Shown here one piece after another: positions 1 through 64,000 of a DNA stretch of 64,000 nt. The stretch lies in NCBI GenBank assembly GCA_024867545.1, contig JANFNE010000020.1:682001-746000 (forward strand), written 5' to 3'. The position numbers were made by a program, and so were the translations under genes. Below the pieces are notes generated by a model. That model ran no database searches. It saw only the letters and a list, made by a program, of their open reading frames with translations, and had not been told where the DNA came from. Every line of letters starts with the position of its first letter. Position 1 is the stretch's first letter. Source of the DNA: Phytopythium helicoides (taxonomy: Eukaryota; Oomycota; Peronosporomycetes; Pythiales; Pythiaceae).

Positions 1-1853
1 AGCCTGGGCATCTTGAGCGCGCAGATGAAATTTTCCAGCAGCTCTTCACTAAATTTTCCAGTTTTTGCGATAAAGACCGCGCTAGCTTGTACTTCCTTCG
101 CTTTCAGGTACTCCACAGGCTCGGCACATTTACCGAAGCAACAGATTGCATTGATAAAGTGATTGCAACGATGTCGAATGGCATGTCACAACCAAAAGGT
201 TCAGATGCCCCAAATGACCGTCAAATCGCATTTGTCAACCCAGTCTACGATCTGTCAGACTACTGGATGATGAAGATGCAGAGTCAGCAAGCTAGTGGTG
301 ACTACGTACAGGCTGCATTGACGTTTTCGCGAGTGCTCGAAGCGAAGGGTCTCCTTCAAGACGGAAGTTTGACAGACGATCAATACTTTGAGCTCTGGTA
401 TGGCATTGCTGAGAAGTGTTTTGTTCTAGAAGATTACGCTCTTGCAAGCGAATACTACCCGATCGCTCTCAATTTTGCGAAGGATTCACATCTCCTCGCA
501 ACTATTCACTATCGCTTGGGTCTGTGCTTCCAGGCTTTAGGTAATGATCAACGATGCACTGCCGAGTTCAAGCGGGCACGTAATTTGAATCGCCACGCTC
601 GACCACCTGTTTTAGTTGCTGAATTGCGAGGGAACTACAGCGAGCAGTTTTCAGAGCTTTTGCAAAAACCAATTCGACAAGTTATTGAGGAAGTGCGGGT
701 GAATCTGTACGATAGAGCCGTACGCCAGCTGCAACGCGTATTCCGACGAAAACACCCCTCTCATGCAGCCACAAGAAGTGCCCTTTTAACCTCTGGAGAG
801 CTATCTGATACGAAAATGCCTTCACTTGTGGCACGGAAACTCAGTGGCTCCCCAAGTCGAGTACGCTCCGCCTCAGGGTCTCCTCGCCAGTCTGATTTGG
901 GCGGTCGCTGACAGCGGTGATAACGAATCGATGGAATCCATTCTTGAAGGTGACACAAACTTGGGGTCGAAGCGACTAGCTGAGTTTGAAGCCAAGAAAC
1001 GGTTGGCTCTTGAGCAAATCGAAAGCCTCCGCTGCGGTCCAACCAAAGACACACGATTCCCCTATCTCACGTTAAAGTCGGGTACCCGAGCTAGCACTCA
1101 AAGTGAACTGTTATCTCCCGAAAAGGATCGTCCAGAAGTGCGCCGCCTTCGATCTATGGCGACATATAATCATGTAAGTGGCGCTTTTCAGTTCCAATAG
1201 TTGTTATGGACAATCCTTACCGTGTCTACTCTCTGTAGCTGGGCTATTTACCGTCAACTGCTCCATGTGTGGAGTACTGGGAGAAACTCCTCGCGTTATC
1301 GACCTCGTTGTTTCCGACTCGACGCAGTGTCGTTCGAGCTGTATGTGCAATCCGATCATTGGTACCCCGTATTAGCGACGAGGCTGCATTTTGCGCGCTT
1401 GCAGATGCTGTTGGGGACGTGGATAACGCCATCGAGAGGCTCCGTGACCCATCCTATGAGCGTGAGGTGTCGTTCATTTGCTCGGTTATCGACGTCGAGC
1501 ATTTGGTTGAGCAGGCCCTTCCCGTCCGATTACCGACAATCGTTTCTCCCTCTCGATCTACTAACTTACAGGGCAGCAATTTGGCTTGTAAAGCCCGGCT
1601 GACACCTCGAAAGTCGCCAGCTTCCCGACTATCACAGTCTTCGTCGTTTTTGTCACCTCGCCCATTGCGACTTGAACAAATGCTCGACCTTCAATTCGAA
1701 CAACACGTTCAGTCAAAGATGGAGCGAGTAGCACCTGAGACTGCACCTGAGAATCCCGCCGAGAAGTTTGATGTGCTTGGTGACTTCCGGCAGGTAAATG
1801 CAACACTGCTGCCGTCTCAAGCACCATTTGGGTCAGAAAGTCGATCGAACTGA
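1..1853 (+). CDS. TPR-containing protein, 3' part
   Basis: The reading frame is open at the left window edge, so the 5' end is missing. Residues from about position 3 to 790 form repeated helix pairs of TPR type (for example around FTEATDCIDKVI, YVQAALTFSRVLEAKG and ATIHYRLGLCFQALGN), followed by a Ser/Arg-rich linker. A 65-bp intron, 1174-1238 (GTAAGT...CTGTAG), joins the middle exon in phase to a last exon ending at 1853; that exon has a UBA-like helical stretch (DEAAFCALADAVGDVDNAIERL). Between about 826 and 911 the frame changes by one base without a believable intron, so there is either an indel or a missed splice. TPR folds are protein-interaction scaffolds; I do not recognise the specific protein. 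It converges on VPS34, with only 105 bp between the stops. Confidence 0.6.
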
Positions 1854-1958
1854 AGCTACGACTCGATTTGGAAAGAGCTGATGCACAACGATTGTTGAAT
1901 TTTAACGCATATGTGTGCATGTGCATCCTAAGCTCAATCGATAAACCTGCACTTCACA

Positions 1959-4856
1959 TTACTTGAGCTTGGTCGCAACCTTGTGGATAATGTCGACAAT
2001 GACCGGGAAGAACGCCGACACACTGTCGTTGATTAGTCCGAGGAAGAACTGCTCCGCCTGCTCGTCTGTTAGGTCCAAGCGGAACTTCTCCTCCACTTTT
2101 TGCAGCGCCGTCACGGGGTCGCTTGACAACTCCTCGATACCAGCGTCTGACATTAGACTCAACAAGTTCAGAATCAGATCGGCGCTCTTGCGCAACCAGT
2201 TGTACGCCTGGCAGCAGTATGTCGTGAACTTGAGATAGTGTTCACTCGCAGGTCCGCCCATGCCTTCAACCATTTCCTTCGTCAATTTGAACGGGGGCGG
2301 ATATGGCTTCGGGTCGGCGCCGAAGATGTAACCAAAGTCAATATGGAACAAGTGGCCCTGCGCTTTCATCATCAGGTTGTCCAAATGACGATCACCGATG
2401 CCCAGTAGGTACGTCAAGACGCAGTAACCAGCAGCAGACTTGACGTATGTGTTGAGCGCCTCAGGAGCGACACCAAACTCCGCGCTCGGATCAGGGTTAT
2501 GCTTTTTGAGGAAGTTCATGATTTGTGGCGACTCAAAGTGTGAGACAACGTAAGAGACTGGATAGGAGTCCTGCACAAACTCCATCAACCCATCGTTTGC
2601 GCCGGTAGCGAGGATACGGTACGGCGTCAGTTTAAGATCTAAATTGACCTTCTTGAGCAAGCGATCCATTAGGATAAACATTTGCATGATCAACTGGTCC
2701 TGACGGAGGTCATCGCCGTTCTTCACCATGAACTTGTACATGGGGCCTTCCTTTGCTCGGTGCAGAAAGTTGATCATTCGCGTCGAAACTGATTCGCGCG
2801 AAAGACTCGAGTCACTAGCACCGAAGATCATCGACTGTGACAGGTTTGGTTGGAAACCTGAGTCACCGAGACCCGAGTCGTGAAGGTTTCCAGGAACTCC
2901 ATGGTGCACACCTTCAGTCGGCACCACCGTTTGGAATTGGATAACTGCTGGGTACATCGCACTCTTAAACATCTTCGCCGAGCCTGGAACAATTCCGCTG
3001 AGATGGATGTTTGGATCTAGAGGAAGGCGCACAGCAGACCCCTTTGGCCACGGGTACTGCTTGAGGAACTGCCGCAGCTTCTCCTCTTTCTGGTCCTTTT
3101 TACCCTTTTCTTCGCGCGCACGGTTGTGGATGGCCAAAATATGCTCCATGAACTCGCGCTGCTGGATGAGCATCTCATACACATGCCGCTTCTCATCGTC
3201 ACGCTTCATTTCATCAAGCATCTGGTTCAGCACAACGGTGAAGATTTCCGAGTCACTCGACTGATCGCTCGACTCCACCTTCAAGTACCAGTAGAAGAAA
3301 TTGGCCATCTGGAAGTTGGAGCTCGACCGCTGGATCAAGAATCTTGCCAGTGGACCCAGCTTTTCGTTCGAGATCGAGCCGTCCACACTACTAGTCTCGT
3401 CCGCACCGCGGAATGGCGACGCCATGGATGGGCCGGGAGTCTCATATCGCAATGCCTGGACGAGTTGAAGGAGGAAGTCCAGCAGGTCTTCATTCTTAGC
3501 CCGCGCGAGCGTCGCGACAGCAAAGTTGCGAACGATCTCGTGCTTGAACTCTTTCTCACGACCCAAGAGCTTGAGAGCGTCGGCAATATCGATTTCGCAC
3601 CATTGGTGCAACAGATCGGTCGCCTGTTTGACCTCCATCTCATCTTTCCAATCGACTGAAAGCAGGAATTTGACCAGAGCCTTCTTGTTGTCTGTCAGCG
3701 TGTAGCGGAACTTCCACAGCAGGTCCTTGTCCTCGTTCTTCAGATTGTCGGTGGGTGTGACCAACAGCTGCTCAATGCGAGCCTTCTCATCGCGACTCGG
3801 CTTGAGGTTGGGGTCGATGGATCCGCGAAGGATATCACGCGCGAGGCGGCGGTACTTGCGCTCGGCCGGGTTGTCCTCGTTGAGATCCGGGTCCCAGACC
3901 GAGACTAGCCCCGATCCCTCACGTGAGGATGGCGCGACCGATGGGGTTGACAAGTCGTACGTCCCGCTCATTGTGTATGAGTCCAGGTAGCCCTGGGAGC
4001 TGGCGGCTGTGGTGGTCGCGCCGGTGTATTGGTTGAGCCTGCGAGCGCCCATGTCTGCCGCATACGAAGTCGTGAGGTTGCGCTGTGAGTAGGGCTCCTC
4101 CTCGTACACAACGACATCTCCGAAGTAGGGCATCTCGACCCACAGCAGCGGGTCCTCTCTGTACGAGCAGAAGGGTCCGAGCGGGTCCTTCTTGCCAGGC
4201 GGCTCGCTCCCTCGGCGGATGCGCGCAATGCGTCTGTCCGTGACGCTGTCCATCCACTCGTTGCGCGAGATCTCCTTGCGCTCGTACTTTTCGCGTAGCT
4301 TGTCGAGGCGGAAGCATTCCTGGCGCAGCCACTCGTCGTCGATCTCGGAGGGCGTGGTGGTCGCTGGCGACGAGTCTGCCTCGACGCCCTCCCAAATGCG
4401 CAGGCACTGGATGCCGTCGCGCAGCACGCCCTGCTTGGAGAAGAACGCGAGAGTGGTTCCTCCGACGGGCGTCCAGTCGACGCCCCATAAGGTGATGGCG
4501 AGCAGCGCGTTGCGCGAGAGGTCCCTGTAGCGTACGGGGAAGGAGACCCACTCGTTCCAGTAGATGGTCGACTCGCTGCACTTGGTGGGGCCCTTGGAGC
4601 TCACGACCATCGGGTGCAGCGGCAGTCCGTCCGCGAAGATCTGCGCCGTGAGGAACATCTCGCTCACGGGCGAGTTGCGGAAGTCGGACGACGAGCCCGC
4701 GAGCTGCTCGAGCGCGCGCCTGTCGCCCTCGCGCTCGCCCGCGGCGCCGCGCTGGCCGATCACGGGCGCCAGCTCCACGAGCGAGATCTTGACCGAGATG
4801 TTGGTGCTCACGCCGCTGCTGAGGTAGTAGCGGTACTCCTTCAGCCGGCTCGTCAT
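1959..4856 (-). CDS. VPS34: Class III phosphatidylinositol 3-kinase VPS34
   Basis: An intronless 965-codon gene. The product phosphorylates phosphatidylinositol to PI3P on endosomes and autophagosome precursors. In order it has an N-terminal C2 domain (starting MTSRLKEYRYYLSSGV; NEWVSFPVRYRDLSRNA about 115-135), a PIK helical domain (about 340-560) and a lipid-kinase domain. The kinase shows KNGDDLRQDQL, the catalytic loop GDRHLDN at about 821-827 and the DFG motif at about 840-842. The C-terminus ends in the amphipathic helix typical of VPS34 (VDIIHKVATKLK). Length fits the family (about 880-1000 aa). I chose the ATG at 4856 because homology starts there; the frame stays open further upstream without similarity. 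Class III is preferred over class I because no Ras-binding or adaptor-binding region is present and the C2 domain starts the protein. Confidence 0.95.
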   Translation of the reverse strand: MTSRLKEYRYYLSSGVSTNISVKISLVELAPVIGQRGAAGEREGDRRALEQLAGSSSDFRNSPVSEMFLTAQIFADGLPLHPMVVSSKGPTKCSESTIYWNEWVSFPVRYRDLSRNALLAITLWGVDWTPVGGTTLAFFSKQGVLRDGIQCLRIWEGVEADSSPATTTPSEIDDEWLRQECFRLDKLREKYERKEISRNEWMDSVTDRRIARIRRGSEPPGKKDPLGPFCSYREDPLLWVEMPYFGDVVVYEEEPYSQRNLTTSYAADMGARRLNQYTGATTTAASSQGYLDSYTMSGTYDLSTPSVAPSSREGSGLVSVWDPDLNEDNPAERKYRRLARDILRGSIDPNLKPSRDEKARIEQLLVTPTDNLKNEDKDLLWKFRYTLTDNKKALVKFLLSVDWKDEMEVKQATDLLHQWCEIDIADALKLLGREKEFKHEIVRNFAVATLARAKNEDLLDFLLQLVQALRYETPGPSMASPFRGADETSSVDGSISNEKLGPLARFLIQRSSSNFQMANFFYWYLKVESSDQSSDSEIFTVVLNQMLDEMKRDDEKRHVYEMLIQQREFMEHILAIHNRAREEKGKKDQKEEKLRQFLKQYPWPKGSAVRLPLDPNIHLSGIVPGSAKMFKSAMYPAVIQFQTVVPTEGVHHGVPGNLHDSGLGDSGFQPNLSQSMIFGASDSSLSRESVSTRMINFLHRAKEGPMYKFMVKNGDDLRQDQLIMQMFILMDRLLKKVNLDLKLTPYRILATGANDGLMEFVQDSYPVSYVVSHFESPQIMNFLKKHNPDPSAEFGVAPEALNTYVKSAAGYCVLTYLLGIGDRHLDNLMMKAQGHLFHIDFGYIFGADPKPYPPPFKLTKEMVEGMGGPASEHYLKFTTYCCQAYNWLRKSADLILNLLSLMSDAGIEELSSDPVTALQKVEEKFRLDLTDEQAEQFFLGLINDSVSAFFPVIVDIIHKVATKLK

Positions 4857-5283
4857 GGCGCCTTGGAGCTGGCAGGAAGCGGCGGTGGTTGACCCAGAAG
4901 AACGAACTGGCAGCTGCCGAGGAAACCCGAGCGTACAGCCGCGGACCGCAAAAATTATACCGCCCCCGCAATGTGACGCTGCCGCGCAGATGATGCGCGC
5001 GACGCCACGCCGCCGCGCGAAATGGATCGAGAGCTCCGCGAGCACGCAAAAAAATGGGGGGGCATGAGGGCAACACCGACTTTATACACTACAACCTGCG
5101 GGATAAAATTAAAGAGGAGCGCGCGGGCCGCGGCGCCGGCCGCCGGCGGCAGGAGAGGCCCGCGCTGCTCGCTGCTGGGGCCGTCGGCGCCGCCAGCTCG
5201 CGGCGCTCGGCGTTCCGACTCCCTCCGATTGGTTCCTTTCGTTTATTCCGCTCGCCGAGTGACGGATTCCGGAGCGACGCGCT
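4857..5283. other. GC-rich intergenic region between FYVE-GAF and VPS34
   Basis: This 427-bp gap between two minus-strand genes must hold the VPS34 promoter and the 3' UTR of the upstream gene. Reading frames across it are arginine/alanine-rich shadows of the GC-rich sequence; I see no gene. Confidence 0.5.
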
Positions 5284-6597
5284 CTACTCCGCCAGCGAGT
5301 CTAGCTTTGCCTCCATGCGCGCCATTGCCGTCGCGAGCTTGTCGATATCCTGCGTGTGCTGGCTCAGCGTGTGGAACATGGCACCCTGCTGTGTTGCTAA
5401 CTGCTGCTGCGTCTCGGTCGTACGGCACAGCAGGTCCATCAGCATCGTCTCCATCTTGGGGCCGGCCGTCACCTGTCCGTCTCCTACGTTTGCCGCCACC
5501 AGATCCTGCGACTGCGGCTGGGCCACCGGCGCGGCCACCACCTGGTTGGCGATGCCGATGCCCGACCCACGCAGCGGCTCGGCCACGCGAGGCGGCGCCT
5601 GCACCTGCTCCGCGTCGACGCTGTCGATTGGCGTCGCGACCGCGTTCTTGCGGTCCTCGAGGTTCTTCATGGCCACGTTCGAGAGCTTCTCGAGCGTGGC
5701 GATGTCGCACGAGTTGCGCGGCTGCGTGTCGAACACGAAGACTGTGCCCAGGATGTGGCCCGTGGGCGTGCAGATGGGGGCGCCGGCGTAGAAGCGGATC
5801 TTGGCGGCGCCCGTGACCAGCGGGTTCTTGGCGAAGCGCTTGTCCAGCAGCGTGTCCATGACGACCATGGGCTCCTTGGACATGATGGCGTGCGCGCAGA
5901 AGGAGACCGAGCGCGGCACCTCGTTCTGCGCGAGGCCGACGCTGGCCTTGAACCACTCGCGGTCCTCGTCCAGCAGGCTGACGGCCGCGATGGGGCTCTT
6001 AAGCGCGTTACTGGCCAAGTCGCAGATGATGTCGAAGACGTCCTCGCTGGGCGTGTCCATGATGTCGAAGCTGCGCAGCACGTCGAGGCGCTCGGCCTCG
6101 CCGGCGACCGTAGGCGGCTTGGGCCACGGGTGGTCCCAGTTGAAGTCGAGCGGGTAGTCGAACTCTGGCTGGTGGAAGTCGCGCGTGAAGTGCGATAGGT
6201 CGCCCTCCGAGTTTCCCGTGGGCGAGTGGAAGTTCTTCGAGTCCCAGTTCTGCTCCTCTCTCGGGGGCGGCGAGGACGACGAGGCCGTGGGCACGGGCGC
6301 GGCCTGCGGGTTGGCCTGGCCGTTGGCGTGCGAGAGGATGCACGACATGCACACGCGCACGAGCGAGCGGCCGATGACGGGCAGCTCGGCCTCCTTCTTG
6401 AGCGTGCAGTTGCCGCAGACGACCTCTCCGCACTTGCGGCAGTGGTGCTTTCGCCGGAAGCGCGTGAAGTTGCGCGTGCACACGTGGCAGCGGTAGCGCT
6501 CCGTGTCGAGCACCCAGTCGTCCTGGTGGCGCAGCTGGTCGATGGTCAGCACGTCGTTGCCGCCCATGCTCGCGGCCTTGAGGTTCTTGCGCGACAT
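5284..6597 (-). CDS. FYVE zinc finger plus GAF domain protein
   Basis: A 437-aa protein without introns. Residues about 28-87 form an FYVE-type zinc finger: CHVC, the basic RKHHCRKCG motif that contacts PI3P, CGNC and a final CMSC, eight zinc-ligand cysteines in all. Residues about 170-310 form a GAF domain (LDVLRSFDIMDTPSEDVFD...FYAGAPICTPTGHILGT), a small-molecule sensor or dimerisation fold. The C-terminus (about 385-437) is a predicted coiled coil. The start at 6597 is the first ATG in front of the conserved part; the frame extends upstream to 6846 but with no domain. FYVE-GAF fusions are characteristic of oomycetes. By family knowledge the finger recruits the protein to PI3P membranes; the GAF ligand is unknown. 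It lies directly upstream of VPS34, which makes PI3P, on the same strand. Confidence 0.85.
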   Translation of the reverse strand: MSRKNLKAASMGGNDVLTIDQLRHQDDWVLDTERYRCHVCTRNFTRFRRKHHCRKCGEVVCGNCTLKKEAELPVIGRSLVRVCMSCILSHANGQANPQAAPVPTASSSSPPPREEQNWDSKNFHSPTGNSEGDLSHFTRDFHQPEFDYPLDFNWDHPWPKPPTVAGEAERLDVLRSFDIMDTPSEDVFDIICDLASNALKSPIAAVSLLDEDREWFKASVGLAQNEVPRSVSFCAHAIMSKEPMVVMDTLLDKRFAKNPLVTGAAKIRFYAGAPICTPTGHILGTVFVFDTQPRNSCDIATLEKLSNVAMKNLEDRKNAVATPIDSVDAEQVQAPPRVAEPLRGSGIGIANQVVAAPVAQPQSQDLVAANVGDGQVTAGPKMETMLMDLLCRTTETQQQLATQQGAMFHTLSQHTQDIDKLATAMARMEAKLDSLAE

Positions 6598-6828
6598 GGC
6601 GGGCTGCTGTCTGCGAGGGCCGCCGGTCAGTGGCGAGTCGCGGGCCGCCGAGCGAGCGAGGAACGCACCGAACTGCGCGCGCCGCCGTCCGCCACGTCGG
6701 CCGTCCGAAGTCCAGGAGTAAGCCGCGAGGGGGGAAGCGGGGAAGAGGGCGGCGCGGTCAATAAAACCTAGCGTAACGCCCGCTAGGTTTAACGCGGACA
6801 CCTGCGCGCGACACGTGGATGGTTTGAG

Positions 6829-6842
6829 TTGATATATATAGA
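6829..6842 (-). promoter_or_regulatory. TATA-like element upstream of FYVE-GAF
   Basis: An alternating TATATATA tract lies about 235 bp upstream of the FYVE-GAF start codon. It is the only TATA-like string in this gap, and CCAAT occurs next to it (6842-6846). Assignment is by position only. Confidence 0.25.
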
Positions 6843-6846
6843 CCAA

Positions 6847-8175
6847 TCGACAACACTGTGTTGGAATTGAAGAGAACCAATGCCACCTCTAATATTGTAG
6901 AATAGACTCCACAAGATTAGAGAGGGCGCTGGCTGTGGAGAGAGGCGACCAGCTGTCGACAAGTTGAGCGTGTCGTGCAATCGTGACCGTACTGTCAGCG
7001 ACATTGAGAAACGCATCACGACGTTTGGTGCCCATAGAGAGGGACGAAAGTGCCACAAGATGTTTTACATCTTGGCTTCAGTATTGCGGTAAGGAGTGTG
7101 GCTGGTCTAGGTACCGAGATGGGCGCTTCGAACTGTCTTTGACTTTCAGGTAGTCATAATGGCCAAGCAAAGCCAGGCCGCTGCGTGAACCGAACCTCTA
7201 CGATTTCTATGAATCTCAGTATGGCGCGCTGTCTACGCCGTACCGGTATTCGACGACGCGACGGCAGACGTCCAAAGGACGTCTTTTTCTTGACGCCCGC
7301 GGTGCCTCCACGAGTCCGCCGCCGCGGAGCCTCTACAATACGGTACAAACAGCAACAAAGTGGTGGTGGCGGTGCAATGCAGAGACGCAGATGGAGTGAG
7401 CAAGGCCCAGGCTTCATCGATCCATCGCGCACAATTGCACAGTACTGTGTGTGTGGCGCCGTCACATGAGACCTGGCTACGGGCGATGAATGGGCGAAAA
7501 GATAGAACAGTTGCGGCCAACCAATCACAAACGAATCAGGGCTAGGGTCGGACGATATCAATGATGTGGGTCACACTGAATTGTATCAATCATTCGTAGA
7601 GACAATTGGTTAGATCGCCCCAGCTGATTGGTCATAAAAAAAAAATATCGGTGTATCAATTGCCAGCAGTGATGATTTCGAGAGATATCTAAGAGAGCTC
7701 AAACGATTTGAGTAGTTCTTAGAAAACGATAGAAATAAATGAGGGTCAGAGGCCTCTCCTGATGAAACGCAGTGCTTTCTGTTGAATCTCAAAGTGACAA
7801 CGAGAGATGAGTTTTGCAACTACTCACTTGTATTTAGTATGCTTATACTATTAGCAACACTATTCTATCCTCAAATGCTTATGCTCTAGACGTGCTCAGT
7901 CTGAAGCAAAAGAGGAAGTGAAGACGAGCCTCACGCCTCGGCTTCTGACCATCATCGCACTGATGGGCTTTGGCGGGTTTGCATCGTTCCCTGATGCGAA
8001 ACGCCCGCCATACGGTACTCTCTCTACTGCATTCCCAATACTTTAACTCAGTGTAAATAAAACATGTAGCTTTCATTATCCAGCAATTCCGCTGGCTCTA
8101 ACACTTTCAAGTCAAAATCTCTACGCAGACCGAAAGTAGAGACTCATACGACAGCGCTCGGCGTGGAACCAGCCG
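6847..8175. other. Intergenic, no recognisable gene
   Basis: About 1.3 kb of unique-looking sequence. The ORFs on either strand are short, compositionally unlike the neighbouring genes and without motifs. This is the transition from the genic block to the repeat island. Confidence 0.5.
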
Positions 8176-8809
8176 CTAGATGCTCCAGAAAGCTGCGTCT
8201 GATGGAACGGCTATCAGGAGGCTCGTCTTCAGATGCCGAACGGCGGCGACCCAGCTTCCCAGAGCTCGTGGAGCTAGTTCGCGAACGCTCACTTTGTGAC
8301 GAAATTCGTCGCAATCATCAGCATCTGATGGGGCTTCAAGACCCTGAGCAAGCTGAGTTCCATCCGTAGCTTCACTGTCGCACACACCAGGGTTGGCCAG
8401 GTAGAACATGTCATCTGTACGCTTCTTGTCGCGATTCATGTTCGTGTACACGAACACTAGCTTTTCCACAGTCGTTACAGATAACTTGTTCCTGAGCTTG
8501 GAGTGCTAATAGTTGAAAGCACTCCACGCACGCTCACTTGCCGCAGATGATGTTGGAATACTGAAAATTCGTAGAGCTAATGGGCGAAGTTGAGGGTATT
8601 TTGTTTGGGCTTTCCACCACAGCAAAGGCGTCACACGAGCTTGCTTTCTGCGCAACTCAGCTGACCAATACGTGTGCTCTTCAACAAAACGCGAGATCTC
8701 CAATGAAAACGATAGCTCATTACCATCGGCAAAAAGACCGACGCGTTCACCAAATTGAACTGCATCATCAATGGCCGTGGCATAATCGTCGTCAACGAAA
8801 CCTTCGGTT
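8176..8809 (-). pseudogene. hAT transposase, C-terminal part (split by gypsy insertion)
   Basis: Reading down the minus strand from 8809, one frame carries the hAT C-terminal dimerisation domain: a Trp-Trp/Tyr-Pro-Leu stretch followed by PTSSAASERAWSAFNY, diagnostic for hAT elements. A TAG stop at 8506 interrupts it. The same frame then continues with HSKLRNKLSVTTVEKLVFVY, the usual end of these transposases, to a stop at 8176. Its N-terminal half lies at 16346-17928 beyond the retrotransposon, and the reading frame crosses the empty site in phase. With a premature stop here and frameshifts in the other half, the gene is not functional. Confidence 0.85.
8805..8809. repeat. Target-site duplication, left copy (CGGTT)
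   Basis: The five bases directly left of the 5' LTR are identical to 16346-16350 directly right of the 3' LTR. Five-base duplications are normal for Ty3/gypsy integrase. Confidence 0.95.
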
Positions 8810-9421
8810 TGTAATAGGCCCCATGTCCATTACATGACACAATCTGGTCACAGATTGGTGTCTGTGACAGCAGACTGGTGTCTGTGGCAGCAGACTGGTG
8901 TGAGACACACTCACGGGAGCAATCAATGATTGCGACCGCACGGAATGTTCTCGAAGCATTCTCGAGTGCTCTCTGCACACGTGTCTCTGTGCATGAAGAT
9001 GGTTCCTGCTGGATTTCTCTCTAGTGACGAAGCCGACGTGTCATTGTGGGTACATGTTCGTGGTTTCAACCAATCACAACGTGCCACGTGGCGGGAGAGA
9101 GGTTCTTTGTTGAAGAACCCGAAGCTCAAGTTCAAGTTCAAGTTGGAGAACATTCTCCTGGTCCAAGCTTCAAGTTCAACCTGATTCAACCCAAGGTTTT
9201 ATATTGCATTTGTAGGTTGATTGCATTTAACCCCATAGGACCCTAGTGGTTTTATGCTCGTAGGATTCAGGAACCATAAGCTTTTCAATTCAGTTGCAAA
9301 TTTGCCGCCTTCATCTCAAGTCTCCCTCCTCCTCCCTCCAAGTCGGGAGAGGCCAAGTCTTCCTCAAGCGCAAGCGTGTGTGCCGTGTTTTGGGGACTGT
9401 CGTGGACAGCGCCCCATTACA
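8810..9421 (+). repeat. 5' LTR of the chromovirus
   Basis: 612 bp bounded by the inverted ends TGTAAT...ATTACA. It matches 15734-16345 except at base 7 (A here, G in the 3' LTR). The short ORFs in both LTRs are shared noise. A tandem of the motif GACAGCAGACTGGTGTCTGT lies near 8870-8900. A TATA-like string (TTTTATATTG, about 9198-9207) may mark the promoter. Confidence 0.97.
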
Positions 9422-9423
9422 CC

Positions 9424-9441
9424 TGGTAGCACTTCGAGAGG
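9424..9441 (+). other. Primer-binding site
   Basis: Two bases after the LTR the sequence reads TGGTAGCACTTCGAGAGG. The first eight bases complement the 3' end of eukaryotic initiator Met tRNA (...UGCUACCA), the commonest primer in this superfamily. The match weakens after eight bases. It does not match the tRNA-Lys encoded in the neighbouring array. Confidence 0.7.
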
Positions 9442-9591
9442 TCCTTCCTGCGACCTTCCTAGAAGGGATTGCCGAAGTTGCGCTGAGCACTTCGTGAACC
9501 CTGCTCTAGAAGAGGATTGACAAAGAGGCTTTCGCCCTTTGTGCACTTCCTTTCAAGACTCTCCCTGTCTATTTCGCAGACAGCAGAAGGG

Positions 9592-10635
9592 ATGGAGACT
9601 CCGACGAGTGTGCTGCACGAAGACCAAGTGACGCTGACGAATGAGCAGTTTCCTCATTTGTCCGGTCATGAGTGGGCAGCCCTCGAGCGGATGAGCGCAG
9701 TCATCGGTGAGGCAGCTGTGATCACGCTGTTGAGATCAGCCTCTCCGGATGAGCAGCGAAGCGCGGCAGTGAGCTTCATGCACCATGAGGTCATGGACTC
9801 TCGTCGACAGCCCGCAACTCCTGTCTCGACGATGAGAGTAATGCCTCTGAAGCTCGACATCTCCCCGTATCGTGGCGGAGAGAACGAACCTCTGGCGAGA
9901 TGGTTCGTTGAGCTGGATGCAGCGGTAACTGCAAGACAGCTCCGGGACCCGACACAGCAAGTGTTGTTCGCAATGTCCAACCTTGCGGGTCGAGCGAAGA
10001 GTTGGGCGTATGGGAAGCGTTTGGCGGAGCCAACATGCTTCTACAACCTCGACGACTTCAAGCAAGAGTTGAAGCGCGCGTTCGAGCCTCCGCAGAGCGA
10101 GTTTCGTGCTCGTGCCGAGTTTCTCAAGCTTCAACAAGGACGCCAAGACCTCCACTCGTATGCACAACGCGCACGATATCTCGTGTCGTGCATTGTGGAT
10201 CAGCCGATCGATATGGCAACACAAGTTGTCACATTCATGGCCGGTCTGGACGATGGACCGATCCGGAACCAACTGTTCCGCGAATACCCGACGACGCTGG
10301 ATCAAGCCATCGAGAGAGCGATGCAAGAAGAATTCAGCATCAAGCAAGCCAAGTTCGGTGGACCAGTTCCACGTCAAGTCCGCGTGACATCGTCGGCTAA
10401 CAATGGACCAGAGCCGATGGATCTGTCGTATGTCCAACATACCGACAACAAGCGTCCTCGCAACGATGGGAAATGTTTCCGTTGCGGGAAGCCGGGTCAT
10501 ATCGCTCGAAACTGCAAGATGTCCTTGCCGAATCGGCAAGAGACACAAGGATCGCGTTCGAACCAGAACAGCAACCGAAATTTCGGCCGCCGGTTCGACC
10601 GTTCCCAATGGTCAAAAAACGGGAACGACCAGTAG
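9592..10635 (+). CDS. gag: Gag protein of the chromovirus
   Basis: 347 aa from the first ATG (METPTSVLHEDQ). Residues about 80-255 match the Retrotrans_gag capsid pattern (YRGGENEPLARWFVELDAAV, then FEPPQSEFRARAEFLKLQQG). A single CCHC zinc knuckle, CFRCGKPGHIARNC, lies near the C-terminus, followed by an Arg/Asn/Gln-rich tail. It packages element RNA. The final codons overlap pol, which is in the -1 frame, with a slippery heptamer at 10614-10620. Confidence 0.93.
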   Translation: METPTSVLHEDQVTLTNEQFPHLSGHEWAALERMSAVIGEAAVITLLRSASPDEQRSAAVSFMHHEVMDSRRQPATPVSTMRVMPLKLDISPYRGGENEPLARWFVELDAAVTARQLRDPTQQVLFAMSNLAGRAKSWAYGKRLAEPTCFYNLDDFKQELKRAFEPPQSEFRARAEFLKLQQGRQDLHSYAQRARYLVSCIVDQPIDMATQVVTFMAGLDDGPIRNQLFREYPTTLDQAIERAMQEEFSIKQAKFGGPVPRQVRVTSSANNGPEPMDLSYVQHTDNKRPRNDGKCFRCGKPGHIARNCKMSLPNRQETQGSRSNQNSNRNFGRRFDRSQWSKNGNDQ

Positions 10636-10654
10636 GGGCGGGGCTCCCTACTGG
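10614..10654 (+). promoter_or_regulatory. Programmed -1 ribosomal frameshift signal (gag/pol)
   Basis: The heptamer A AAA AAC sits at 10614-10620 exactly in the gag zero frame (codons TCA AAA AAC). An 8-nt spacer (10621-10628) follows, then a perfect 9-bp hairpin: CCAGTAGGG at 10629-10637, an 8-nt loop, CCCTACTGG at 10646-10654. Slipping back one base enters the pol frame at codon CGG 10620-10622. The loop GGGGC (10640-10644) could also pair with GCCCC at 10699-10703 to give a pseudoknot. Confidence 0.85.
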
Positions 10655-13600
10655 GCCCGACAAGAGGACTGTGAATGTTGTGGAGACACAGGACTCTGGC
10701 CCCGATGTGCATGAGGCACGTGCAGTTTCCACGAGGAGTGATGGAAGTGTCAGTCAGAGCACTGCTCTGATCATGCTCAAAGTTCATGTAGATGGTATTG
10801 AAACGCCTCTACGTGCTTTGGTTGACACTGGAGCGTCGAATAATTTTGTTCGAGCGAAAGTCGTGATCGGGAGTGACAAGACTCCTCACGATGCGACGAA
10901 AGATATGGTTGTTCGGTTGGCCAATGGGTCGACTGTGAAGATGCCTAAGCGAACCGTGCGCTTGGCAATCGAGTTTGAAGATTTCCGAGGCGAGGACGAT
11001 TTCATTCTCCTCGATCTCGATGACAAGTTTGACATCATCCTGGGCATGCCATGGTTGAAGCGTTACCAACCTCGCATTGACTGGATGAAGATGAAGATTT
11101 CCGTCGACAAGAGTGTCAACGAAGACCTGGGCTGCGTTGCAGCAGGTGAAGTGATTTGGGCGTATGCGTCTGTGGAAGATGCGTCGAATGGGACTCAGGA
11201 GTGCGATGGCCCCTCAATCCCACAAGACAAGCCCGAGACGACTACTGGAGGTGGAGCAGTCAGGCGCCAGAAAAAGACTGTCTCCTTTGCCATTGGTGAC
11301 GAGAAAGCTCGTCATGGCGTGAAGTGTGAAGATCCTTCCCAAGATATGAAGAAACCCGACGAAGAGAGTTTTCCGTCGTCAAGCATCCCTGATCAAGATG
11401 CGAGCCAAGGCGATGAAGGTGGTGACCCACAGAGAGGCATCACGAGCAGTTATGCGAACGTCGTGGTCTACGGTGAAGATGGTGACGTCGATGTGTTCCG
11501 TCACGTGAAGATTGAAAATCCTCCAAGTTCAGTCGAAGATTTGGTTTCCTTGCCCGTGATGAGCAAGAAGGCGCTTATGCGTAGCCTGGCGAAAGGCGAA
11601 ATTTCGCAGCTTTGTGCGATTGTTGAGGCAATCGACGAAGACCTCGTCAACACAGCATCGAGTGTGGATGCTGAAGTGTTGCACGAGAAGACACGGAAGG
11701 AGAGGTTCGAGGAGCAGTCATGGGATGCCCTCAAGGAGAACCCCGTGTATGAGCTTGTCCGGGAGTTTGAGGACATATTCCCCGACAAGGTGCCGGACGA
11801 ACTGCCGTTCGACAGAGGCATTCGTCATGAGATTGATGTACTTCCTGGCACGAAGTACTGTATCACTAGACAGTGGCCGTTGCCAAAGGAGCAAGTCGAT
11901 GCGATCGACGAGTTCTTTGCACAACGCGCAAAGGCTGGTCATGTGCGAGAGAGCAAGTCCCCGCACTGCAGCCCCACTTTCTGTGTGAAGAAGGCGACTG
12001 GCGGATGGCGCATCGTTCATGCTTTCAACAAGCTGAACGACGCAACCATTCCCGCTCAGACTCCGGTTCCACGCAAGGACATGATCCTTGATGGAATGGT
12101 TGGCAGCACCGTTTTCAGTGCGATCGATCTGAAGGATGGATTCTATCAGCTTCGAATGCGCGAAAGCGATGTCCCACTAACCGCAGTGAGTACCCCGAGT
12201 GGTATGCTGTGGGAATGGTTAGTGATGCCACAAGGACTGAAGAATGCACCTGCGACTTTCAATCGCATGGTCACGAATGTTCTTCGTCCTTTGCGAACAT
12301 TTGCACCAAGTTACTTTGACGATATATTCGTTCATAGTAAGGCCGTGGACGGAAGATCTGATGTTGATGTTCATCTTGGTCATCTTCGTCAAGTATTCCA
12401 GGTCATGCGTGAGAACAAGCTCTACGCAAACTTGAAGAAGTGCGTGTTCTTTGCCCCTGAGATTCCTGTTCTCGGTTGCTTTGTGGGAAAGAACGGTGTT
12501 CGAGTCGATCCGGAGAAGGTCAAAGCTATTGACGATTGGCCCGTGCCTCAGAATGTCAAACAGCTACGACAGTGGTTGGGTCTGGCCAACTACTTGCACA
12601 AGTACACGCGCAATTATGCAGCGTTAGTGCAGCCTCTCACACAACTGTTGAAGAAAGACGTTGAGTGGAAGTGGTCTGAAGATCACCAAGCGGCGTTCGA
12701 AGAAGTCAAGAGGAGTCTTCGTGAAGCTCCTGTGCTGGCTCTTCCGAACCACGACAAGCCTTTCCACGTCGTCTGTGATGCAAGCGACTATGCCATCGGT
12801 TGCGCTTTGATGCAACACGATGATGAGGGCCGAGAGCGAGTAGTGTCGTATCAATCACGACAACTCCGACCTGCAGAACGGAACTACCCAGTTCATGACA
12901 AGGAACTTCTTGCGATGAAGTATGCCTTAGTCAAGTTCCGTGTATACTTGCTTGGCGAGGAGCGCTTTTCGATCTACACAGATCATGCGTCGCTGCGAAC
13001 AGCGGTAAAGACTCCTCACTTGTCCCAAAGGATGGCTAGGTGGCTCTCCTTCTTTGCGGAGTACAACTTTGTTGTGCACTATAAGCCAGGCAAGATGAAC
13101 ATCCTAGCCGACGCCTTGTCAAGACGTCCGGACTATGATCCCAAGTCCAAGAACGAGGATACGGACGAAGCGTGTCGACTCTGCGAAGATGTTCAAGCGA
13201 TCGCAGTTCAAGCTTCAACTTCAGTGCGCGAAGACATCATCGAGGGATACAAGTCTGACGAGACCTGTCAGGACTTGCTCAAGTATTTCAAGAATCCCTC
13301 TGACAAGGCACTGCAAGGTCTCCCAGCACGAACAAGATCGCGCGTTCACCGCTTTCGAGTACACAATGGGTTGTTGTACTACGCGGTTGAAGATGGGGAT
13401 ACAGAACGAGTTGTTGTTCCCAACGATGAGGGTGTGCGTCATCGACTCTTGTATGAGTATCATGACAGCCCTTCGGGTGGTCATCTCGGACGAGAGAAGA
13501 CATTTCTCAGGCTTTCCCGAGATTACTACTGGCCACACATGTACAAGTGGGTTCGCAAGTATGTGAAGACCTGTGAGATCTGCCAGCGAGTGAAGCCTTC

Positions 13601-15350
13601 AGGCTCCACGCAGGCCCCACTTCGTTCATTGCCTGTCCCCCAGGACAGTTGGAGGTCCGTGAGCATGGATTTTATATTCGGACTTCCACGAGACAAGCAC
13701 CGCAGGAATGGGATCCTGGTGTTTGTGGACCGATTCAGCAAGATGGTCCATCTTGCTCCTGTTTCGGACAAGATCTCAGCCGAGAAGACAGCCAAGGTCT
13801 TTTTGGATGTGGTATTCCGTTTGCATGGCTTGCCAACTGAGATCGTGTCAGACCGTGACACCCGCTTCACATCCAAGTTTTGGCGCGCATTGTTCAAATT
13901 GTTGGGCACCAAGCTGTCCATGTCAACAGCGGCGCACCCTGAAACGGACGGTCAAACGGAACGAGTGAATCGTGTCCTTGAAGACGTACTGCGTAGTTAC
14001 GCTACGTCATTTGGAGAGTGGAGTGAATTTCTCCCTCTCTGCGAGTTTGCGTTGAACAATTCCACGCATGTCTCGACGGGTCACTCCCCATTCTGTGTGA
14101 ACTACGGTCTCCATCCGAGAGTACCAGCGTCACTAGTGGGAGAGGTCTCTACCTTAAGTGGGGGAGGGACTACGGCGAATGACAATACGCCGCAGTCAGA
14201 TGATGACCTGAATGCTGCTATCGAGTTCAATGCCAATTTTGAATCGATGAAACCGTTAGATAAGCTAACTGGTCGCGAGAAGCAGCTAGTCGATGACTTT
14301 GTTGTGCGGAGACAAGCCGTTGTGAGGTTTGTTCGAGACGCAATCGCACAGGCTCAGGATCTGCAAAAGCAAAACGCAGACAAGAGTGGAAGGAAGAACA
14401 AGCAATCTTTCAAGGTCAATGATCTTGTATTGCTTAGTTCGGCGAACCTGTCTGAATATGCAGTGTCCAACCTGGGAAGTTCAAAACTTTTGCCAAGGTT
14501 CATTGGACCGCTCACGGTGGTGAAATGCAATGGTGATGCCTACACACTAGACATCCCAACGAGCATGCGTCTGCACCCAACGTTTTACGTGGGCAGACTA
14601 AAGCCTTACCTTCCAAGTGGGTCCGCAGACCCTAGTGAGCCTTGCGCGAGTGATCCATACGATCATGAAGTTGCTCCATTTGGTGGCGAAGAGTCTTCAA
14701 CTCATCGTCATGGAGCATCTTCTCGGCATAGAGGCGCTGAAGCACATCGAAGGACTCCTCCTTCACTGCTTCCAACGCAAGAAGGCGAGATTGGTACTCC
14801 TTACGAAGTACCTCGAGTGCAGTCCCTGCCTCCTCCACAGAGCGAAGCAGACGCTCATGGAATGCCTCTCGAGCCTTCTGAGTCTTCTGGAGTCGCTCAA
14901 GTTCGGCCTGAACTTGCTCGAACCGTTGCTCAAAACGGGACTCCAATGCCGAACGCTGGGCTGGACCATCGGACAGCGAGTCAAGTATTGACTCCTGCTC
15001 CTTCAGCTGGTCCTCGAGGCTGTCGCACCGGTCAGCGAGAACCGCGTCGCGAACTTCCAGTGCCTCGATCTGCGCACGATGAGCACTCTTCCACTTCCAG
15101 AGCCGCTCGATCGTTTTCGCGTTCAGCCCCACCTCCTCTGATCGATCATCAGGGAGAGCATCGATGGATCGTGGAGTCGATTGTTGGTCACGAGGACCGA
15201 CAGACTCGTGGGAAGAAGCGGTTGACTCGTCAACGCTTCTATCGAGTTCGGTGGCGCGGCTACCCACCGAGTTCGGACACGTGGGAACCGAGACAGACCC
15301 TTGAGTCTGATATTCCCGACGTGGTCCGCAGCTACGAGGCAAGCTTGTAG
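10620..15350 (+). CDS. pol: Pol polyprotein (PR-RT-RNase H-IN-chromodomain)
   Basis: The frame is open from 10473, but translation most likely enters at 10620 by -1 frameshift, giving about 1576 pol residues. In order: aspartic protease with the active site VDTGASNNF (10821 on); reverse transcriptase with YFDD at 12312; RNase H (HVVCDASDYAIGCALMQ, then TDHASL); integrase with the HHCC zinc domain (HDSPSGGHLG...CEICQ) and the DDE core (SMDFIFG; VSDRDTRFTSKFW; the Glu in TDGQTERVNR). There follows a Pro/Ser/His-rich linker and a C-terminal chromodomain (about 15155-15350; RFYRVRWRGYPPSSDTWEP with the aromatic residues). Chromodomains steer integration to modified chromatin. No stops or frameshifts are seen. 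Confidence 0.95.
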   Translation, partial: RERPVGAGLPTGPDKRTVNVVETQDSGPDVHEARAVSTRSDGSVSQSTALIMLKVHVDGIETPLRALVDTGASNNFVRAKVVIGSDKTPHDATKDMVVRLANGSTVKMPKRTVRLAIEFEDFRGEDDFILLDLDDKFDIILGMPWLKRYQPRIDWMKMKISVDKSVNEDLGCVAAGEVIWAYASVEDASNGTQECDGPSIPQDKPETTTGGGAVRRQKKTVSFAIGDEKARHGVKCEDPSQDMKKPDEESFPSSSIPDQDASQGDEGGDPQRGITSSYANVVVYGEDGDVDVFRHVKIENPPSSVEDLVSLPVMSKKALMRSLAKGEISQLCAIVEAIDEDLVNTASSVDAEVLHEKTRKERFEEQSWDALKENPVYELVREFEDIFPDKVPDELPFDRGIRHEIDVLPGTKYCITRQWPLPKEQVDAIDEFFAQRAKAGHVRESKSPHCSPTFCVKKATGGWRIVHAFNKLNDATIPAQTPVPRKDMILDGMVGSTVFSAIDLKDGFYQLRMRESDVPLTAVSTPSGMLWEWLVMPQGLKNAPATFNRMVTNVLRPLRTFAPSYFDDIFVHSKAVDGRSDVDVHLGHLRQVFQVMRENKLYANLKKCVFFAPEIPVLGCFVGKNGVRVDPEKVKAIDDWPVPQNVKQLRQWLGLANYLHKYTRNYAALVQPLTQLLKKDVEWKWSEDHQAAFEEVKRSLREAPVLALPNHDKPFHVVCDASDYAIGCALMQHDDEGRERVVSYQSRQLRPAERNYPVHDKELLAMKYALVKFRVYLLGEERFSIYTDHASLRTAVKTPHLSQRMARWLSFFAEYNFVVHYKPGKMNILADALSRRPDYDPKSKNEDTDEACRLCEDVQAIAVQASTSVREDIIEGYKSDETCQDLLKYFKNPSDKALQGLPARTRSRVHRFRVHNGLLYYAVEDGDTERVVVPNDEGVRHRLLYEYHDSPSGGHLGREKTFLRLSRDYYWPHMYKWVRKYVKTCEICQRVKPSGSTQAPLRSLPVPQDSWRSVSMDFIFGLPRDKHRRNGILVFVDRFSKMVHLAPVSDKISAEKTAKVFLDVVFRLHGLPTEIVSDRDTRFTSKFWRALFKLLGTKLSMSTAAHPETDGQTERVNRVLEDVLRSYATSFGEWSEFLPLCEFALNNSTHVSTGHSPFCVNYGLHPRVPASLVGEVSTLSGGGTTANDNTPQSDDDLNAAIEFNANFESMKPLDKLTGREKQLVDDFVVRRQAVVRFVRDAIAQAQDLQKQNADKSGRKNKQSFKVNDLVLLSSANLSEYAVSNLGSSKLLPRFIGPLTVVKCNGDAYTLDIPTSMRLHPTFYVGRLKPYLPSGSADPSEPCASDPYDHEVAPFGGEESSTHRHGASSRHRGAEAHRRTPPSLLPTQEGEIGTPYEVPRVQSLPPPQSEADAHGMPLEPSESSGVAQVRPELARTVAQNGTPMPNAGLDHRTASQVLTPAPSAGPRGCRTGQREPRRELPVPRSAHDEHSSTSRAARSFSRSAPPPLIDHQGEHRWIVESIVGHEDRQTRGKKRLTRQRFYRVRWRGYPPSSDTWEPRQTLESDIPDVVRSYEASL

Positions 15351-15666
15351 CGTCGCTGGAGACGCTACCGCGACGAAGGCCATGGGCTGCCTTGTCGTGA
15401 CTTGGAGTCTTGCTGAGCAAGCGCTCCATCTTGCCCTCGTTCTCAAGGCGAACAAAGGCTCGCCAAGAGTCTGCCTTGGCTGTGATAGGTTGGTCCGGAT
15501 CATCGCGATTGTTGATCCGACGCCAACGGAAGAACCGCTCCTTATAGTACTCTGTGTCTCCCACCCGACGGCGGATGGAAGTCACATCGAAGAGTTCTGG
15601 AGCCCGGCGCTGGTGCTTGCGCACTGCGGGTTCTTCGAGAGATGCTTGGTCACTTGATCGCTTCAT
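14632..15666 (-). CDS. Antisense ORF in the chromovirus, coiled-coil protein
   Basis: A 344-codon ORF starting at an ATG (15664-15666), running opposite to pol and overlapping its last ~720 bases, including the chromodomain. Residues about 190-340 form an almost unbroken heptad pattern (for example LEDQLKEQESILDSLSDG, VQAELERLQKTQKAREAF, LRKEYQSRLLALEAVKEE), which is far more protein-like than the Ser/Pro/His-rich plus-strand linker opposite. The N-terminal part is basic with an aromatic cluster (YYKERFFRWRRINN) and a loose likeness to chromo-type folds. 316 bases of it lie beyond the pol stop. Function unknown. It could be real, or chance openness caused by a repetitive codon pattern. Confidence 0.55.
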   Translation of the reverse strand: MKRSSDQASLEEPAVRKHQRRAPELFDVTSIRRRVGDTEYYKERFFRWRRINNRDDPDQPITAKADSWRAFVRLENEGKMERLLSKTPSHDKAAHGLRRGSVSSDATSLPRSCGPRREYQTQGSVSVPTCPNSVGSRATELDRSVDESTASSHESVGPRDQQSTPRSIDALPDDRSEEVGLNAKTIERLWKWKSAHRAQIEALEVRDAVLADRCDSLEDQLKEQESILDSLSDGPAQRSALESRFEQRFEQVQAELERLQKTQKAREAFHERLLRSVEEAGTALEVLRKEYQSRLLALEAVKEESFDVLQRLYAEKMLHDDELKTLRHQMEQLHDRMDHSRKAH

Positions 15667-15718
15667 AGCGGTTTCGAAAGTGAGTCAAGCACCCCAAAGA
15701 GAGCGAGTGGTCGCTACT

Positions 15719-15733
15719 TTAAGGGGGGGATGA
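15719..15733 (+). other. Polypurine tract
   Basis: The run TTAAGGGGGGGATGA lies immediately before the 3' LTR and would prime plus-strand DNA synthesis. Confidence 0.85.
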
Positions 15734-16345
15734 TGTAATGGGCCCCATGTCCATTACATGACACAATCTGGTCACAGATTGGTGTCTGTGACAGCAGACT
15801 GGTGTCTGTGGCAGCAGACTGGTGTGAGACACACTCACGGGAGCAATCAATGATTGCGACCGCACGGAATGTTCTCGAAGCATTCTCGAGTGCTCTCTGC
15901 ACACGTGTCTCTGTGCATGAAGATGGTTCCTGCTGGATTTCTCTCTAGTGACGAAGCCGACGTGTCATTGTGGGTACATGTTCGTGGTTTCAACCAATCA
16001 CAACGTGCCACGTGGCGGGAGAGAGGTTCTTTGTTGAAGAACCCGAAGCTCAAGTTCAAGTTCAAGTTGGAGAACATTCTCCTGGTCCAAGCTTCAAGTT
16101 CAACCTGATTCAACCCAAGGTTTTATATTGCATTTGTAGGTTGATTGCATTTAACCCCATAGGACCCTAGTGGTTTTATGCTCGTAGGATTCAGGAACCA
16201 TAAGCTTTTCAATTCAGTTGCAAATTTGCCGCCTTCATCTCAAGTCTCCCTCCTCCTCCCTCCAAGTCGGGAGAGGCCAAGTCTTCCTCAAGCGCAAGCG
16301 TGTGTGCCGTGTTTTGGGGACTGTCGTGGACAGCGCCCCATTACA
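15734..16345 (+). repeat. 3' LTR of the chromovirus
   Basis: 612 bp, matching the 5' LTR with one visible difference. It is followed by the second CGGTT target duplication at 16346-16350. Confidence 0.97.
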
Positions 16346-17928
16346 CGGTTCCTTTTGCGTGATCAAGGAGGAAAGCGATTCCCATCGCAGTAGTGTGCAT
16401 GTTATTCCACCGATCTCTGATGAGTCTCAGCACCTCATTGCGAGCTCGTGCGTATCGCTGGGAGACTCGACGTCGGTATACGTGGTGGCTTCATAACTCG
16501 CCAAAGAGATGGTAGATCATGGAGGAGCAGCAATTCTCACTCTCAAAACTGGCCAATTTCTTGTTTATGGGCTCAATTAGCAGCAGAACTTCGCTAGCGT
16601 CGTCCCAGAAAGTCTCGTCACCAAAAATTGCCTCGGCTGCAGCAAGTTTTTCCTGGTTTTGCTCGTTTTCCGATATCGTGTCAGCAATTCGTCATCAGAA
16701 AAAGTAAGTTTGATGGCTGGTTTGCTGTTGACCACCGAGAGGATGCATGACTCAACTGAAAACCAACGCGTTGCTGCAGGGAGTTTAAGTCCGTGACGTT
16801 GCTCACCGACACGTTGATTTTGCTTTACTCGTGGAGTAGAGCACTTCTTTTTTCACAAACTTGCTCAGCAAAGTGGCATCTGCTTTGATGCGCTTAAAAA
16901 AAGCTGAGTTTGAAAATGTCAGCTACGAGCAGATTCATGACGTGTGTTGCGCACCCATTGCCAAAAACATGCCCCATTTTACGCTCTAAGATATCCTGCA
17001 TCCCGATCATGTTCGAAGCATTGTCAGACAGAATTCCAGCGACACGTTGAGGCCTGAGTCGGCTCTCGATGTCAGTGGCCACCTTCATCATCTCGTCTGC
17101 CATGTACGCTGATGTGTGTTGGTTGGATCCAGTAGCAACCGATCTCCAAAACGCAGGCTTCATTACAGGTGAAGTGATAACGAAATTAATGATGTTTTCG
17201 TTATTTGGATCAGACCAGCCGTCGGTGATGATTGAAACGTAGTCAGAGCGCTTGAGATCTTGTAGCACGAGCGTCAACTCCTCGTTGTAAACATGGTCGA
17301 GCAATGCATTTACCAGTCTATCACGAGACGGAAACACATATCCAGGGCAAAGCGCAAAAATGAACGCACGGAACCTCGCGTTCTCAACGAGACGAAACGG
17401 ATTCCCAGTAGAGTAGATGAATTTTGCTAGCAGAATTTGAAGCTGAAGAATCTCTTCCTGGGTCAGTACAGATTGCACCTCACAAACTCCGCACGTGCAA
17501 GGGCAGCAGCACTCTCGGTCGCCGTTGTCTCGGGTGTCACTAGATTGCCGCTTGTTGGGCGGTAGATCGTCCGCATACGAGAGGTACGGCGTCATCAGTC
17601 TGACTTTCACGCTAGCAGCGTCGTCCTCTTCATCAGAATAGGGCTTGAGCTCGTCGTCGCTGTTGAATGAGTTGTATTCCTCGTCGTCTACCGCTTCATC
17701 AGTTTTCGCTGGGTGAGTTCCGTGTTGCTTGATGTCAGACATGTTACTCCAATCATCATCGTTGAGGTCTTCCTCATCATCGGAGATGTCGTTATAGGCT
17801 TTCTTGGTGACGAAACGGAAAGGGTGCTTTTCGTCGAGGAATGCGCAAACACGAGCATTCCAGACGTCAAAGTTACTCACTCCCGTTTGACGGGGAAAGT
17901 CTACGCTAGAGGCTTGACTTGGGCTCAT
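16346..17928 (-). pseudogene. hAT transposase, N-terminal and central part
   Basis: The minus-strand ORF 17928-16894 (344 codons) starts with MSPSQASSVDFPRQ, carries a long acidic stretch, a Cys-rich CCCPCTCGVCEVQ segment, then the hAT catalytic core (SIITDGWSDPNNENIINFVI, GILSDNASNM, GCATHVMNLLVADI). It breaks at a T-run near 16899; similarity continues in another frame (KRIKADATLLSKFVKKEV) with more frame changes and stops to 16346. The frame at 16346 continues in phase into 8809, showing that one hAT gene was split by the retrotransposon. I could not identify hAT terminal inverted repeats. Confidence 0.85.
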
Positions 17929-18242
17929 AACATGTGGACGCTGGAGGATGATGAGAGGACGACTGAAGAGCAGAAGAGAGGGTAAAAGAAGAAGTGAATT
18001 AATTTTACCGGCCTTGCGGATGTCCTCGAGTACCAGCCATTCATTCCAAATTTATAACGTATTGCAGGAGCATGTGTAAAGACACGGAAGTGAATGGCGC
18101 AAACTCCAGTTGTCAAGTCGACACAGTGACACCAATAAAGTCACCCAACACATACATACCCATGGAGCGCTGCCACTTGCTACTGTGCATGTCTTCAACA
18201 CGCGCACATGTATCGGCGCGGAGGACCGCGAAATGTGTTACT

Positions 18243-18275
18243 ACATCTGAACATCTGAACATCTGAACATCTGAA
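18243..18275 (+). repeat. Short tandem repeat (ACATCTGA)4 in array unit 1
   Basis: Four head-to-tail 8-bp copies, present at the same place in every array unit. Confidence 0.85.
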
Positions 18276-18408
18276 CCTTGAATTGCTCGACCAGTTGGCT
18301 GGTCGTGTTGGTTCTGTACTACTTCTCGTTCTGCGACTGCTTGGTGTCCTTCTTACTCGACTCCCCCTTGCTTTCACTTCGGTTTGCACCAACCAACCAT
18401 GTGTGACT

Positions 18409-18448
18409 GGCACCTCGACAAAAAGTCTTTGTGGTGCCTTTTGTCGAG
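18409..18448 (+). other. Alternative hairpins in the array unit
   Basis: CTCGACAAAA (18414-18423) pairs perfectly with TTTTGTCGAG (18439-18448) across a 15-nt loop. The neighbouring GGCAC (18409-18413) pairs with GTGCC (18434-18438), which lies in that loop, so the two stems interleave. The same sequence recurs in all units. Whether it is transcribed is unknown. Confidence 0.6.
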
Positions 18449-18740
18449 TCCAGTTTTTGTCTCTTTTTGTCTTTCTTTCTTTTCGTTTCTTTTCTGTTTC
18501 TTCTCTGTTTCTTTTTTTTTCCTTTATTGGTTGGTTGGTTGGCTGGTTCGAGTTTGATTGTAACGAGTGTTGCTCCATTTGTGTGATTGATTGGTAATTT
18601 CTGGGTGGGGAAAGGCTGTCCCTCGGATCTCCGGATCAATCGCGGTGCGTGTGTGAAGGAAAGGAATGGTGGTGACAGTCGGTAGGTGTGTTGTAAAATG
18701 TAGCATAATGGGCCGGTGGGGATCGAGCGCCCGTCGATGG

Positions 18741-18744
18741 AAAA
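18741..18744 (-). terminator. Likely pol III terminator of tRNA copy 1
   Basis: The first run of four T on the transcribed strand lies 48 nt past the tRNA 3' end. Only three T occur closer (CTTTG). The same spacing holds in the other units. Confidence 0.45.
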
Positions 18745-18791
18745 GCTGCCAGCGGAACTGCAGAGAAGGGAGGACACCACACAAAGAGGAC

Positions 18792-18864
18792 CGCCCCCCG
18801 TGGGGCTCGAACCCACGACCACTGGCTTAAAAGGCCAGCGCTCTACCGACTGAGCTAGACGGGC
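18792..18864 (-). tRNA. tRNA-Lys(UUU), array copy 1
   Basis: 73 nt, intronless. Acceptor GCCCGTC pairs with GGGGGGC (one G-G mismatch and one U-G pair), discriminator G. The D arm is TAGCTCAGTCGGTAGAGC, the anticodon loop CTTTTAA has anticodon UUU, and the T arm is GTGGGTTCGAGCCCCAC. A- and B-box sequences match pol III consensus, and the D and T arms closely match known eukaryotic tRNA-Lys. Confidence 0.97.
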
Positions 18865-18889
18865 GCAGATTCGCTCATCACCGTGCACT

Positions 18890-18896
18890 TTCTATA
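18890..18896 (-). promoter_or_regulatory. TATA-like box upstream of tRNA copy 1
   Basis: GTATAGA on the minus strand about 30 bp before the tRNA 5' end, as seen upstream of some pol III genes. It is present in units 1-11 but absent from copy 12, whose 5' flank is different. Confidence 0.35.
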
Positions 18897-19046
18897 CACA
18901 CTCACATACACACTCACATACACACAAAACACAAACAAACAAACGACTAACAACACACTACGCATCACAAACACACACACAACATTCCGACACAACACAT
19001 ACATCATTTTACTCCACTTTCATTCACACCGTTCTTTCTTCACCAA

Positions 19047-19049
<3 letters not shown>

Positions 19050-19088
<39 letters not shown>
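19050..19088. repeat. (CA)n microsatellite of array unit 1
   Basis: 39 nt here. The matching tracts I measured are 67 nt in unit 2 (20186-20252), 75 nt in unit 5 (23624-23698) and 33 nt in unit 7 (25932-25964). It is the main source of unit length differences. Confidence 0.95.
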
Positions 19089-19091
<3 letters not shown>

Positions 19092-19927
19092 CGTCCACCT
19101 TTCAAAATCACTCAAAACTAAATAACCAAAACCAAACCAACACCATGGACCCACCATGAAACGAGCGCGCAAAATACCAACAACACACAGCACATCATAG
19201 TACACTACAAAAGAGGACAAAACGGCGACCTCCGTTCATAAAAGGAATAGATAACACATATCAATACAAATAAAGTACACCTAACACATACATACCCATG
19301 GAGCGCTGCCACTTGCTACTGTGCATGTCTTCAACACGCGCACATGTATCGGCGCGGAGGACCGCGAAATGTGTTACTACATCTGAACATCTGAACATCT
19401 GAACATCTGAACCTTGAATTGCTCGACCAGTTGGCTGGTCGTGTTGGTTCTGTACTACTTCTCGTTCTGCGACTGCTTGGTGTCCTTCTTACTCGACTCC
19501 CCCTTGCTTTCACTTCGGTTTGCGCCAACCAACCATGTGTGACTGGCACCTCGACAAAAAGTCTTTGTGGTGCCTTTTGTCGAGTCCAGTTTTTGTCTCT
19601 TTTTGTCTTTCTTTCTTTTCGTTTCTTTTCTGTTTCTTCTCTGTTTCTTTTTTTTTCCTTTATTGGTTGGTTGGTTGGCTGGTTCGAGTTTGATTGTAAC
19701 GAGTGTTGCTCCATTTGTGTGATTGATTGGTAATTTCTGGGTGGGGAAAGGCTGTCCCTCGGATCTCCGGATCAATCGCGGTGCGTGTGTGAAGGAAAGG
19801 AATGGTGGTGACAGTCGGTAGGTGTGTTGTAAAATGTAGCATAATGGGCCGGTGGGGATCGAGCGCCCGTCGATGGAAAAGCTGCCAGCGGAACTGCAGA
19901 GAAGGGAGGACACCACACAAAGAGGAC

Positions 19928-20000
19928 CGCCCCCCGTGGGGCTCGAACCCACGACCACTGGCTTAAAAGGCCAGCGCTCTACCGACTGAGCTAGACGGGC
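19928..20000 (-). tRNA. tRNA-Lys(UUU), array copy 2
   Basis: Sequence identical to copy 1, with the same flanks. Confidence 0.97.
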
Positions 20001-20182
20001 GCAGATTCGCTCATCACCGTGCACTTTCTATACACACTCACATACACACTCACATACACACAAAACACAAACAAACAAACGACTAACAACACACTACGCA
20101 TCACAAACACACACACAACATTCCGACACAACACATACATCATTTTACTCCACTTTCATTCACACCGTTCTTTCTTCACCAA

Positions 20183-20255
<73 letters not shown>

Positions 20256-21091
20256 CGTCCACCTTTCAAAATCACTCAAAACTAAATAACCAAAACCAAA
20301 CCAACACCATGGACCCACCATGAAACGAGCGCGCAAAATACCAACAACACACAGCACATCATAGTACACTACAAAAGAGGACAAAACGGCGACCTCCGTT
20401 CATAAAAGGAATAGATAACACATATCAATACAAATAAAGTACACCCAACACATACATACCCATGGAGCGCTGCCACTTGCTACTGTGCATGTCTTCAACA
20501 CGCGCACATGTATCGGCGCGGAGGACCGCGAAATGTGTTACTACATCTGAACATCTGAACATCTGAACATCTGAACCTTGAATTGCTCGACCAGTTGGCT
20601 GGTCGTGTTGGTTCTGTACTACTTCTCGTTCTGCGACTGCTTGGTGTCCTTCTTACTCGACTCCCCCTTGCTTTCACTTCGGTTTGCGCCAACCAACCAT
20701 GTGTGACTGGCACCTCGACAAAAAGTCTTTGTGGTGCCTTTTGTCGAGTCCAGTTTTTGTCTCTTTTTGTCTTTCTTTCTTTTCGTTTCTTTTCTGTTTC
20801 TTCTCTGTTTCTTTTTTTTTCCTTTATTGGTTGGTTGGTTGGCTGGTTCGAGTTTGATTGTAACGAGTGTTGCTCCATTTGTGTGATTGATTGGTAATTT
20901 CTGGGTGGGGAAAGGCTGTCCCTCGGATCTCCGGATCAATCGCGGTGCGTGTGTGAAGGAAAGGAATGGTGGTGACAGTCGGTAGGTGTGTTGTAAAATG
21001 TAGCATAATGGGCCGGTGGGGATCGAGCGCCCGTCGATGGAAAAGCTGCCAGCGGAACTGCAGAGAAGGGAGGACACCACACAAAGAGGAC

Positions 21092-21164
21092 CGCCCCCCG
21101 TGGGGCTCGAACCCACGACCACTGGCTTAAAAGGCCAGCGCTCTACCGACTGAGCTAGACGGGC
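21092..21164 (-). tRNA. tRNA-Lys(UUU), array copy 3
   Basis: Sequence identical to copy 1, with the same flanks. Confidence 0.97.
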
Positions 21165-21346
21165 GCAGATTCGCTCATCACCGTGCACTTTCTATACACA
21201 CTCACATACACACTCACATACACACAAAACACAAACAAACAAACGACTAACAACACACTACGCATCACAAACACACACACAACATTCCGACACAACACAT
21301 ACATCATTTTACTCCACTTTCATTCACACCGTTCTTTCTTCACCAA

Positions 21347-21393
<47 letters not shown>

Positions 21394-22230
21394 CGTCCAC
21401 CTTTCAAAATCACTCAAAACTAAATAACCAAAACCAAACCAACACCATGGACCCACCATGAAACGAGCGCGCAAAATACCAACAACACACAGCACATCAT
21501 AGTACACTACAAAAGAGGACAAAACGGCGACCTCCGTTCATAAAAGGAATAGATAACACATATCAATACAAATAAAGTACACCCAACACATACATACCCA
21601 TGGAGCGCTGCCACTTGCTACTGTGCATGTCTTCAACACGCGCACATGTATCGGCGCGGAGGACCGCGAAATGTGTTACTACATCTGAACATCTGAACAT
21701 CTGAACATCTGAACCTTGAATTGCTCGACCAGTTGGCTGGTCGTGTTGGTTCTGTACTACTTCTCGTTCTGCGACTGCTTGGTGTCCTTCTTACTCGACT
21801 CCCCCTTGCTTTCACTTCGGTTTGCGCCAACCAACCATGTGTGACTGGCACCTCGACAAAAAGTCTTTGTGGTGCCTTTTGTCGAGTCCAGTTTTTGTCT
21901 CTTTTTGTCTTTCTTTCTTTTCGTTTCTTTTCTGTTTCTTCTCTGTTTCTTTTTTTTTTCCTTTATTGGTTGGTTGGTTGGCTGGTTCGAGTTTGATTGT
22001 AACGAGTGTTGCTCCATTTGTGTGATTGATTGGTAATTTCTGGGTGGGGAAAGGCTGTCCCTCGGATCTCCGGATCAATCGCGGTGCGTGTGTGAAGGAA
22101 AGGAATGGTGGTGACAGTCGGTAGGTGTGTTGTAAAATGTAGCATAATGGGCCGGTGGGGATCGAGCGCCCGTCGATGGAAAAGCTGCCAGCGGAACTGC
22201 AGAGAAGGGAGGACACCACACAAAGAGGAC

Positions 22231-22303
22231 CGCCCCCCGTGGGGCTCGAACCCACGACCACTGGCTTAAAAGGCCAGCGCTCTACCGACTGAGCTAGACG
22301 GGC
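22231..22303 (-). tRNA. tRNA-Lys(UUU), array copy 4
   Basis: Sequence identical to copy 1, with the same flanks. Confidence 0.97.
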
Positions 22304-22485
22304 GCAGATTCGCTCATCACCGTGCACTTTCTATACACACTCACATACACACTCACATACACACAAAACACAAACAAACAAACGACTAACAACACACTAC
22401 GCATCACAAACACACACACAACATTCCGACACAACACATACATCATTTTACTCCACTTTCATTCACACCGTTCTTTCTTCACCAA

Positions 22486-22528
<43 letters not shown>

Positions 22529-23365
22529 CGTCCACCTTTCAAAATCACTCAAAACTAAATAACCAAAACCAAACCAACACCATGGACCCACCATGAAACG
22601 AGCGCGCAAAATACCAACAACACACAGCACATCATAGTACACTACAAAAGAGGACAAAACGGCGACCTCCGTTCATAAAAGGAATAGATAACACATATCA
22701 ATACAAATAAAGTACACCCAACACATACATACCCATGGAGCGCTGCCACTTGCTACTGTGCATGTCTTCAACACGCGCACATGTATCGGCGCGGAGGACC
22801 GCGAAATGTGTTACTACATCTGAACATCTGAACATCTGAACATCTGAACCTTGAATTGCTCGACCAGTTGGCTGGTCGTGTTGGTTCTGTACTACTTCTC
22901 GTTCTGCGACTGCTTGGTGTCCTTCTTACTCGACTCCCCCTTGCTTTCACTTCGGTTTGCGCCAACCAACCATGTGTGACTGGCACCTCGACAAAAAGTC
23001 TTTGTGGTGCCTTTTGTCGAGTCCAGTTTTTGTCTCTTTTTGTCTTTCTTTCTTTTCGTTTCTTTTCTGTTTCTTCTCTGTTTCTTTTTTTTTTCCTTTA
23101 TTGGTTGGTTGGTTGGCTGGTTCGAGTTTGATTGTAACGAGTGTTGCTCCATTTGTGTGATTGATTGGTAATTTCTGGGTGGGGAAAGGCTGTCCCTCGG
23201 ATCTCCGGATCAATCGCGGTGCGTGTGTGAAGGAAAGGAATGGTGGTGACAGTCGGTAGGTGTGTTGTAAAATGTAGCATAATGGGCCGGTGGGGATCGA
23301 GCGCCCGTCGATGGAAAAGCTGCCAGCGGAACTGCAGAGAAGGGAGGACACCACACAAAGAGGAC

Positions 23366-23438
23366 CGCCCCCCGTGGGGCTCGAACCCACGACCACTGGC
23401 TTAAAAGGCCAGCGCTCTACCGACTGAGCTAGACGGGC
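23366..23438 (-). tRNA. tRNA-Lys(UUU), array copy 5
   Basis: Sequence identical to copy 1; its unit has the longest (CA)n tract I measured. Confidence 0.97.
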
Positions 23439-23620
23439 GCAGATTCGCTCATCACCGTGCACTTTCTATACACACTCACATACACACTCACATACACACA
23501 AAACACAAACAAACAAACGACTAACAACACACTACGCATCACAAACACACACACAACATTCCGACACAACACATACATCATTTTACTCCACTTTCATTCA
23601 CACCGTTCTTTCTTCACCAA

Positions 23621-23701
<81 letters not shown>

Positions 23702-24539
23702 CGTCCACCTTTCAAAATCACTCAAAACTAAATAACCAAAACCAAACCAACACCATGGACCCACCATGAAACGAGCGCGCAAAATACCAACAACACACAG
23801 CACATCATAGTACACTACAAAAGAGGACAAAACGGCGACCTCCGTTCATAAAAGGAATAGATAACACATATCAATACAAATAAAGTACACCCAACACATA
23901 CATACCCATGGAGCGCTGCCACTTGCTACTGTGCATGTCTTCAACACGCGCACATGTATCGGCGCGGAGGACCGCGAAATGTGTTACTACATCTGAACAT
24001 CTGAACATCTGAACATCTGAACCTTGAATTGCTCGACCAGTTGGCTGGTCGTGTTGGTTCTGTACTACTTCTCGTTCTGCGACTGCTTGGTGTCCTTCTT
24101 ACTCGACTCCCCCTTGCTTTCACTTCGGTTTGCGCCAACCAACCATGTGTGACTGGCACCTCGACAAAAAGTCTTTGTGGTGCCTTTTGTCGAGTCCAGT
24201 TTTTGTCTCTTTTTGTCTTTCTTTCTTTTCGTTTCTTTTCTGTTTCTTCTCTGTTTCTTTTTTTTTTTCCTTTATTGGTTGGTTGGTTGGCTGGTTCGAG
24301 TTTGATTGTAACGAGTGTTGCTCCATTTGTGTGATTGATTGGTAATTTCTGGGTGGGGAAAGGCTGTCCCTCGGATCTCCGGATCAATCGCGGTGCGTGT
24401 GTGAAGGAAAGGAATGGTGGTGACAGTCGGTAGGTGTGTTGTAAAATGTAGCATAATGGGCCGGTGGGGATCGAGCGCCCGTCGATGGAAAAGCTGCCAG
24501 CGGAACTGCAGAGAAGGGAGGACACCACACAAAGAGGAC

Positions 24540-24612
24540 CGCCCCCCGTGGGGCTCGAACCCACGACCACTGGCTTAAAAGGCCAGCGCTCTACCGACTG
24601 AGCTAGACGGGC
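24540..24612 (-). tRNA. tRNA-Lys(UUU), array copy 6
   Basis: Sequence identical to copy 1; its unit has the longest T run I saw. Confidence 0.97.
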
Positions 24613-24794
24613 GCAGATTCGCTCATCACCGTGCACTTTCTATACACACTCACATACACACTCACATACACACAAAACACAAACAAACAAACGACTAACA
24701 ACACACTACGCATCACAAACACACACACAACATTCCGACACAACACATACATCATTTTACTCCACTTTCATTCACACCGTTCTTTCTTCACCAA

Positions 24795-24837
<43 letters not shown>

Positions 24838-25673
24838 CGTCCACCTTTCAAAATCACTCAAAACTAAATAACCAAAACCAAACCAACACCATGGACCCAC
24901 CATGAAACGAGCGCGCAAAATACCAACAACACACAGCACATCATAGTACACTACAAAAGAGGACAAAACGGCGACCTCCGTTCATAAAAGGAATAGATAA
25001 CACATATCAATACAAATAAAGTACACCCAACACATACATACCCATGGAGCGCTGCCACTTGCTACTGTGCATGTCTTCAACACGCGCACATGTATCGGCG
25101 CGGAGGACCGCGAAATGTGTTACTACATCTGAACATCTGAACATCTGAACATCTGAACCTTGAATTGCTCGACCAGTTGGCTGGTCGTGTTGGTTCTGTA
25201 CTACTTCTCGTTCTGCGACTGCTTGGTGTCCTTCTTACTCGACTCCCCCTTGCTTTCACTTCGGTTTGCGCCAACCAACCATGTGTGACTGGCACCTCGA
25301 CAAAAAGTCTTTGTGGTGCCTTTTGTCGAGTCCAGTTTTTGTCTCTTTTTGTCTTTCTTTCTTTTCGTTTCTTTTCTGTTTCTTCTCTGTTTCTTTTTTT
25401 TTCCTTTATTGGTTGGTTGGTTGGCTGGTTCGAGTTTGATTGTAACGAGTGTTGCTCCATTTGTGTGATTGATTGGTAATTTCTGGGTGGGGAAAGGCTG
25501 TCCCTCGGATCTCCGGATCAATCGCGGTGCGTGTGTGAAGGAAAGGAATGGTGGTGACAGTCGGTAGGTGTGTTGTAAAATGTAGCATAATGGGCCGGTG
25601 GGGATCGAGCGCCCGTCGATGGAAAAGCTGCCAGCGGAACTGCAGAGAAGGGAGGACACCACACAAAGAGGAC

Positions 25674-25746
25674 CGCCCCCCGTGGGGCTCGAACCCACGA
25701 CCACTGGCTTAAAAGGCCAGCGCTCTACCGACTGAGCTAGACGGGC
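25674..25746 (-). tRNA. tRNA-Lys(UUU), array copy 7
   Basis: Sequence identical to copy 1, with the same flanks. Confidence 0.97.
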
Positions 25747-25928
25747 GCAGATTCGCTCATCACCGTGCACTTTCTATACACACTCACATACACACTCACA
25801 TACACACAAAACACAAACAAACAAACGACTAACAACACACTACGCATCACAAACACACACACAACATTCCGACACAACACATACATCATTTTACTCCACT
25901 TTCATTCACACCGTTCTTTCTTCACCAA

Positions 25929-25967
<39 letters not shown>

Positions 25968-26804
25968 CGTCCACCTTTCAAAATCACTCAAAACTAAATA
26001 ACCAAAACCAAACCAACACCATGGACCCACCATGAAACGAGCGCGCAAAATACCAACAACACACAGCACATCATAGTACACTACAAAAGAGGACAAAACG
26101 GCGACCTCCGTTCATAAAAGGAATAGATAACACATATCAATACAAATAAAGTACACCCAACACATACATACCCATGGAGCGCTGCCACTTGCTACTGTGC
26201 ATGTCTTCAACACGCGCACATGTATCGGCGCGGAGGACCGCGAAATGTGTTACTACATCTGAACATCTGAACATCTGAACATCTGAACCTTGAATTGCTC
26301 GACCAGTTGGCTGGTCGTGTTGGTTCTGTACTACTTCTCGTTCTGCGACTGCTTGGTGTCCTTCTTACTCGACTCCCCCTTGCTTTCACTTCGGTTTGCG
26401 CCAACCAACCATGTGTGACTGGCACCTCGACAAAAAGTCTTTGTGGTGCCTTTTGTCGAGTCCAGTTTTTGTCTCTTTTTGTCTTTCTTTCTTTTCGTTT
26501 CTTTTCTGTTTCTTCTCTGTTTCTTTTTTTTTTCCTTTATTGGTTGGTTGGTTGGCTGGTTCGAGTTTGATTGTAACGAGTGTTGCTCCATTTGTGTGAT
26601 TGATTGGTAATTTCTGGGTGGGGAAAGGCTGTCCCTCGGATCTCCGGATCAATCGCGGTGCGTGTGTGAAGGAAAGGAATGGTGGTGACAGTCGGTAGGT
26701 GTGTTGTAAAATGTAGCATAATGGGCCGGTGGGGATCGAGCGCCCGTCGATGGAAAAGCTGCCAGCGGAACTGCAGAGAAGGGAGGACACCACACAAAGA
26801 GGAC

Positions 26805-26877
26805 CGCCCCCCGTGGGGCTCGAACCCACGACCACTGGCTTAAAAGGCCAGCGCTCTACCGACTGAGCTAGACGGGC
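26805..26877 (-). tRNA. tRNA-Lys(UUU), array copy 8
   Basis: Sequence identical to copy 1, with the same flanks. Confidence 0.97.
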
Positions 26878-27059
26878 GCAGATTCGCTCATCACCGTGCA
26901 CTTTCTATACACACTCACATACACACTCACATACACACAAAACACAAACAAACAAACGACTAACAACACACTACGCATCACAAACACACACACAACATTC
27001 CGACACAACACATACATCATTTTACTCCACTTTCATTCACACCGTTCTTTCTTCACCAA

Positions 27060-27136
<77 letters not shown>

Positions 27137-27973
27137 CGTCCACCTTTCAAAATCACTCAAAACTAAATAACCAAAACCAAACCAACACCATGGACCCACC
27201 ATGAAACGAGCGCGCAAAATACCAACAACACACAGCACATCATAGTACACTACAAAAGAGGACAAAACGGCGACCTCCGTTCATAAAAGGAATAGATAAC
27301 ACATATCAATACAAATAAAGTACACCCAACACATACATACCCATGGAGCGCTGCCACTTGCTACTGTGCATGTCTTCAACACGCGCACATGTATCGGCGC
27401 GGAGGACCGCGAAATGTGTTACTACATCTGAACATCTGAACATCTGAACATCTGAACCTTGAATTGCTCGACCAGTTGGCTGGTCGTGTTGGTTCTGTAC
27501 TACTTCTCGTTCTGCGACTGCTTGGTGTCCTTCTTACTCGACTCCCCCTTGCTTTCACTTCGGTTTGCGCCAACCAACCATGTGTGACTGGCACCTCGAC
27601 AAAAAGTCTTTGTGGTGCCTTTTGTCGAGTCCAGTTTTTGTCTCTTTTTGTCTTTCTTTCTTTTCGTTTCTTTTCTGTTTCTTCTCTGTTTCTTTTTTTT
27701 TTCCTTTATTGGTTGGTTGGTTGGCTGGTTCGAGTTTGATTGTAACGAGTGTTGCTCCATTTGTGTGATTGATTGGTAATTTCTGGGTGGGGAAAGGCTG
27801 TCCCTCGGATCTCCGGATCAATCGCGGTGCGTGTGTGAAGGAAAGGAATGGTGGTGACAGTCGGTAGGTGTGTTGTAAAATGTAGCATAATGGGCCGGTG
27901 GGGATCGAGCGCCCGTCGATGGAAAAGCTGCCAGCGGAACTGCAGAGAAGGGAGGACACCACACAAAGAGGAC

Positions 27974-28046
27974 CGCCCCCCGTGGGGCTCGAACCCACGA
28001 CCACTGGCTTAAAAGGCCAGCGCTCTACCGACTGAGCTAGACGGGC
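27974..28046 (-). tRNA. tRNA-Lys(UUU), array copy 9
   Basis: Sequence identical to copy 1, with the same flanks. Confidence 0.97.
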
Positions 28047-28228
28047 GCAGATTCGCTCATCACCGTGCACTTTCTATACACACTCACATACACACTCACA
28101 TACACACAAAACACAAACAAACAAACGACTAACAACACACTACGCATCACAAACACACACACAACATTCCGACACAACACATACATCATTTTACTCCACT
28201 TTCATTCACACCGTTCTTTCTTCACCAA

Positions 28229-28271
<43 letters not shown>

Positions 28272-29108
28272 CGTCCACCTTTCAAAATCACTCAAAACTA
28301 AATAACCAAAACCAAACCAACACCATGGACCCACCATGAAACGAGCGCGCAAAATACCAACAACACACAGCACATCATAGTACACTACAAAAGAGGACAA
28401 AACGGCGACCTCCGTTCATAAAAGGAATAGATAACACATATCAATACAAATAAAGTACACCCAACACATACATACCCATGGAGCGCTGCCACTTGCTACT
28501 GTGCATGTCTTCAACACGCGCACATGTATCGGCGCGGAGGACCGCGAAATGTGTTACTACATCTGAACATCTGAACATCTGAACATCTGAACCTTGAATT
28601 GCTCGACCAGTTGGCTGGTCGTGTTGGTTCTGTACTACTTCTCGTTCTGCGACTGCTTGGTGTCCTTCTTACTCGACTCCCCCTTGCTTTCACTTCGGTT
28701 TGCGCCAACCAACCATGTGTGACTGGCACCTCGACAAAAAGTCTTTGTGGTGCCTTTTGTCGAGTCCAGTTTTTGTCTCTTTTTGTCTTTCTTTCTTTTC
28801 GTTTCTTTTCTGTTTCTTCTCTGTTTCTTTTTTTTTTCCTTTATTGGTTGGTTGGTTGGCTGGTTCGAGTTTGATTGTAACGAGTGTTGCTCCATTTGTG
28901 TGATTGATTGGTAATTTCTGGGTGGGGAAAGGCTGTCCCTCGGATCTCCGGATCAATCGCGGTGCGTGTGTGAAGGAAAGGAATGGTGGTGACAGTCGGT
29001 AGGTGTGTTGTAAAATGTAGCATAATGGGCCGGTGGGGATCGAGCGCCCGTCGATGGAAAAGCTGCCAGCGGAACTGCAGAGAAGGGAGGACACCACACA
29101 AAGAGGAC

Positions 29109-29181
29109 CGCCCCCCGTGGGGCTCGAACCCACGACCACTGGCTTAAAAGGCCAGCGCTCTACCGACTGAGCTAGACGGGC
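29109..29181 (-). tRNA. tRNA-Lys(UUU), array copy 10
   Basis: Sequence identical to copy 1, with the same flanks. Confidence 0.97.
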
Positions 29182-29363
29182 GCAGATTCGCTCATCACCG
29201 TGCACTTTCTATACACACTCACATACACACTCACATACACACAAAACACAAACAAACAAACGACTAACAACACACTACGCATCACAAACACACACACAAC
29301 ATTCCGACACAACACATACATCATTTTACTCCACTTTCATTCACACCGTTCTTTCTTCACCAA

Positions 29364-29406
<43 letters not shown>

Positions 29407-30243
29407 CGTCCACCTTTCAAAATCACTCAAAACTAAATAACCAAAACCAAACCAACACCATGGACCCACCATGAAACGAGCGCGCAAAATACCAACAACA
29501 CACAGCACATCATAGTACACTACAAAAGAGGACAAAACGGCGACCTCCGTTCATAAAAGGAATAGATAACACATATCAATACAAATAAAGTACACCCAAC
29601 ACATACATACCCATGGAGCGCTGCCACTTGCTACTGTGCATGTCTTCAACACGCGCACATGTATCGGCGCGGAGGACCGCGAAATGTGTTACTACATCTG
29701 AACATCTGAACATCTGAACATCTGAACCTTGAATTGCTCGACCAGTTGGCTGGTCGTGTTGGTTCTGTACTACTTCTCGTTCTGCGACTGCTTGGTGTCC
29801 TTCTTACTCGACTCCCCCTTGCTTTCACTTCGGTTTGCGCCAACCAACCATGTGTGACTGGCACCTCGACAAAAAGTCTTTGTGGTGCCTTTTGTCGAGT
29901 CCAGTTTTTGTCTCTTTTTGTCTTTCTTTCTTTTCGTTTCTTTTCTGTTTCTTCTCTGTTTCTTTTTTTTTTCCTTTATTGGTTGGTTGGTTGGCTGGTT
30001 CGAGTTTGATTGTAACGAGTGTTGCTCCATTTGTGTGATTGATTGGTAATTTCTGGGTGGGGAAAGGCTGTCCCTCGGATCTCCGGATCAATCGCGGTGC
30101 GTGTGTGAAGGAAAGGAATGGTGGTGACAGTCGGTAGGTGTGTTGTAAAATGTAGCATAATGGGCCGGTGGGGATCGAGCGCCCGTCGATGGAAAAGCTG
30201 CCAGCGGAACTGCAGAGAAGGGAGGACACCACACAAAGAGGAC

Positions 30244-30316
30244 CGCCCCCCGTGGGGCTCGAACCCACGACCACTGGCTTAAAAGGCCAGCGCTCTACCG
30301 ACTGAGCTAGACGGGC
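30244..30316 (-). tRNA. tRNA-Lys(UUU), array copy 11
   Basis: Sequence identical to copy 1, with the same flanks. Confidence 0.97.
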
Positions 30317-30498
30317 GCAGATTCGCTCATCACCGTGCACTTTCTATACACACTCACATACACACTCACATACACACAAAACACAAACAAACAAACGACT
30401 AACAACACACTACGCATCACAAACACACACACAACATTCCGACACAACACATACATCATTTTACTCCACTTTCATTCACACCGTTCTTTCTTCACCAA

Positions 30499-30537
<39 letters not shown>

Positions 30538-31374
30538 CGTCCACCTTTCAAAATCACTCAAAACTAAATAACCAAAACCAAACCAACACCATGGACCCAC
30601 CATGAAACGAGCGCGCAAAATACCAACAACACACAGCACATCATAGTACACTACAAAAGAGGACAAAACGGCGACCTCCGTTCATAAAAGGAATAGATAA
30701 CACATATCAATACAAATAAAGTACACCCAACACATACATACCCATGGAGCGCTGCCACTTGCTACTGTGCATGTCTTCAACACGCGCACATGTATCGGCG
30801 CGGAGGACCGCGAAATGTGTTACTACATCTGAACATCTGAACATCTGAACATCTGAACCTTGAATTGCTCGACCAGTTGGCTGGTCGTGTTGGTTCTGTA
30901 CTACTTCTCGTTCTGCGACTGCTTGGTGTCCTTCTTACTCGACTCCCCCTTGCTTTCACTTCGGTTTGCGCCAACCAACCATGTGTGACTGGCACCTCGA
31001 CAAAAAGTCTTTGTGGTGCCTTTTGTCGAGTCCAGTTTTTGTCTCTTTTTGTCTTTCTTTCTTTTCGTTTCTTTTCTGTTTCTTCTCTGTTTCTTTTTTT
31101 TTTCCTTTATTGGTTGGTTGGTTGGCTGGTTCGAGTTTGATTGTAACGAGTGTTGCTCCATTTGTGTGATTGATTGGTAATTTCTGGGTGGGGAAAGGCT
31201 GTCCCTCGGATCTCCGGATCAATCGCGGTGCGTGTGTGAAGGAAAGGAATGGTGGTGACAGTCGGTAGGTGTGTTGTAAAATGTAGCATAATGGGCCGGT
31301 GGGGATCGAGCGCCCGTCGATGGAAAAGCTGCCAGCGGAACTGCAGAGAAGGGAGGACACCACACAAAGAGGAC

Positions 31375-31447
31375 CGCCCCCCGTGGGGCTCGAACCCACG
31401 ACCACTGGCTTAAAAGGCCAGCGCTCTACCGACTGAGCTAGACGGGC
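31375..31447 (-). tRNA. tRNA-Lys(UUU), array copy 12 (array edge)
   Basis: The tRNA is identical to copy 1, but unit homology stops about 3 bp beyond its 5' end (CTGCTTAGTAAC replaces CAGATTCGCTC). It therefore lacks the array's TATA-like upstream region and (CA)n tract. Its internal A and B boxes are intact. Confidence 0.95.
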
Positions 31448-31571
31448 GCTGCTTAGTAACATTTCTCCAGAGTTAACTTTATACACTAGCTGCCTAACAT
31501 CGTCGAACCCTGCGCGAAGCCTATGGAGGTAGGGATAGTATTGGGTCAGATGCTGTGGTTTAGATTATTTT

Positions 31572-31886
31572 GTGGTGCTGTCACCATTATCGCTGTCACA
31601 GTTGCGTCCTTTTAAAGTCGTCGCCGATTCAATTCACACCAACTTTATCTTTGATCTTCTGCCAACCAACCTCGGACGCACTGGGGTTGTTGTCGTGGTG
31701 AATTGCGTCAGCATGAAGGTGGAGCACACCCTTGCTTCGGTCAAGGCCATCGACCGTCTTTCTTTTCTTAGACACAGTCTTCCATCTACCGGAATCTATA
31801 AAAGCACAATGTTCGTAGAAGCGTTCCGGTGCTGCCTGTTCGAGTCAAATACAAACGGGAACTGCTACACCTTGGCTTCAAGGTAG
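31572..31886 (+). pseudogene. Ty3/gypsy integrase relic
   Basis: One frame reads HTNFIFDLLPTNLGRTGVVV followed by VNCVSMKVEHTLA. This follows the gypsy integrase core pattern (SMDFI..LP....TGI...VDR.SKM.H). Only the first catalytic region is recognisable, and no other pol domain is seen in frame. A short decayed fragment. Confidence 0.5.
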
Positions 31887-32000
31887 CGCCGCTGGCCGTC
31901 GGGCGCGGGCGGTAGCGAGATCTTGGCCTTCTTGAACGGTTTTGTCGCGAAATACACCAGGAACAGGTCGGCATCCACCCCCACGTGGATCGGTACTGCG
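31865..32000 (-). pseudogene. Unidentified coding-like fragment
   Basis: The minus strand reads VPIHVGVDADLFLVYF, then KPFKKAKISLPPAPDGQ and a stop at 31865. The hydrophobic and charged pattern resembles the tail of a real protein, but nothing in frame extends it upstream. I do not recognise it. Confidence 0.25.
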
Positions 32001-32006
32001 CGTGGT

Positions 32007-32027
32007 GTAACTGGGCTACCCAGTTAC
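32007..32027. repeat. Perfect inverted repeat
   Basis: GTAACTGGG and CCCAGTTAC flank a 3-nt spacer. It lies at the upstream edge of the minus-strand fragment and might be a terminus or insertion scar. Confidence 0.5.
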
Positions 32028-32405
32028 GTGACATACACGTGCGCGTGTATGGCTGCCAGGACGTACGCAGCGGAAAAGTGACTCGACACTATTCCGTCAA
32101 GAGCTTGACAAGCAATAGGGTATCCCACGCCACTGCCGACGCTCGGAACGGAGGCATGATGACGTACCACTGCTCCACAGATCTGCGCTTTCCGCACAAT
32201 GTGCAACACGCAGATTTGTGCCCAGCACAAACTGCGAGTTGTTTGTGAAGCTCACTGCACAAACTGTGTTGCCCTGTTTCATGTGGGCGCCACAGTCGAA
32301 ACAGCGTGTGTCGGGCAGCTGGCTTGGTAGCTGCACGACTGTGCCGGTCTCACTATCTACCACAAGCCGAAGCATCGTCGGCACCTCGAATGGGAAGAGT
32401 CGGGT

Positions 32406-33584
32406 TAAAGATTCACGCTTACGTTAATCGAGTTGTAAAAGCAGTTTCAGCAATCCAAGCTCACGCTGGGATTACTACAGAACTGTCGTCGCATTCATTT
32501 CGTCGCGGTGGAGCTCAACATGCAAACAGTGATTCCAGCTTGAGTGAACAGTGGATTTTTGACCGTGGGTCTTGCAATAAACAAGGCGTTTGCATATGTG
32601 TTCAACACCACAACCGAAGTCCAAAAGGTTGCAAACGTTTTGAGCGGTTGGCAGGCAAATGATAGACCATGCATCCCAACTTTGGGAATATTTGACTCTG
32701 TGAACTGCGCAAAGATTAGAGAGCTTGGTCACCAACTCTTCGTATCTTGTGTTGACTTGTCTGACGTCGCGCTCAACCTTGACGCACGAACTGTGGAGGT
32801 TCTTATTGCATTGCTTGTGCAGCATTTCCCGGAAATCAACAATCGATATCCAACAACACGATATGCTTCCCGTATGAGAGCATACTGCTTTGCACTCAAT
32901 ATCGGCATGAGTGACCTATTTGATGGAGCCAGCAACACAACCTCAAAGTCACTGTCGAAACTAAACCACCATGAGTGTTATTCCCGAAGGAAGAGCGAAT
33001 GATCAATCAGTAGAACATTCTTGTTAGCGAGTTACTAACCTACAACAGAGAGCTTTCTGATCGTATGAAAGCACTTGAAAAACGACTTGCGCGTTATGAG
33101 GCGATGGGTGTATAAAACCCTCAGCATATCCCTCAAGCTGGCCAGGCACCAAGACAACAAGATTCTGCTTCCTCTATTGCTGTCAAAACAGGCCGCGCGG
33201 CAGCGATGTCTGCTTCTGCCATTTGGTTTAAATGGTACAAAAATTTACCTTTTTTGTGAGTGCGCAAGTTGGCAATACAAGTCTGCCTTGAAGCAAATAG
33301 TTGGGTTCTTGAAGTTGTTTCTCCCTAATGGGTTTCGCCTAGATCCTCAAGCACGTAATTACACGTCTGTGGTGCTTCAACTTGGCGATGAAGCAGAGAA
33401 TAACATGATGGAACTCATACGGCTCCACGGAAGCAAACGAAAATTTGGATCCGGATTGAAGAAAAAACTTGTTGAGCTCAAAAAGCTAGGAGTATTTGAC
33501 CAGCTGATCAAGGCCTACCGAGCTCGGATTTCTCTCGGTCTGATCGTTAATCCAGCTCCCAACAGCACAACCAACGTCTTCTGA
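32406..33584 (+). pseudogene. Crypton-type tyrosine recombinase relic
   Basis: Pieces in changing frames. The first holds the tyrosine-recombinase box HSFRRGGAQHAN (the His at 32492-32494). It is followed by the NKAFAYVFN stretch with a probable nucleophilic Tyr, and LSGW. ORF 32544-33002 continues (LGHQLFVSCVDLSDVALNLD). The 33075-33584 ORF is the C-terminal DNA-binding-like part (LKQIVGFLKLFLPNGFRL). At least three frame changes show decay. Cryptons are well known in oomycetes; the match is by recalled family pattern. Confidence 0.65.
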
Positions 33585-33649
33585 TAACCGATTTGATAGG
33601 TTTGAAGAAGCAGGAGTATAATCAAACTAGAATATATTCCTAAGTGCTC

Positions 33650-33930
33650 GACACTGATTCAAAATAACTCAACGTCGAGTCACCAATATTTTAGGCGACA
33701 ATGAGTCACTATAACTCGACGTCGATTCTCATTAACTCGACGTTGATTCATAATAACTCGGCGTTGATTCAAAATTACTCGACTTCGAGACACAATAACT
33801 CGCCGGATTCATAATTACTCGACGCTGGTTCAAAATTACGCGATGTGAAGTCACAATTACCCGACATATTTTCAAAATTTGTCGACGTTGATTCAATATT
33901 ACTCGAAAGGGTTTCATAATAGCACGGCAA
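33650..33930 (+). repeat. Degenerate ~21-bp iteron array, left
   Basis: About a dozen copies of a unit like ACTCGACGTTGATTCATAAT, variably spaced and degenerate. The same unit occurs in reverse orientation at 37215-37375, so the two arrays form long imperfect inverted ends around the HTH and Ulp1 genes. Confidence 0.75.
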
Positions 33931-33943
33931 TTACGCTGTCTAC

Positions 33944-34573
33944 TTGCATTCGCCCACCATTCGCAACTATGGCAGACAGTACGTATTTTATTCACAGATC
34001 TATGAAATATTAAGTTCAGTCCATGACAGCCTTTCACTTTTGAAAAGAACCCCAACTCCCCCTCCCAGCCTCAAAACAAAGCAACGAGAATCTCGAAATG
34101 CAGCAATCTACAGAGCGTCAATGCTCTATTCCAACCGTGATGCGATCAGCCAGGGTAGTGTGCCTAGTGGCATTGTTCAGCTATCCAGCAGCGACATAGC
34201 CTTGCTCCAGAAAAGTCGCTTGAAGGTTTTCAAGATCGAAGAGAAGCTTGCCAAGTTGGCAGCGTGGAAGGAAAACGGCTGGAGTCTGACGACTGCAGCC
34301 GAAGAGCTGAATGTTCCGAGAGGGACCCTATCAAGATGGCGCAAGCAGTACTTCGATAAGGGTCTTAGGGCAATCAACGAGCCGCCCGCGATCTCTGGAC
34401 GAAAGAGGGCCAAGGGTGCAGGCCGCAAGCACATGATGGATGACCATGAGTGGGAGACAATAATGCGATACGGTGACTCCAGCTTCGCTCCTAGAGCACT
34501 GCAAGCGGTGCAAAGACTTCGCAAATCTCAATCCGCATACGCAACGCACACGGCGGGTTCGACGCCTGGTTAA
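33944..34573 (+). CDS. HTH DNA-binding protein of the iteron-bounded element
   Basis: An open frame of 210 codons. A charged helical stretch is followed by a clear helix-turn-helix (WSLTTAAEELNVPRGTLSRW) and a basic segment (SGRKRAKGAGRKHMMDDHEW). The frame opens at a TTG; the first ATG is near 34118, or there may be a 5' exon with the ATG in ACTATGGCAGAC. After 34573 coding-like sequence continues in other frames (Ser/Thr/Ala-rich, about 34574-34990) with an in-frame TAA, so the gene is probably disrupted. The HTH resembles those of transposases and CENP-B/psq-type proteins. Confidence 0.45.
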   Translation: MHSPTIRNYGRQYVFYSQIYEILSSVHDSLSLLKRTPTPPPSLKTKQRESRNAAIYRASMLYSNRDAISQGSVPSGIVQLSSSDIALLQKSRLKVFKIEEKLAKLAAWKENGWSLTTAAEELNVPRGTLSRWRKQYFDKGLRAINEPPAISGRKRAKGAGRKHMMDDHEWETIMRYGDSSFAPRALQAVQRLRKSQSAYATHTAGSTPG

Positions 34574-34990
34574 GAGGCATAAGATCGCTACATCAACCTC
34601 CGAGTCCAGTCGCGTCGACCAAGATGCCACGACCCAGACTGCGGATGACAATGAGAGCCCGGTCACGAGTGATAGATGAGTCCAAGAAGCAGCTTTATCG
34701 TCAAGCACCGCCTCTGCGTCAGCTACTGCGGATCAACCAGAGACCACTTCTCTGGCCTACCCACCTCAGGACACATCTACGACTTCAACGTCTACTTCGA
34801 CATCGGCAGCCGCGCCAGGAGCAGTTTTGTTTCCATCATAATCGTCCTCGACGTCGTCCTCGTCGTCATTGATCGGTACAGCGTCGACATCAGCCAAGAC
34901 AGCGACAGCAGGATTGGGATCAGCATCTGCATCTGCGGCTAGTGGCAGCAAAAGTCAAGCGACTAGCCATTCCAAATCCCCTACGGCAGT
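34574..34990 (+). pseudogene. Ser/Thr/Ala-rich continuation, broken frames
   Basis: After the HTH ORF, low-complexity coding-like sequence appears in successive frames (DQDATTQTADDNESPVTSD; a TST repeat around 34780; TASTSAKTATAGLGSASAS), with a stop near 34843. It probably belonged to the HTH protein. Confidence 0.35.
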
Positions 34991-35830
34991 CAGACGTCAG
35001 AATTGTGACGAAGCGGATGCTCCGAAGCGCCTGGCTGATTGTATTGCGCCCCGGTGTTTCAAGGCGGCGGGAAGGTGGGGGATAAGCCTCGGCCAGCCGC
35101 GAGTGATCCCAGGTAGAGGGCCGAACGGCTACGACTCTGCCGGGCGCTCTGGTCAGATCTCACTTTGTGTACCCCCGAAGTTGGTTCTTTTGAACCGAGC
35201 GATTGTCACGGGCCTATGGAACACTAACACTTCCGATGCCAATTTATTTAAGGGTCCTGGCAGACCCTGTAACCACGGAATACATAAATAGACTCGAGTT
35301 GGCACGCGGAACCCACTGAGTAGAATGTACGCTACGCTCTTTCCGGCTACCCACGAACAAAGGGTCCACCTCAAGAGATATACAAGTTCGTAGTGGTGGG
35401 CTCTCAGGGATCTTTTGGTGTGCTCTCAGGCCTCTTTTCTTGGGCTCTCAGGCCTATTTTCTTCCTAGACACGAAATACACACTGGGGTGACCCAGGCGT
35501 AGAAAATATGAATGAGATACACACCTAGACACGCAGGATGAATACCTCGATGCTGAAGGGTTGCTTCTGGCACGTTCTTGGGCGACGGCGGCGCCTACCG
35601 ACGGGGTTTGAGTCCTCTCGCGCTCCTAGCCCTTCGGTTCATGGCGATGCTTGCTCTCCACGTGGCCAAATCGGAAGTTTTATTCTTCGGGCATGCCCAC
35701 TTAATCCCTCTGGAGGTGTGGTCCACACTTAGTCCAGGATCTACTCATTCGCACTTTGTGCTTGGGGCAGCACCGAACCTAATGAGTACTTAGGAGATGA
35801 ATGATGGCTGTAAGCCCGTGATTGCCATGA
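34991..35830. other. No gene recognised; possible LTR-like fragment
   Basis: Near 35200-35390 there is an LTR-like stretch: ATTTATTTAAGGGTCC as a possible TATA region, a short TATA-to-leader layout and repeated GGCTCTCAGGCCT motifs at about 35400-35455. I found no partner LTR, so this stays a suggestion. Confidence 0.2.
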
Positions 35831-36381
35831 GTGAAGGCTCCGCGCTTCTGCGCGAGCGCTTCATCACAGAAACCGCAGCACGACCCAGCAATTATTGTGA
35901 ATCCCCGGACATCAAGTCGCGAAGGGCTATTGGCACTTGGTGGTAGCTGGGAGGATCAAGCTCTCAGCGAGGTTGACGAAGGTGTTGCTACAAGCAGTGA
36001 TGATGATGAGGAAGAAGACGACGACGACGATCCCAATCGACATTGGCTGAGTCGGAAGGAGGCAGTGACAGACGATGATGATAAAGACTACGATGATGAT
36101 GACGAAGATTTCATTGACGACGAAGAAAATTTTTGGATGATGACGAAGACGTCAACGGCAAGATTAGGGGTGGAAAAATCGCTCAGCAGAAGATAAATTT
36201 ATCTGCGACGCCCCAGAAGAAGAGAAAAAAACCACGAAGCCTCAAAAGAAGAGCAAGACAACCGCCAAACCTCGTCAATCCAAGCATGTTCAACAGGGCC
36301 GATCCTGTACTTTTGGTCATGCGGTCGAAAGCGGCAGTGTTTGCAGAGGAGCTGAAGAAAAGTGATCTCAAGTCTCTATAA
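35831..36381 (+). pseudogene. Acidic-then-basic protein fragment upstream of the Ulp1 ORF
   Basis: Frame 1 carries Asp/Glu runs (DDDEEEDDDDDPNRHWLSRK). After a one-base shift near 36135 the next frame is Lys/Arg-rich (QKKRKKPRSLKRRARQPPNL) and ends at 36381. This charge pattern would suit a chromatin-associated or element-encoded protein. It precedes the Ulp1-like frame by about 30 bp and may be its N-terminal region. Confidence 0.4.
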
Positions 36382-36414
36382 CCCGGCAAGTGACTCACGA
36401 ACACTATTATTAAC

Positions 36415-37119
36415 CATGTTGTTCAGAAGTCCCCACACTGCGAGCTCGTTTTTACCCTCGAGAGCACACTCTTTCTTCATATTGACAGCTCGTATCATGC
36501 GAAAGACATGAAAGGAGCTGCGGACGCAGTCAGCCAAGTCAATTGGGGAGCCTTCCGCTACGTTCTTTTGCCCATTTACAGCTACAACCACTGGAGTCTG
36601 CTTGTTTTGGAGATACCTCTTGAGAAGAATGGGGTCATTTACCACGTTGACTGTGCGATGAAGATCTACGATTCGGTGCACATCTGTCGAGTTATGAAGT
36701 GGTTTGTCTCTGCTCTCCACCTGTCATTTCAAACGAAGAAATCAACAATCAAGTTTCAAAACCACACATTTCACTCGCTTCCTCTCCTGAAGAACGGCTA
36801 CGACTGTGGAGTTTGACTTTTGTGTTCGTTAATCACGATCGTGAGTTTCATCAATGAACACCAGCCGAAAACTCTAGCAGATCAACAAGAGCTCGTCAAG
36901 ACTGGGCTTGGACCTGAACAAACTGCGACTCGTCGAGCCAAGATGCTTCGCTCTATCAAAAAGAGGCTTAAAGACATGAAGCCCACGAATTCGAACAAGA
37001 AGCTACCTATCAAGGCTGGCGGCGCATCAAAGGCAACTACGGCAACAAAGGCAGCTAAGACAGCGAAAACTACCAAGATTTCTGCCCGTCCCAAGACAAA
37101 CAAAGGCTACCAACCATGA
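36415..37119 (+). pseudogene. Ulp1-like (C48) cysteine protease with internal stop
   Basis: One frame runs through TLFLHIDSSYHAKDM, WGAFRYVLLPIYSYNHWSLL (catalytic His), YHVDCAMKIYDS (Asp), then KNGYDCGV (catalytic Cys). This matches the SUMO-protease fold. A TGA (36814-36816) directly follows DCGV, and the same frame then continues LLCSLITIVSFINEHQPKTL with a Lys/Ala/Thr-rich tail to 37119. A single nonsense change thus truncates it just after the catalytic Cys. Ulp1 domains are common cargo of large DNA transposons (MULE-Kaonashi, KDZ). Confidence 0.7.
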
Positions 37120-37214
37120 GCAGGTGGACCCATCCGGCTTAGCATAACAGTTCCTACACATGCGTTTGCTGAAAACCTTAGCAACGAGTGTCAAAACCTT
37201 CATCACTCAACGAC

Positions 37215-37375
37215 AACTGTCGATGATTTATTGACTAATAGTGAGTAATAGTCGAGTAATTTTGAATCAGCGTCGAGTAATATTGAATCAACATCGACTG
37301 ATTTTGAATCAGTGTCGAGTTATTATGAATCAACGTCGAGCAATTATGAATCAAATTCGAGTTATTTTGACTCGT
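37215..37375 (-). repeat. Degenerate ~21-bp iteron array, right (inverted)
   Basis: Copies such as CGAGTTATTATGAATCAACG are the reverse complement of the left-array unit. Together with 33650-33930 they bound about 3.3 kb of coding-like sequence. Confidence 0.75.
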
Positions 37376-37596
37376 CGGCACATCATAGAGGCAACTTTTC
37401 TGTATTTTTGGTAAATAGTATGTTAAATGATATAATTAATTTATTTATTTGGATCATTTTAGTAAATAATAATAATAATGTCTCGATGCGAATTATTTAT
37501 AGTGCGCCGCAGTCAGTAAGTGGGATAACCCACTATAATGAGGGCGACCCGCTTTGCATCACCATATTCAACACTGTAACGCCGCCATTCGCATGT

Positions 37597-37650
37597 GGAG
37601 GGACTTGAACCGACAGCGAGCTGACGTCTCCAATCGGCTGTGCCAAGTTA
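37597..37650 (-). ncRNA. tRNA-like pol III promoter, possible SINE head or tRNA pseudogene
   Basis: On the minus strand TGGCACAGCCGA (37634-37645) matches the A box at 11 of 12 consensus positions. GGTTCAAGTCC (37601-37611) is a perfect B box at tRNA-like distance. No clean cloverleaf or acceptor stem could be folded, so it is not a normal tRNA. Confidence 0.4.
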
Positions 37651-37758
37651 GTACCCGTGATTTCGACAAACTCGTGACCCTTGCCTCGAAAGGCATGTGA
37701 ACATTTGGTTACCTGTTATCCTATACAAAGAGCAAGATATCTTGCATTGGACGCTTCC

Positions 37759-38238
37759 TCATGCTAGTGCTGTGTGTCCCGTCATGTCTTCCTCACGTTC
37801 GGAGTCGTAGCTCAACGAACCCGAATCACCGGGATCCACAGCAGCCTGCGGGGCTGGTGCCGCCGCAACCTCAATAGGCTGCGTGGCTCCGTCACGGCCG
37901 ACGCTCTCGACGCTTAGTGCCACCAAATCCATGGCTGCCTGCAGGACAGCCTGCTCCGCATTTCCTTCGGCGACAGGCTGCCCGGCGCCTCCCTGCACGG
38001 TCGCGCGCTCTCCGGTGCCTCGCTCGGCCACCGCGCCCACCGCACCCGCCGACGGGGCCACGGACATGGCATCGTCCACGGCGCCACTGCGACGGGCTCT
38101 CATTCCGCCTCCGCGTGAGCCCCGTGCTCGACGCTTCACTGGCATGGCCACGTACTTGCGGTTGGCTGCACGCGCCATGGTCATGCGCGGGCCCTTGCCG
38201 CCAATGGGCTTAGCGGCGGTCTGCTTAGTGCGCGCCAT
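37759..38238 (-). CDS. Histone H3 N-terminal tail mimic protein
   Basis: An intact 159-aa ORF. The start MARTKQTAAKPIGGKGPR aligns without gaps to the histone H3 tail: counting A as residue 1, 17 of the first 28 residues are identical, including T3, K4, K9, K14, R26 and K27. R8, S10, T11 and S28 are replaced. The rest has no histone fold: a basic stretch (VKRRARGSRGGGMRARR), an Ala/Val-rich middle and an acidic end (SLSYDSEREEDMTG). The ATG at 38236-38238 is fixed by the H3 match; TATATTTA lies about 155 bp upstream. It sits between the iteron-bounded block and the mariner element. It may be a free gene, a co-opted element protein or the N-terminus of a lost polyprotein. Confidence 0.7.
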   Translation of the reverse strand: MARTKQTAAKPIGGKGPRMTMARAANRKYVAMPVKRRARGSRGGGMRARRSGAVDDAMSVAPSAGAVGAVAERGTGERATVQGGAGQPVAEGNAEQAVLQAAMDLVALSVESVGRDGATQPIEVAAAPAPQAAVDPGDSGSLSYDSEREEDMTGHTALA

Positions 38239-38658
38239 GGGCTTCGTGCTGCTGTTTAAATGGGGAACCCTCAGTTCACAGGCGCAGAAACGAGGGACAC
38301 GCGTCTGTAGCGGCCGGCGCCACGAAAAATGCCATGACTGACCGGCAAAAAGTTTCACCTCCATCTGTACACACGAGATTTCGTCTCAGGCTAAATATAC
38401 AGCCCTTCATTCGGGTGACAAACGGGCCTGACGTTTTTCGGAGTTTTCGCCCACCCCCGAGCCTCCTCCCGGCGCTGCTGCCGCTACCGTTCGGGCCAAA
38501 ACGCGCTCGATCGCGCTCAAAACGCGATATTTTCGTTTTCGCGGGAGGGATGACCCGATTGCCCCTTGCGTGAGTTGGCTTCGAAATAACCTTAGGTTTA
38601 GCCTCGATGCGTACACTGATTGGCTGATCCTTTTCACTTCAAAAATCAGCTTCTCATA

Positions 38659-38686
38659 CTCCCTCCGGATCAAAAAAACTGTCTGA
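38659..38686 (+). repeat. Mariner TIR, left
   Basis: 28 bp, the exact reverse complement of 40374-40401, preceded by the TA target duplication. Confidence 0.95.
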
Positions 38687-38900
38687 TTGAGAAAAGACCT
38701 TGGACCAAAAAAAAAACAGTCCGGTAAAACTTAATCGTAATGATTGGATAAAAGTTTTCGGTGTAAACTACGATTGGATGAATTCAAACATTTTTATCCA
38801 ATCAGACGCCCGATAATGTGCCGAAATAGCCTCGTGCATGAGGTTTTATTCGTTCGCGTCGAGTGCAGTTTGCTGCACAAGTCAAAAGTTGGAGTTACGA

Positions 38901-40107
38901 ATGGAGCAGACAGTGCGCCGCGGTGACCTCACGCCAGCGGAGCGTCGAGGTATCGTCGGTGCGCTGCTTGAGGTCTCGTCTGACCGCAAGTTGAAGCGTG
39001 GTGCGATCGCCGAGGTGGCTGAGCGATTCAAGTGCAGCACCAAGACCGTCAGCCGGCTATGGAAAGCTGCCATTGACGGCCTGGAGAAGGAGAACGTGCT
39101 CCCGGATGTTGGTGTGAACGGAAGGGAGCGTTGCGGTCGCAAGAAGGCGACCATCGGGCTCAGCGCCCGCGTCCAATCTGTGCCTCTTCGACAGCGCGGC
39201 AACATGCGCAGTTTGTCTGCCGCCCTTGGCGTCTCTAAGTCAACCATTCAGCGCGCTTTGGCCGCTGGCGAGATCAAGTGGCACTCGAGTGCTGTCAAGC
39301 CCCTGCTCACGGAGTGCAACAAGCTCCAACGGCTCGACTTCTGCATCTCGTTTGTGGACCCCTCTACATACATGTTCGATTCGTTTGACGGTACAGTGCA
39401 TCACCAAGGTCATGTTCATGGCGGCTGTTATGCGGCCCGTCATTGAGAACGGAGTGGTGGTGTTTGACGGCAAGATCGGTGTGTGGCCTTTCGTGGTTGC
39501 CGGCGAGGCGCGGCGCTCGTCCAAGAACAGACCGGCTGGAACCATCGAGTTGAAGAGCGTCACAGTGGACGGCGACGAGCACCGCAATATAATGCTGGAG
39601 AACGTCATTCCTGCTATCAAGGAGAAGGTGCCTCTGGCGTACAAGTCGCGAGAGATCGTGATCCAGCAGGACGGCGCTTGAGCTCACGTCAAGACAGACG
39701 ACCCGGCCATCGTGGCTGCCTGCAAAGAAGGAGGCTGGAACATGAAGCTGACTGTCCAGCCTCCTAACAGCCCAGACCTGAATGTGCTTGACCTCGGGTT
39801 CTTCTGCACCATACAACCCCTACAACACGAACACGCACCATCGACTGTCGAAGACCTGATCGCGAGTACGGTTGCTGGATGTGCAGACCAGTCGCCGTCC
39901 AAGCTCAACGACACATTCCTGTCGCTACAGCACGTCATGGAGTGCATCATCCAGTGCTTCGGCTCCAACTCCTACAAGAGGCCACATATGGGCAAGGACA
40001 AGCTTCGTCGCGCCGGCCTTCTTCCCCACAACTACGTCTGCGATGAACTCGTGTACTTGACCGGCGTCGCGTATCAATGTTTGACACAATCGCAAAATTT
40101 ACCTTAA
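38901..40107 (+). pseudogene. Mariner transposase, degenerate
   Basis: From ATG 38901 the frame gives an N-terminal HTH region (RGAIAEVAERFKCSTKTVSR; LSAALGVSKSTIQRAL), then FCISFVDPSTYMFDSFD. An internal deletion then removes the region that normally holds the first catalytic Asp, and the frame shifts near 39390. The second frame continues (ITKVMFMAAVMRP, FDGKIGVWPFVV), reaches VIQQDGA with the second Asp, has a TGA (39679-39681) where an Arg codon is expected, and goes on through QPPNSPDLNVLDLGFF (third Asp) to 40107. It is non-functional by deletion, frameshift and stop. Confidence 0.9.
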
Positions 40108-40373
40108 ATGCAGAAAGTTAAGGTTAATCACTACTTTTTATAACCTAAATCAATGTCACCGGGGTTAGTCGAGCAAGGTTTTTTTACACCCACACTTGAA
40201 TTTTGTATGGGGCAGACTCGACTGGATGGTCACTTGGCTCTTTTTGCGTGCACACGCAGCGATTTTCCGCAAATGCTAGCTAAAACAGCGGCTAAATTCG
40301 CGGTGATACTTGACCAGCACTTTTTGTGGGGTGTTGCCACAGAATTATCACCAATGTTTAGTGATTTGAGAAG

Positions 40374-40401
40374 TCAGACAGTTTTTTTGATCCGGAGGGA
40401 G
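40374..40401 (-). repeat. Mariner TIR, right
   Basis: 28 bp, the exact reverse complement of the left TIR, followed by TA. Confidence 0.95.
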
Positions 40402-41408
40402 TATGAGGGAAATATCCTAGGGAGGAATACAAATCCAAAGATAAAATGACTTCAACTCAGACCATTCAAATTTACATATATCCGATCCGCGATCTTCCAG
40501 TGCCAATTTAGAGAGGCTGTTGATGTGTCGACTTGACTCCTGGAGTACGCTCCACCACCTCCGTGTCTTTATAAACGAACCTGCAGAAAAATACGTTTGG
40601 AATGAACGACTGGTACTAAAGGACGTCCGTAAGGCTGATAAACTGAATTCACTTCGCACTTTACCGTCTCTTCTGTTTCTCTCCTTCCTTCCGCTCCCCA
40701 GCTTCCGCAACCACTACTACATAATAATTCGTTTCAAAATAAAAAAAAAATAGACAAGACACAGCAGAAAATCCCAGATTGACAATTATATTTTTTGTAG
40801 CTTTGACGGTGGAGGATGGGTTTACCATTGCTTCTTTTTACAATTGGAAATCATGGAAGAAAACAATTACGTCCAACTTCAAGCGCGCGGTGTAAAATAA
40901 ATTCAATTCTTGTTTGTAGCATTTGAGCATCGAGTTGCTTGCATCTTTTGATGCGATACATAACAACAACTACAATAAGGTAGCACAACTAATTTCACAG
41001 TGACCCATCAAACAGGTAGCTGCAAAGGTCGCCACTCTCTGTGAGCTCTCCAACGAGCAACTTGATTGGAGCACTCAATTTATTAAAAACACAAAATTAC
41101 TTTTATAGCCATATATTATTTAACATAATACGACATTTAGACAAGGTCGCGCATTCCCTTGACTTTGGCAGTAGAGCTTGTGATGCAAGGTGCTGGAGAT
41201 GCTGGTGATACAAGGCGCTGGCGATGCTGGCAAGGACAAATTGGGCATCGATCGTATGCTATTGTTGTTTCCACCCGATCACCTTGGGTCACACACTAGG
41301 CAGGTTGCTGTAACGTTTTGAGAGGACTTTGGTATATGCCAAACATGCTGTTGATGATGATGTATGTTACTCCTAGCGTTGCTTTGGCGTGGATGAATGC
41401 CCACACTG
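40402..41408. other. AT-rich intergenic, no gene recognised
   Basis: Short ORFs without motifs. A ~24-bp imperfect direct repeat (GGTGCTGGAGATGCTGGTGAT and GGCGCTGGCGATGCTGG) lies at about 41190-41230. This is the edge between the repeat island and the next genic block. Confidence 0.45.
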
Positions 41409-42308
41409 CTAGTCGTTCTTCTTGGAGGAGATGTTGGATCTCCGCGTCACGGAGCCGCGTTGACGAGGCGACGCCTGCTCCCCGCGGGCCTCACGAGCCC
41501 GTCGGCGGACATCCGGGTTGCTCGAGTCTTCCTCGTCGCTCGAGTCGTCCGCCATTAGCGGTCGATGGCTGTCACGCCGAGTTAGCAACTCAATAGAGAC
41601 AGAGAAGTAGGCAAAGCAGCGCACCTGTAGGGGTCGCTGCCGGACGGGGCGTCGCTCCTCGTCTGGAAGCGCAGGTACATCTCGTGCATCTTCTTCTTCA
41701 TGACTGCAGCAGGGGTAGAGTAAAAGCAGCAACACAAATCAACACTGGCGCACACACTACACAAAGCAGTCGAAGCGTAGAGCTTACCCTCGCTCATGGA
41801 AGGTAAACTTCTCGCTCATGACGGCGAACGTCTCATTGGCGATCTCCGTGGCGCTCTTCTCGGGCGGGTGGGCCCTGGACGCGCCGCGCTGGCGATCACC
41901 TTGAAAGTGGCTGGAGAACTCTTCGCTCTCCATGAGCTCCTGGCGGAAGATTTCATCCTGCAGCATGCGTGCGAGCTCGGCGTCGCGCTGCTCCTGCTCC
42001 GACAGCCCCACACCTCCCGCGCCCTCGGTCGGCAGCCTCAGAAAGTCGTCAGGCAGCTGTACGCGCCGAGCACCACGAGCAGCAGAAGCAGCAACTGGCG
42101 CTGGAGGCGGCCGCGTCTCGGCCGCAGGAGCCGCAGAGGCCGACGCCGCGGCGTCGCTCGGCTGCGGCGGCTCCATGCTCAGCGCCATGTCGATCGTGTT
42201 CTCCAGGTGGCCGTCGTTCGCCTCGAGCAGCTCGGCCAGCAGCTCCACGTCCCACGACGGGAACATCCCGCGCAGCGCCTCCATGCCCTCGTCGTAGCTC
42301 AGCGCCAT
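41409..42308 (-). CDS. CUE-domain (ubiquitin-binding) protein
   Basis: Three exons: 42308-41788, 41703-41625 and 41568-41409. The N-terminus (MALSYDEGMEALRGMFPSWD, then LLAELLEANDGHLENTIDM) is a CUE domain with the Met-Phe-Pro and di-Leu ubiquitin contacts. A Pro/Ala linker, a helical segment (LSEQEQRDAELARMLQDEIF), an amphipathic exon 2 (MKKKMHEMYLRFQ) and an acidic then basic tail (MADDSSDEEDSSNPDVRRRA...SNISSKKND) follow. Exons 2 and 3 join in phase; exon 1 carries one base too many at its GAGGG end (41787-41789), which looks like a homopolymer indel. Length about 230 aa. By family knowledge it binds ubiquitin; the target is unknown. Confidence 0.75.
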
Positions 42309-42484
42309 GGCGGCCCGCGGCCGAAGTGGTCGCTCCGAGGAGTGGCTTCCTTCCTGCCTTGTCGAGGCTATCTTTATCGCCGCCCCGCAAGAGCGCATTC
42401 CTCGCACAAGTCGATGGCGCCGAGCGCGCATCACCTGCGAGACCGCATGCGAGCTCGTCACTCCGAGACTCGACCCGACCTGAC
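42309..42484. promoter_or_regulatory. Shared divergent promoter, CUE gene / folate-receptor-like gene
   Basis: 176 bp separate the two ATGs, which point away from each other. No TATA box is seen. Confidence 0.5.
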
Positions 42485-43875
42485 ATGCTGGCGCGCTCGG
42501 GACTCGCCGCCGCGCTGCTGCTGGCCGCGCTGCTCTGTGACGCGCGCGCGCTGGCGGCGGCCGAGCCCAAGCAGCGGCCCGGACGACTCGTGCCGCTCGG
42601 CCGGCGCGCTCAAGTTCGACGCGGACCAGCGCCCCATGCAACGGGTGAGGACGATCGATCGATCGCCTATGGCGACGGCTCATGGAGCGCTGATGGAGCT
42701 GACGAGGTGCTCGTGGCGCTCGCAGGGCCGCCTCGAGGTGTGCAGCAAGTACAGGAAGAACACGTGCTGCGACGCCTCGCACGCCCACGCGCTGCGACTG
42801 TACGTGGGGCTCGTCGTCGGGGCGTTCTTTGCTGCCGGCGCAGAGGTGACGTCACCCCCGTGCCCATGGTTACGACAGGAAGATCAGGGAGCCCGTGGTC
42901 GCCAAGTTCAGCCAGCAGTGCCAGCGATACACGGAGGTGGGGAGGCGGTTAGGAGAAGACTCGCTGGAGGCGCCTGCAAGAGAGAGCTAACCCACGGCAA
43001 TGGCGTCGCAGGAAATGGTGTGCTCGTCGTGCCACCCGTTCATGGGCACGTGGGAGATGAGGAACGTGTGTCCGCGGCTGTGTAATGAATGGTGCGCTCT
43101 CACACGTCCTTCATACGTGCTGGTAGGTCTCGTGCTGATTCTGACGCGCTCGTACTAGGTACTCCGCCTGCAAGGACGAGTTCTACTCCTACTCGGGCTC
43201 GGGCTCGCTGTCTCCGTGCTACGGAAACGCCTTGATCTGCTCACCCCTGTCATCGATCGCAAACAACGGAGCGGAGTTCTGTACCAAGATGGGCTTCCAT
43301 GTCGGCTCCGGTGACGATCGTGAGGGCGACGAATGCTTTGACGGTAGCGTGCCAAAACAGCTCGGCATGGCCGAACCCACTGAGCCGTGGCAGCAAGTCT
43401 TGAAGCGGTGCGGTTACTTCATTTCTGCTGCTCTCACCCAAACTATGCTAACGCCCATGTTCTGTCCAGGATCATCGAGGAGGAAATGGAGAATCCGTCT
43501 GCGTGGTTCATCGCCATCGTTTTCGTGACGATCTTTACGATCCTGGTCGGCTACAAGTCACTGAAAAACCTTGGAGACCCGTTTTCTGCGGGTCAGCTGA
43601 GTCTGGACGAAGTGCGTCGGCTGCAGCAAGAGCGCTACGCTCGCGGCGAGCTAGTGTACGAGGAGGAGACGGACAGCAGCAGTAGCGAGGAGGAGGGCGG
43701 ACTCGCTCAGTACATTTTCCAGCGTGTGCCGCGAACGGCTCCCGCCACCTCGGGAACGAGCGGTGCCACACCGCCATCAAGCGGCGCCACACCGGCCGCA
43801 GATGACGCGACGCCAGCAGCCACAGACAGCGCACCGACAGCTACGACTGGTGCCGAAGAGCCTGAGGCGCACTAG
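42485..43875 (+). CDS. Folate-receptor-like type I membrane protein
   Basis: Six exons: 42485-42644, 42726-42799, 42879-42936, 43012-43091, 43159-43407, 43470-43875. All junctions are GT-AG and in phase. A signal peptide (MLARSGLAAALLLAALL) precedes a Cys-rich folate-receptor-type domain: CSKYRKNTCCDASHAHALR, FSQQCQRYTEEMVCSSCHPF, VCPRLCNEWYSACKDEFYSY, then ICSPLSS and FCTKMGF. A transmembrane helix (WFIAIVFVTIFTILVGY) and an acidic, Ala/Pro/Thr-rich cytoplasmic tail follow. Inside exon 1 (about 42555-42580) the signal-peptide frame and the mature-domain frame differ by one base, probably an indel. Family members bind folate or riboflavin outside the cell; the ligand here is not shown. Confidence 0.8.
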
Positions 43876-44076
43876 TTGTACCCTCGTGAAGTGATTAGAG
43901 CAGGTCGTGAAGAAGTGTACTAGTGCGTGTGCTAGGAATCACGTAATGAGACGAACGACGGGATGCTTCCGTTTCAGTGAGAGGCCTGCCGTTGCGTGCT
44001 GCTTGTCTTGTCGACGTAGTGTTACTTGGGATGCACGCAGTGTCGACTTGTCTATCCCCCTGCATACCAGGCCAGT

Positions 44077-44823
44077 CTACTTGCGCTTGAGCTTGTTCTG
44101 CTCTCCTTCCAGCTGCACGCCACGAAGAATGGTCCGTCAATACGACGTTCACGACAGAGGAATTGAGCACCAAGCAGGCAGCGCACCACTTTCTTCACAC
44201 GCGAGAGCACCTGTGCATTGGCGCTGACGCACGTCTGCGGCTGGTAGGGCGGCTTGATCACGACCTCGCCCATGACGCGTATGTTGGCTCCCTCCCACTC
44301 GCACGGCATCCTGATCATCCCCAGCAGTCAGGACCATATCTACAGAACCACTCAGCAGGAAACGGCCGTGCGCACGTCTTGTTGAGCGCGTCGAAGATGG
44401 CCTGGGCCTCGGTGGACACGCCCTGGCCGATGGACGCGAGCGCGCGCTCGGCCTGCGCCTTGTTGCGCTGCTCGGCGCGCAGCAGCTCCTCCTCGCTAAT
44501 GCTGGGCAGCGCCAGACTAGCATCCGCCGGCGCGGGGCTCACCACCTCGACCTTCTCGAGCGCGCCTAGCTGCAGGACGCGGGTCTTGCTCTTGCCGTCC
44601 GCGTGCTCCTCTGTCGCCCCCACCGCCAGTCGTCAGTCGAGAGCTGGCGCGGTCGTCGCGCTCTCAGCCACGCACCCAGGAACAGGAACTCGGCCACCGG
44701 GTCCAGCGTGAACACGACGCCCTCGAAGCGCTCGCCCGCACGCGTCTGCACGCGCAGCACGGCGCCCACGGCGCGCCCGTCGGCCAGCAGCTCGGCCGGC
44801 AGCGCGTCGCCCATCGGCGCCAT
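44077..44823 (-). CDS. LSM12: LSM12 homologue
   Basis: Four exons: 44823-44676, 44610-44376, 44310-44187, 44112-44077, all GT-AG and in phase, giving 180 aa. The N-terminal Sm-like half (VGAVLRVQTRAGERFEGVVF) is followed by the anticodon-binding-domain (AD) half: VLQLGALEKVEVVSPAPAD, ISEEELLRAEQRNKAQAERA, EAQAIFDALNKTMPCEWEG, IRVMGEVVIKPPYQPQTC. The C-terminus ends LKRK. LSM12 links RNA-binding partners such as ataxin-2 in post-transcriptional control. The frame extends to an ATG at 44883, but homology begins at 44823. Confidence 0.92.
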
Positions 44824-44962
44824 GGGGTGCGATGAGCCGAAGGTGCGGATCGGCCACCGACCTCTGAAAATTGATGACATCACTTGTCAGAGGTCCCGCC
44901 CCCCTTTGTGTGGTGAGGCAGTCGTCTGTTCCGGAGGTGCTCGAGGTCGCAGAAGAATCATC
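44824..44962. promoter_or_regulatory. Shared divergent promoter, LSM12 / NDUFB7
   Basis: 139 bp between oppositely directed start codons, with no obvious TATA box. Confidence 0.5.
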
Positions 44963-45445
44963 ATGGGCGGCGGACATTACGAAGGTGCGCGCGGGGCTTC
45001 TGGGGGCCGTGGCGGGGCCGACGCGCGCCTGGATGGGTGGCGGACGCGCTGCGGCAGGCGCTGGCGCCGTCGCGACGTGCTGGCGATGCCTGTGGGCTGA
45101 GCAATGGAGCGCTGACGGACGCGGTGACGTTTTGTGGTGTTGCTCGTGTTGATGCAGCTCCTCGCGTGCCGTCGCGCCAGGAGATGGTGGACGCCAAGGT
45201 GCCGCTGCACTACCGCGACACGTGTGCGGGCATCCTGATCCCGCTGAACGAGTGCCGGCGGGACACGCTCTACCTCCCGTGGAAGTGCCAGGACCTGCGC
45301 CACGCCTACGAGAAGTGCCAGTACATGGAGTGCGTCTGCATCGTCTCCGTAGCGCGGCTTGGGCTTGTAGCATTGGAAACTAATTGCGTGGGTCACTGTG
45401 TGCAGGTGGAAGAAGCGCGTGGAGATCCTCAAGAACGAGCAGTAA
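44963..45445 (+). CDS. NDUFB7: NADH dehydrogenase (complex I) subunit NDUFB7/B18
   Basis: Three exons, 44963-44984, 45158-45329 and 45406-45445, in phase, encode 77 aa. The twin CX9C motif, CAGILIPLNEC and CQDLRHAYEKC, with LPWKC between, is diagnostic for NDUFB7. This is an accessory complex I subunit oxidised and imported through Mia40 into the mitochondrial intermembrane space. The start MGGGHYE keeps an N-terminal Gly, the myristoylation position in NDUFB7. The protein is shorter than the animal form (about 137 aa), as in other protists. Confidence 0.92.
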
Positions 45446-45627
45446 GCGTCCCCAGAAGGCTGCCGACCGCCGAGTGCCTGCCACCCGGACCAAGTGGGCT
45501 TCCAACCCCATCAAGACGAGGTAGAGCGCAGAGAGCGAGTAACGCCGACAATCAACATGTATGCATGCGCTTGCTGTGCATGCGCCCGCTTACAATCGCT
45601 GTTGGTTGGCGCGCGTCCGATGTTGGG

Positions 45628-46905
45628 CTATACCTTGCTAAAGTCGATCGAGTCGGACGAGACCCATTCGTTCGTGGACTGCTCCGACGTTGGCTTGTCG
45701 CTCTCTGGCTTTTCGTCCTCATCCTCGCTATCTTCAAAGTCGTTCAGCAGCTCTTGCTCAGCCGAGATTTTCTCTTCGGGCTTGTCCGCTGTCGCCTCCT
45801 TAGCTGGTTCGGGTTTCGCATCACCGTCATCGGTTGTCAGAACTCTCCGCATTTCGACGGCGCTGTCACCCTTGAAGTATCCCTGATTAAGGCATGCATG
45901 CAATGTCATTCCTTGCACTTAGCATGCCGTTTGTAGAAGAGGGAAATGAACGCACCTGCTGCTGCCAGGCGATGAAGCTAGATGTTGGGAATGGCCCGTG
46001 GACCTGTCCATCGGCACCTTTGTACTCCCACATTACTTCGGACGGAGGGTTCTCCTCACTCTTGCTCTCCTGAGCAGTTGGAGTAGCGCGCGAATTTCCT
46101 TCATCGAACCTTACTCGACCCGAGGTCTGACGCTGGGCAAGCAGCTCCTCCTCGGGAATAAACTCTTCCTTCATCTCGCTGTAGACGTCCACCTCGCCTA
46201 TTCGCATCAAAAAGTCGGCTGCCTCTGTGATCTTGTCGAACTGCTCCTTTTGCTCAGCCGTCTGTTCTTCGCTCTCGTCACTCTTGCCATTCAGTTGGGA
46301 CTGCTTCCGCTTCGTACCGCGGTTCTTGCGCTTCTTGGAGCCTGGACTTGCAACAGCATTAGAAGCTCCATCAAGTGACTTCCATCGAGAAAACTGCCCA
46401 CCAACCTAGACGTTGCAGCGCTTGCAGCACGGTCTCACGCGAGTTGAGCAGCGTGGCGAGCGTGCGCTTGGCAGTCTCCTCCGTCATGGTCTCCTCGCCC
46501 TGCTCGTCCCTGTACTCCCTGCGGCTCTGAACCAACGTCACTCGACGCGCCAACCCGCCGCCTGCCCCAATTCAACCCGCGCACCTTGGCGTGCATGGCC
46601 TCGTCCATCTGCTCCTCGGAGATGTCCTCCAGCCAGGCCTCCTCCTGCACCTTCTTGTCCTCGGCGTTCCACACAAAGTTGCCTGCCTCGTCGAAGTGGC
46701 CCCTCGTCCTTCTCGTCGTCCATGTTGAACGCCGTCATGCCGTACGCCTCGCTGCCTGGCTCCTGCCACACTCGCGACGCCATTAGCTCGTCCACACATC
46801 CAGTCATCGACTCAGCAGCCAGCCACGCACCTCGCCATCCTCGCGTCGCGCCTGCCGCCGCCCGCGGCGCGCGCGATCCGCCGAGCCGTCGTCCGAGTCG
46901 CTCAT
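45628..46905 (-). CDS. CD2BP2: CD2BP2/LIN1-like GYF-domain protein
   Basis: A five- or six-exon gene starting MSDSDDGSADRARRGRRQAR (46903-46905). The second exon has MDDEKDEG, then HFDEAGNFVWNAEDKKVQEE and DISEEQMDEAMHAK. Later exons give SRREYRDEQGEETMTEETAK, basic KKRKNRGTKRKQ, FDKITEAADFLMRIGEVDVY and the C-terminal GYF domain: MWEYKGADGQVHGPFPTSSF joined to GYFKGDSAVEMRRV. An acidic tail ends at 45628. The domain order is that of the U5 snRNP-associated protein CD2BP2/Lin1, which binds proline-rich ligands through GYF. A one-base excess in a C run at 46700-46703 breaks the second exon, probably an assembly indel. Confidence 0.88.
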
Positions 46906-47019
46906 CAGACTGCTGGACCAAAAAATAGTAAAAAACGGACACGCGTGTGGGCCGCTTTGGTTGGTCCGCGCTACTGTGGAAAAGCGACCGACGAGCTGCT
47001 TGCAGGTGGACGAGCGACC
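46906..47019. promoter_or_regulatory. Shared divergent promoter, CD2BP2 / FCF1
   Basis: Only 114 bp between the divergent start codons. Confidence 0.5.
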
Positions 47020-47990
47020 ATGGTGCGTGGCTTGGTGCCTGTGGCGTCTGTGGGTGAAGCAGAGCTGACTGCGAGTCGACGACGTGGCGCTGCGCTCGGT
47101 GGTGGTGACGGACGTTCAGGGCAAGGACAAGAAGACGCGCAAGTTCGCGCAGGTCAAGCGCATGATCAGCCCCAAGGACGCGCGAATGTGCGTCCAACGC
47201 TGTTGCTAACGCAGGCGCGGCGGCTCGATCTAATGGCTGTTTGGGCTGCAGCAACGCAGGTCAAGAAGCAGGTTGCGGCGGCTGAGGAGAAGAAGAAGAA
47301 GGCGGAGGCTCCGAAGCAGATGTATGCCGCTTGGCGGACGCAAGCTGCCATTGCCGGCGTCGATGTGCGGAGTGGCTGACCGATGTGCATTGCACTGCGC
47401 AGTGACCAGATCCCGTCGAACTTGTTCTTCAAGTACAATGCCGCCCTCGGCCCACCGTACAACGTGCTCATCGATACCAACTTTATCAACTTCTCGATCA
47501 AGAACAAGCTCGAGGTCGTCTCAGCCATGATGGACTGCTTGCTCGCCAAGTGTACGTTCATATCGACAGACTCCAGTGCAGCTGCAAGACGCTCACGAAT
47601 TGATGTTCACAGGCGTGCCTTGTATCACGGACTGCGTCATGGCAGAACTGGAGAAGCTCGGCCACAAGTACCGCGTCGCCCTTCGGTGAGTGTTTGCTGG
47701 AGTAGGCTCTCGTCGTCTCTGAGCCATATCTCACACTATTCCATGTCTACACAACCAGCTTGGCAAAGGACCCGCGCTTCGAGCGCCTGCCGTGCACACA
47801 CAAGGGCACGTACGCAGACGACTGCCTGCTCATGCGCGTGCAGCAGCATCGCTGCTACCTGGTCGCGACGTGCGATCGCGAGCTCAAGCGCCGCATCCGC
47901 AAGGTGCCAGGTGTGCCCATTATGTACATTTCCAACCGCAAGTACGTCGTCGAGCGCCTGCCCGAGGCCAACGCCGCCAAGGTCAAGTGA
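47020..47990 (+). CDS. FCF1: rRNA-processing PIN-domain endonuclease FCF1/UTP24
   Basis: Coding starts with an exon that contains just the ATG (47020-47022), followed by GTGCGT. The next exon (47120-47187) reads [20 protein letters not shown], so the spliced start is [10 protein letters not shown] as in FCF1 proteins. Later exons: [40 protein letters not shown] (from 47403); [40 protein letters not shown] to the stop at 47990. PIN-domain acidic residues are in LIDTNF, MAELE, YADDCLL and TCDRELK. FCF1 cleaves pre-rRNA at sites A1/A2 in the SSU processome. The exon 2 / exon 3 phase does not close by one base, a possible indel. Confidence 0.93.
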
Positions 47991-48192
47991 GCGTAGTGAC
48001 TCGCTCGCTTGCCCTGTATTCACTGGTAATAGTACTTCCTTCTTCATTCATCTCCATAAATTGATTTGTGTGGATGAGGTCATAATCTACCAGAATATCC
48101 CTTTCAATGCATAATATTCTCATTTTAGATAGTATAAAATTAAACGTACCCGATGCTATTGCCACTGCACACCACAGCGCATTGCAGCAAGC

Positions 48193-49120
48193 ATGGACTT
48201 GGAGATGGCGGACTCGTCGGCGCTGGTGCTCGATGACGCGACTGCGGACGACGTGCCGGAGCTCCACATCAAGTCCGGGCCTCGCACTACTACTGTATGA
48301 CTCGCCCTCACCCTCTGACCCCCGCCTGGCTGCCGCAGGAACTTTGTGTGCTCGGCCAACCTCGGCATGCGCTTCGACCTGGCGGGCATCGTGGCCAAGT
48401 CGCACCGGCGCGCGGAGCTGGTGCCCAAGAAGAACTGCCTGCTCATGAAGCTGGCGAGCCCCAAGTCCACGGCCATGCTCTTCTCCAACGGCAAGCTCGT
48501 GTGTTCGGGGGCCGACTCGGAGGACGGCATCAAAAACGTCGCGCGCAGGTTCACGCAGATCATCCAGAAGATGGACTTCCCCGGCGTCAACCTCATCGAC
48601 TTCAAGATCCAGAACGTCGTCGGGACCTGCGAGCTCGGCTTCCGCGTGCTCATCGAGGAGCTCTCGTTCGCGCACAGCCAGCACTGCACGGTTGGTTCGA
48701 GTGGCTCTCTCTCACCGCGAACTACATGTGCTAACACCTCGCTTGTTGATCCCGCCAGTACGAGCCAGAGCTGTACCCGGCACTGATCTACCGACTTGAG
48801 AAGCCCAAGGTCAAGATCCTCGTGTTTGTGAGCGGTCGAGTGGTGTTCACCGACTCCAAGGAGCCGCGTGACCTATACGCCGCCTGCGAGACTATTGTAC
48901 CGGTGCGCCACTCCCTGCAACATCGTGGCCACAGGATACTGGGAGCTCGACTCACTTTCCTATGTTTGTGCAGATTCTGCGAAAGTTCAAAGACACCAAG
49001 GCGTTCGCGTCAAGCGACGTGCACTCGAGCCATGACCACGAGGCCGACACGCACGACAGTCACGCCGAGGACGAGGACGAGGACGACCACCATCGGGACG
49101 AAGCACACTTTGATGAATGA
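48193..49120 (+). CDS. Divergent TATA-binding protein (TBP-like)
   Basis: Exons 48193-48272, 48339-48690, 48759-48902 and 48974-49120 join in phase to 240 aa. Both TBP repeats are recognisable: NFVCSANLGMRFDLAGIVAK...STAMLFSNGKLVCSGADSED, DFKIQNVVGTCELGF, then YEPELYPALIYRLEKPKV and VFVSGRVVFTDSKEP. By eye, of the four DNA-intercalating Phe of canonical TBP the two in LFSNGK and VFVSGR are kept, one is Asn (PKKNCLL) and one is Tyr (ELYPAL). The N-terminus is short and acidic, the C-terminus His/Asp/Glu-rich (HSSHDHEADTHDSHAEDEDE). It may be a TBP-related factor rather than the main TBP. It follows FCF1 on the same strand. Confidence 0.88.
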
Positions 49121-49533
49121 AAACGAAGAAACAGAGGTCCAAGAGTGGTCGCATCAATATGATATTATCTCTGTCTTCGAGCGAGCCTTGGCTGCCCGCT
49201 AGATCACTTTACACACCGCACGCACCGCACGGCACCTCGCACAATCGTACACTAACACTGCACACACAGGAAAAATAAAAAAGTAGCAGTCGAGCGACCT
49301 GCCCGACCAACGGATGGCTGGACGGGAAGGTCGACCTGGCAGGGTGGTGAGACCCACACCGATAAACCGGGAAGCACGCGCTGACCGACGACGCCTTGCC
49401 CGGATATAAATCAACACTCGATCGTCTGCAAGCGGTCGAAAGTCACACCAGCAGAAAGAATAACACCCATCACAGGTGAGGTGATAGATGGTCGTGTCGC
49501 ACGCGCCACCAAGCTACCACCATACGTCGCGCT

Positions 49534-51057
49534 CTACGACGTCATGGAGCGCTCGCGGCCGTGCTTGATGCAGTACCCGTTCTTCTGCACCCACTTCTCG
49601 CAGCCGTCCTCCTTGCACTTGATGCCTCCGCCATGACCACGGCACAGACCCTTGGACTGGCTGCTCTTAGGGCAGTCGGGGTATTTGCAACGCGCGCCAC
49701 CACCGTGCGCCTTGCATAGACCACGCGACTGCGCCGTCTTCTCACAGTCGCCGAACGAGCACGGAGTGCCACCGCCGTGCGCAATGCACTTGCGGTTTGC
49801 CTGCGCACTTTTGTTGCAGTTTGGGTGGGAACACCTCTTGCCGCCGCCGTGGGTGCGGCACAGTCCGCGCGAGCGCGCAATGTTGTTGCAGTTGGAGTAC
49901 CTGCACACACGACCGCTGCGGGCAGCCGCCGCCGCCGCCGCCCCCAGACTGCCCGGGGCGCTCCCGACAGTGAAGCCCCCGTTCATGCTGTGCTCAATGC
50001 TTGAGCTGAGCAGGAGCATGCCACCGTGGGCACTGTCGTCGTCCTCAGACGATAGCCCGACCGTGTCGGCACTGTCGAACGACAGGCGCGAGGACGCCGC
50101 GCGGTCCTGCAGGAACGACACACCGGGGAGCGACTGGGAGTACATGGGTGGCGTGCTAGCTCGAGGTGACGGCGCGTAGAAGGAGCCGCTCGAGTGGGAG
50201 CGCGGCGGCGGGCGGTGCAGCGGCGAGGGCTGGGAGCTGGCGCTCGCCGAGAGCGACGACACGTCCGAGAAGGAGCGCAGCGAGAGCGGCGGCGGGCGGT
50301 GGCTGGGGATGCCGCTCCCGTTCAGGTGAGCCGAGCCGGGGGAGCCCGAGCGGAAGGCGCTGAGCGACGGTAGCCGCGGGCTGTTCTCGATCTTGACGGT
50401 GGCGCCGCTGAACGGGTTGGTGGGGCGTGCGTGGCCAAAGCCGCCCATGGGGCTCGTCTTGGAGGGGGCCGAGACGGCCAAACCCGCAAAGGGCGAGACG
50501 GGCGGCGGGGACGGCGCCTGGTTCGCGTGGTGGCTGTGGCTGTGGCGCGGGAAGGCAGGCGTCGAGGCCGGCGCGGCGTACGTGTTGGCGTGGGCGGCGA
50601 ACTGCAGCGAGGGGGCCTGGGGCTTGGGCAGCGGCGCCAGGAAGCGCATCTCCTCCTTTTGCACGCGCAGCTGCTGCTCGAGCTGCGCCTGCTCGGCCAG
50701 CTCCTCAGGCGAGGGCTCCATGTCGACGTTCTCGCTCTCGAGCGGCGCACGGGTCGGCGGCGCCGCCTGCCGGCGCATCAGGAAGCCGCCGCCATCGCTG
50801 GGCGCCGTCGCGGCCTTGCGCGTGTCGGTGAGCTCGCGCACGCGGTTGTTGGCGTCGACGAGCACGAACTTGGGCACGCCGCCTGGCGCGCGGCGCTCGT
50901 CCAGCAGCGGCGCAGGGCCGGCGCGCATCCAGTCCATGCTGCGAAGGTACGAGTGGGATCCCTGGGCGTCGAGAAGCGGAATGAGGCCAAGTGACGATCC
51001 GAGGGGCGGGCACGGGAGCCGGGTGCGAGCCGCGCGGCCGAAGCGAGAATGGCTCAT
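49534..51057 (-). CDS. WRKY19-like zinc protein with five Cys/His repeats
   Basis: About 507 aa, no intron seen. The N-terminal two thirds are Pro/Ser-rich and look disordered, with one helical stretch (LAEQAQLEQQLRVQKEEMRF). The last ~125 residues hold five ~25-residue repeats of the form C-x4-C-x(n)-GLC-x2-HGGG (RVCRYSNCNNIARSRGLCRT, then four more, the last ending GYCIKHGRE). This repeat is typical of the non-WRKY part of WRKY19-like proteins, which is expanded in oomycetes and thought to bind zinc; no WRKYGQK motif is present. An alternative start is ATG 50937 (MDWMRAGPAP), preceded by an acceptor-like CTTCGCAG, so the first 40 residues may not be coding. Confidence 0.75.
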   Translation of the reverse strand: MSHSRFGRAARTRLPCPPLGSSLGLIPLLDAQGSHSYLRSMDWMRAGPAPLLDERRAPGGVPKFVLVDANNRVRELTDTRKAATAPSDGGGFLMRRQAAPPTRAPLESENVDMEPSPEELAEQAQLEQQLRVQKEEMRFLAPLPKPQAPSLQFAAHANTYAAPASTPAFPRHSHSHHANQAPSPPPVSPFAGLAVSAPSKTSPMGGFGHARPTNPFSGATVKIENSPRLPSLSAFRSGSPGSAHLNGSGIPSHRPPPLSLRSFSDVSSLSASASSQPSPLHRPPPRSHSSGSFYAPSPRASTPPMYSQSLPGVSFLQDRAASSRLSFDSADTVGLSSEDDDSAHGGMLLLSSSIEHSMNGGFTVGSAPGSLGAAAAAAARSGRVCRYSNCNNIARSRGLCRTHGGGKRCSHPNCNKSAQANRKCIAHGGGTPCSFGDCEKTAQSRGLCKAHGGGARCKYPDCPKSSQSKGLCRGHGGGIKCKEDGCEKWVQKNGYCIKHGRERSMTS

Positions 51058-52828
51058 CAGAAACGGACCAGACGGGGGCGGGCAGCACCGGCACTAGGCC
51101 GAGAACAAATGGGAGTAGCTTGCTTCGTGTTCACTATAGGTTGAAAAGAGGTGGCGAATTCCAATCCGAGGCGCGAGACGGGGCGAAAGGGGAAGGGAGG
51201 AAAACCTATAGATAAGAGCATAGAAAAGGCTGCCATGAGCCACGCATGCAAATTTTGACTATTGGGGTAGATACTAGCGAATGCCAACCGCCTGCTTGGC
51301 CACTTTGATACACTCCTTTTTAGTCACTCACTCGGACCAGGCGCCTCGTCGCTTGCGCGGGACAGTCTGTCTCGTCTCTGCGACGCGGCGACGAAGGAAA
51401 CCATCAGTGACAGCGATAAGGGTTTTGATACAACAATCAAGTCAATCTTGTCTACGGTACCGTCAAACCGACGAAAAGAGACAGGGCTTGCGAGTTTACG
51501 GTACGTCAGCCACCATGGAATGGTACTTGCTGCCGCAAAATCGGTACCATCGACGCGCGCTATGCACATCTGATTGTTCAATCACATGTGCCCATCAGCT
51601 GACCAGAATGCGCTCGCGCATCCCCTCCGCCGCCGCTGCGGCGAGTGACTTCACGCGCGCCAGGCCAAGTGTGGCATGTAAAACGCACCTTGAAAGGCCG
51701 CTCGCTCCCTTCTCGGCAGCAGATAAAAACTGCTCGCCAGATGCCGCGCGTGCATTTGCTTTCCTCTGCGGTATTCGCTCGTCAAGAGGGATTACGCGGT
51801 GTGAGCTCATTCATTCGGAGCCACCTGGGCGCCACGCCAGCAGCAGCTCTCTTCTTCTTCTCCCTCCCCTCTAAGGCGCCACCCTCGAGCCCACAAAATG
51901 CGCCGATGGGTCTCGTCGTCCAGCTTACCTAATCAAATGATGAGCCTTCACGCACAACAGCACAACAAAATCAGCTGCGCTCGCGCACACTCGCTTTGCC
52001 GAGATCTGCGTTGCCTGCTAAAGCACTAGGCGCAAGCCCATGAGAAGCCCAAACTGAAGCGAAGGCTATTGAATCAAAGCGCAAACTGCAGTTGCTGGCC
52101 CGTCACTGGTTCGATTCCGCCACTGCAGATCGTCGGCATTGGAAGGGTATGCATTATTGCGCTTCATTAATCTTGATGAAAAAATAATCGCTAAAATATG
52201 AAAAAACAAAATGTGCAGATCCATGCAAACACAATAGCCGCAGCTTCACAGCAGCCAGGCGGCCACGATAAACGGGTCAAGCATCAACGATGGGCGCTCT
52301 CGCCAGCAGCCGCGACGGTCTCCGCCCGTCACGGGCGCCACGGCATGTCGTGCCATGCTGGCTGGTGCCGCCCCCGTGGACTCGCCACGCGGCCGGTGGG
52401 CCTGGCCGCCATCGGGCCTACCCTCGTGGCTCCGCAGGTCTCGATAGTCCATGCCGCGAGCTGGTCGGCCCAGTTCCCGCAACTTCTCCAAGCCAAGCGC
52501 TGATCAAAATTGATCACAAGAGTCCGCCATCTGCGAGAGTCGAGCGCCAAAACCACTTGGAAAATGTATTGGTCCATGAGACAAGGTGGCGTACCGTACG
52601 AGCCGAGCGGCTCCACTCCGATGCCACCGACATGGCTGCCTTCCGTCCGTCCGCCCACGGTGGGATTCCGGCGCCGAGGATCGTGAGCAATCGGCCGGCG
52701 GTGGCGCTCCCCATCCGCGGCGCCTTTCCTGCGCGGCGGCCGGTCTCTAGGCGCCTGAAGGCTCGCGATCCGGGGCAACTGCAAGGCTCGCCACGTCCGC
52801 CGGGGATGCGCCGGATGACTGGCCGCGG
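51058..52828. other. Intergenic, no gene recognised
   Basis: About 1.8 kb. The ORFs are short or Arg/Ala-rich shadows of GC-rich sequence and no motif stands out. The right part may be 3' UTR of the coiled-coil gene. Confidence 0.45.
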
Positions 52829-55800
52829 TCACGACGGGTACTCGCCCAGCAGCTCGCGTCCGGGCACCGACACGGACGACGATCCGCAGTACGCGAGCCG
52901 CCGCGCGCGCCGCTCGCGCTCCTCGGCGCAGCTCGCGGTCGCCAGCTGCACGAGCTGCCGCGTCGCCTCGCCGCGCGCCTGCTCGGTCGAGGACGCCCGC
53001 GGGCCGCACAGGACGTCGAGCAGGGGCAGCTCGGCGGCTTGCCGCGCGTCCAGCAACTGCTGCAGCTGCGCCACGCGAGCCTCGAGGGCGGCCACGCGCT
53101 CGCCGAGCTGCGACGCCTGAGGACATGGGTGGTGCGCACGGTCAGAGCAGATTGGCACGGCAAAGCTTTCGGTAGTCGAGGACTCACCGTCTGCTGGTGG
53201 CGCTGCCGCTCGCTGTCGAGATCGGCGCGCAGGCGGTGGGCAGTGTCGGCACGCAGACGCTGGGCGGTGCGGAGCTCCGCGCGGGTGTCTTCGAGCTGCT
53301 TCTCGTAGCGCTCCTTCATGGCGCGCATCTCCTGCGCGAGTGCGAGCGCAAAAGTTTCTTGCTCTTCGGCTGCAACACAGCCACAGACGACGCCGATTAG
53401 ATTAGCTGGCGCAAAAGAGAAGACTCAACTTGCTATCCAAAGACAACACACCTTTGGCTCGCAACGCTCTGCGCTCTGGGGAGCTCGAAGGCGATGACGC
53501 CGCGGAAGCGGCGGGGGCTAATCCACGGGCTGAGCTGCTGCTCTTGAGCTGCTCGGCCACTGGCACGGTCTCTTTACCCGCGGCCACGGCTTCAGAGAAC
53601 GGACGCACGGCAACTTGGGATTGTTTCCCAGTGCGAGTTGCAGCTTCAGCTTTGACTCGAGGGTCGTCAAGCTCCACTGGCTGGCCAACATACTCGAGGT
53701 GGAGCTCCTCGAGCCGATTTTTCATGTGCATCAATTGCCAGTCGGCATCCTCGAGCTCCGCACGCAGTGTTTCCCAAAGCTCCTGCAGCCCACGCCATTG
53801 CTCTGCGTGCTCTCTCTTAAAGCCAGCCAAAAATGCATTCAGAGAAGACACCCGCTCATCGGATGTAGTGGCAGAATGGCTTTGCTCCGAAGCGGCAGCA
53901 ATATCGCCTGGGATTGCGGCAAAAAGCGCCATCTGTGTTTGAAGCCTCGCTGCCAAGAGCGAGATGATGGCACGGAGCAAACCCTTATCTTCATCTTGCC
54001 GCCGCTTGATAGCTTCAAGGTTGCTCTTCTCGCCTGCAAGCTTCTCCTCCAGCTTTTTCATTGCTCTAGAAAGATTCGCAAAGGTTAACAGGATGCTACA
54101 CAGCATAAACAGCATTTCACTCACTTTTGGTCGTCCACCAGACGCTTTTCACGCATACTCAGTCGAGATTCATGTGACTCCTTCTCGCGGCGTGCGCTAG
54201 CACTTCCACTCTCAGACGCTTTCTTGGCCCAACTTCTCTTCTAATGACGCGATTCGTTGGCGAGCACGAGTCAGCTCGACTCGAAGCTCCGCTGTTATAT
54301 GCCCTTTCCTTCGTGGTGTGCCCAAATTCTGATCTTGTTGAGCCTCGGATATAGAGGATGTATCTGATGCAGCAAGCTTCGCCTCTAGCTCCACCAATTG
54401 AGCTTGGAGAACAAGTTTTTGTTGTTGTGCATCCACTAGCTCGCTCTTGATTGCTGCCACTGCGTTGTTCATTTCTTCTCGATCTAATTGGTTGGTAATG
54501 ACTTGGTTTTGCATCTCCACCTTGAGCTGCGTCACAAAATCCTCTCTTTCTCCTCGTTCCCTCTTCAGGAGTGCAATTGTTGCCTCTAGATCCTCTTTTT
54601 GTGCATCTGATTGGCGCTTCCGCTCGGCGATACATAGATTTGCTGTCGTGAGCTCCTCGGTGAGCGTAGCTGCTCGCATTGTTGCATGTTCTTCATTCTC
54701 CTTTGCCGTCTTCATTTCGCGTGCAAATTGCTGCTCTATTCGCTCCCGTTGCTGCTTCTCAGCATAAAGTGCGTGCTCAAGAGCAGTAAGCTGCTGGTGC
54801 CATGTTGATTGCTCCTCCTCTCTCTTTCTTTGCCAAGCATCTGCGTCCACAGCAATGCTGCGGCTAAGTTTTTCTTCCAAAAGCTGCACTTGATTTTCAT
54901 GGTGTCGAGTTGTTGCTCGTTGCAGCTCGAGCTCTTGCATCAGCATGACCACCTTGCTTTCGTTGATCTCAAGTAACTGCAGTTTATGATGAACCAAGTG
55001 TTCGCTGCCCTCTAGCTGAGCTCTCAGCTCGTTCAAACTTGTGTTCAACGATGCCTTCTCACCTTGAGCCTTTTGAAGAAGTTGCTGCGTTGTCGACAGC
55101 TCAAATTTGAGTCTCTGCTGGTCGGCTATGAAAGATGCACTATCCTTTTTGTAGCACCCCAACGCCTTCTCAAGCTCTAAGTTGACCTGCAGTAAACGGG
55201 CTCTCTCTTCTTTTTCTCTTTTTGCAAGCTCATCCAAAGCCGTGACATGTTCATCGGTAGCTGCTAGCTGGCGATTCCGCTGATCAATCTGTTTGGTTTT
55301 CTCCGCAAGCTGTTATCACAGCTACTGTTAATTCTCGATGGCTTGTGCCCCAGCCAACAATCGACGCCTACTTGTTCTCGAAGTTTGCTTGCCGCTGCTT
55401 CAGCGAGAAGTTTCTGTGAACGCAAAACCTCAGTGGCTTCGATTGCTGCACGAGTTTTCTCTTCGGTGCAAGAGGCCTGTGGGATTTCCCAAAGGAATGA
55501 GAATGGATTCCAAGCGGTAATGTAAACGTCCATCATACCTGCTTCCGGAGCTCACTGATTGTCACCTCGGCATTCAATAAAATCGTGCGAGTTGCCAGAA
55601 GCTCCTTTTCAGTCTTAGCCGATTTTTGCTCGAATTGCCGAATACTCTCTTCGTGTTCGATTTTAAACTTCTCAAACTCCTGTGATATTGAGTTCGACAT
55701 CTCTGCAGCAGCGGAACGTTCTTGCTCTGCTCGCAGTCTTGAAAGTGCCGAGATGTCGACATCCATGTCAATGGAAAGACGTGCACGCATAATCACATCT

Positions 55801-57238
55801 TTAAAAATTGCGATTTGCTCGTGCAGCTCTCGTAGTTGTTCGTCCTTCTGAGCAGCTTCTTTGGCTAGTATGCATTTCTCTCCGATGCTTGCGAGTGTAG
55901 TCTGTTTTAGCCGCTGCATAAAGAAGGATGGGTTAGGCTAATACTCCAGACTTCACTTTCCATAGAATTTCGTGTGCCTACCTCGGCCTGCTCGAGAACC
56001 GCGAGTAGTGCCCCTGTGTAAATAGACCCGGCGCTTGTAGCACATCCTTTTGCAAAAGGCAACGGGCCAGAGTTGAGGTCTGCCGGACTATTCGATAGAT
56101 TTGTTGGTCGAGATCGAAACAAGGCAAATTTTTGGGAATCTTTGGTGTCAGGAATCCTCGAATCATCTTCATCTTCATCCGCATCAATTTCGTAATCAAC
56201 AACGAGTTCTTGAACAAATTCAGTCAGCTCGCGTTCCAACAAGTCTTCTAACCGCATTTTAGCTGTTGAGAGCTGCGCTTGATAAGTATCAAGAGTTAGT
56301 CTTGTCACTTTTTTCACGCACAGAAAGAAGCGTACCTGAAATGGATCAGAAGAATAGTTATATCTCTCCAGCTGATTAGAAAGATCTGATTGAGAAGACA
56401 ACGGTGAATACCACTCGCTTGTCCGTCGTTCACGCATAAGAAGAACATTATTAACATGACTGTGACCACTGTGTGTTGTCGGGGTTCTCTGGGTCATTGC
56501 TTTTCCACCTGGGTCTTTGTTTTGAGCTCCTCGCAGTTCTCGAAGACATATAATGTCATCTTTGAGCTGAGCTATGTAGAGCTGCTCTCGACGAGGGTCT
56601 GCGACTCGGTATTCTTCTGTTTCCGGTCTTTGATCTGTGGCTTCTTTGGTTGTCACGATGTGCATTAGCGGATGCATGGAAAAAGTTCCCCTATCTTTTA
56701 ATGCACATACCTTTCGTATCAAGCCATGATAATCCATGGTCTCTATTGTTCTCGGCCACCTTGACTCCAGGATTTGTCTTCGATTGCGAGGTGGTGTCTG
56801 GAAATCCTGATTGGGGAGGCACAGCTGTTCGCATACCCTCCCTTGCAGTTCTTGGGCGTGGTTTGATCATTGCCCGTACCTCAAAATGAACACCGTCTAC
56901 ATCAGTACGCCGAATCCCGCCACTCTGTGGTCTGAGGTTATAGTATCCTTCTATCAGCTTGATTTGCATCTCGAGACAAGCGATAGGGAGGGAGTGTACC
57001 TTGCTGTGGGTCGAGCACTTAATGGTGGGCGAGATTGCTGCGCTTGACCTGCAGGAGACGGCCTATCTTCATAGTTGTTTCCAGAGGTCTGACTCGATGA
57101 AACTCTATACTGCAATATTTCGACTGACTGCCGGGCATTCGCGCTTGACAACAGGGCCGGAGCTGCAACGCTGCTCGAGAAGGACTGGGACCTGGTCAAC
57201 CCGACACAAACACTGTTGGGATCACCTAAACACGTCAA
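52829..57238 (-). CDS. Large multi-exon coiled-coil protein
   Basis: Starts at ATG 57238 (MTCLGDPNSVCVGL). Exon 1, 57238-57000, and exon 2, 56931-56711, are separated by a 65-bp intron (GTACAC...CTCAG). Further exons lie near 56640-56340, 56275-55980, 55919-55545, 55490-55380, 55310-54130, 54070-53450, 53370-53190 and 53120-52829 (stop). From about 55920 onward the product is almost continuous coiled coil (QKDEQLRELHEQIAIFKDVI; HENQVQLLEEKLSRSIAVDA; ASQLGERVAALEARVAQLQQ). The N-terminus is Ser/Pro-rich. Total about 1300-1400 aa. One extra base in the GGGCC run at 54228-54230 breaks a frame (EEKL to AKKASESGSASARRE). It is not assignable to a named family; its divergent pairing with TMEM216 suggests a ciliary or basal-body role. 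Confidence 0.75.
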
Positions 57239-57471
57239 GGAATGTCATGGAGGGTTACCTCGACTGGTCATTGAGAAAAGACACGATCGGCTTGGACGCC
57301 CGACGCGCTGGTGGGGCCTGCGGGCGGCCGTACAGGTCCATGCAGGCTCCAAGACTCACGACCAGCACGCATGCATGACGCAAAGTGTACCACCTCGGTG
57401 TTTACCGCCAAGAATAAATCTTTGCCAGTAACCGACTGTGGAGACGCCATCCGATCCTCTGCTTTGCCGAA
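57239..57471. promoter_or_regulatory. Shared divergent promoter, coiled-coil gene / TMEM216
   Basis: 233 bp between divergent start codons. I saw no clear X-box (RFX) motif by eye. Confidence 0.45.
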
Positions 57472-58172
57472 ATGGGCGATGGAGTGAATGCAGCGCAGGT
57501 GCGGGGCTGCTGCAGAGAAATACACGCAAAAGATACCTGACAGAGGTTGTTGCTATCTTGCGATGCAGTTGACTGCTATCGGTTTGCAGCTTTTACTCCG
57601 CGTTCACCAGCGATTCTTGCACCTATTTGTGATTGCAACGATCGCGCTGCTCGCTTACAAAGGTTGTTTCTCCATCAATGCTTTCACGTTCGTCGGCTTC
57701 TCAATCTCTCGTGCTAACTACCGCACGTAAAAGGACGAGTTCTGCCTTACCCACCAACCGGTGCTCTTGCGTGGGATGTGATTTTCTCGATGTTGTATCT
57801 CGTCATCGAATCCACAAGGCTGTTCCAAGGCAAGTTTCACAAACCCTGCATTCCTCAGAGACCGACTAACCGACTGGTTGCTTACACAGCCTCAAAAGGG
57901 AACACGACGCGGCAGCGCAGCCCACTTGCACTTGCAGTCGTACTCTCAGCGCCGACCCTCGTGTGCAACATCTATTACTTGCGTCTCCAAACATATGTGT
58001 GCGTGAAATGCGCTGATTCCACCAGCATCATTCATTGAACAGATCCGAACTTTGATGTTGCAGACTAAAGGCCGAGCTGGTGCTCAATGGGCTTGCGATT
58101 GCGCTGCTCTGCGCAGAGGTGTTGTTGTTCATCGCGACGCTCATGTTGCTCGCAGGACCGTCCAAATCGTAG
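57472..58172 (+). CDS. TMEM216: TMEM216/TMEM17-family ciliary transition-zone protein
   Basis: Five exons, 57472-57498, 57569-57662, 57734-57829, 57890-57998 and 58064-58172, join in phase to 144 aa, the usual family length. The product has four transmembrane helices: LHLFVIATIALLAYKG, then LPYPPTGALAWDVIFSMLYL and VIESTRLFQ, LALAVVLSAPTLVCNIYYLR, and ELVLNGLAIALLCAEVLLFI. LPYP, IE.TRLF and YYL.LQTYVL...NG are family hallmarks. TMEM216 belongs to the tectonic/MKS complex that gates the flagellum, consistent with a zoospore-forming organism. The third intron uses a GC donor (G|GCAAGT at 57830). The stop lies 95 bp from the convergent purine gene. Confidence 0.9.
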
Positions 58173-58267
58173 ACTGAGGCAGATGTAAAGAACATATCTA
58201 GTCGTGTTTTTCATGTACCGACCTGGCTTCAAACTACTATGCGTCGCCAGCCAACTACGAATTCGCT

Positions 58268-61200
58268 CTAGGCGATGGTGCCGTGCAGCAGGACCTGCTC
58301 GCCATTCTCAGCGCGAGCCACAACCTTGCCGAGGTGGAACACCTTCTCACCCGTCGCCTCAACCTGCTGCACAACCTGTGCAACGTTCTCGTTCGGCAGG
58401 ATGAGAACCATGCCAATGCCGCAGTTGAAGGTGCGGGCAATCTCAGTTGTCGACAGGTTGCCGAGCTTCTGCAGCCACTTGAACACAGGAGGCAGTGTCC
58501 ACGACGAGCAGTCGATCTCAACAGCCATGTCCTTGCTCAGAACACGCGGGATGTTCTCAAGAAGACCACCGCCAGTGATGTGCGCAAGAGCGTTAATGAG
58601 ACCCTGCTTGACCGAGGGCATCAACTGCTGAACGTAAATCTTGGTGGGCGTAAGCAGGCTCTCGCCGAGGGTCTTGCCCGCCTCGAATGGACACGGGTCG
58701 CTGTACTTGACGCCAGAGATGTCAACCAGCTTGCGCACAAGCGAGTATCCGTTCGAATGGATGCCCGACGACGCCAGACCCAGGACGGTGTAGCCAACCT
58801 GGATAGGCAGCGGTAGGATCGCGCTCTTGCGCACGGCACCCACGCAGAAACCAGCCATGTCGTAGTCGCCATCATGGTACATCGACGGCATCTCGGCGGT
58901 CTCACCACCGATCAGACCGCAGAGCGACTGACGGCAGCCCTCAGCGATGCCCTTGACAACGTCCGCGGCTTCCTGGACCTCGAGCTTACCGCATGCGTAG
59001 TAGTCGAGGAAAAACAGAGGCTCCGCACCCTGCACGATCAGGTCGTTCACACACATCGCAACGAGGTCAATGCCGACCGTGTCGTGCTTCTTCGAGAGCT
59101 GGGCGACACGAAGCTTAGTGCCGACACCGTCAGTGCAAGCAACAAGCACAGTGTCCTTGTCGTAGCCAGCAGCCTGGAGGTCAAACAGACCGCCGAAACC
59201 ACCAAGGTCAGCATCACAGCCCACACGAACCGTCGACTTGCAGTACGGCTTGATCATGTCCACGAGGAGATTGCCAGCGTCAATGCTGACACCCGCATCC
59301 GCGTACGTGATTTGCTTCTTCTGCGACTTGATCAGCATGCCAGTCTGCGCAAGCTTGATGGCGTGGAGGAACGCAGAGCCCTCAAGCGGCTGAACGCGAG
59401 CCTTGAGGGTCTCGGCAGTATCCGTAGGGCAGCACAGGGCACTTCATCTGCACGGCAATCGGACCAGCGTCGACCTCCTCCGTCACAAAGTGCACGGTGC
59501 AACCACTCTGAGTCTTCTTCGCGTCAATAACAGCCTGGTGCACAGCCAAGTCCATGCCACCAGCAAAGTCCGGCAGCAGCGACGGGTGCACGTTCAGAAC
59601 CTTGTTCTCCCAGTCCTTGCAGAACTCGCCCGAGAGGATACGCATGTATCCGATGAGAAGACGAGGTCGACGTTCTTCTCCTTCAGACCTTCGACACGTT
59701 AGCGTCGAACTCGGCACGCGACAGACCCTTTGACGACAGCGCAACAGCCTCCAGATTGTGCTTCTTCGCACGCTCAAGAATGCCGGCATCCTCCTTGTTG
59801 CTGATCACAACGTCAATGCTCGCGTTCAGCTCACCCGCCTCGATTGCGTCAATAATTGGCTGCATACTGCTTCCACGGGTTGAGCCAAGCACAGCAAGCT
59901 TAATCTTCTTCGCACCATGCAGCAGACCCTTGAGACCAATGTCCGAGCGGTACTGAGCGCCCTCGAACTTGATATTCGACAAGCCAGAGTACGCGCGGTG
60001 CAGAGCGCTCTCGAAGGTCGAGTCGAACGCCGTGACCGCAAGAACGCGACCACCAGAAGTCACGACATTGTTCGAAGCATCAAACGACGTGCCAGCGTGG
60101 AAGACGTCCACGTTCTCAATAGCATTCGCAGCGTCAATACCCGTGATCACCTTGCCCTTCGGGTAGCTGTCCGGGTAGCCCTGCGAAGCCATCACGATGG
60201 TGGCAGCAGCACCCGACTTCCACGAAACCAGAGAAGGCTCCAGGCGGTTCTCCACACAGGCACGCATGATCTCGAAGAGGTCGCTGTTCAGAAGCGGCAA
60301 GAGCACCTGCGTCTCCGGGTCACCGAAGCGGCAGTTGTACTCGACAATCTTGGGGCCGGTAGGAGTGAGCATGAAGCCCGGGTACAACACGCCAACGTAC
60401 GGGGTTCCCTCCGCCTTCATGGCCGCAATCGTCTGCTCCACAATCGCAATGCACTCCTTCTCCAGCGCCGGCGTGAGGCACGGGGCTGGAGCATAGGCAC
60501 CCATACCACCAGTGTTCGGGCCCTGGTCGTTGTCAAAGATGCGCTTGTGGTCCTGCGCACCCGGCATGGTGATGACGCGCTCACCATCCGAGAAGGCAAG
60601 AACCGAGACCTCCTCGCCCGTCATGAACTCCTCCAGGACGACCTCGTCACCAGCAGAGCCGAATGCCTTGTCGAGCATGACCTCCTTCAGCGCCTCGTAT
60701 GCCTCCTGCTTGTTGGTCGGGATAAGCACGCCCTTGCCGGCAGCGATGCCCGAGGCCTTGACCACAATGTTGTGGTCGATCGAGTCGAGGTACGCCTTCG
60801 CCTTCTCGTAGTCGGTGAAGTTCTCGTACGCGGCGGTCGGGATGTTGTTGCGGCGCATAAAGTCCTTGGAGAACGCCTTGGACGCCTCCAGGCGCGCAGC
60901 CTTGGCACTTGGACCGAACGTGGGGATGCCCGCGGCGTTCATCTTGTCGGCCAGACCGTCGATGAGCGGTGCCTCGGGTCCGACGACGCAGAATGTCACG
61001 CCCTTGCTCTTGGCGAAGGCGATCAGCTCGTCGTGGGCACCGACCGAGATGTTGACGTTCGAGATGGCGCCGTCTGCAGCGCCAGCCGTGCCAGCATTGC
61101 CCGGCGCCACGTAGATGTGGCGCGTGGACGCCGATTGGGCGAGCTTCCACGCAATCGTGTGCTCGCGGCCGCCGTTGCCGACAACAAGCACGTCGTGCAG

Positions 61201-61781
61201 CTCCTCTGTCGGTCAGGTAGGCAGCCCGCGTCAGCGTCAAAAGCCAAGGACGACAGCAGCAACCCCATCGCACCATTGTCGTCGGCGAGCGTGGCGGCGA
61301 TGGCCGCGTCGAGCGCCGCGAAGCGCGCAAAGGCCTTCTCCGCGAGCTGGCGCTTCTCCTTGACGGAGAAGGCGAGCGATCCGTCGCGCGAGAGCTTGGC
61401 GCGCACCGCGGGCAGGTCCTGCTCGTCCACGACGACGCTGACCTGCTTGTGGTTCCACGCGGCCGTGCGCACGAACGCGTAGGCGCCGGCCACCCACGGG
61501 TCCAGGCGCGCGTGCAGCTGCTTGGGCGACTCGCCGGGCTGGCGCTCGGCCGCGGGCATGGGCGCCAGCACGGCCTCGACGCGGTCGGCCAGCAGGCGCG
61601 CCACGTCGGCCGCGTCGGCCACGGCCACGTGCGGCACCTTGGCGGCCACGAGCGCCGCGGCCAGCGCCGCCGAACTGAGCACAGCCACGCGCATGCCGCC
61701 AGCCTGCAGCTGCGCCGCGGCCTCCACGAGCGCGGGCGCGGCGCGGGCCCCGCAGAGCACGACGAGCGGCGACGGAGCCAT
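58268..61781 (-). CDS. Multifunctional purine synthesis protein (PurH-like, PurD, PurN, PurM)
   Basis: Exon 1 (61781-61274) encodes a segment resembling the IMP cyclohydrolase C-terminal part (YAFVRTAAWNHKQVSVVVDE; LAEKAFARFAALDAAIAATL). A 68-bp intron (61273-61206) joins in phase to GARS/PurD (LVVGNGGREHTIAWKLAQSA; ATP-grasp; PGFMLTPTGPKIVEYNCRFG). GART/PurN follows (IKLAVLGSTRGSSMQPIIDA; KVLNVHPSLLPDF; TVHFVTEEVDAGPI), then AIRS/PurM (ITYADAGVSIDAGN; ACTDGVGTKLR; GLIGGETAEMPSMY; HITGGGLLENIPR), ending at 58268. These catalyse steps 2, 3 and 5 of IMP synthesis. PurN shows three one-base frame changes near 59686, 59657 and 59426, each correctable by a single base, so probably assembly errors. 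The order D-N-M differs from the animal D-M-N protein. Confidence 0.88.
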
Positions 61782-64000
61782 GGGCAAGGCGAGAAGGTGC
61801 AGCTTGGCGGGTTCTCGAGTGACGACTAGCCGTGTTTGGCTTTCCCCTGCCGTGTTGCGGGGCTCAGAGCCAACGGAATTAGAAATAGAAAGGTCGAGGA
61901 TAGAAAAGAAATGCGGTTGTCATTTGGCAACGGAGACCTGCAGGAAGGGGGGGAGGGGGCGGAAAGAGGTTGCTCGTTTGGGGTGCGGATGGTGGGTGAC
62001 GCGCAGATGGATGGCTGGCTGCTAGCGTCGAGGCGCACTTCAACGTGCTTGCGTGGCGGTTTGCTTGGAGGTGGAGAGCCAAACGAGGCTACTGTACATG
62101 CGCACTACTCGGGAGGGCAGAGCTGCGGGTCTGCTGGGCACCGAAAGCTGCGCGGGAGCTTGAATCAGGTTTCAGATTGGTAGGACGAGCGTTGGATGCT
62201 GCGTGTCTTCAACATCGACGCCGGAAGGTTGTTGCGCACCAAAGCCACGTTCATGATGACATACACCGTGAGCACACAACACGCACTGTTAATAAAATGC
62301 AAGGTGGAGTGCCACCACTACCACAACCACCGCCAGCAGCCGCCCTTCGCAAGTCACCCGCCACGACTTGCGCTGTTCCTATGAGCTACCTCCACCTCCT
62401 ACATTCTTTTGATTCCATCGGGTCGTTCATATCCCCCGCAGCGACGACAGTGACATTGTAGCAACTGCGGCGATGACTCAGCACATACGTCGTTCTCAGG
62501 ACGTTGAAGAGTGGAATCGATCACGAGGGCAGCGCTTACAATAGCAACTCAGTGAAGAGTCAAAGCTTCTCTGCTGTAGCAATCTCACCTTTGCCTTCGT
62601 GCACATGATTGTGAGTCTCATCATCATCTGCACACACTCCCTTGCTGCAAATCGATTCCTTCAATATAACCCCACAAAAGGCCACTCACCACAACAATCT
62701 CGAAGCGCATAGCGCATTTGGAACTGCAAGTGGCTCTGTATAGCTTGCATCCACGTCGATGCCCCATAACCAACCTCTCGGTGGACAGACGTGCCTCGTC
62801 GTTTATATCGCCAGTATTACCGCATTTGGCCGCGCCTTTCTGTACTACGACAGTTCGTGGCGTCCAGCCGCTGCTTCGACTTTGCCACGCAATTGGTGCC
62901 CTTCAAGGGCATTCTGGCCATTCTCGCACTGGTCGTCGGGCGCCGAATGGATCGACTGAGCAATCGTTGCGATCTGCATGCGGGCTCGGCCAATACATCC
63001 ATCAAGGGGTAGTCCCCGTCACTGGAACCGCGCTCCGAGATGATCATGCCTATCCACAGAAGGTAGTGAGTGCCTCAACCAACCATTGAGCGATATTTCC
63101 GATTGACCTAGAGCCTGGATGGTTGTGTACTTGGCAATTCGTGTGACGTCCGCTAAGGGCTCACGGAGCTTCCCAACGTATCATGGATTAATGAGGACGT
63201 GGCAGCTTTCTCGGCTCGCAGCGCAGAGCTGGCAACTCATTGCTTTGACTGCGATTGCAACAACAGAAATATACGTTTGCAATCACACCACTTGAAGCGT
63301 GACCGGTGCGCTTCATCAATGGTTGCGCTAACCACAATCCCGCTCACACTCCCAGCTGGCGCCGGCTTCCTTGACCTCGAGAGATCTTGAGATGTAACAG
63401 TGTCCTGTGCACATCGTATGAGTGATCTCGGTGGAGATGCAGATGCATTTCGGAGAGTCTCTTCTCCATTGGAGGTACATATTCATGTACGGTTGCCACA
63501 GCTGCCGCCTATCAATCGGAAGGTGCAGCGAAGCCCTCCGATGAGAAGGGAGGTTGGGATGATCTCGATGTGCCATCACGTCACGTCCTACCCGATCCAA
63601 ATCCATCGACGAGCTGATAATTCTCAGCATTATAGAGCCCGTGAAGTCCATCACTAGACACAGACACGCAAACCGTTGTGCATACCAACCACTAGCAACC
63701 TCTTCACCACCAATAAGCCCAACAATCAAAGCTGAAAAGGTGCTGCCTCGTGCGACTGCATCCCAAAGCGCAAGCAGCATTGGCACTCGGCGTCGAATGC
63801 CGTCGACATACCACCGTCAAGGTGCCACGACCTTCGCACCGTATCGAGTAACGGATTTTCACGTATACATTTCAATTATCCGGACTATACACCGCGATGT
63901 GCGGAGGTTGGGGTGATGGACGCCGGATGGTTTGTCGGAGCTGAAATGTGCGGCGCCGACTGCTTGGTGTCTTCCTCGCTCGCAGGCAGCGCCGACGCCA
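61782..64000. other. No gene recognised up to the window end
   Basis: Only short ORFs with unrelated compositions. A stretch near 62890-63060 (FDFATQLVPFKGILAILALV) has a faint likeness to piggyBac-type transposase relics, but too weak to call. 61790-62080 would be the purine gene promoter. Confidence 0.4.

Follow-up and report, generated by a model that had tools for sequence, protein, structure and literature searches.

We searched the 64-kb window, the whole stretch of DNA analysed here, with ARAGORN and found 12 tRNA-Lys(UUU) genes in the assembled sequence, all on the minus strand between 18,792 and 31,447 and each in its own unit of 1,131–1,174 bp; ARAGORN predicted no other tRNA anywhere in the 64 kb. 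The genes lie head to tail, share a single 73-nt sequence (12/12), and each scores 66.6 bits in Rfam, where the gathering score is 29. Spacings between consecutive genes are 1136, 1164, 1139, 1135, 1174, 1134, 1131, 1169, 1135, 1135 and 1131 bp (Table 1). The limits of the array are about 18134 and 31449, the latter 2 bp 5′ of the last tRNA gene, and it is flanked at both ends by unrelated DNA on a single contig of 1.27 Mb, where its position at 700–713 kb is interior and away from the contig ends. Chance is no issue for the existence of this 12-gene array. A gene close to the array points to an oomycete host. The first-pass annotation had described identical tRNA-Lys(UUU) genes in near-identical tandem units spanning 18131–31450, and our results bear out both the array and, to within a few bases, its limits; the strand was not given there. 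The gene sequence contains TAGCTCAGTCGG and GGTTCGAGCCC, which we take to be the predicted A and B boxes of a type 2 Pol III gene; with these internal boxes intact, each unit could be transcribed independently by RNA polymerase III.

Table 1. Coordinates of the tRNA-Lys(UUU) array and its features in the window.
Feature	Position	Strand	Source
Whole array: left partial unit (spacer and tRNA), then 11 full units of 1,131–1,174 bp	18134..31449	-	
tRNA-Lys(UUU) copy 1	18792..18864	-	ARAGORN, Rfam
tRNA-Lys(UUU) copy 2	19928..20000	-	ARAGORN, Rfam
tRNA-Lys(UUU) copy 3	21092..21164	-	ARAGORN, Rfam
tRNA-Lys(UUU) copy 4	22231..22303	-	ARAGORN, Rfam
tRNA-Lys(UUU) copy 5	23366..23438	-	ARAGORN, Rfam
tRNA-Lys(UUU) copy 6	24540..24612	-	ARAGORN, Rfam
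tRNA-Lys(UUU) copy 7	25674..25746	-	ARAGORN, Rfam
tRNA-Lys(UUU) copy 8	26805..26877	-	ARAGORN, Rfam
tRNA-Lys(UUU) copy 9	27974..28046	-	ARAGORN, Rfam
tRNA-Lys(UUU) copy 10	29109..29181	-	ARAGORN, Rfam
tRNA-Lys(UUU) copy 11	30244..30316	-	ARAGORN, Rfam
tRNA-Lys(UUU) copy 12, edge copy; upstream DNA unlike that of copies 1–11, G+T 0.44–0.45	31375..31447	-	ARAGORN, Rfam
Inverted repeat with adjoining second, interleaved complementary pair; exact copy in 12/12 spacers	18414..18448	.	
(CA)n tract, example, within the G+T-rich flank; 33–75 nt over 11 full units	20186..20252	+	
G+T-rich 5′ flank, example (copy 2): nine 50-bp bins, 0.64–1.00 G+T on the coding strand	20001..20450	-	

Outside the (CA)n tract and one T-run, 10 of the 11 full units are identical. 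The exception, unit 1, carries one substitution; the left partial unit has another at 18388, together with a single-base insertion or deletion near 18141, so that differences outside the tracts are found only in the two leftmost units. Variation among the full units is greatest in the CA/TG tract (33–75 nt), and the T-run ranges from 9 to 11. Every spacer contains the CA tract, an 8-bp repeat (4.2 copies), a 12-bp repeat (2.7 copies) and other short tandem repeats; the earlier descriptions of short tandem repeats between the genes and of strong homogenisation both held. Long CA tracts recur in every third unit (2, 5 and 8), a pattern that was dropped because it comprised three events.

The 49-Mb genome contains at least five further tRNA arrays: Lys-CUU, Thr-UGU, Phe-GAA, Gln-CUG/UUG, and Thr-CGU/Ser-GCU/Trp-CCA with U6 snRNA. 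All nine tRNA families that we encountered were arrayed, although these were found largely through repeats. An exact-match search with a Lys-UUU pattern, which degenerate genes could escape, returned 18 matches genome-wide, 12 in the array and six on three probably mitochondrial contigs; the four matches to one further pattern likewise fell exclusively on contigs that we judged to be mitochondrial. No match was returned for initiator Met, Asp, Ala or Val tRNAs, whose patterns were built on assumed anticodon loops that may not fit this organism. The sister arrays are also nearly uniform: of the 39 Lys-CUU units, the 35 that lie beyond 4 kb show one substitution column and the full set shows three, and 12 Thr-UGU units show two. 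Units of the C4 and C72 arrays hold several genes, in contrast to the one tRNA per Lys-UUU unit. The C4 array and the sampled part of the C57 array are also interior to contigs, and the C21 array reaches a contig end, with telomere-like repeats absent from the first 1.5 kb.

Because the genes are identical and the units near-identical, the differences lie at one edge, as exchange models predict, and the sister arrays are near-uniform, we conclude that the locus is very probably a homogenised tandem array under concerted evolution, one of several tRNA arrays in this nuclear genome. Unequal exchange and gene conversion would expand the array and keep its units uniform, much as in rDNA. Mis-sized arrays are known from assemblies, including those of oomycetes (Matson et al. 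2022, PMC9584435), and the array or its copy number might by that token be an assembly artefact; we consider this very unlikely given the length differences among units in the CA tract and T-run, the confinement of other differences to one edge, the unlike DNA on both sides, the similar arrays elsewhere in the same assembly, and the agreement of assembly counts with read depth reported for Phytophthora infestans (PMC9584435).

The first-pass annotation knew of no such layout in oomycetes, which is contradicted by the tandem monomeric tRNA arrays published for P. infestans, where units are near-identical and variants cluster at an edge (Matson et al. 2022, PMC9584435). As far as that account was available to us, the two systems have in common monomeric head-to-tail units of one tRNA gene and edge variants, and when tested against the P. 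infestans monomeric type the Lys-UUU family, as judged by exact pattern matches, proved to be confined to one locus once the probably mitochondrial contigs are set aside. This genome also has the Thr-CGT/Trp-CCA/Ser-GCT trimers and Gln CTG/TTG dimers named for P. infestans, and this recurring gene content (Thr-Ser-Trp, Gln-Gln) suggests that the arrays are old and maintained. The Lys-UUU array differs in lying in a different genome and in being short, at 12 copies; U6 in the trimer and the G+T-rich flank described below are seen here and go unmentioned for P. infestans in the part of PMC9584435 considered. The array thus belongs to an already known oomycete type, which it extends to another genome, and the G+T-rich flank is its less expected feature.

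Nearly all tRNA genes of Entamoeba are arrayed, in units of up to five tRNA genes, some with 5S RNA, and short tandem repeats separate the tRNA genes of E. histolytica and E. dispar (Tawari et al., PMC2652664). The likeness to Entamoeba noted earlier stands in general terms, on the portions of that source consulted: tandem uniform units, short tandem repeats and several arrays per genome. In many Entamoeba arrays, however, the units hold several tRNA genes or 5S RNA, whereas Rfam recognises a single tRNA gene and nothing else in the Lys-UUU unit, and Entamoeba arrays have been proposed to lie at chromosome ends, whereas this one is interior. The Arabidopsis tRNA-Cys cluster, with 0.4 kb units, variable copy number and four genes (PMC10701932), resembles the Lys-UUU array in its tandem units but differs in its small size and, according to the text consulted, in belonging to a genome with mostly dispersed tRNA genes.

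More than 90% of the Lys-UUU unit is non-tRNA, and the amplified item could be another transcript from the spacer. The inverted repeat present in all 12 spacers (Table 1), two spacer stretches with better folding than their shuffled versions (z between about −3.0 and −3.6, uncorrected, from 60 shuffles) and the presence of U6 as a second RNA gene in a sister array would fit this reading. We nevertheless regard it as very unlikely: Rfam gave no family besides tRNA at its gathering threshold, relaxing the cut-off to E = 10 brought no credible addition, and all arrays sampled contain tRNA genes, though they were located via tRNA searches. A protein-coding role was likewise rejected, as ORF lengths vary among the copies (171, 176, 189 and 231 aa). 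A possible degenerate second tRNA 3′ of each gene (~18,712–18,754) was discarded as too weak: two of 1,000 shuffled sequences reached its alignment score of 24, as did one of 148 other pieces of the window. The spacer has an 85-bp match (80%) elsewhere in the genome, adjoining the Gln array, in a search that failed to return the Lys-UUU array itself and so carries little weight as a sign of absence; no relatives were found in viral contigs, and a plasmid collection yielded a single 40-bp match in one record. Codon counts in five ORFs, three without a Pfam match, were AAA 26 and AAG 41, too small for a conclusion about codon demand or about the raised tRNA supply put forward in the first-pass annotation.

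Apart from its gene, the tRNA-Lys(UUU) unit is mostly spacer, but it includes a G+T-rich 5′ flank that may play a role in Pol III transcription. About 450 bp upstream of copies 1–11 are G+T rich on the coding strand. Copy 12 lacks this flank, and its leader departs from theirs at the third base before the tRNA, so that its precursor would be distinguishable. Such a flank accompanies the arrayed genes of all nine tRNA families sampled, and in 98 of 101 tRNA gene observations coding-strand G+T lay above every one of 593 background windows, which were drawn from six stretches of three contigs. The words common to flanks of different tRNA genes are mostly low-complexity TG strings; what arrayed tRNA genes share is composition, not sequence. 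The bias follows gene direction and reverses where Trp and Thr genes diverge inside a single unit; plus-strand G+T there is 0.12 at 8151 and 0.94 at 8251 (L048). It is not strictly 5′, as G+T is also 0.79 in the 300 bp downstream of Lys-CUU and, for three of the four Phe genes, 0.74 in the 200 bp downstream.

Two readings of this flank deserve weight. It may be a by-product of microsatellites or recombination that aids unit exchange and has no transcriptional role, a serious possibility that falls a little short of probable; the variability of the CA/TG tract, the low-complexity words and the G+T richness of the Lys-CUU spacer on either side of the gene point this way, whereas the dependence of the bias on gene direction, with its flip between Trp and Thr, and the slightness of the bias at U6 in the same unit (0.59 over 300 bp) do not. 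Alternatively, and with somewhat more reserve, we propose from the sequence patterns that the flank might be a promoter-proximal or nucleosome-organising (chromatin) element for Pol III; the G+T richness 3′ of Lys-CUU and Phe and the intact gene of copy 12 tell against this. Extended to oomycetes, arrayed tRNA genes might share a strand-specific G+T-rich 5′ flank of 150–450 bp through which whole arrays have their nucleosomes or Pol III transcription organised, a generalisation that we offer as tentative. The shared flank lends some support to the earlier suggestion that the non-tRNA part of the unit may be a target of selection.

If the flank does act in this way, it would be a compositional upstream element for Pol III, analogous to the GT-rich Pol II promoters of trypanosomes. 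In Trypanosoma brucei, transcription start regions contain G+T-rich DNA that is able to promote transcription as well as the deposition of H2A.Z (Wedel et al. 2017, PMC5579346); on that source as consulted, the likeness is one of analogy only, between RNA polymerase II promoters of an unrelated lineage and Pol III genes known here from sequence. A role of the flank in Pol III transcription would also answer what the non-tRNA DNA is for. Edge copies that lack the flank would then be natural mutants, and copy 12, whose gene is intact despite the missing flank, would provide a built-in test.

The tandem array of 12 tRNA-Lys(UUU) copies described in the first-pass annotation is real and well formed: ARAGORN and Rfam agreed across the 64-kb window on 12 genes of 73 nt, identical in sequence in all copies, and neither returned further RNA genes in the window at its threshold. 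Units span 1,131–1,174 bp, and the length differences among the 11 full units lie entirely in a CA tract (33–75 nt) and a T-run (9–11). With both masked, 10 of these 11 units were identical letter by letter and unit 1 was off by one base. The left partial unit carries one substitution and a one-base indel, while at the other edge the upstream region of copy 12 differs because the array ends 2 bp outside the 5' end of the last tRNA. Unequal exchange and conversion give near-identical interior units with variants at one edge, and they would produce the uniform interior and edge variants of this array. Only units 2, 5 and 8 of the 11 have a long CA tract (67–75 nt); this every-third-unit spacing may be chance.

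Coordinates of features (positions without a contig name refer to the window)
Feature	Location	Strand	Description
Ty3-type LTR retrotransposon	8810-16033		gag, protease, RT, RNase H, integrase, chromodomain; two 300-bp direct repeats, 100% identical; right end 2.1 kb left of array
DUF659-domain ORF	16894-17928	minus	~200 bp left of array
tRNA-Lys(UUU) array	~18,134-31,449
One-base indel	near 18141		left partial unit
Substitution	18388		left partial unit
Inverted repeat	18,414-18,448		exact copy in 12/12 spacers
tRNA-Lys-like segment	18712-18754		just downstream of tRNA gene
tRNA-Lys(UUU) genes	18,792-31,447	minus	12 copies
CA tracts of full units	19050-30534		long only in units 2, 5, 8
21-bp repeat arrays	33711-33906; 37251-37370		right of tRNA array
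Lys-CUU array	C21, first 24 kb		41 exact genes; spacing mostly 548-564 bp; runs off contig start
Thr-UGU array	C57		at least 36 genes, spacing ~740 bp, plus six in next stretch
Phe-GAA array	C28		29/29 pattern matches, in blocks with two larger gaps
Gln array	C72, stretch L050, 5433-9464		eight genes in one 10-kb stretch; last seven alternate CUG/UUG
Thr-CGU, Ser-GCU, U6, Trp-CCA array	C4, ~739.5-853.4 kb (stretches L048, L049)	Trp-CCA opposite	repeating units of ~1.8-1.9 kb; content from full sequence of its two ends

The earlier claim that this layout has no oomycete precedent was wrong. Arrays are described in P. infestans, for which Matson et al. 2022 (PMC9584435) report 7,519 tRNA genes, the same edge pattern of variants and a dimeric Gln array with the CUG/UUG alternation we see on C72, together with a caution that tRNA level may not track gene number, which bears on whether the 12 copies here would raise tRNA-Lys(UUU) supply. 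The tRNA-Lys(UUU) array thus belongs to a kind already known in oomycetes; Entamoeba arrays were described by Tawari et al. (PMC2652664).

Given the arrays on C21, C57, C28, C72 and C4 and their few substitution columns (Lys-CUU, one in 35 units beyond 4 kb and three in all 39 units; Thr-UGU, two in 12 units), homogenised tRNA arrays are common in this genome, and the Lys-UUU array is among the shorter ones. Length differences between units were present in all arrays compared. Every C4 unit seen in full contains a U6 snRNA gene, and all 48 U6 matches scored genome-wide, from 1,790 first-look candidates, lie inside that array; we found no description of U6 within an oomycete tRNA array in literature whose coverage mostly excludes subscription journals. 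The exact Lys-UUU pattern matched 18 times genome-wide, 12 in the array and six on C89, C91 and C92; these three contigs have a different tRNA-Lys, and we judge them to be mitochondrial from their repeated inverted copies and clustered tRNAs.

The first-pass annotation suspected selection on some non-tRNA part of the unit, for which the sole candidate is a G+T-rich 5' flank. Upstream of copy 2, the first 300 bp of the coding strand are 0.80 G+T, and nine consecutive 50-bp bins (~450 bp) all reach at least 0.64. When G+T was taken over the 150 bp upstream, 98 of the 101 tRNA gene observations that were scored, covering nine families, lay above all 593 windows of a background (99th percentile 0.63; maximum 0.65) drawn from just six stretches on three contigs; four genes had no score (two Thr-UGU, one Thr-CGU, one Trp), and the 13 Phe observations represent seven distinct genes because their loci overlap. 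Three observations did not: the Lys-UUU copy at the array edge (0.44), the first Thr-CGU copy, which also lies at the edge of its array (0.60), and a Trp copy (0.65) for which the window reaches into the divergent Thr flank. Between the divergent Trp and Thr genes of the C4 unit the bias reverses, and U6 there has 0.59 G+T over 300 bp, with TATTTATAG upstream. The flanks are alike in composition, since their common words are mainly low-complexity TG. Counting against a strictly 5' role, downstream sequence is also G+T rich in Lys-CUU (0.79) and in three of four Phe genes (0.74). No description of such a flank in oomycetes emerged from the same literature, with its partial coverage.

Within the tRNA-Lys(UUU) gene, TAGCTCAGTCGG and GGTTCGAGCCC presumably represent the Pol III A and B boxes, whose consensus they fit; one A-box/B-box pattern had 478 genome matches versus 0 for its reversed control. 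The 3' trailer is likely longer, because the first downstream TTTT lies at +48 compared with +3 to +9 in six other families; in Gln-UUG it lies at +120.

Rfam found no other RNA family in the unit. As read from sequence, a second, interleaved complementary pair adjoins the inverted repeat, so that each spacer might fold into a hairpin or a pseudoknot-like structure. Folding 120-nt windows of one unit on both strands gave seven with uncorrected z < -2 (60 shuffles): five were either around the inverted repeat in the spacer or, on one strand, in the region of the CA tract, and one spanned the tRNA antisense. The weak likeness of the tRNA-Lys-like segment to a degenerate tRNA-Lys was matched by 2 of 1,000 shuffles.

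The genome comprises 49.06 Mb in 100 contigs, and the window occupies positions 682,001–746,000 of one that is 1.27 Mb long. One protein encoded in the window places the host among the oomycetes, with its top matches in Nothophytophthora and Phytophthora ramorum (58% identity) and Globisporangium ultimum (55%). The Ty3-type retrotransposon of the window is a recent insertion.
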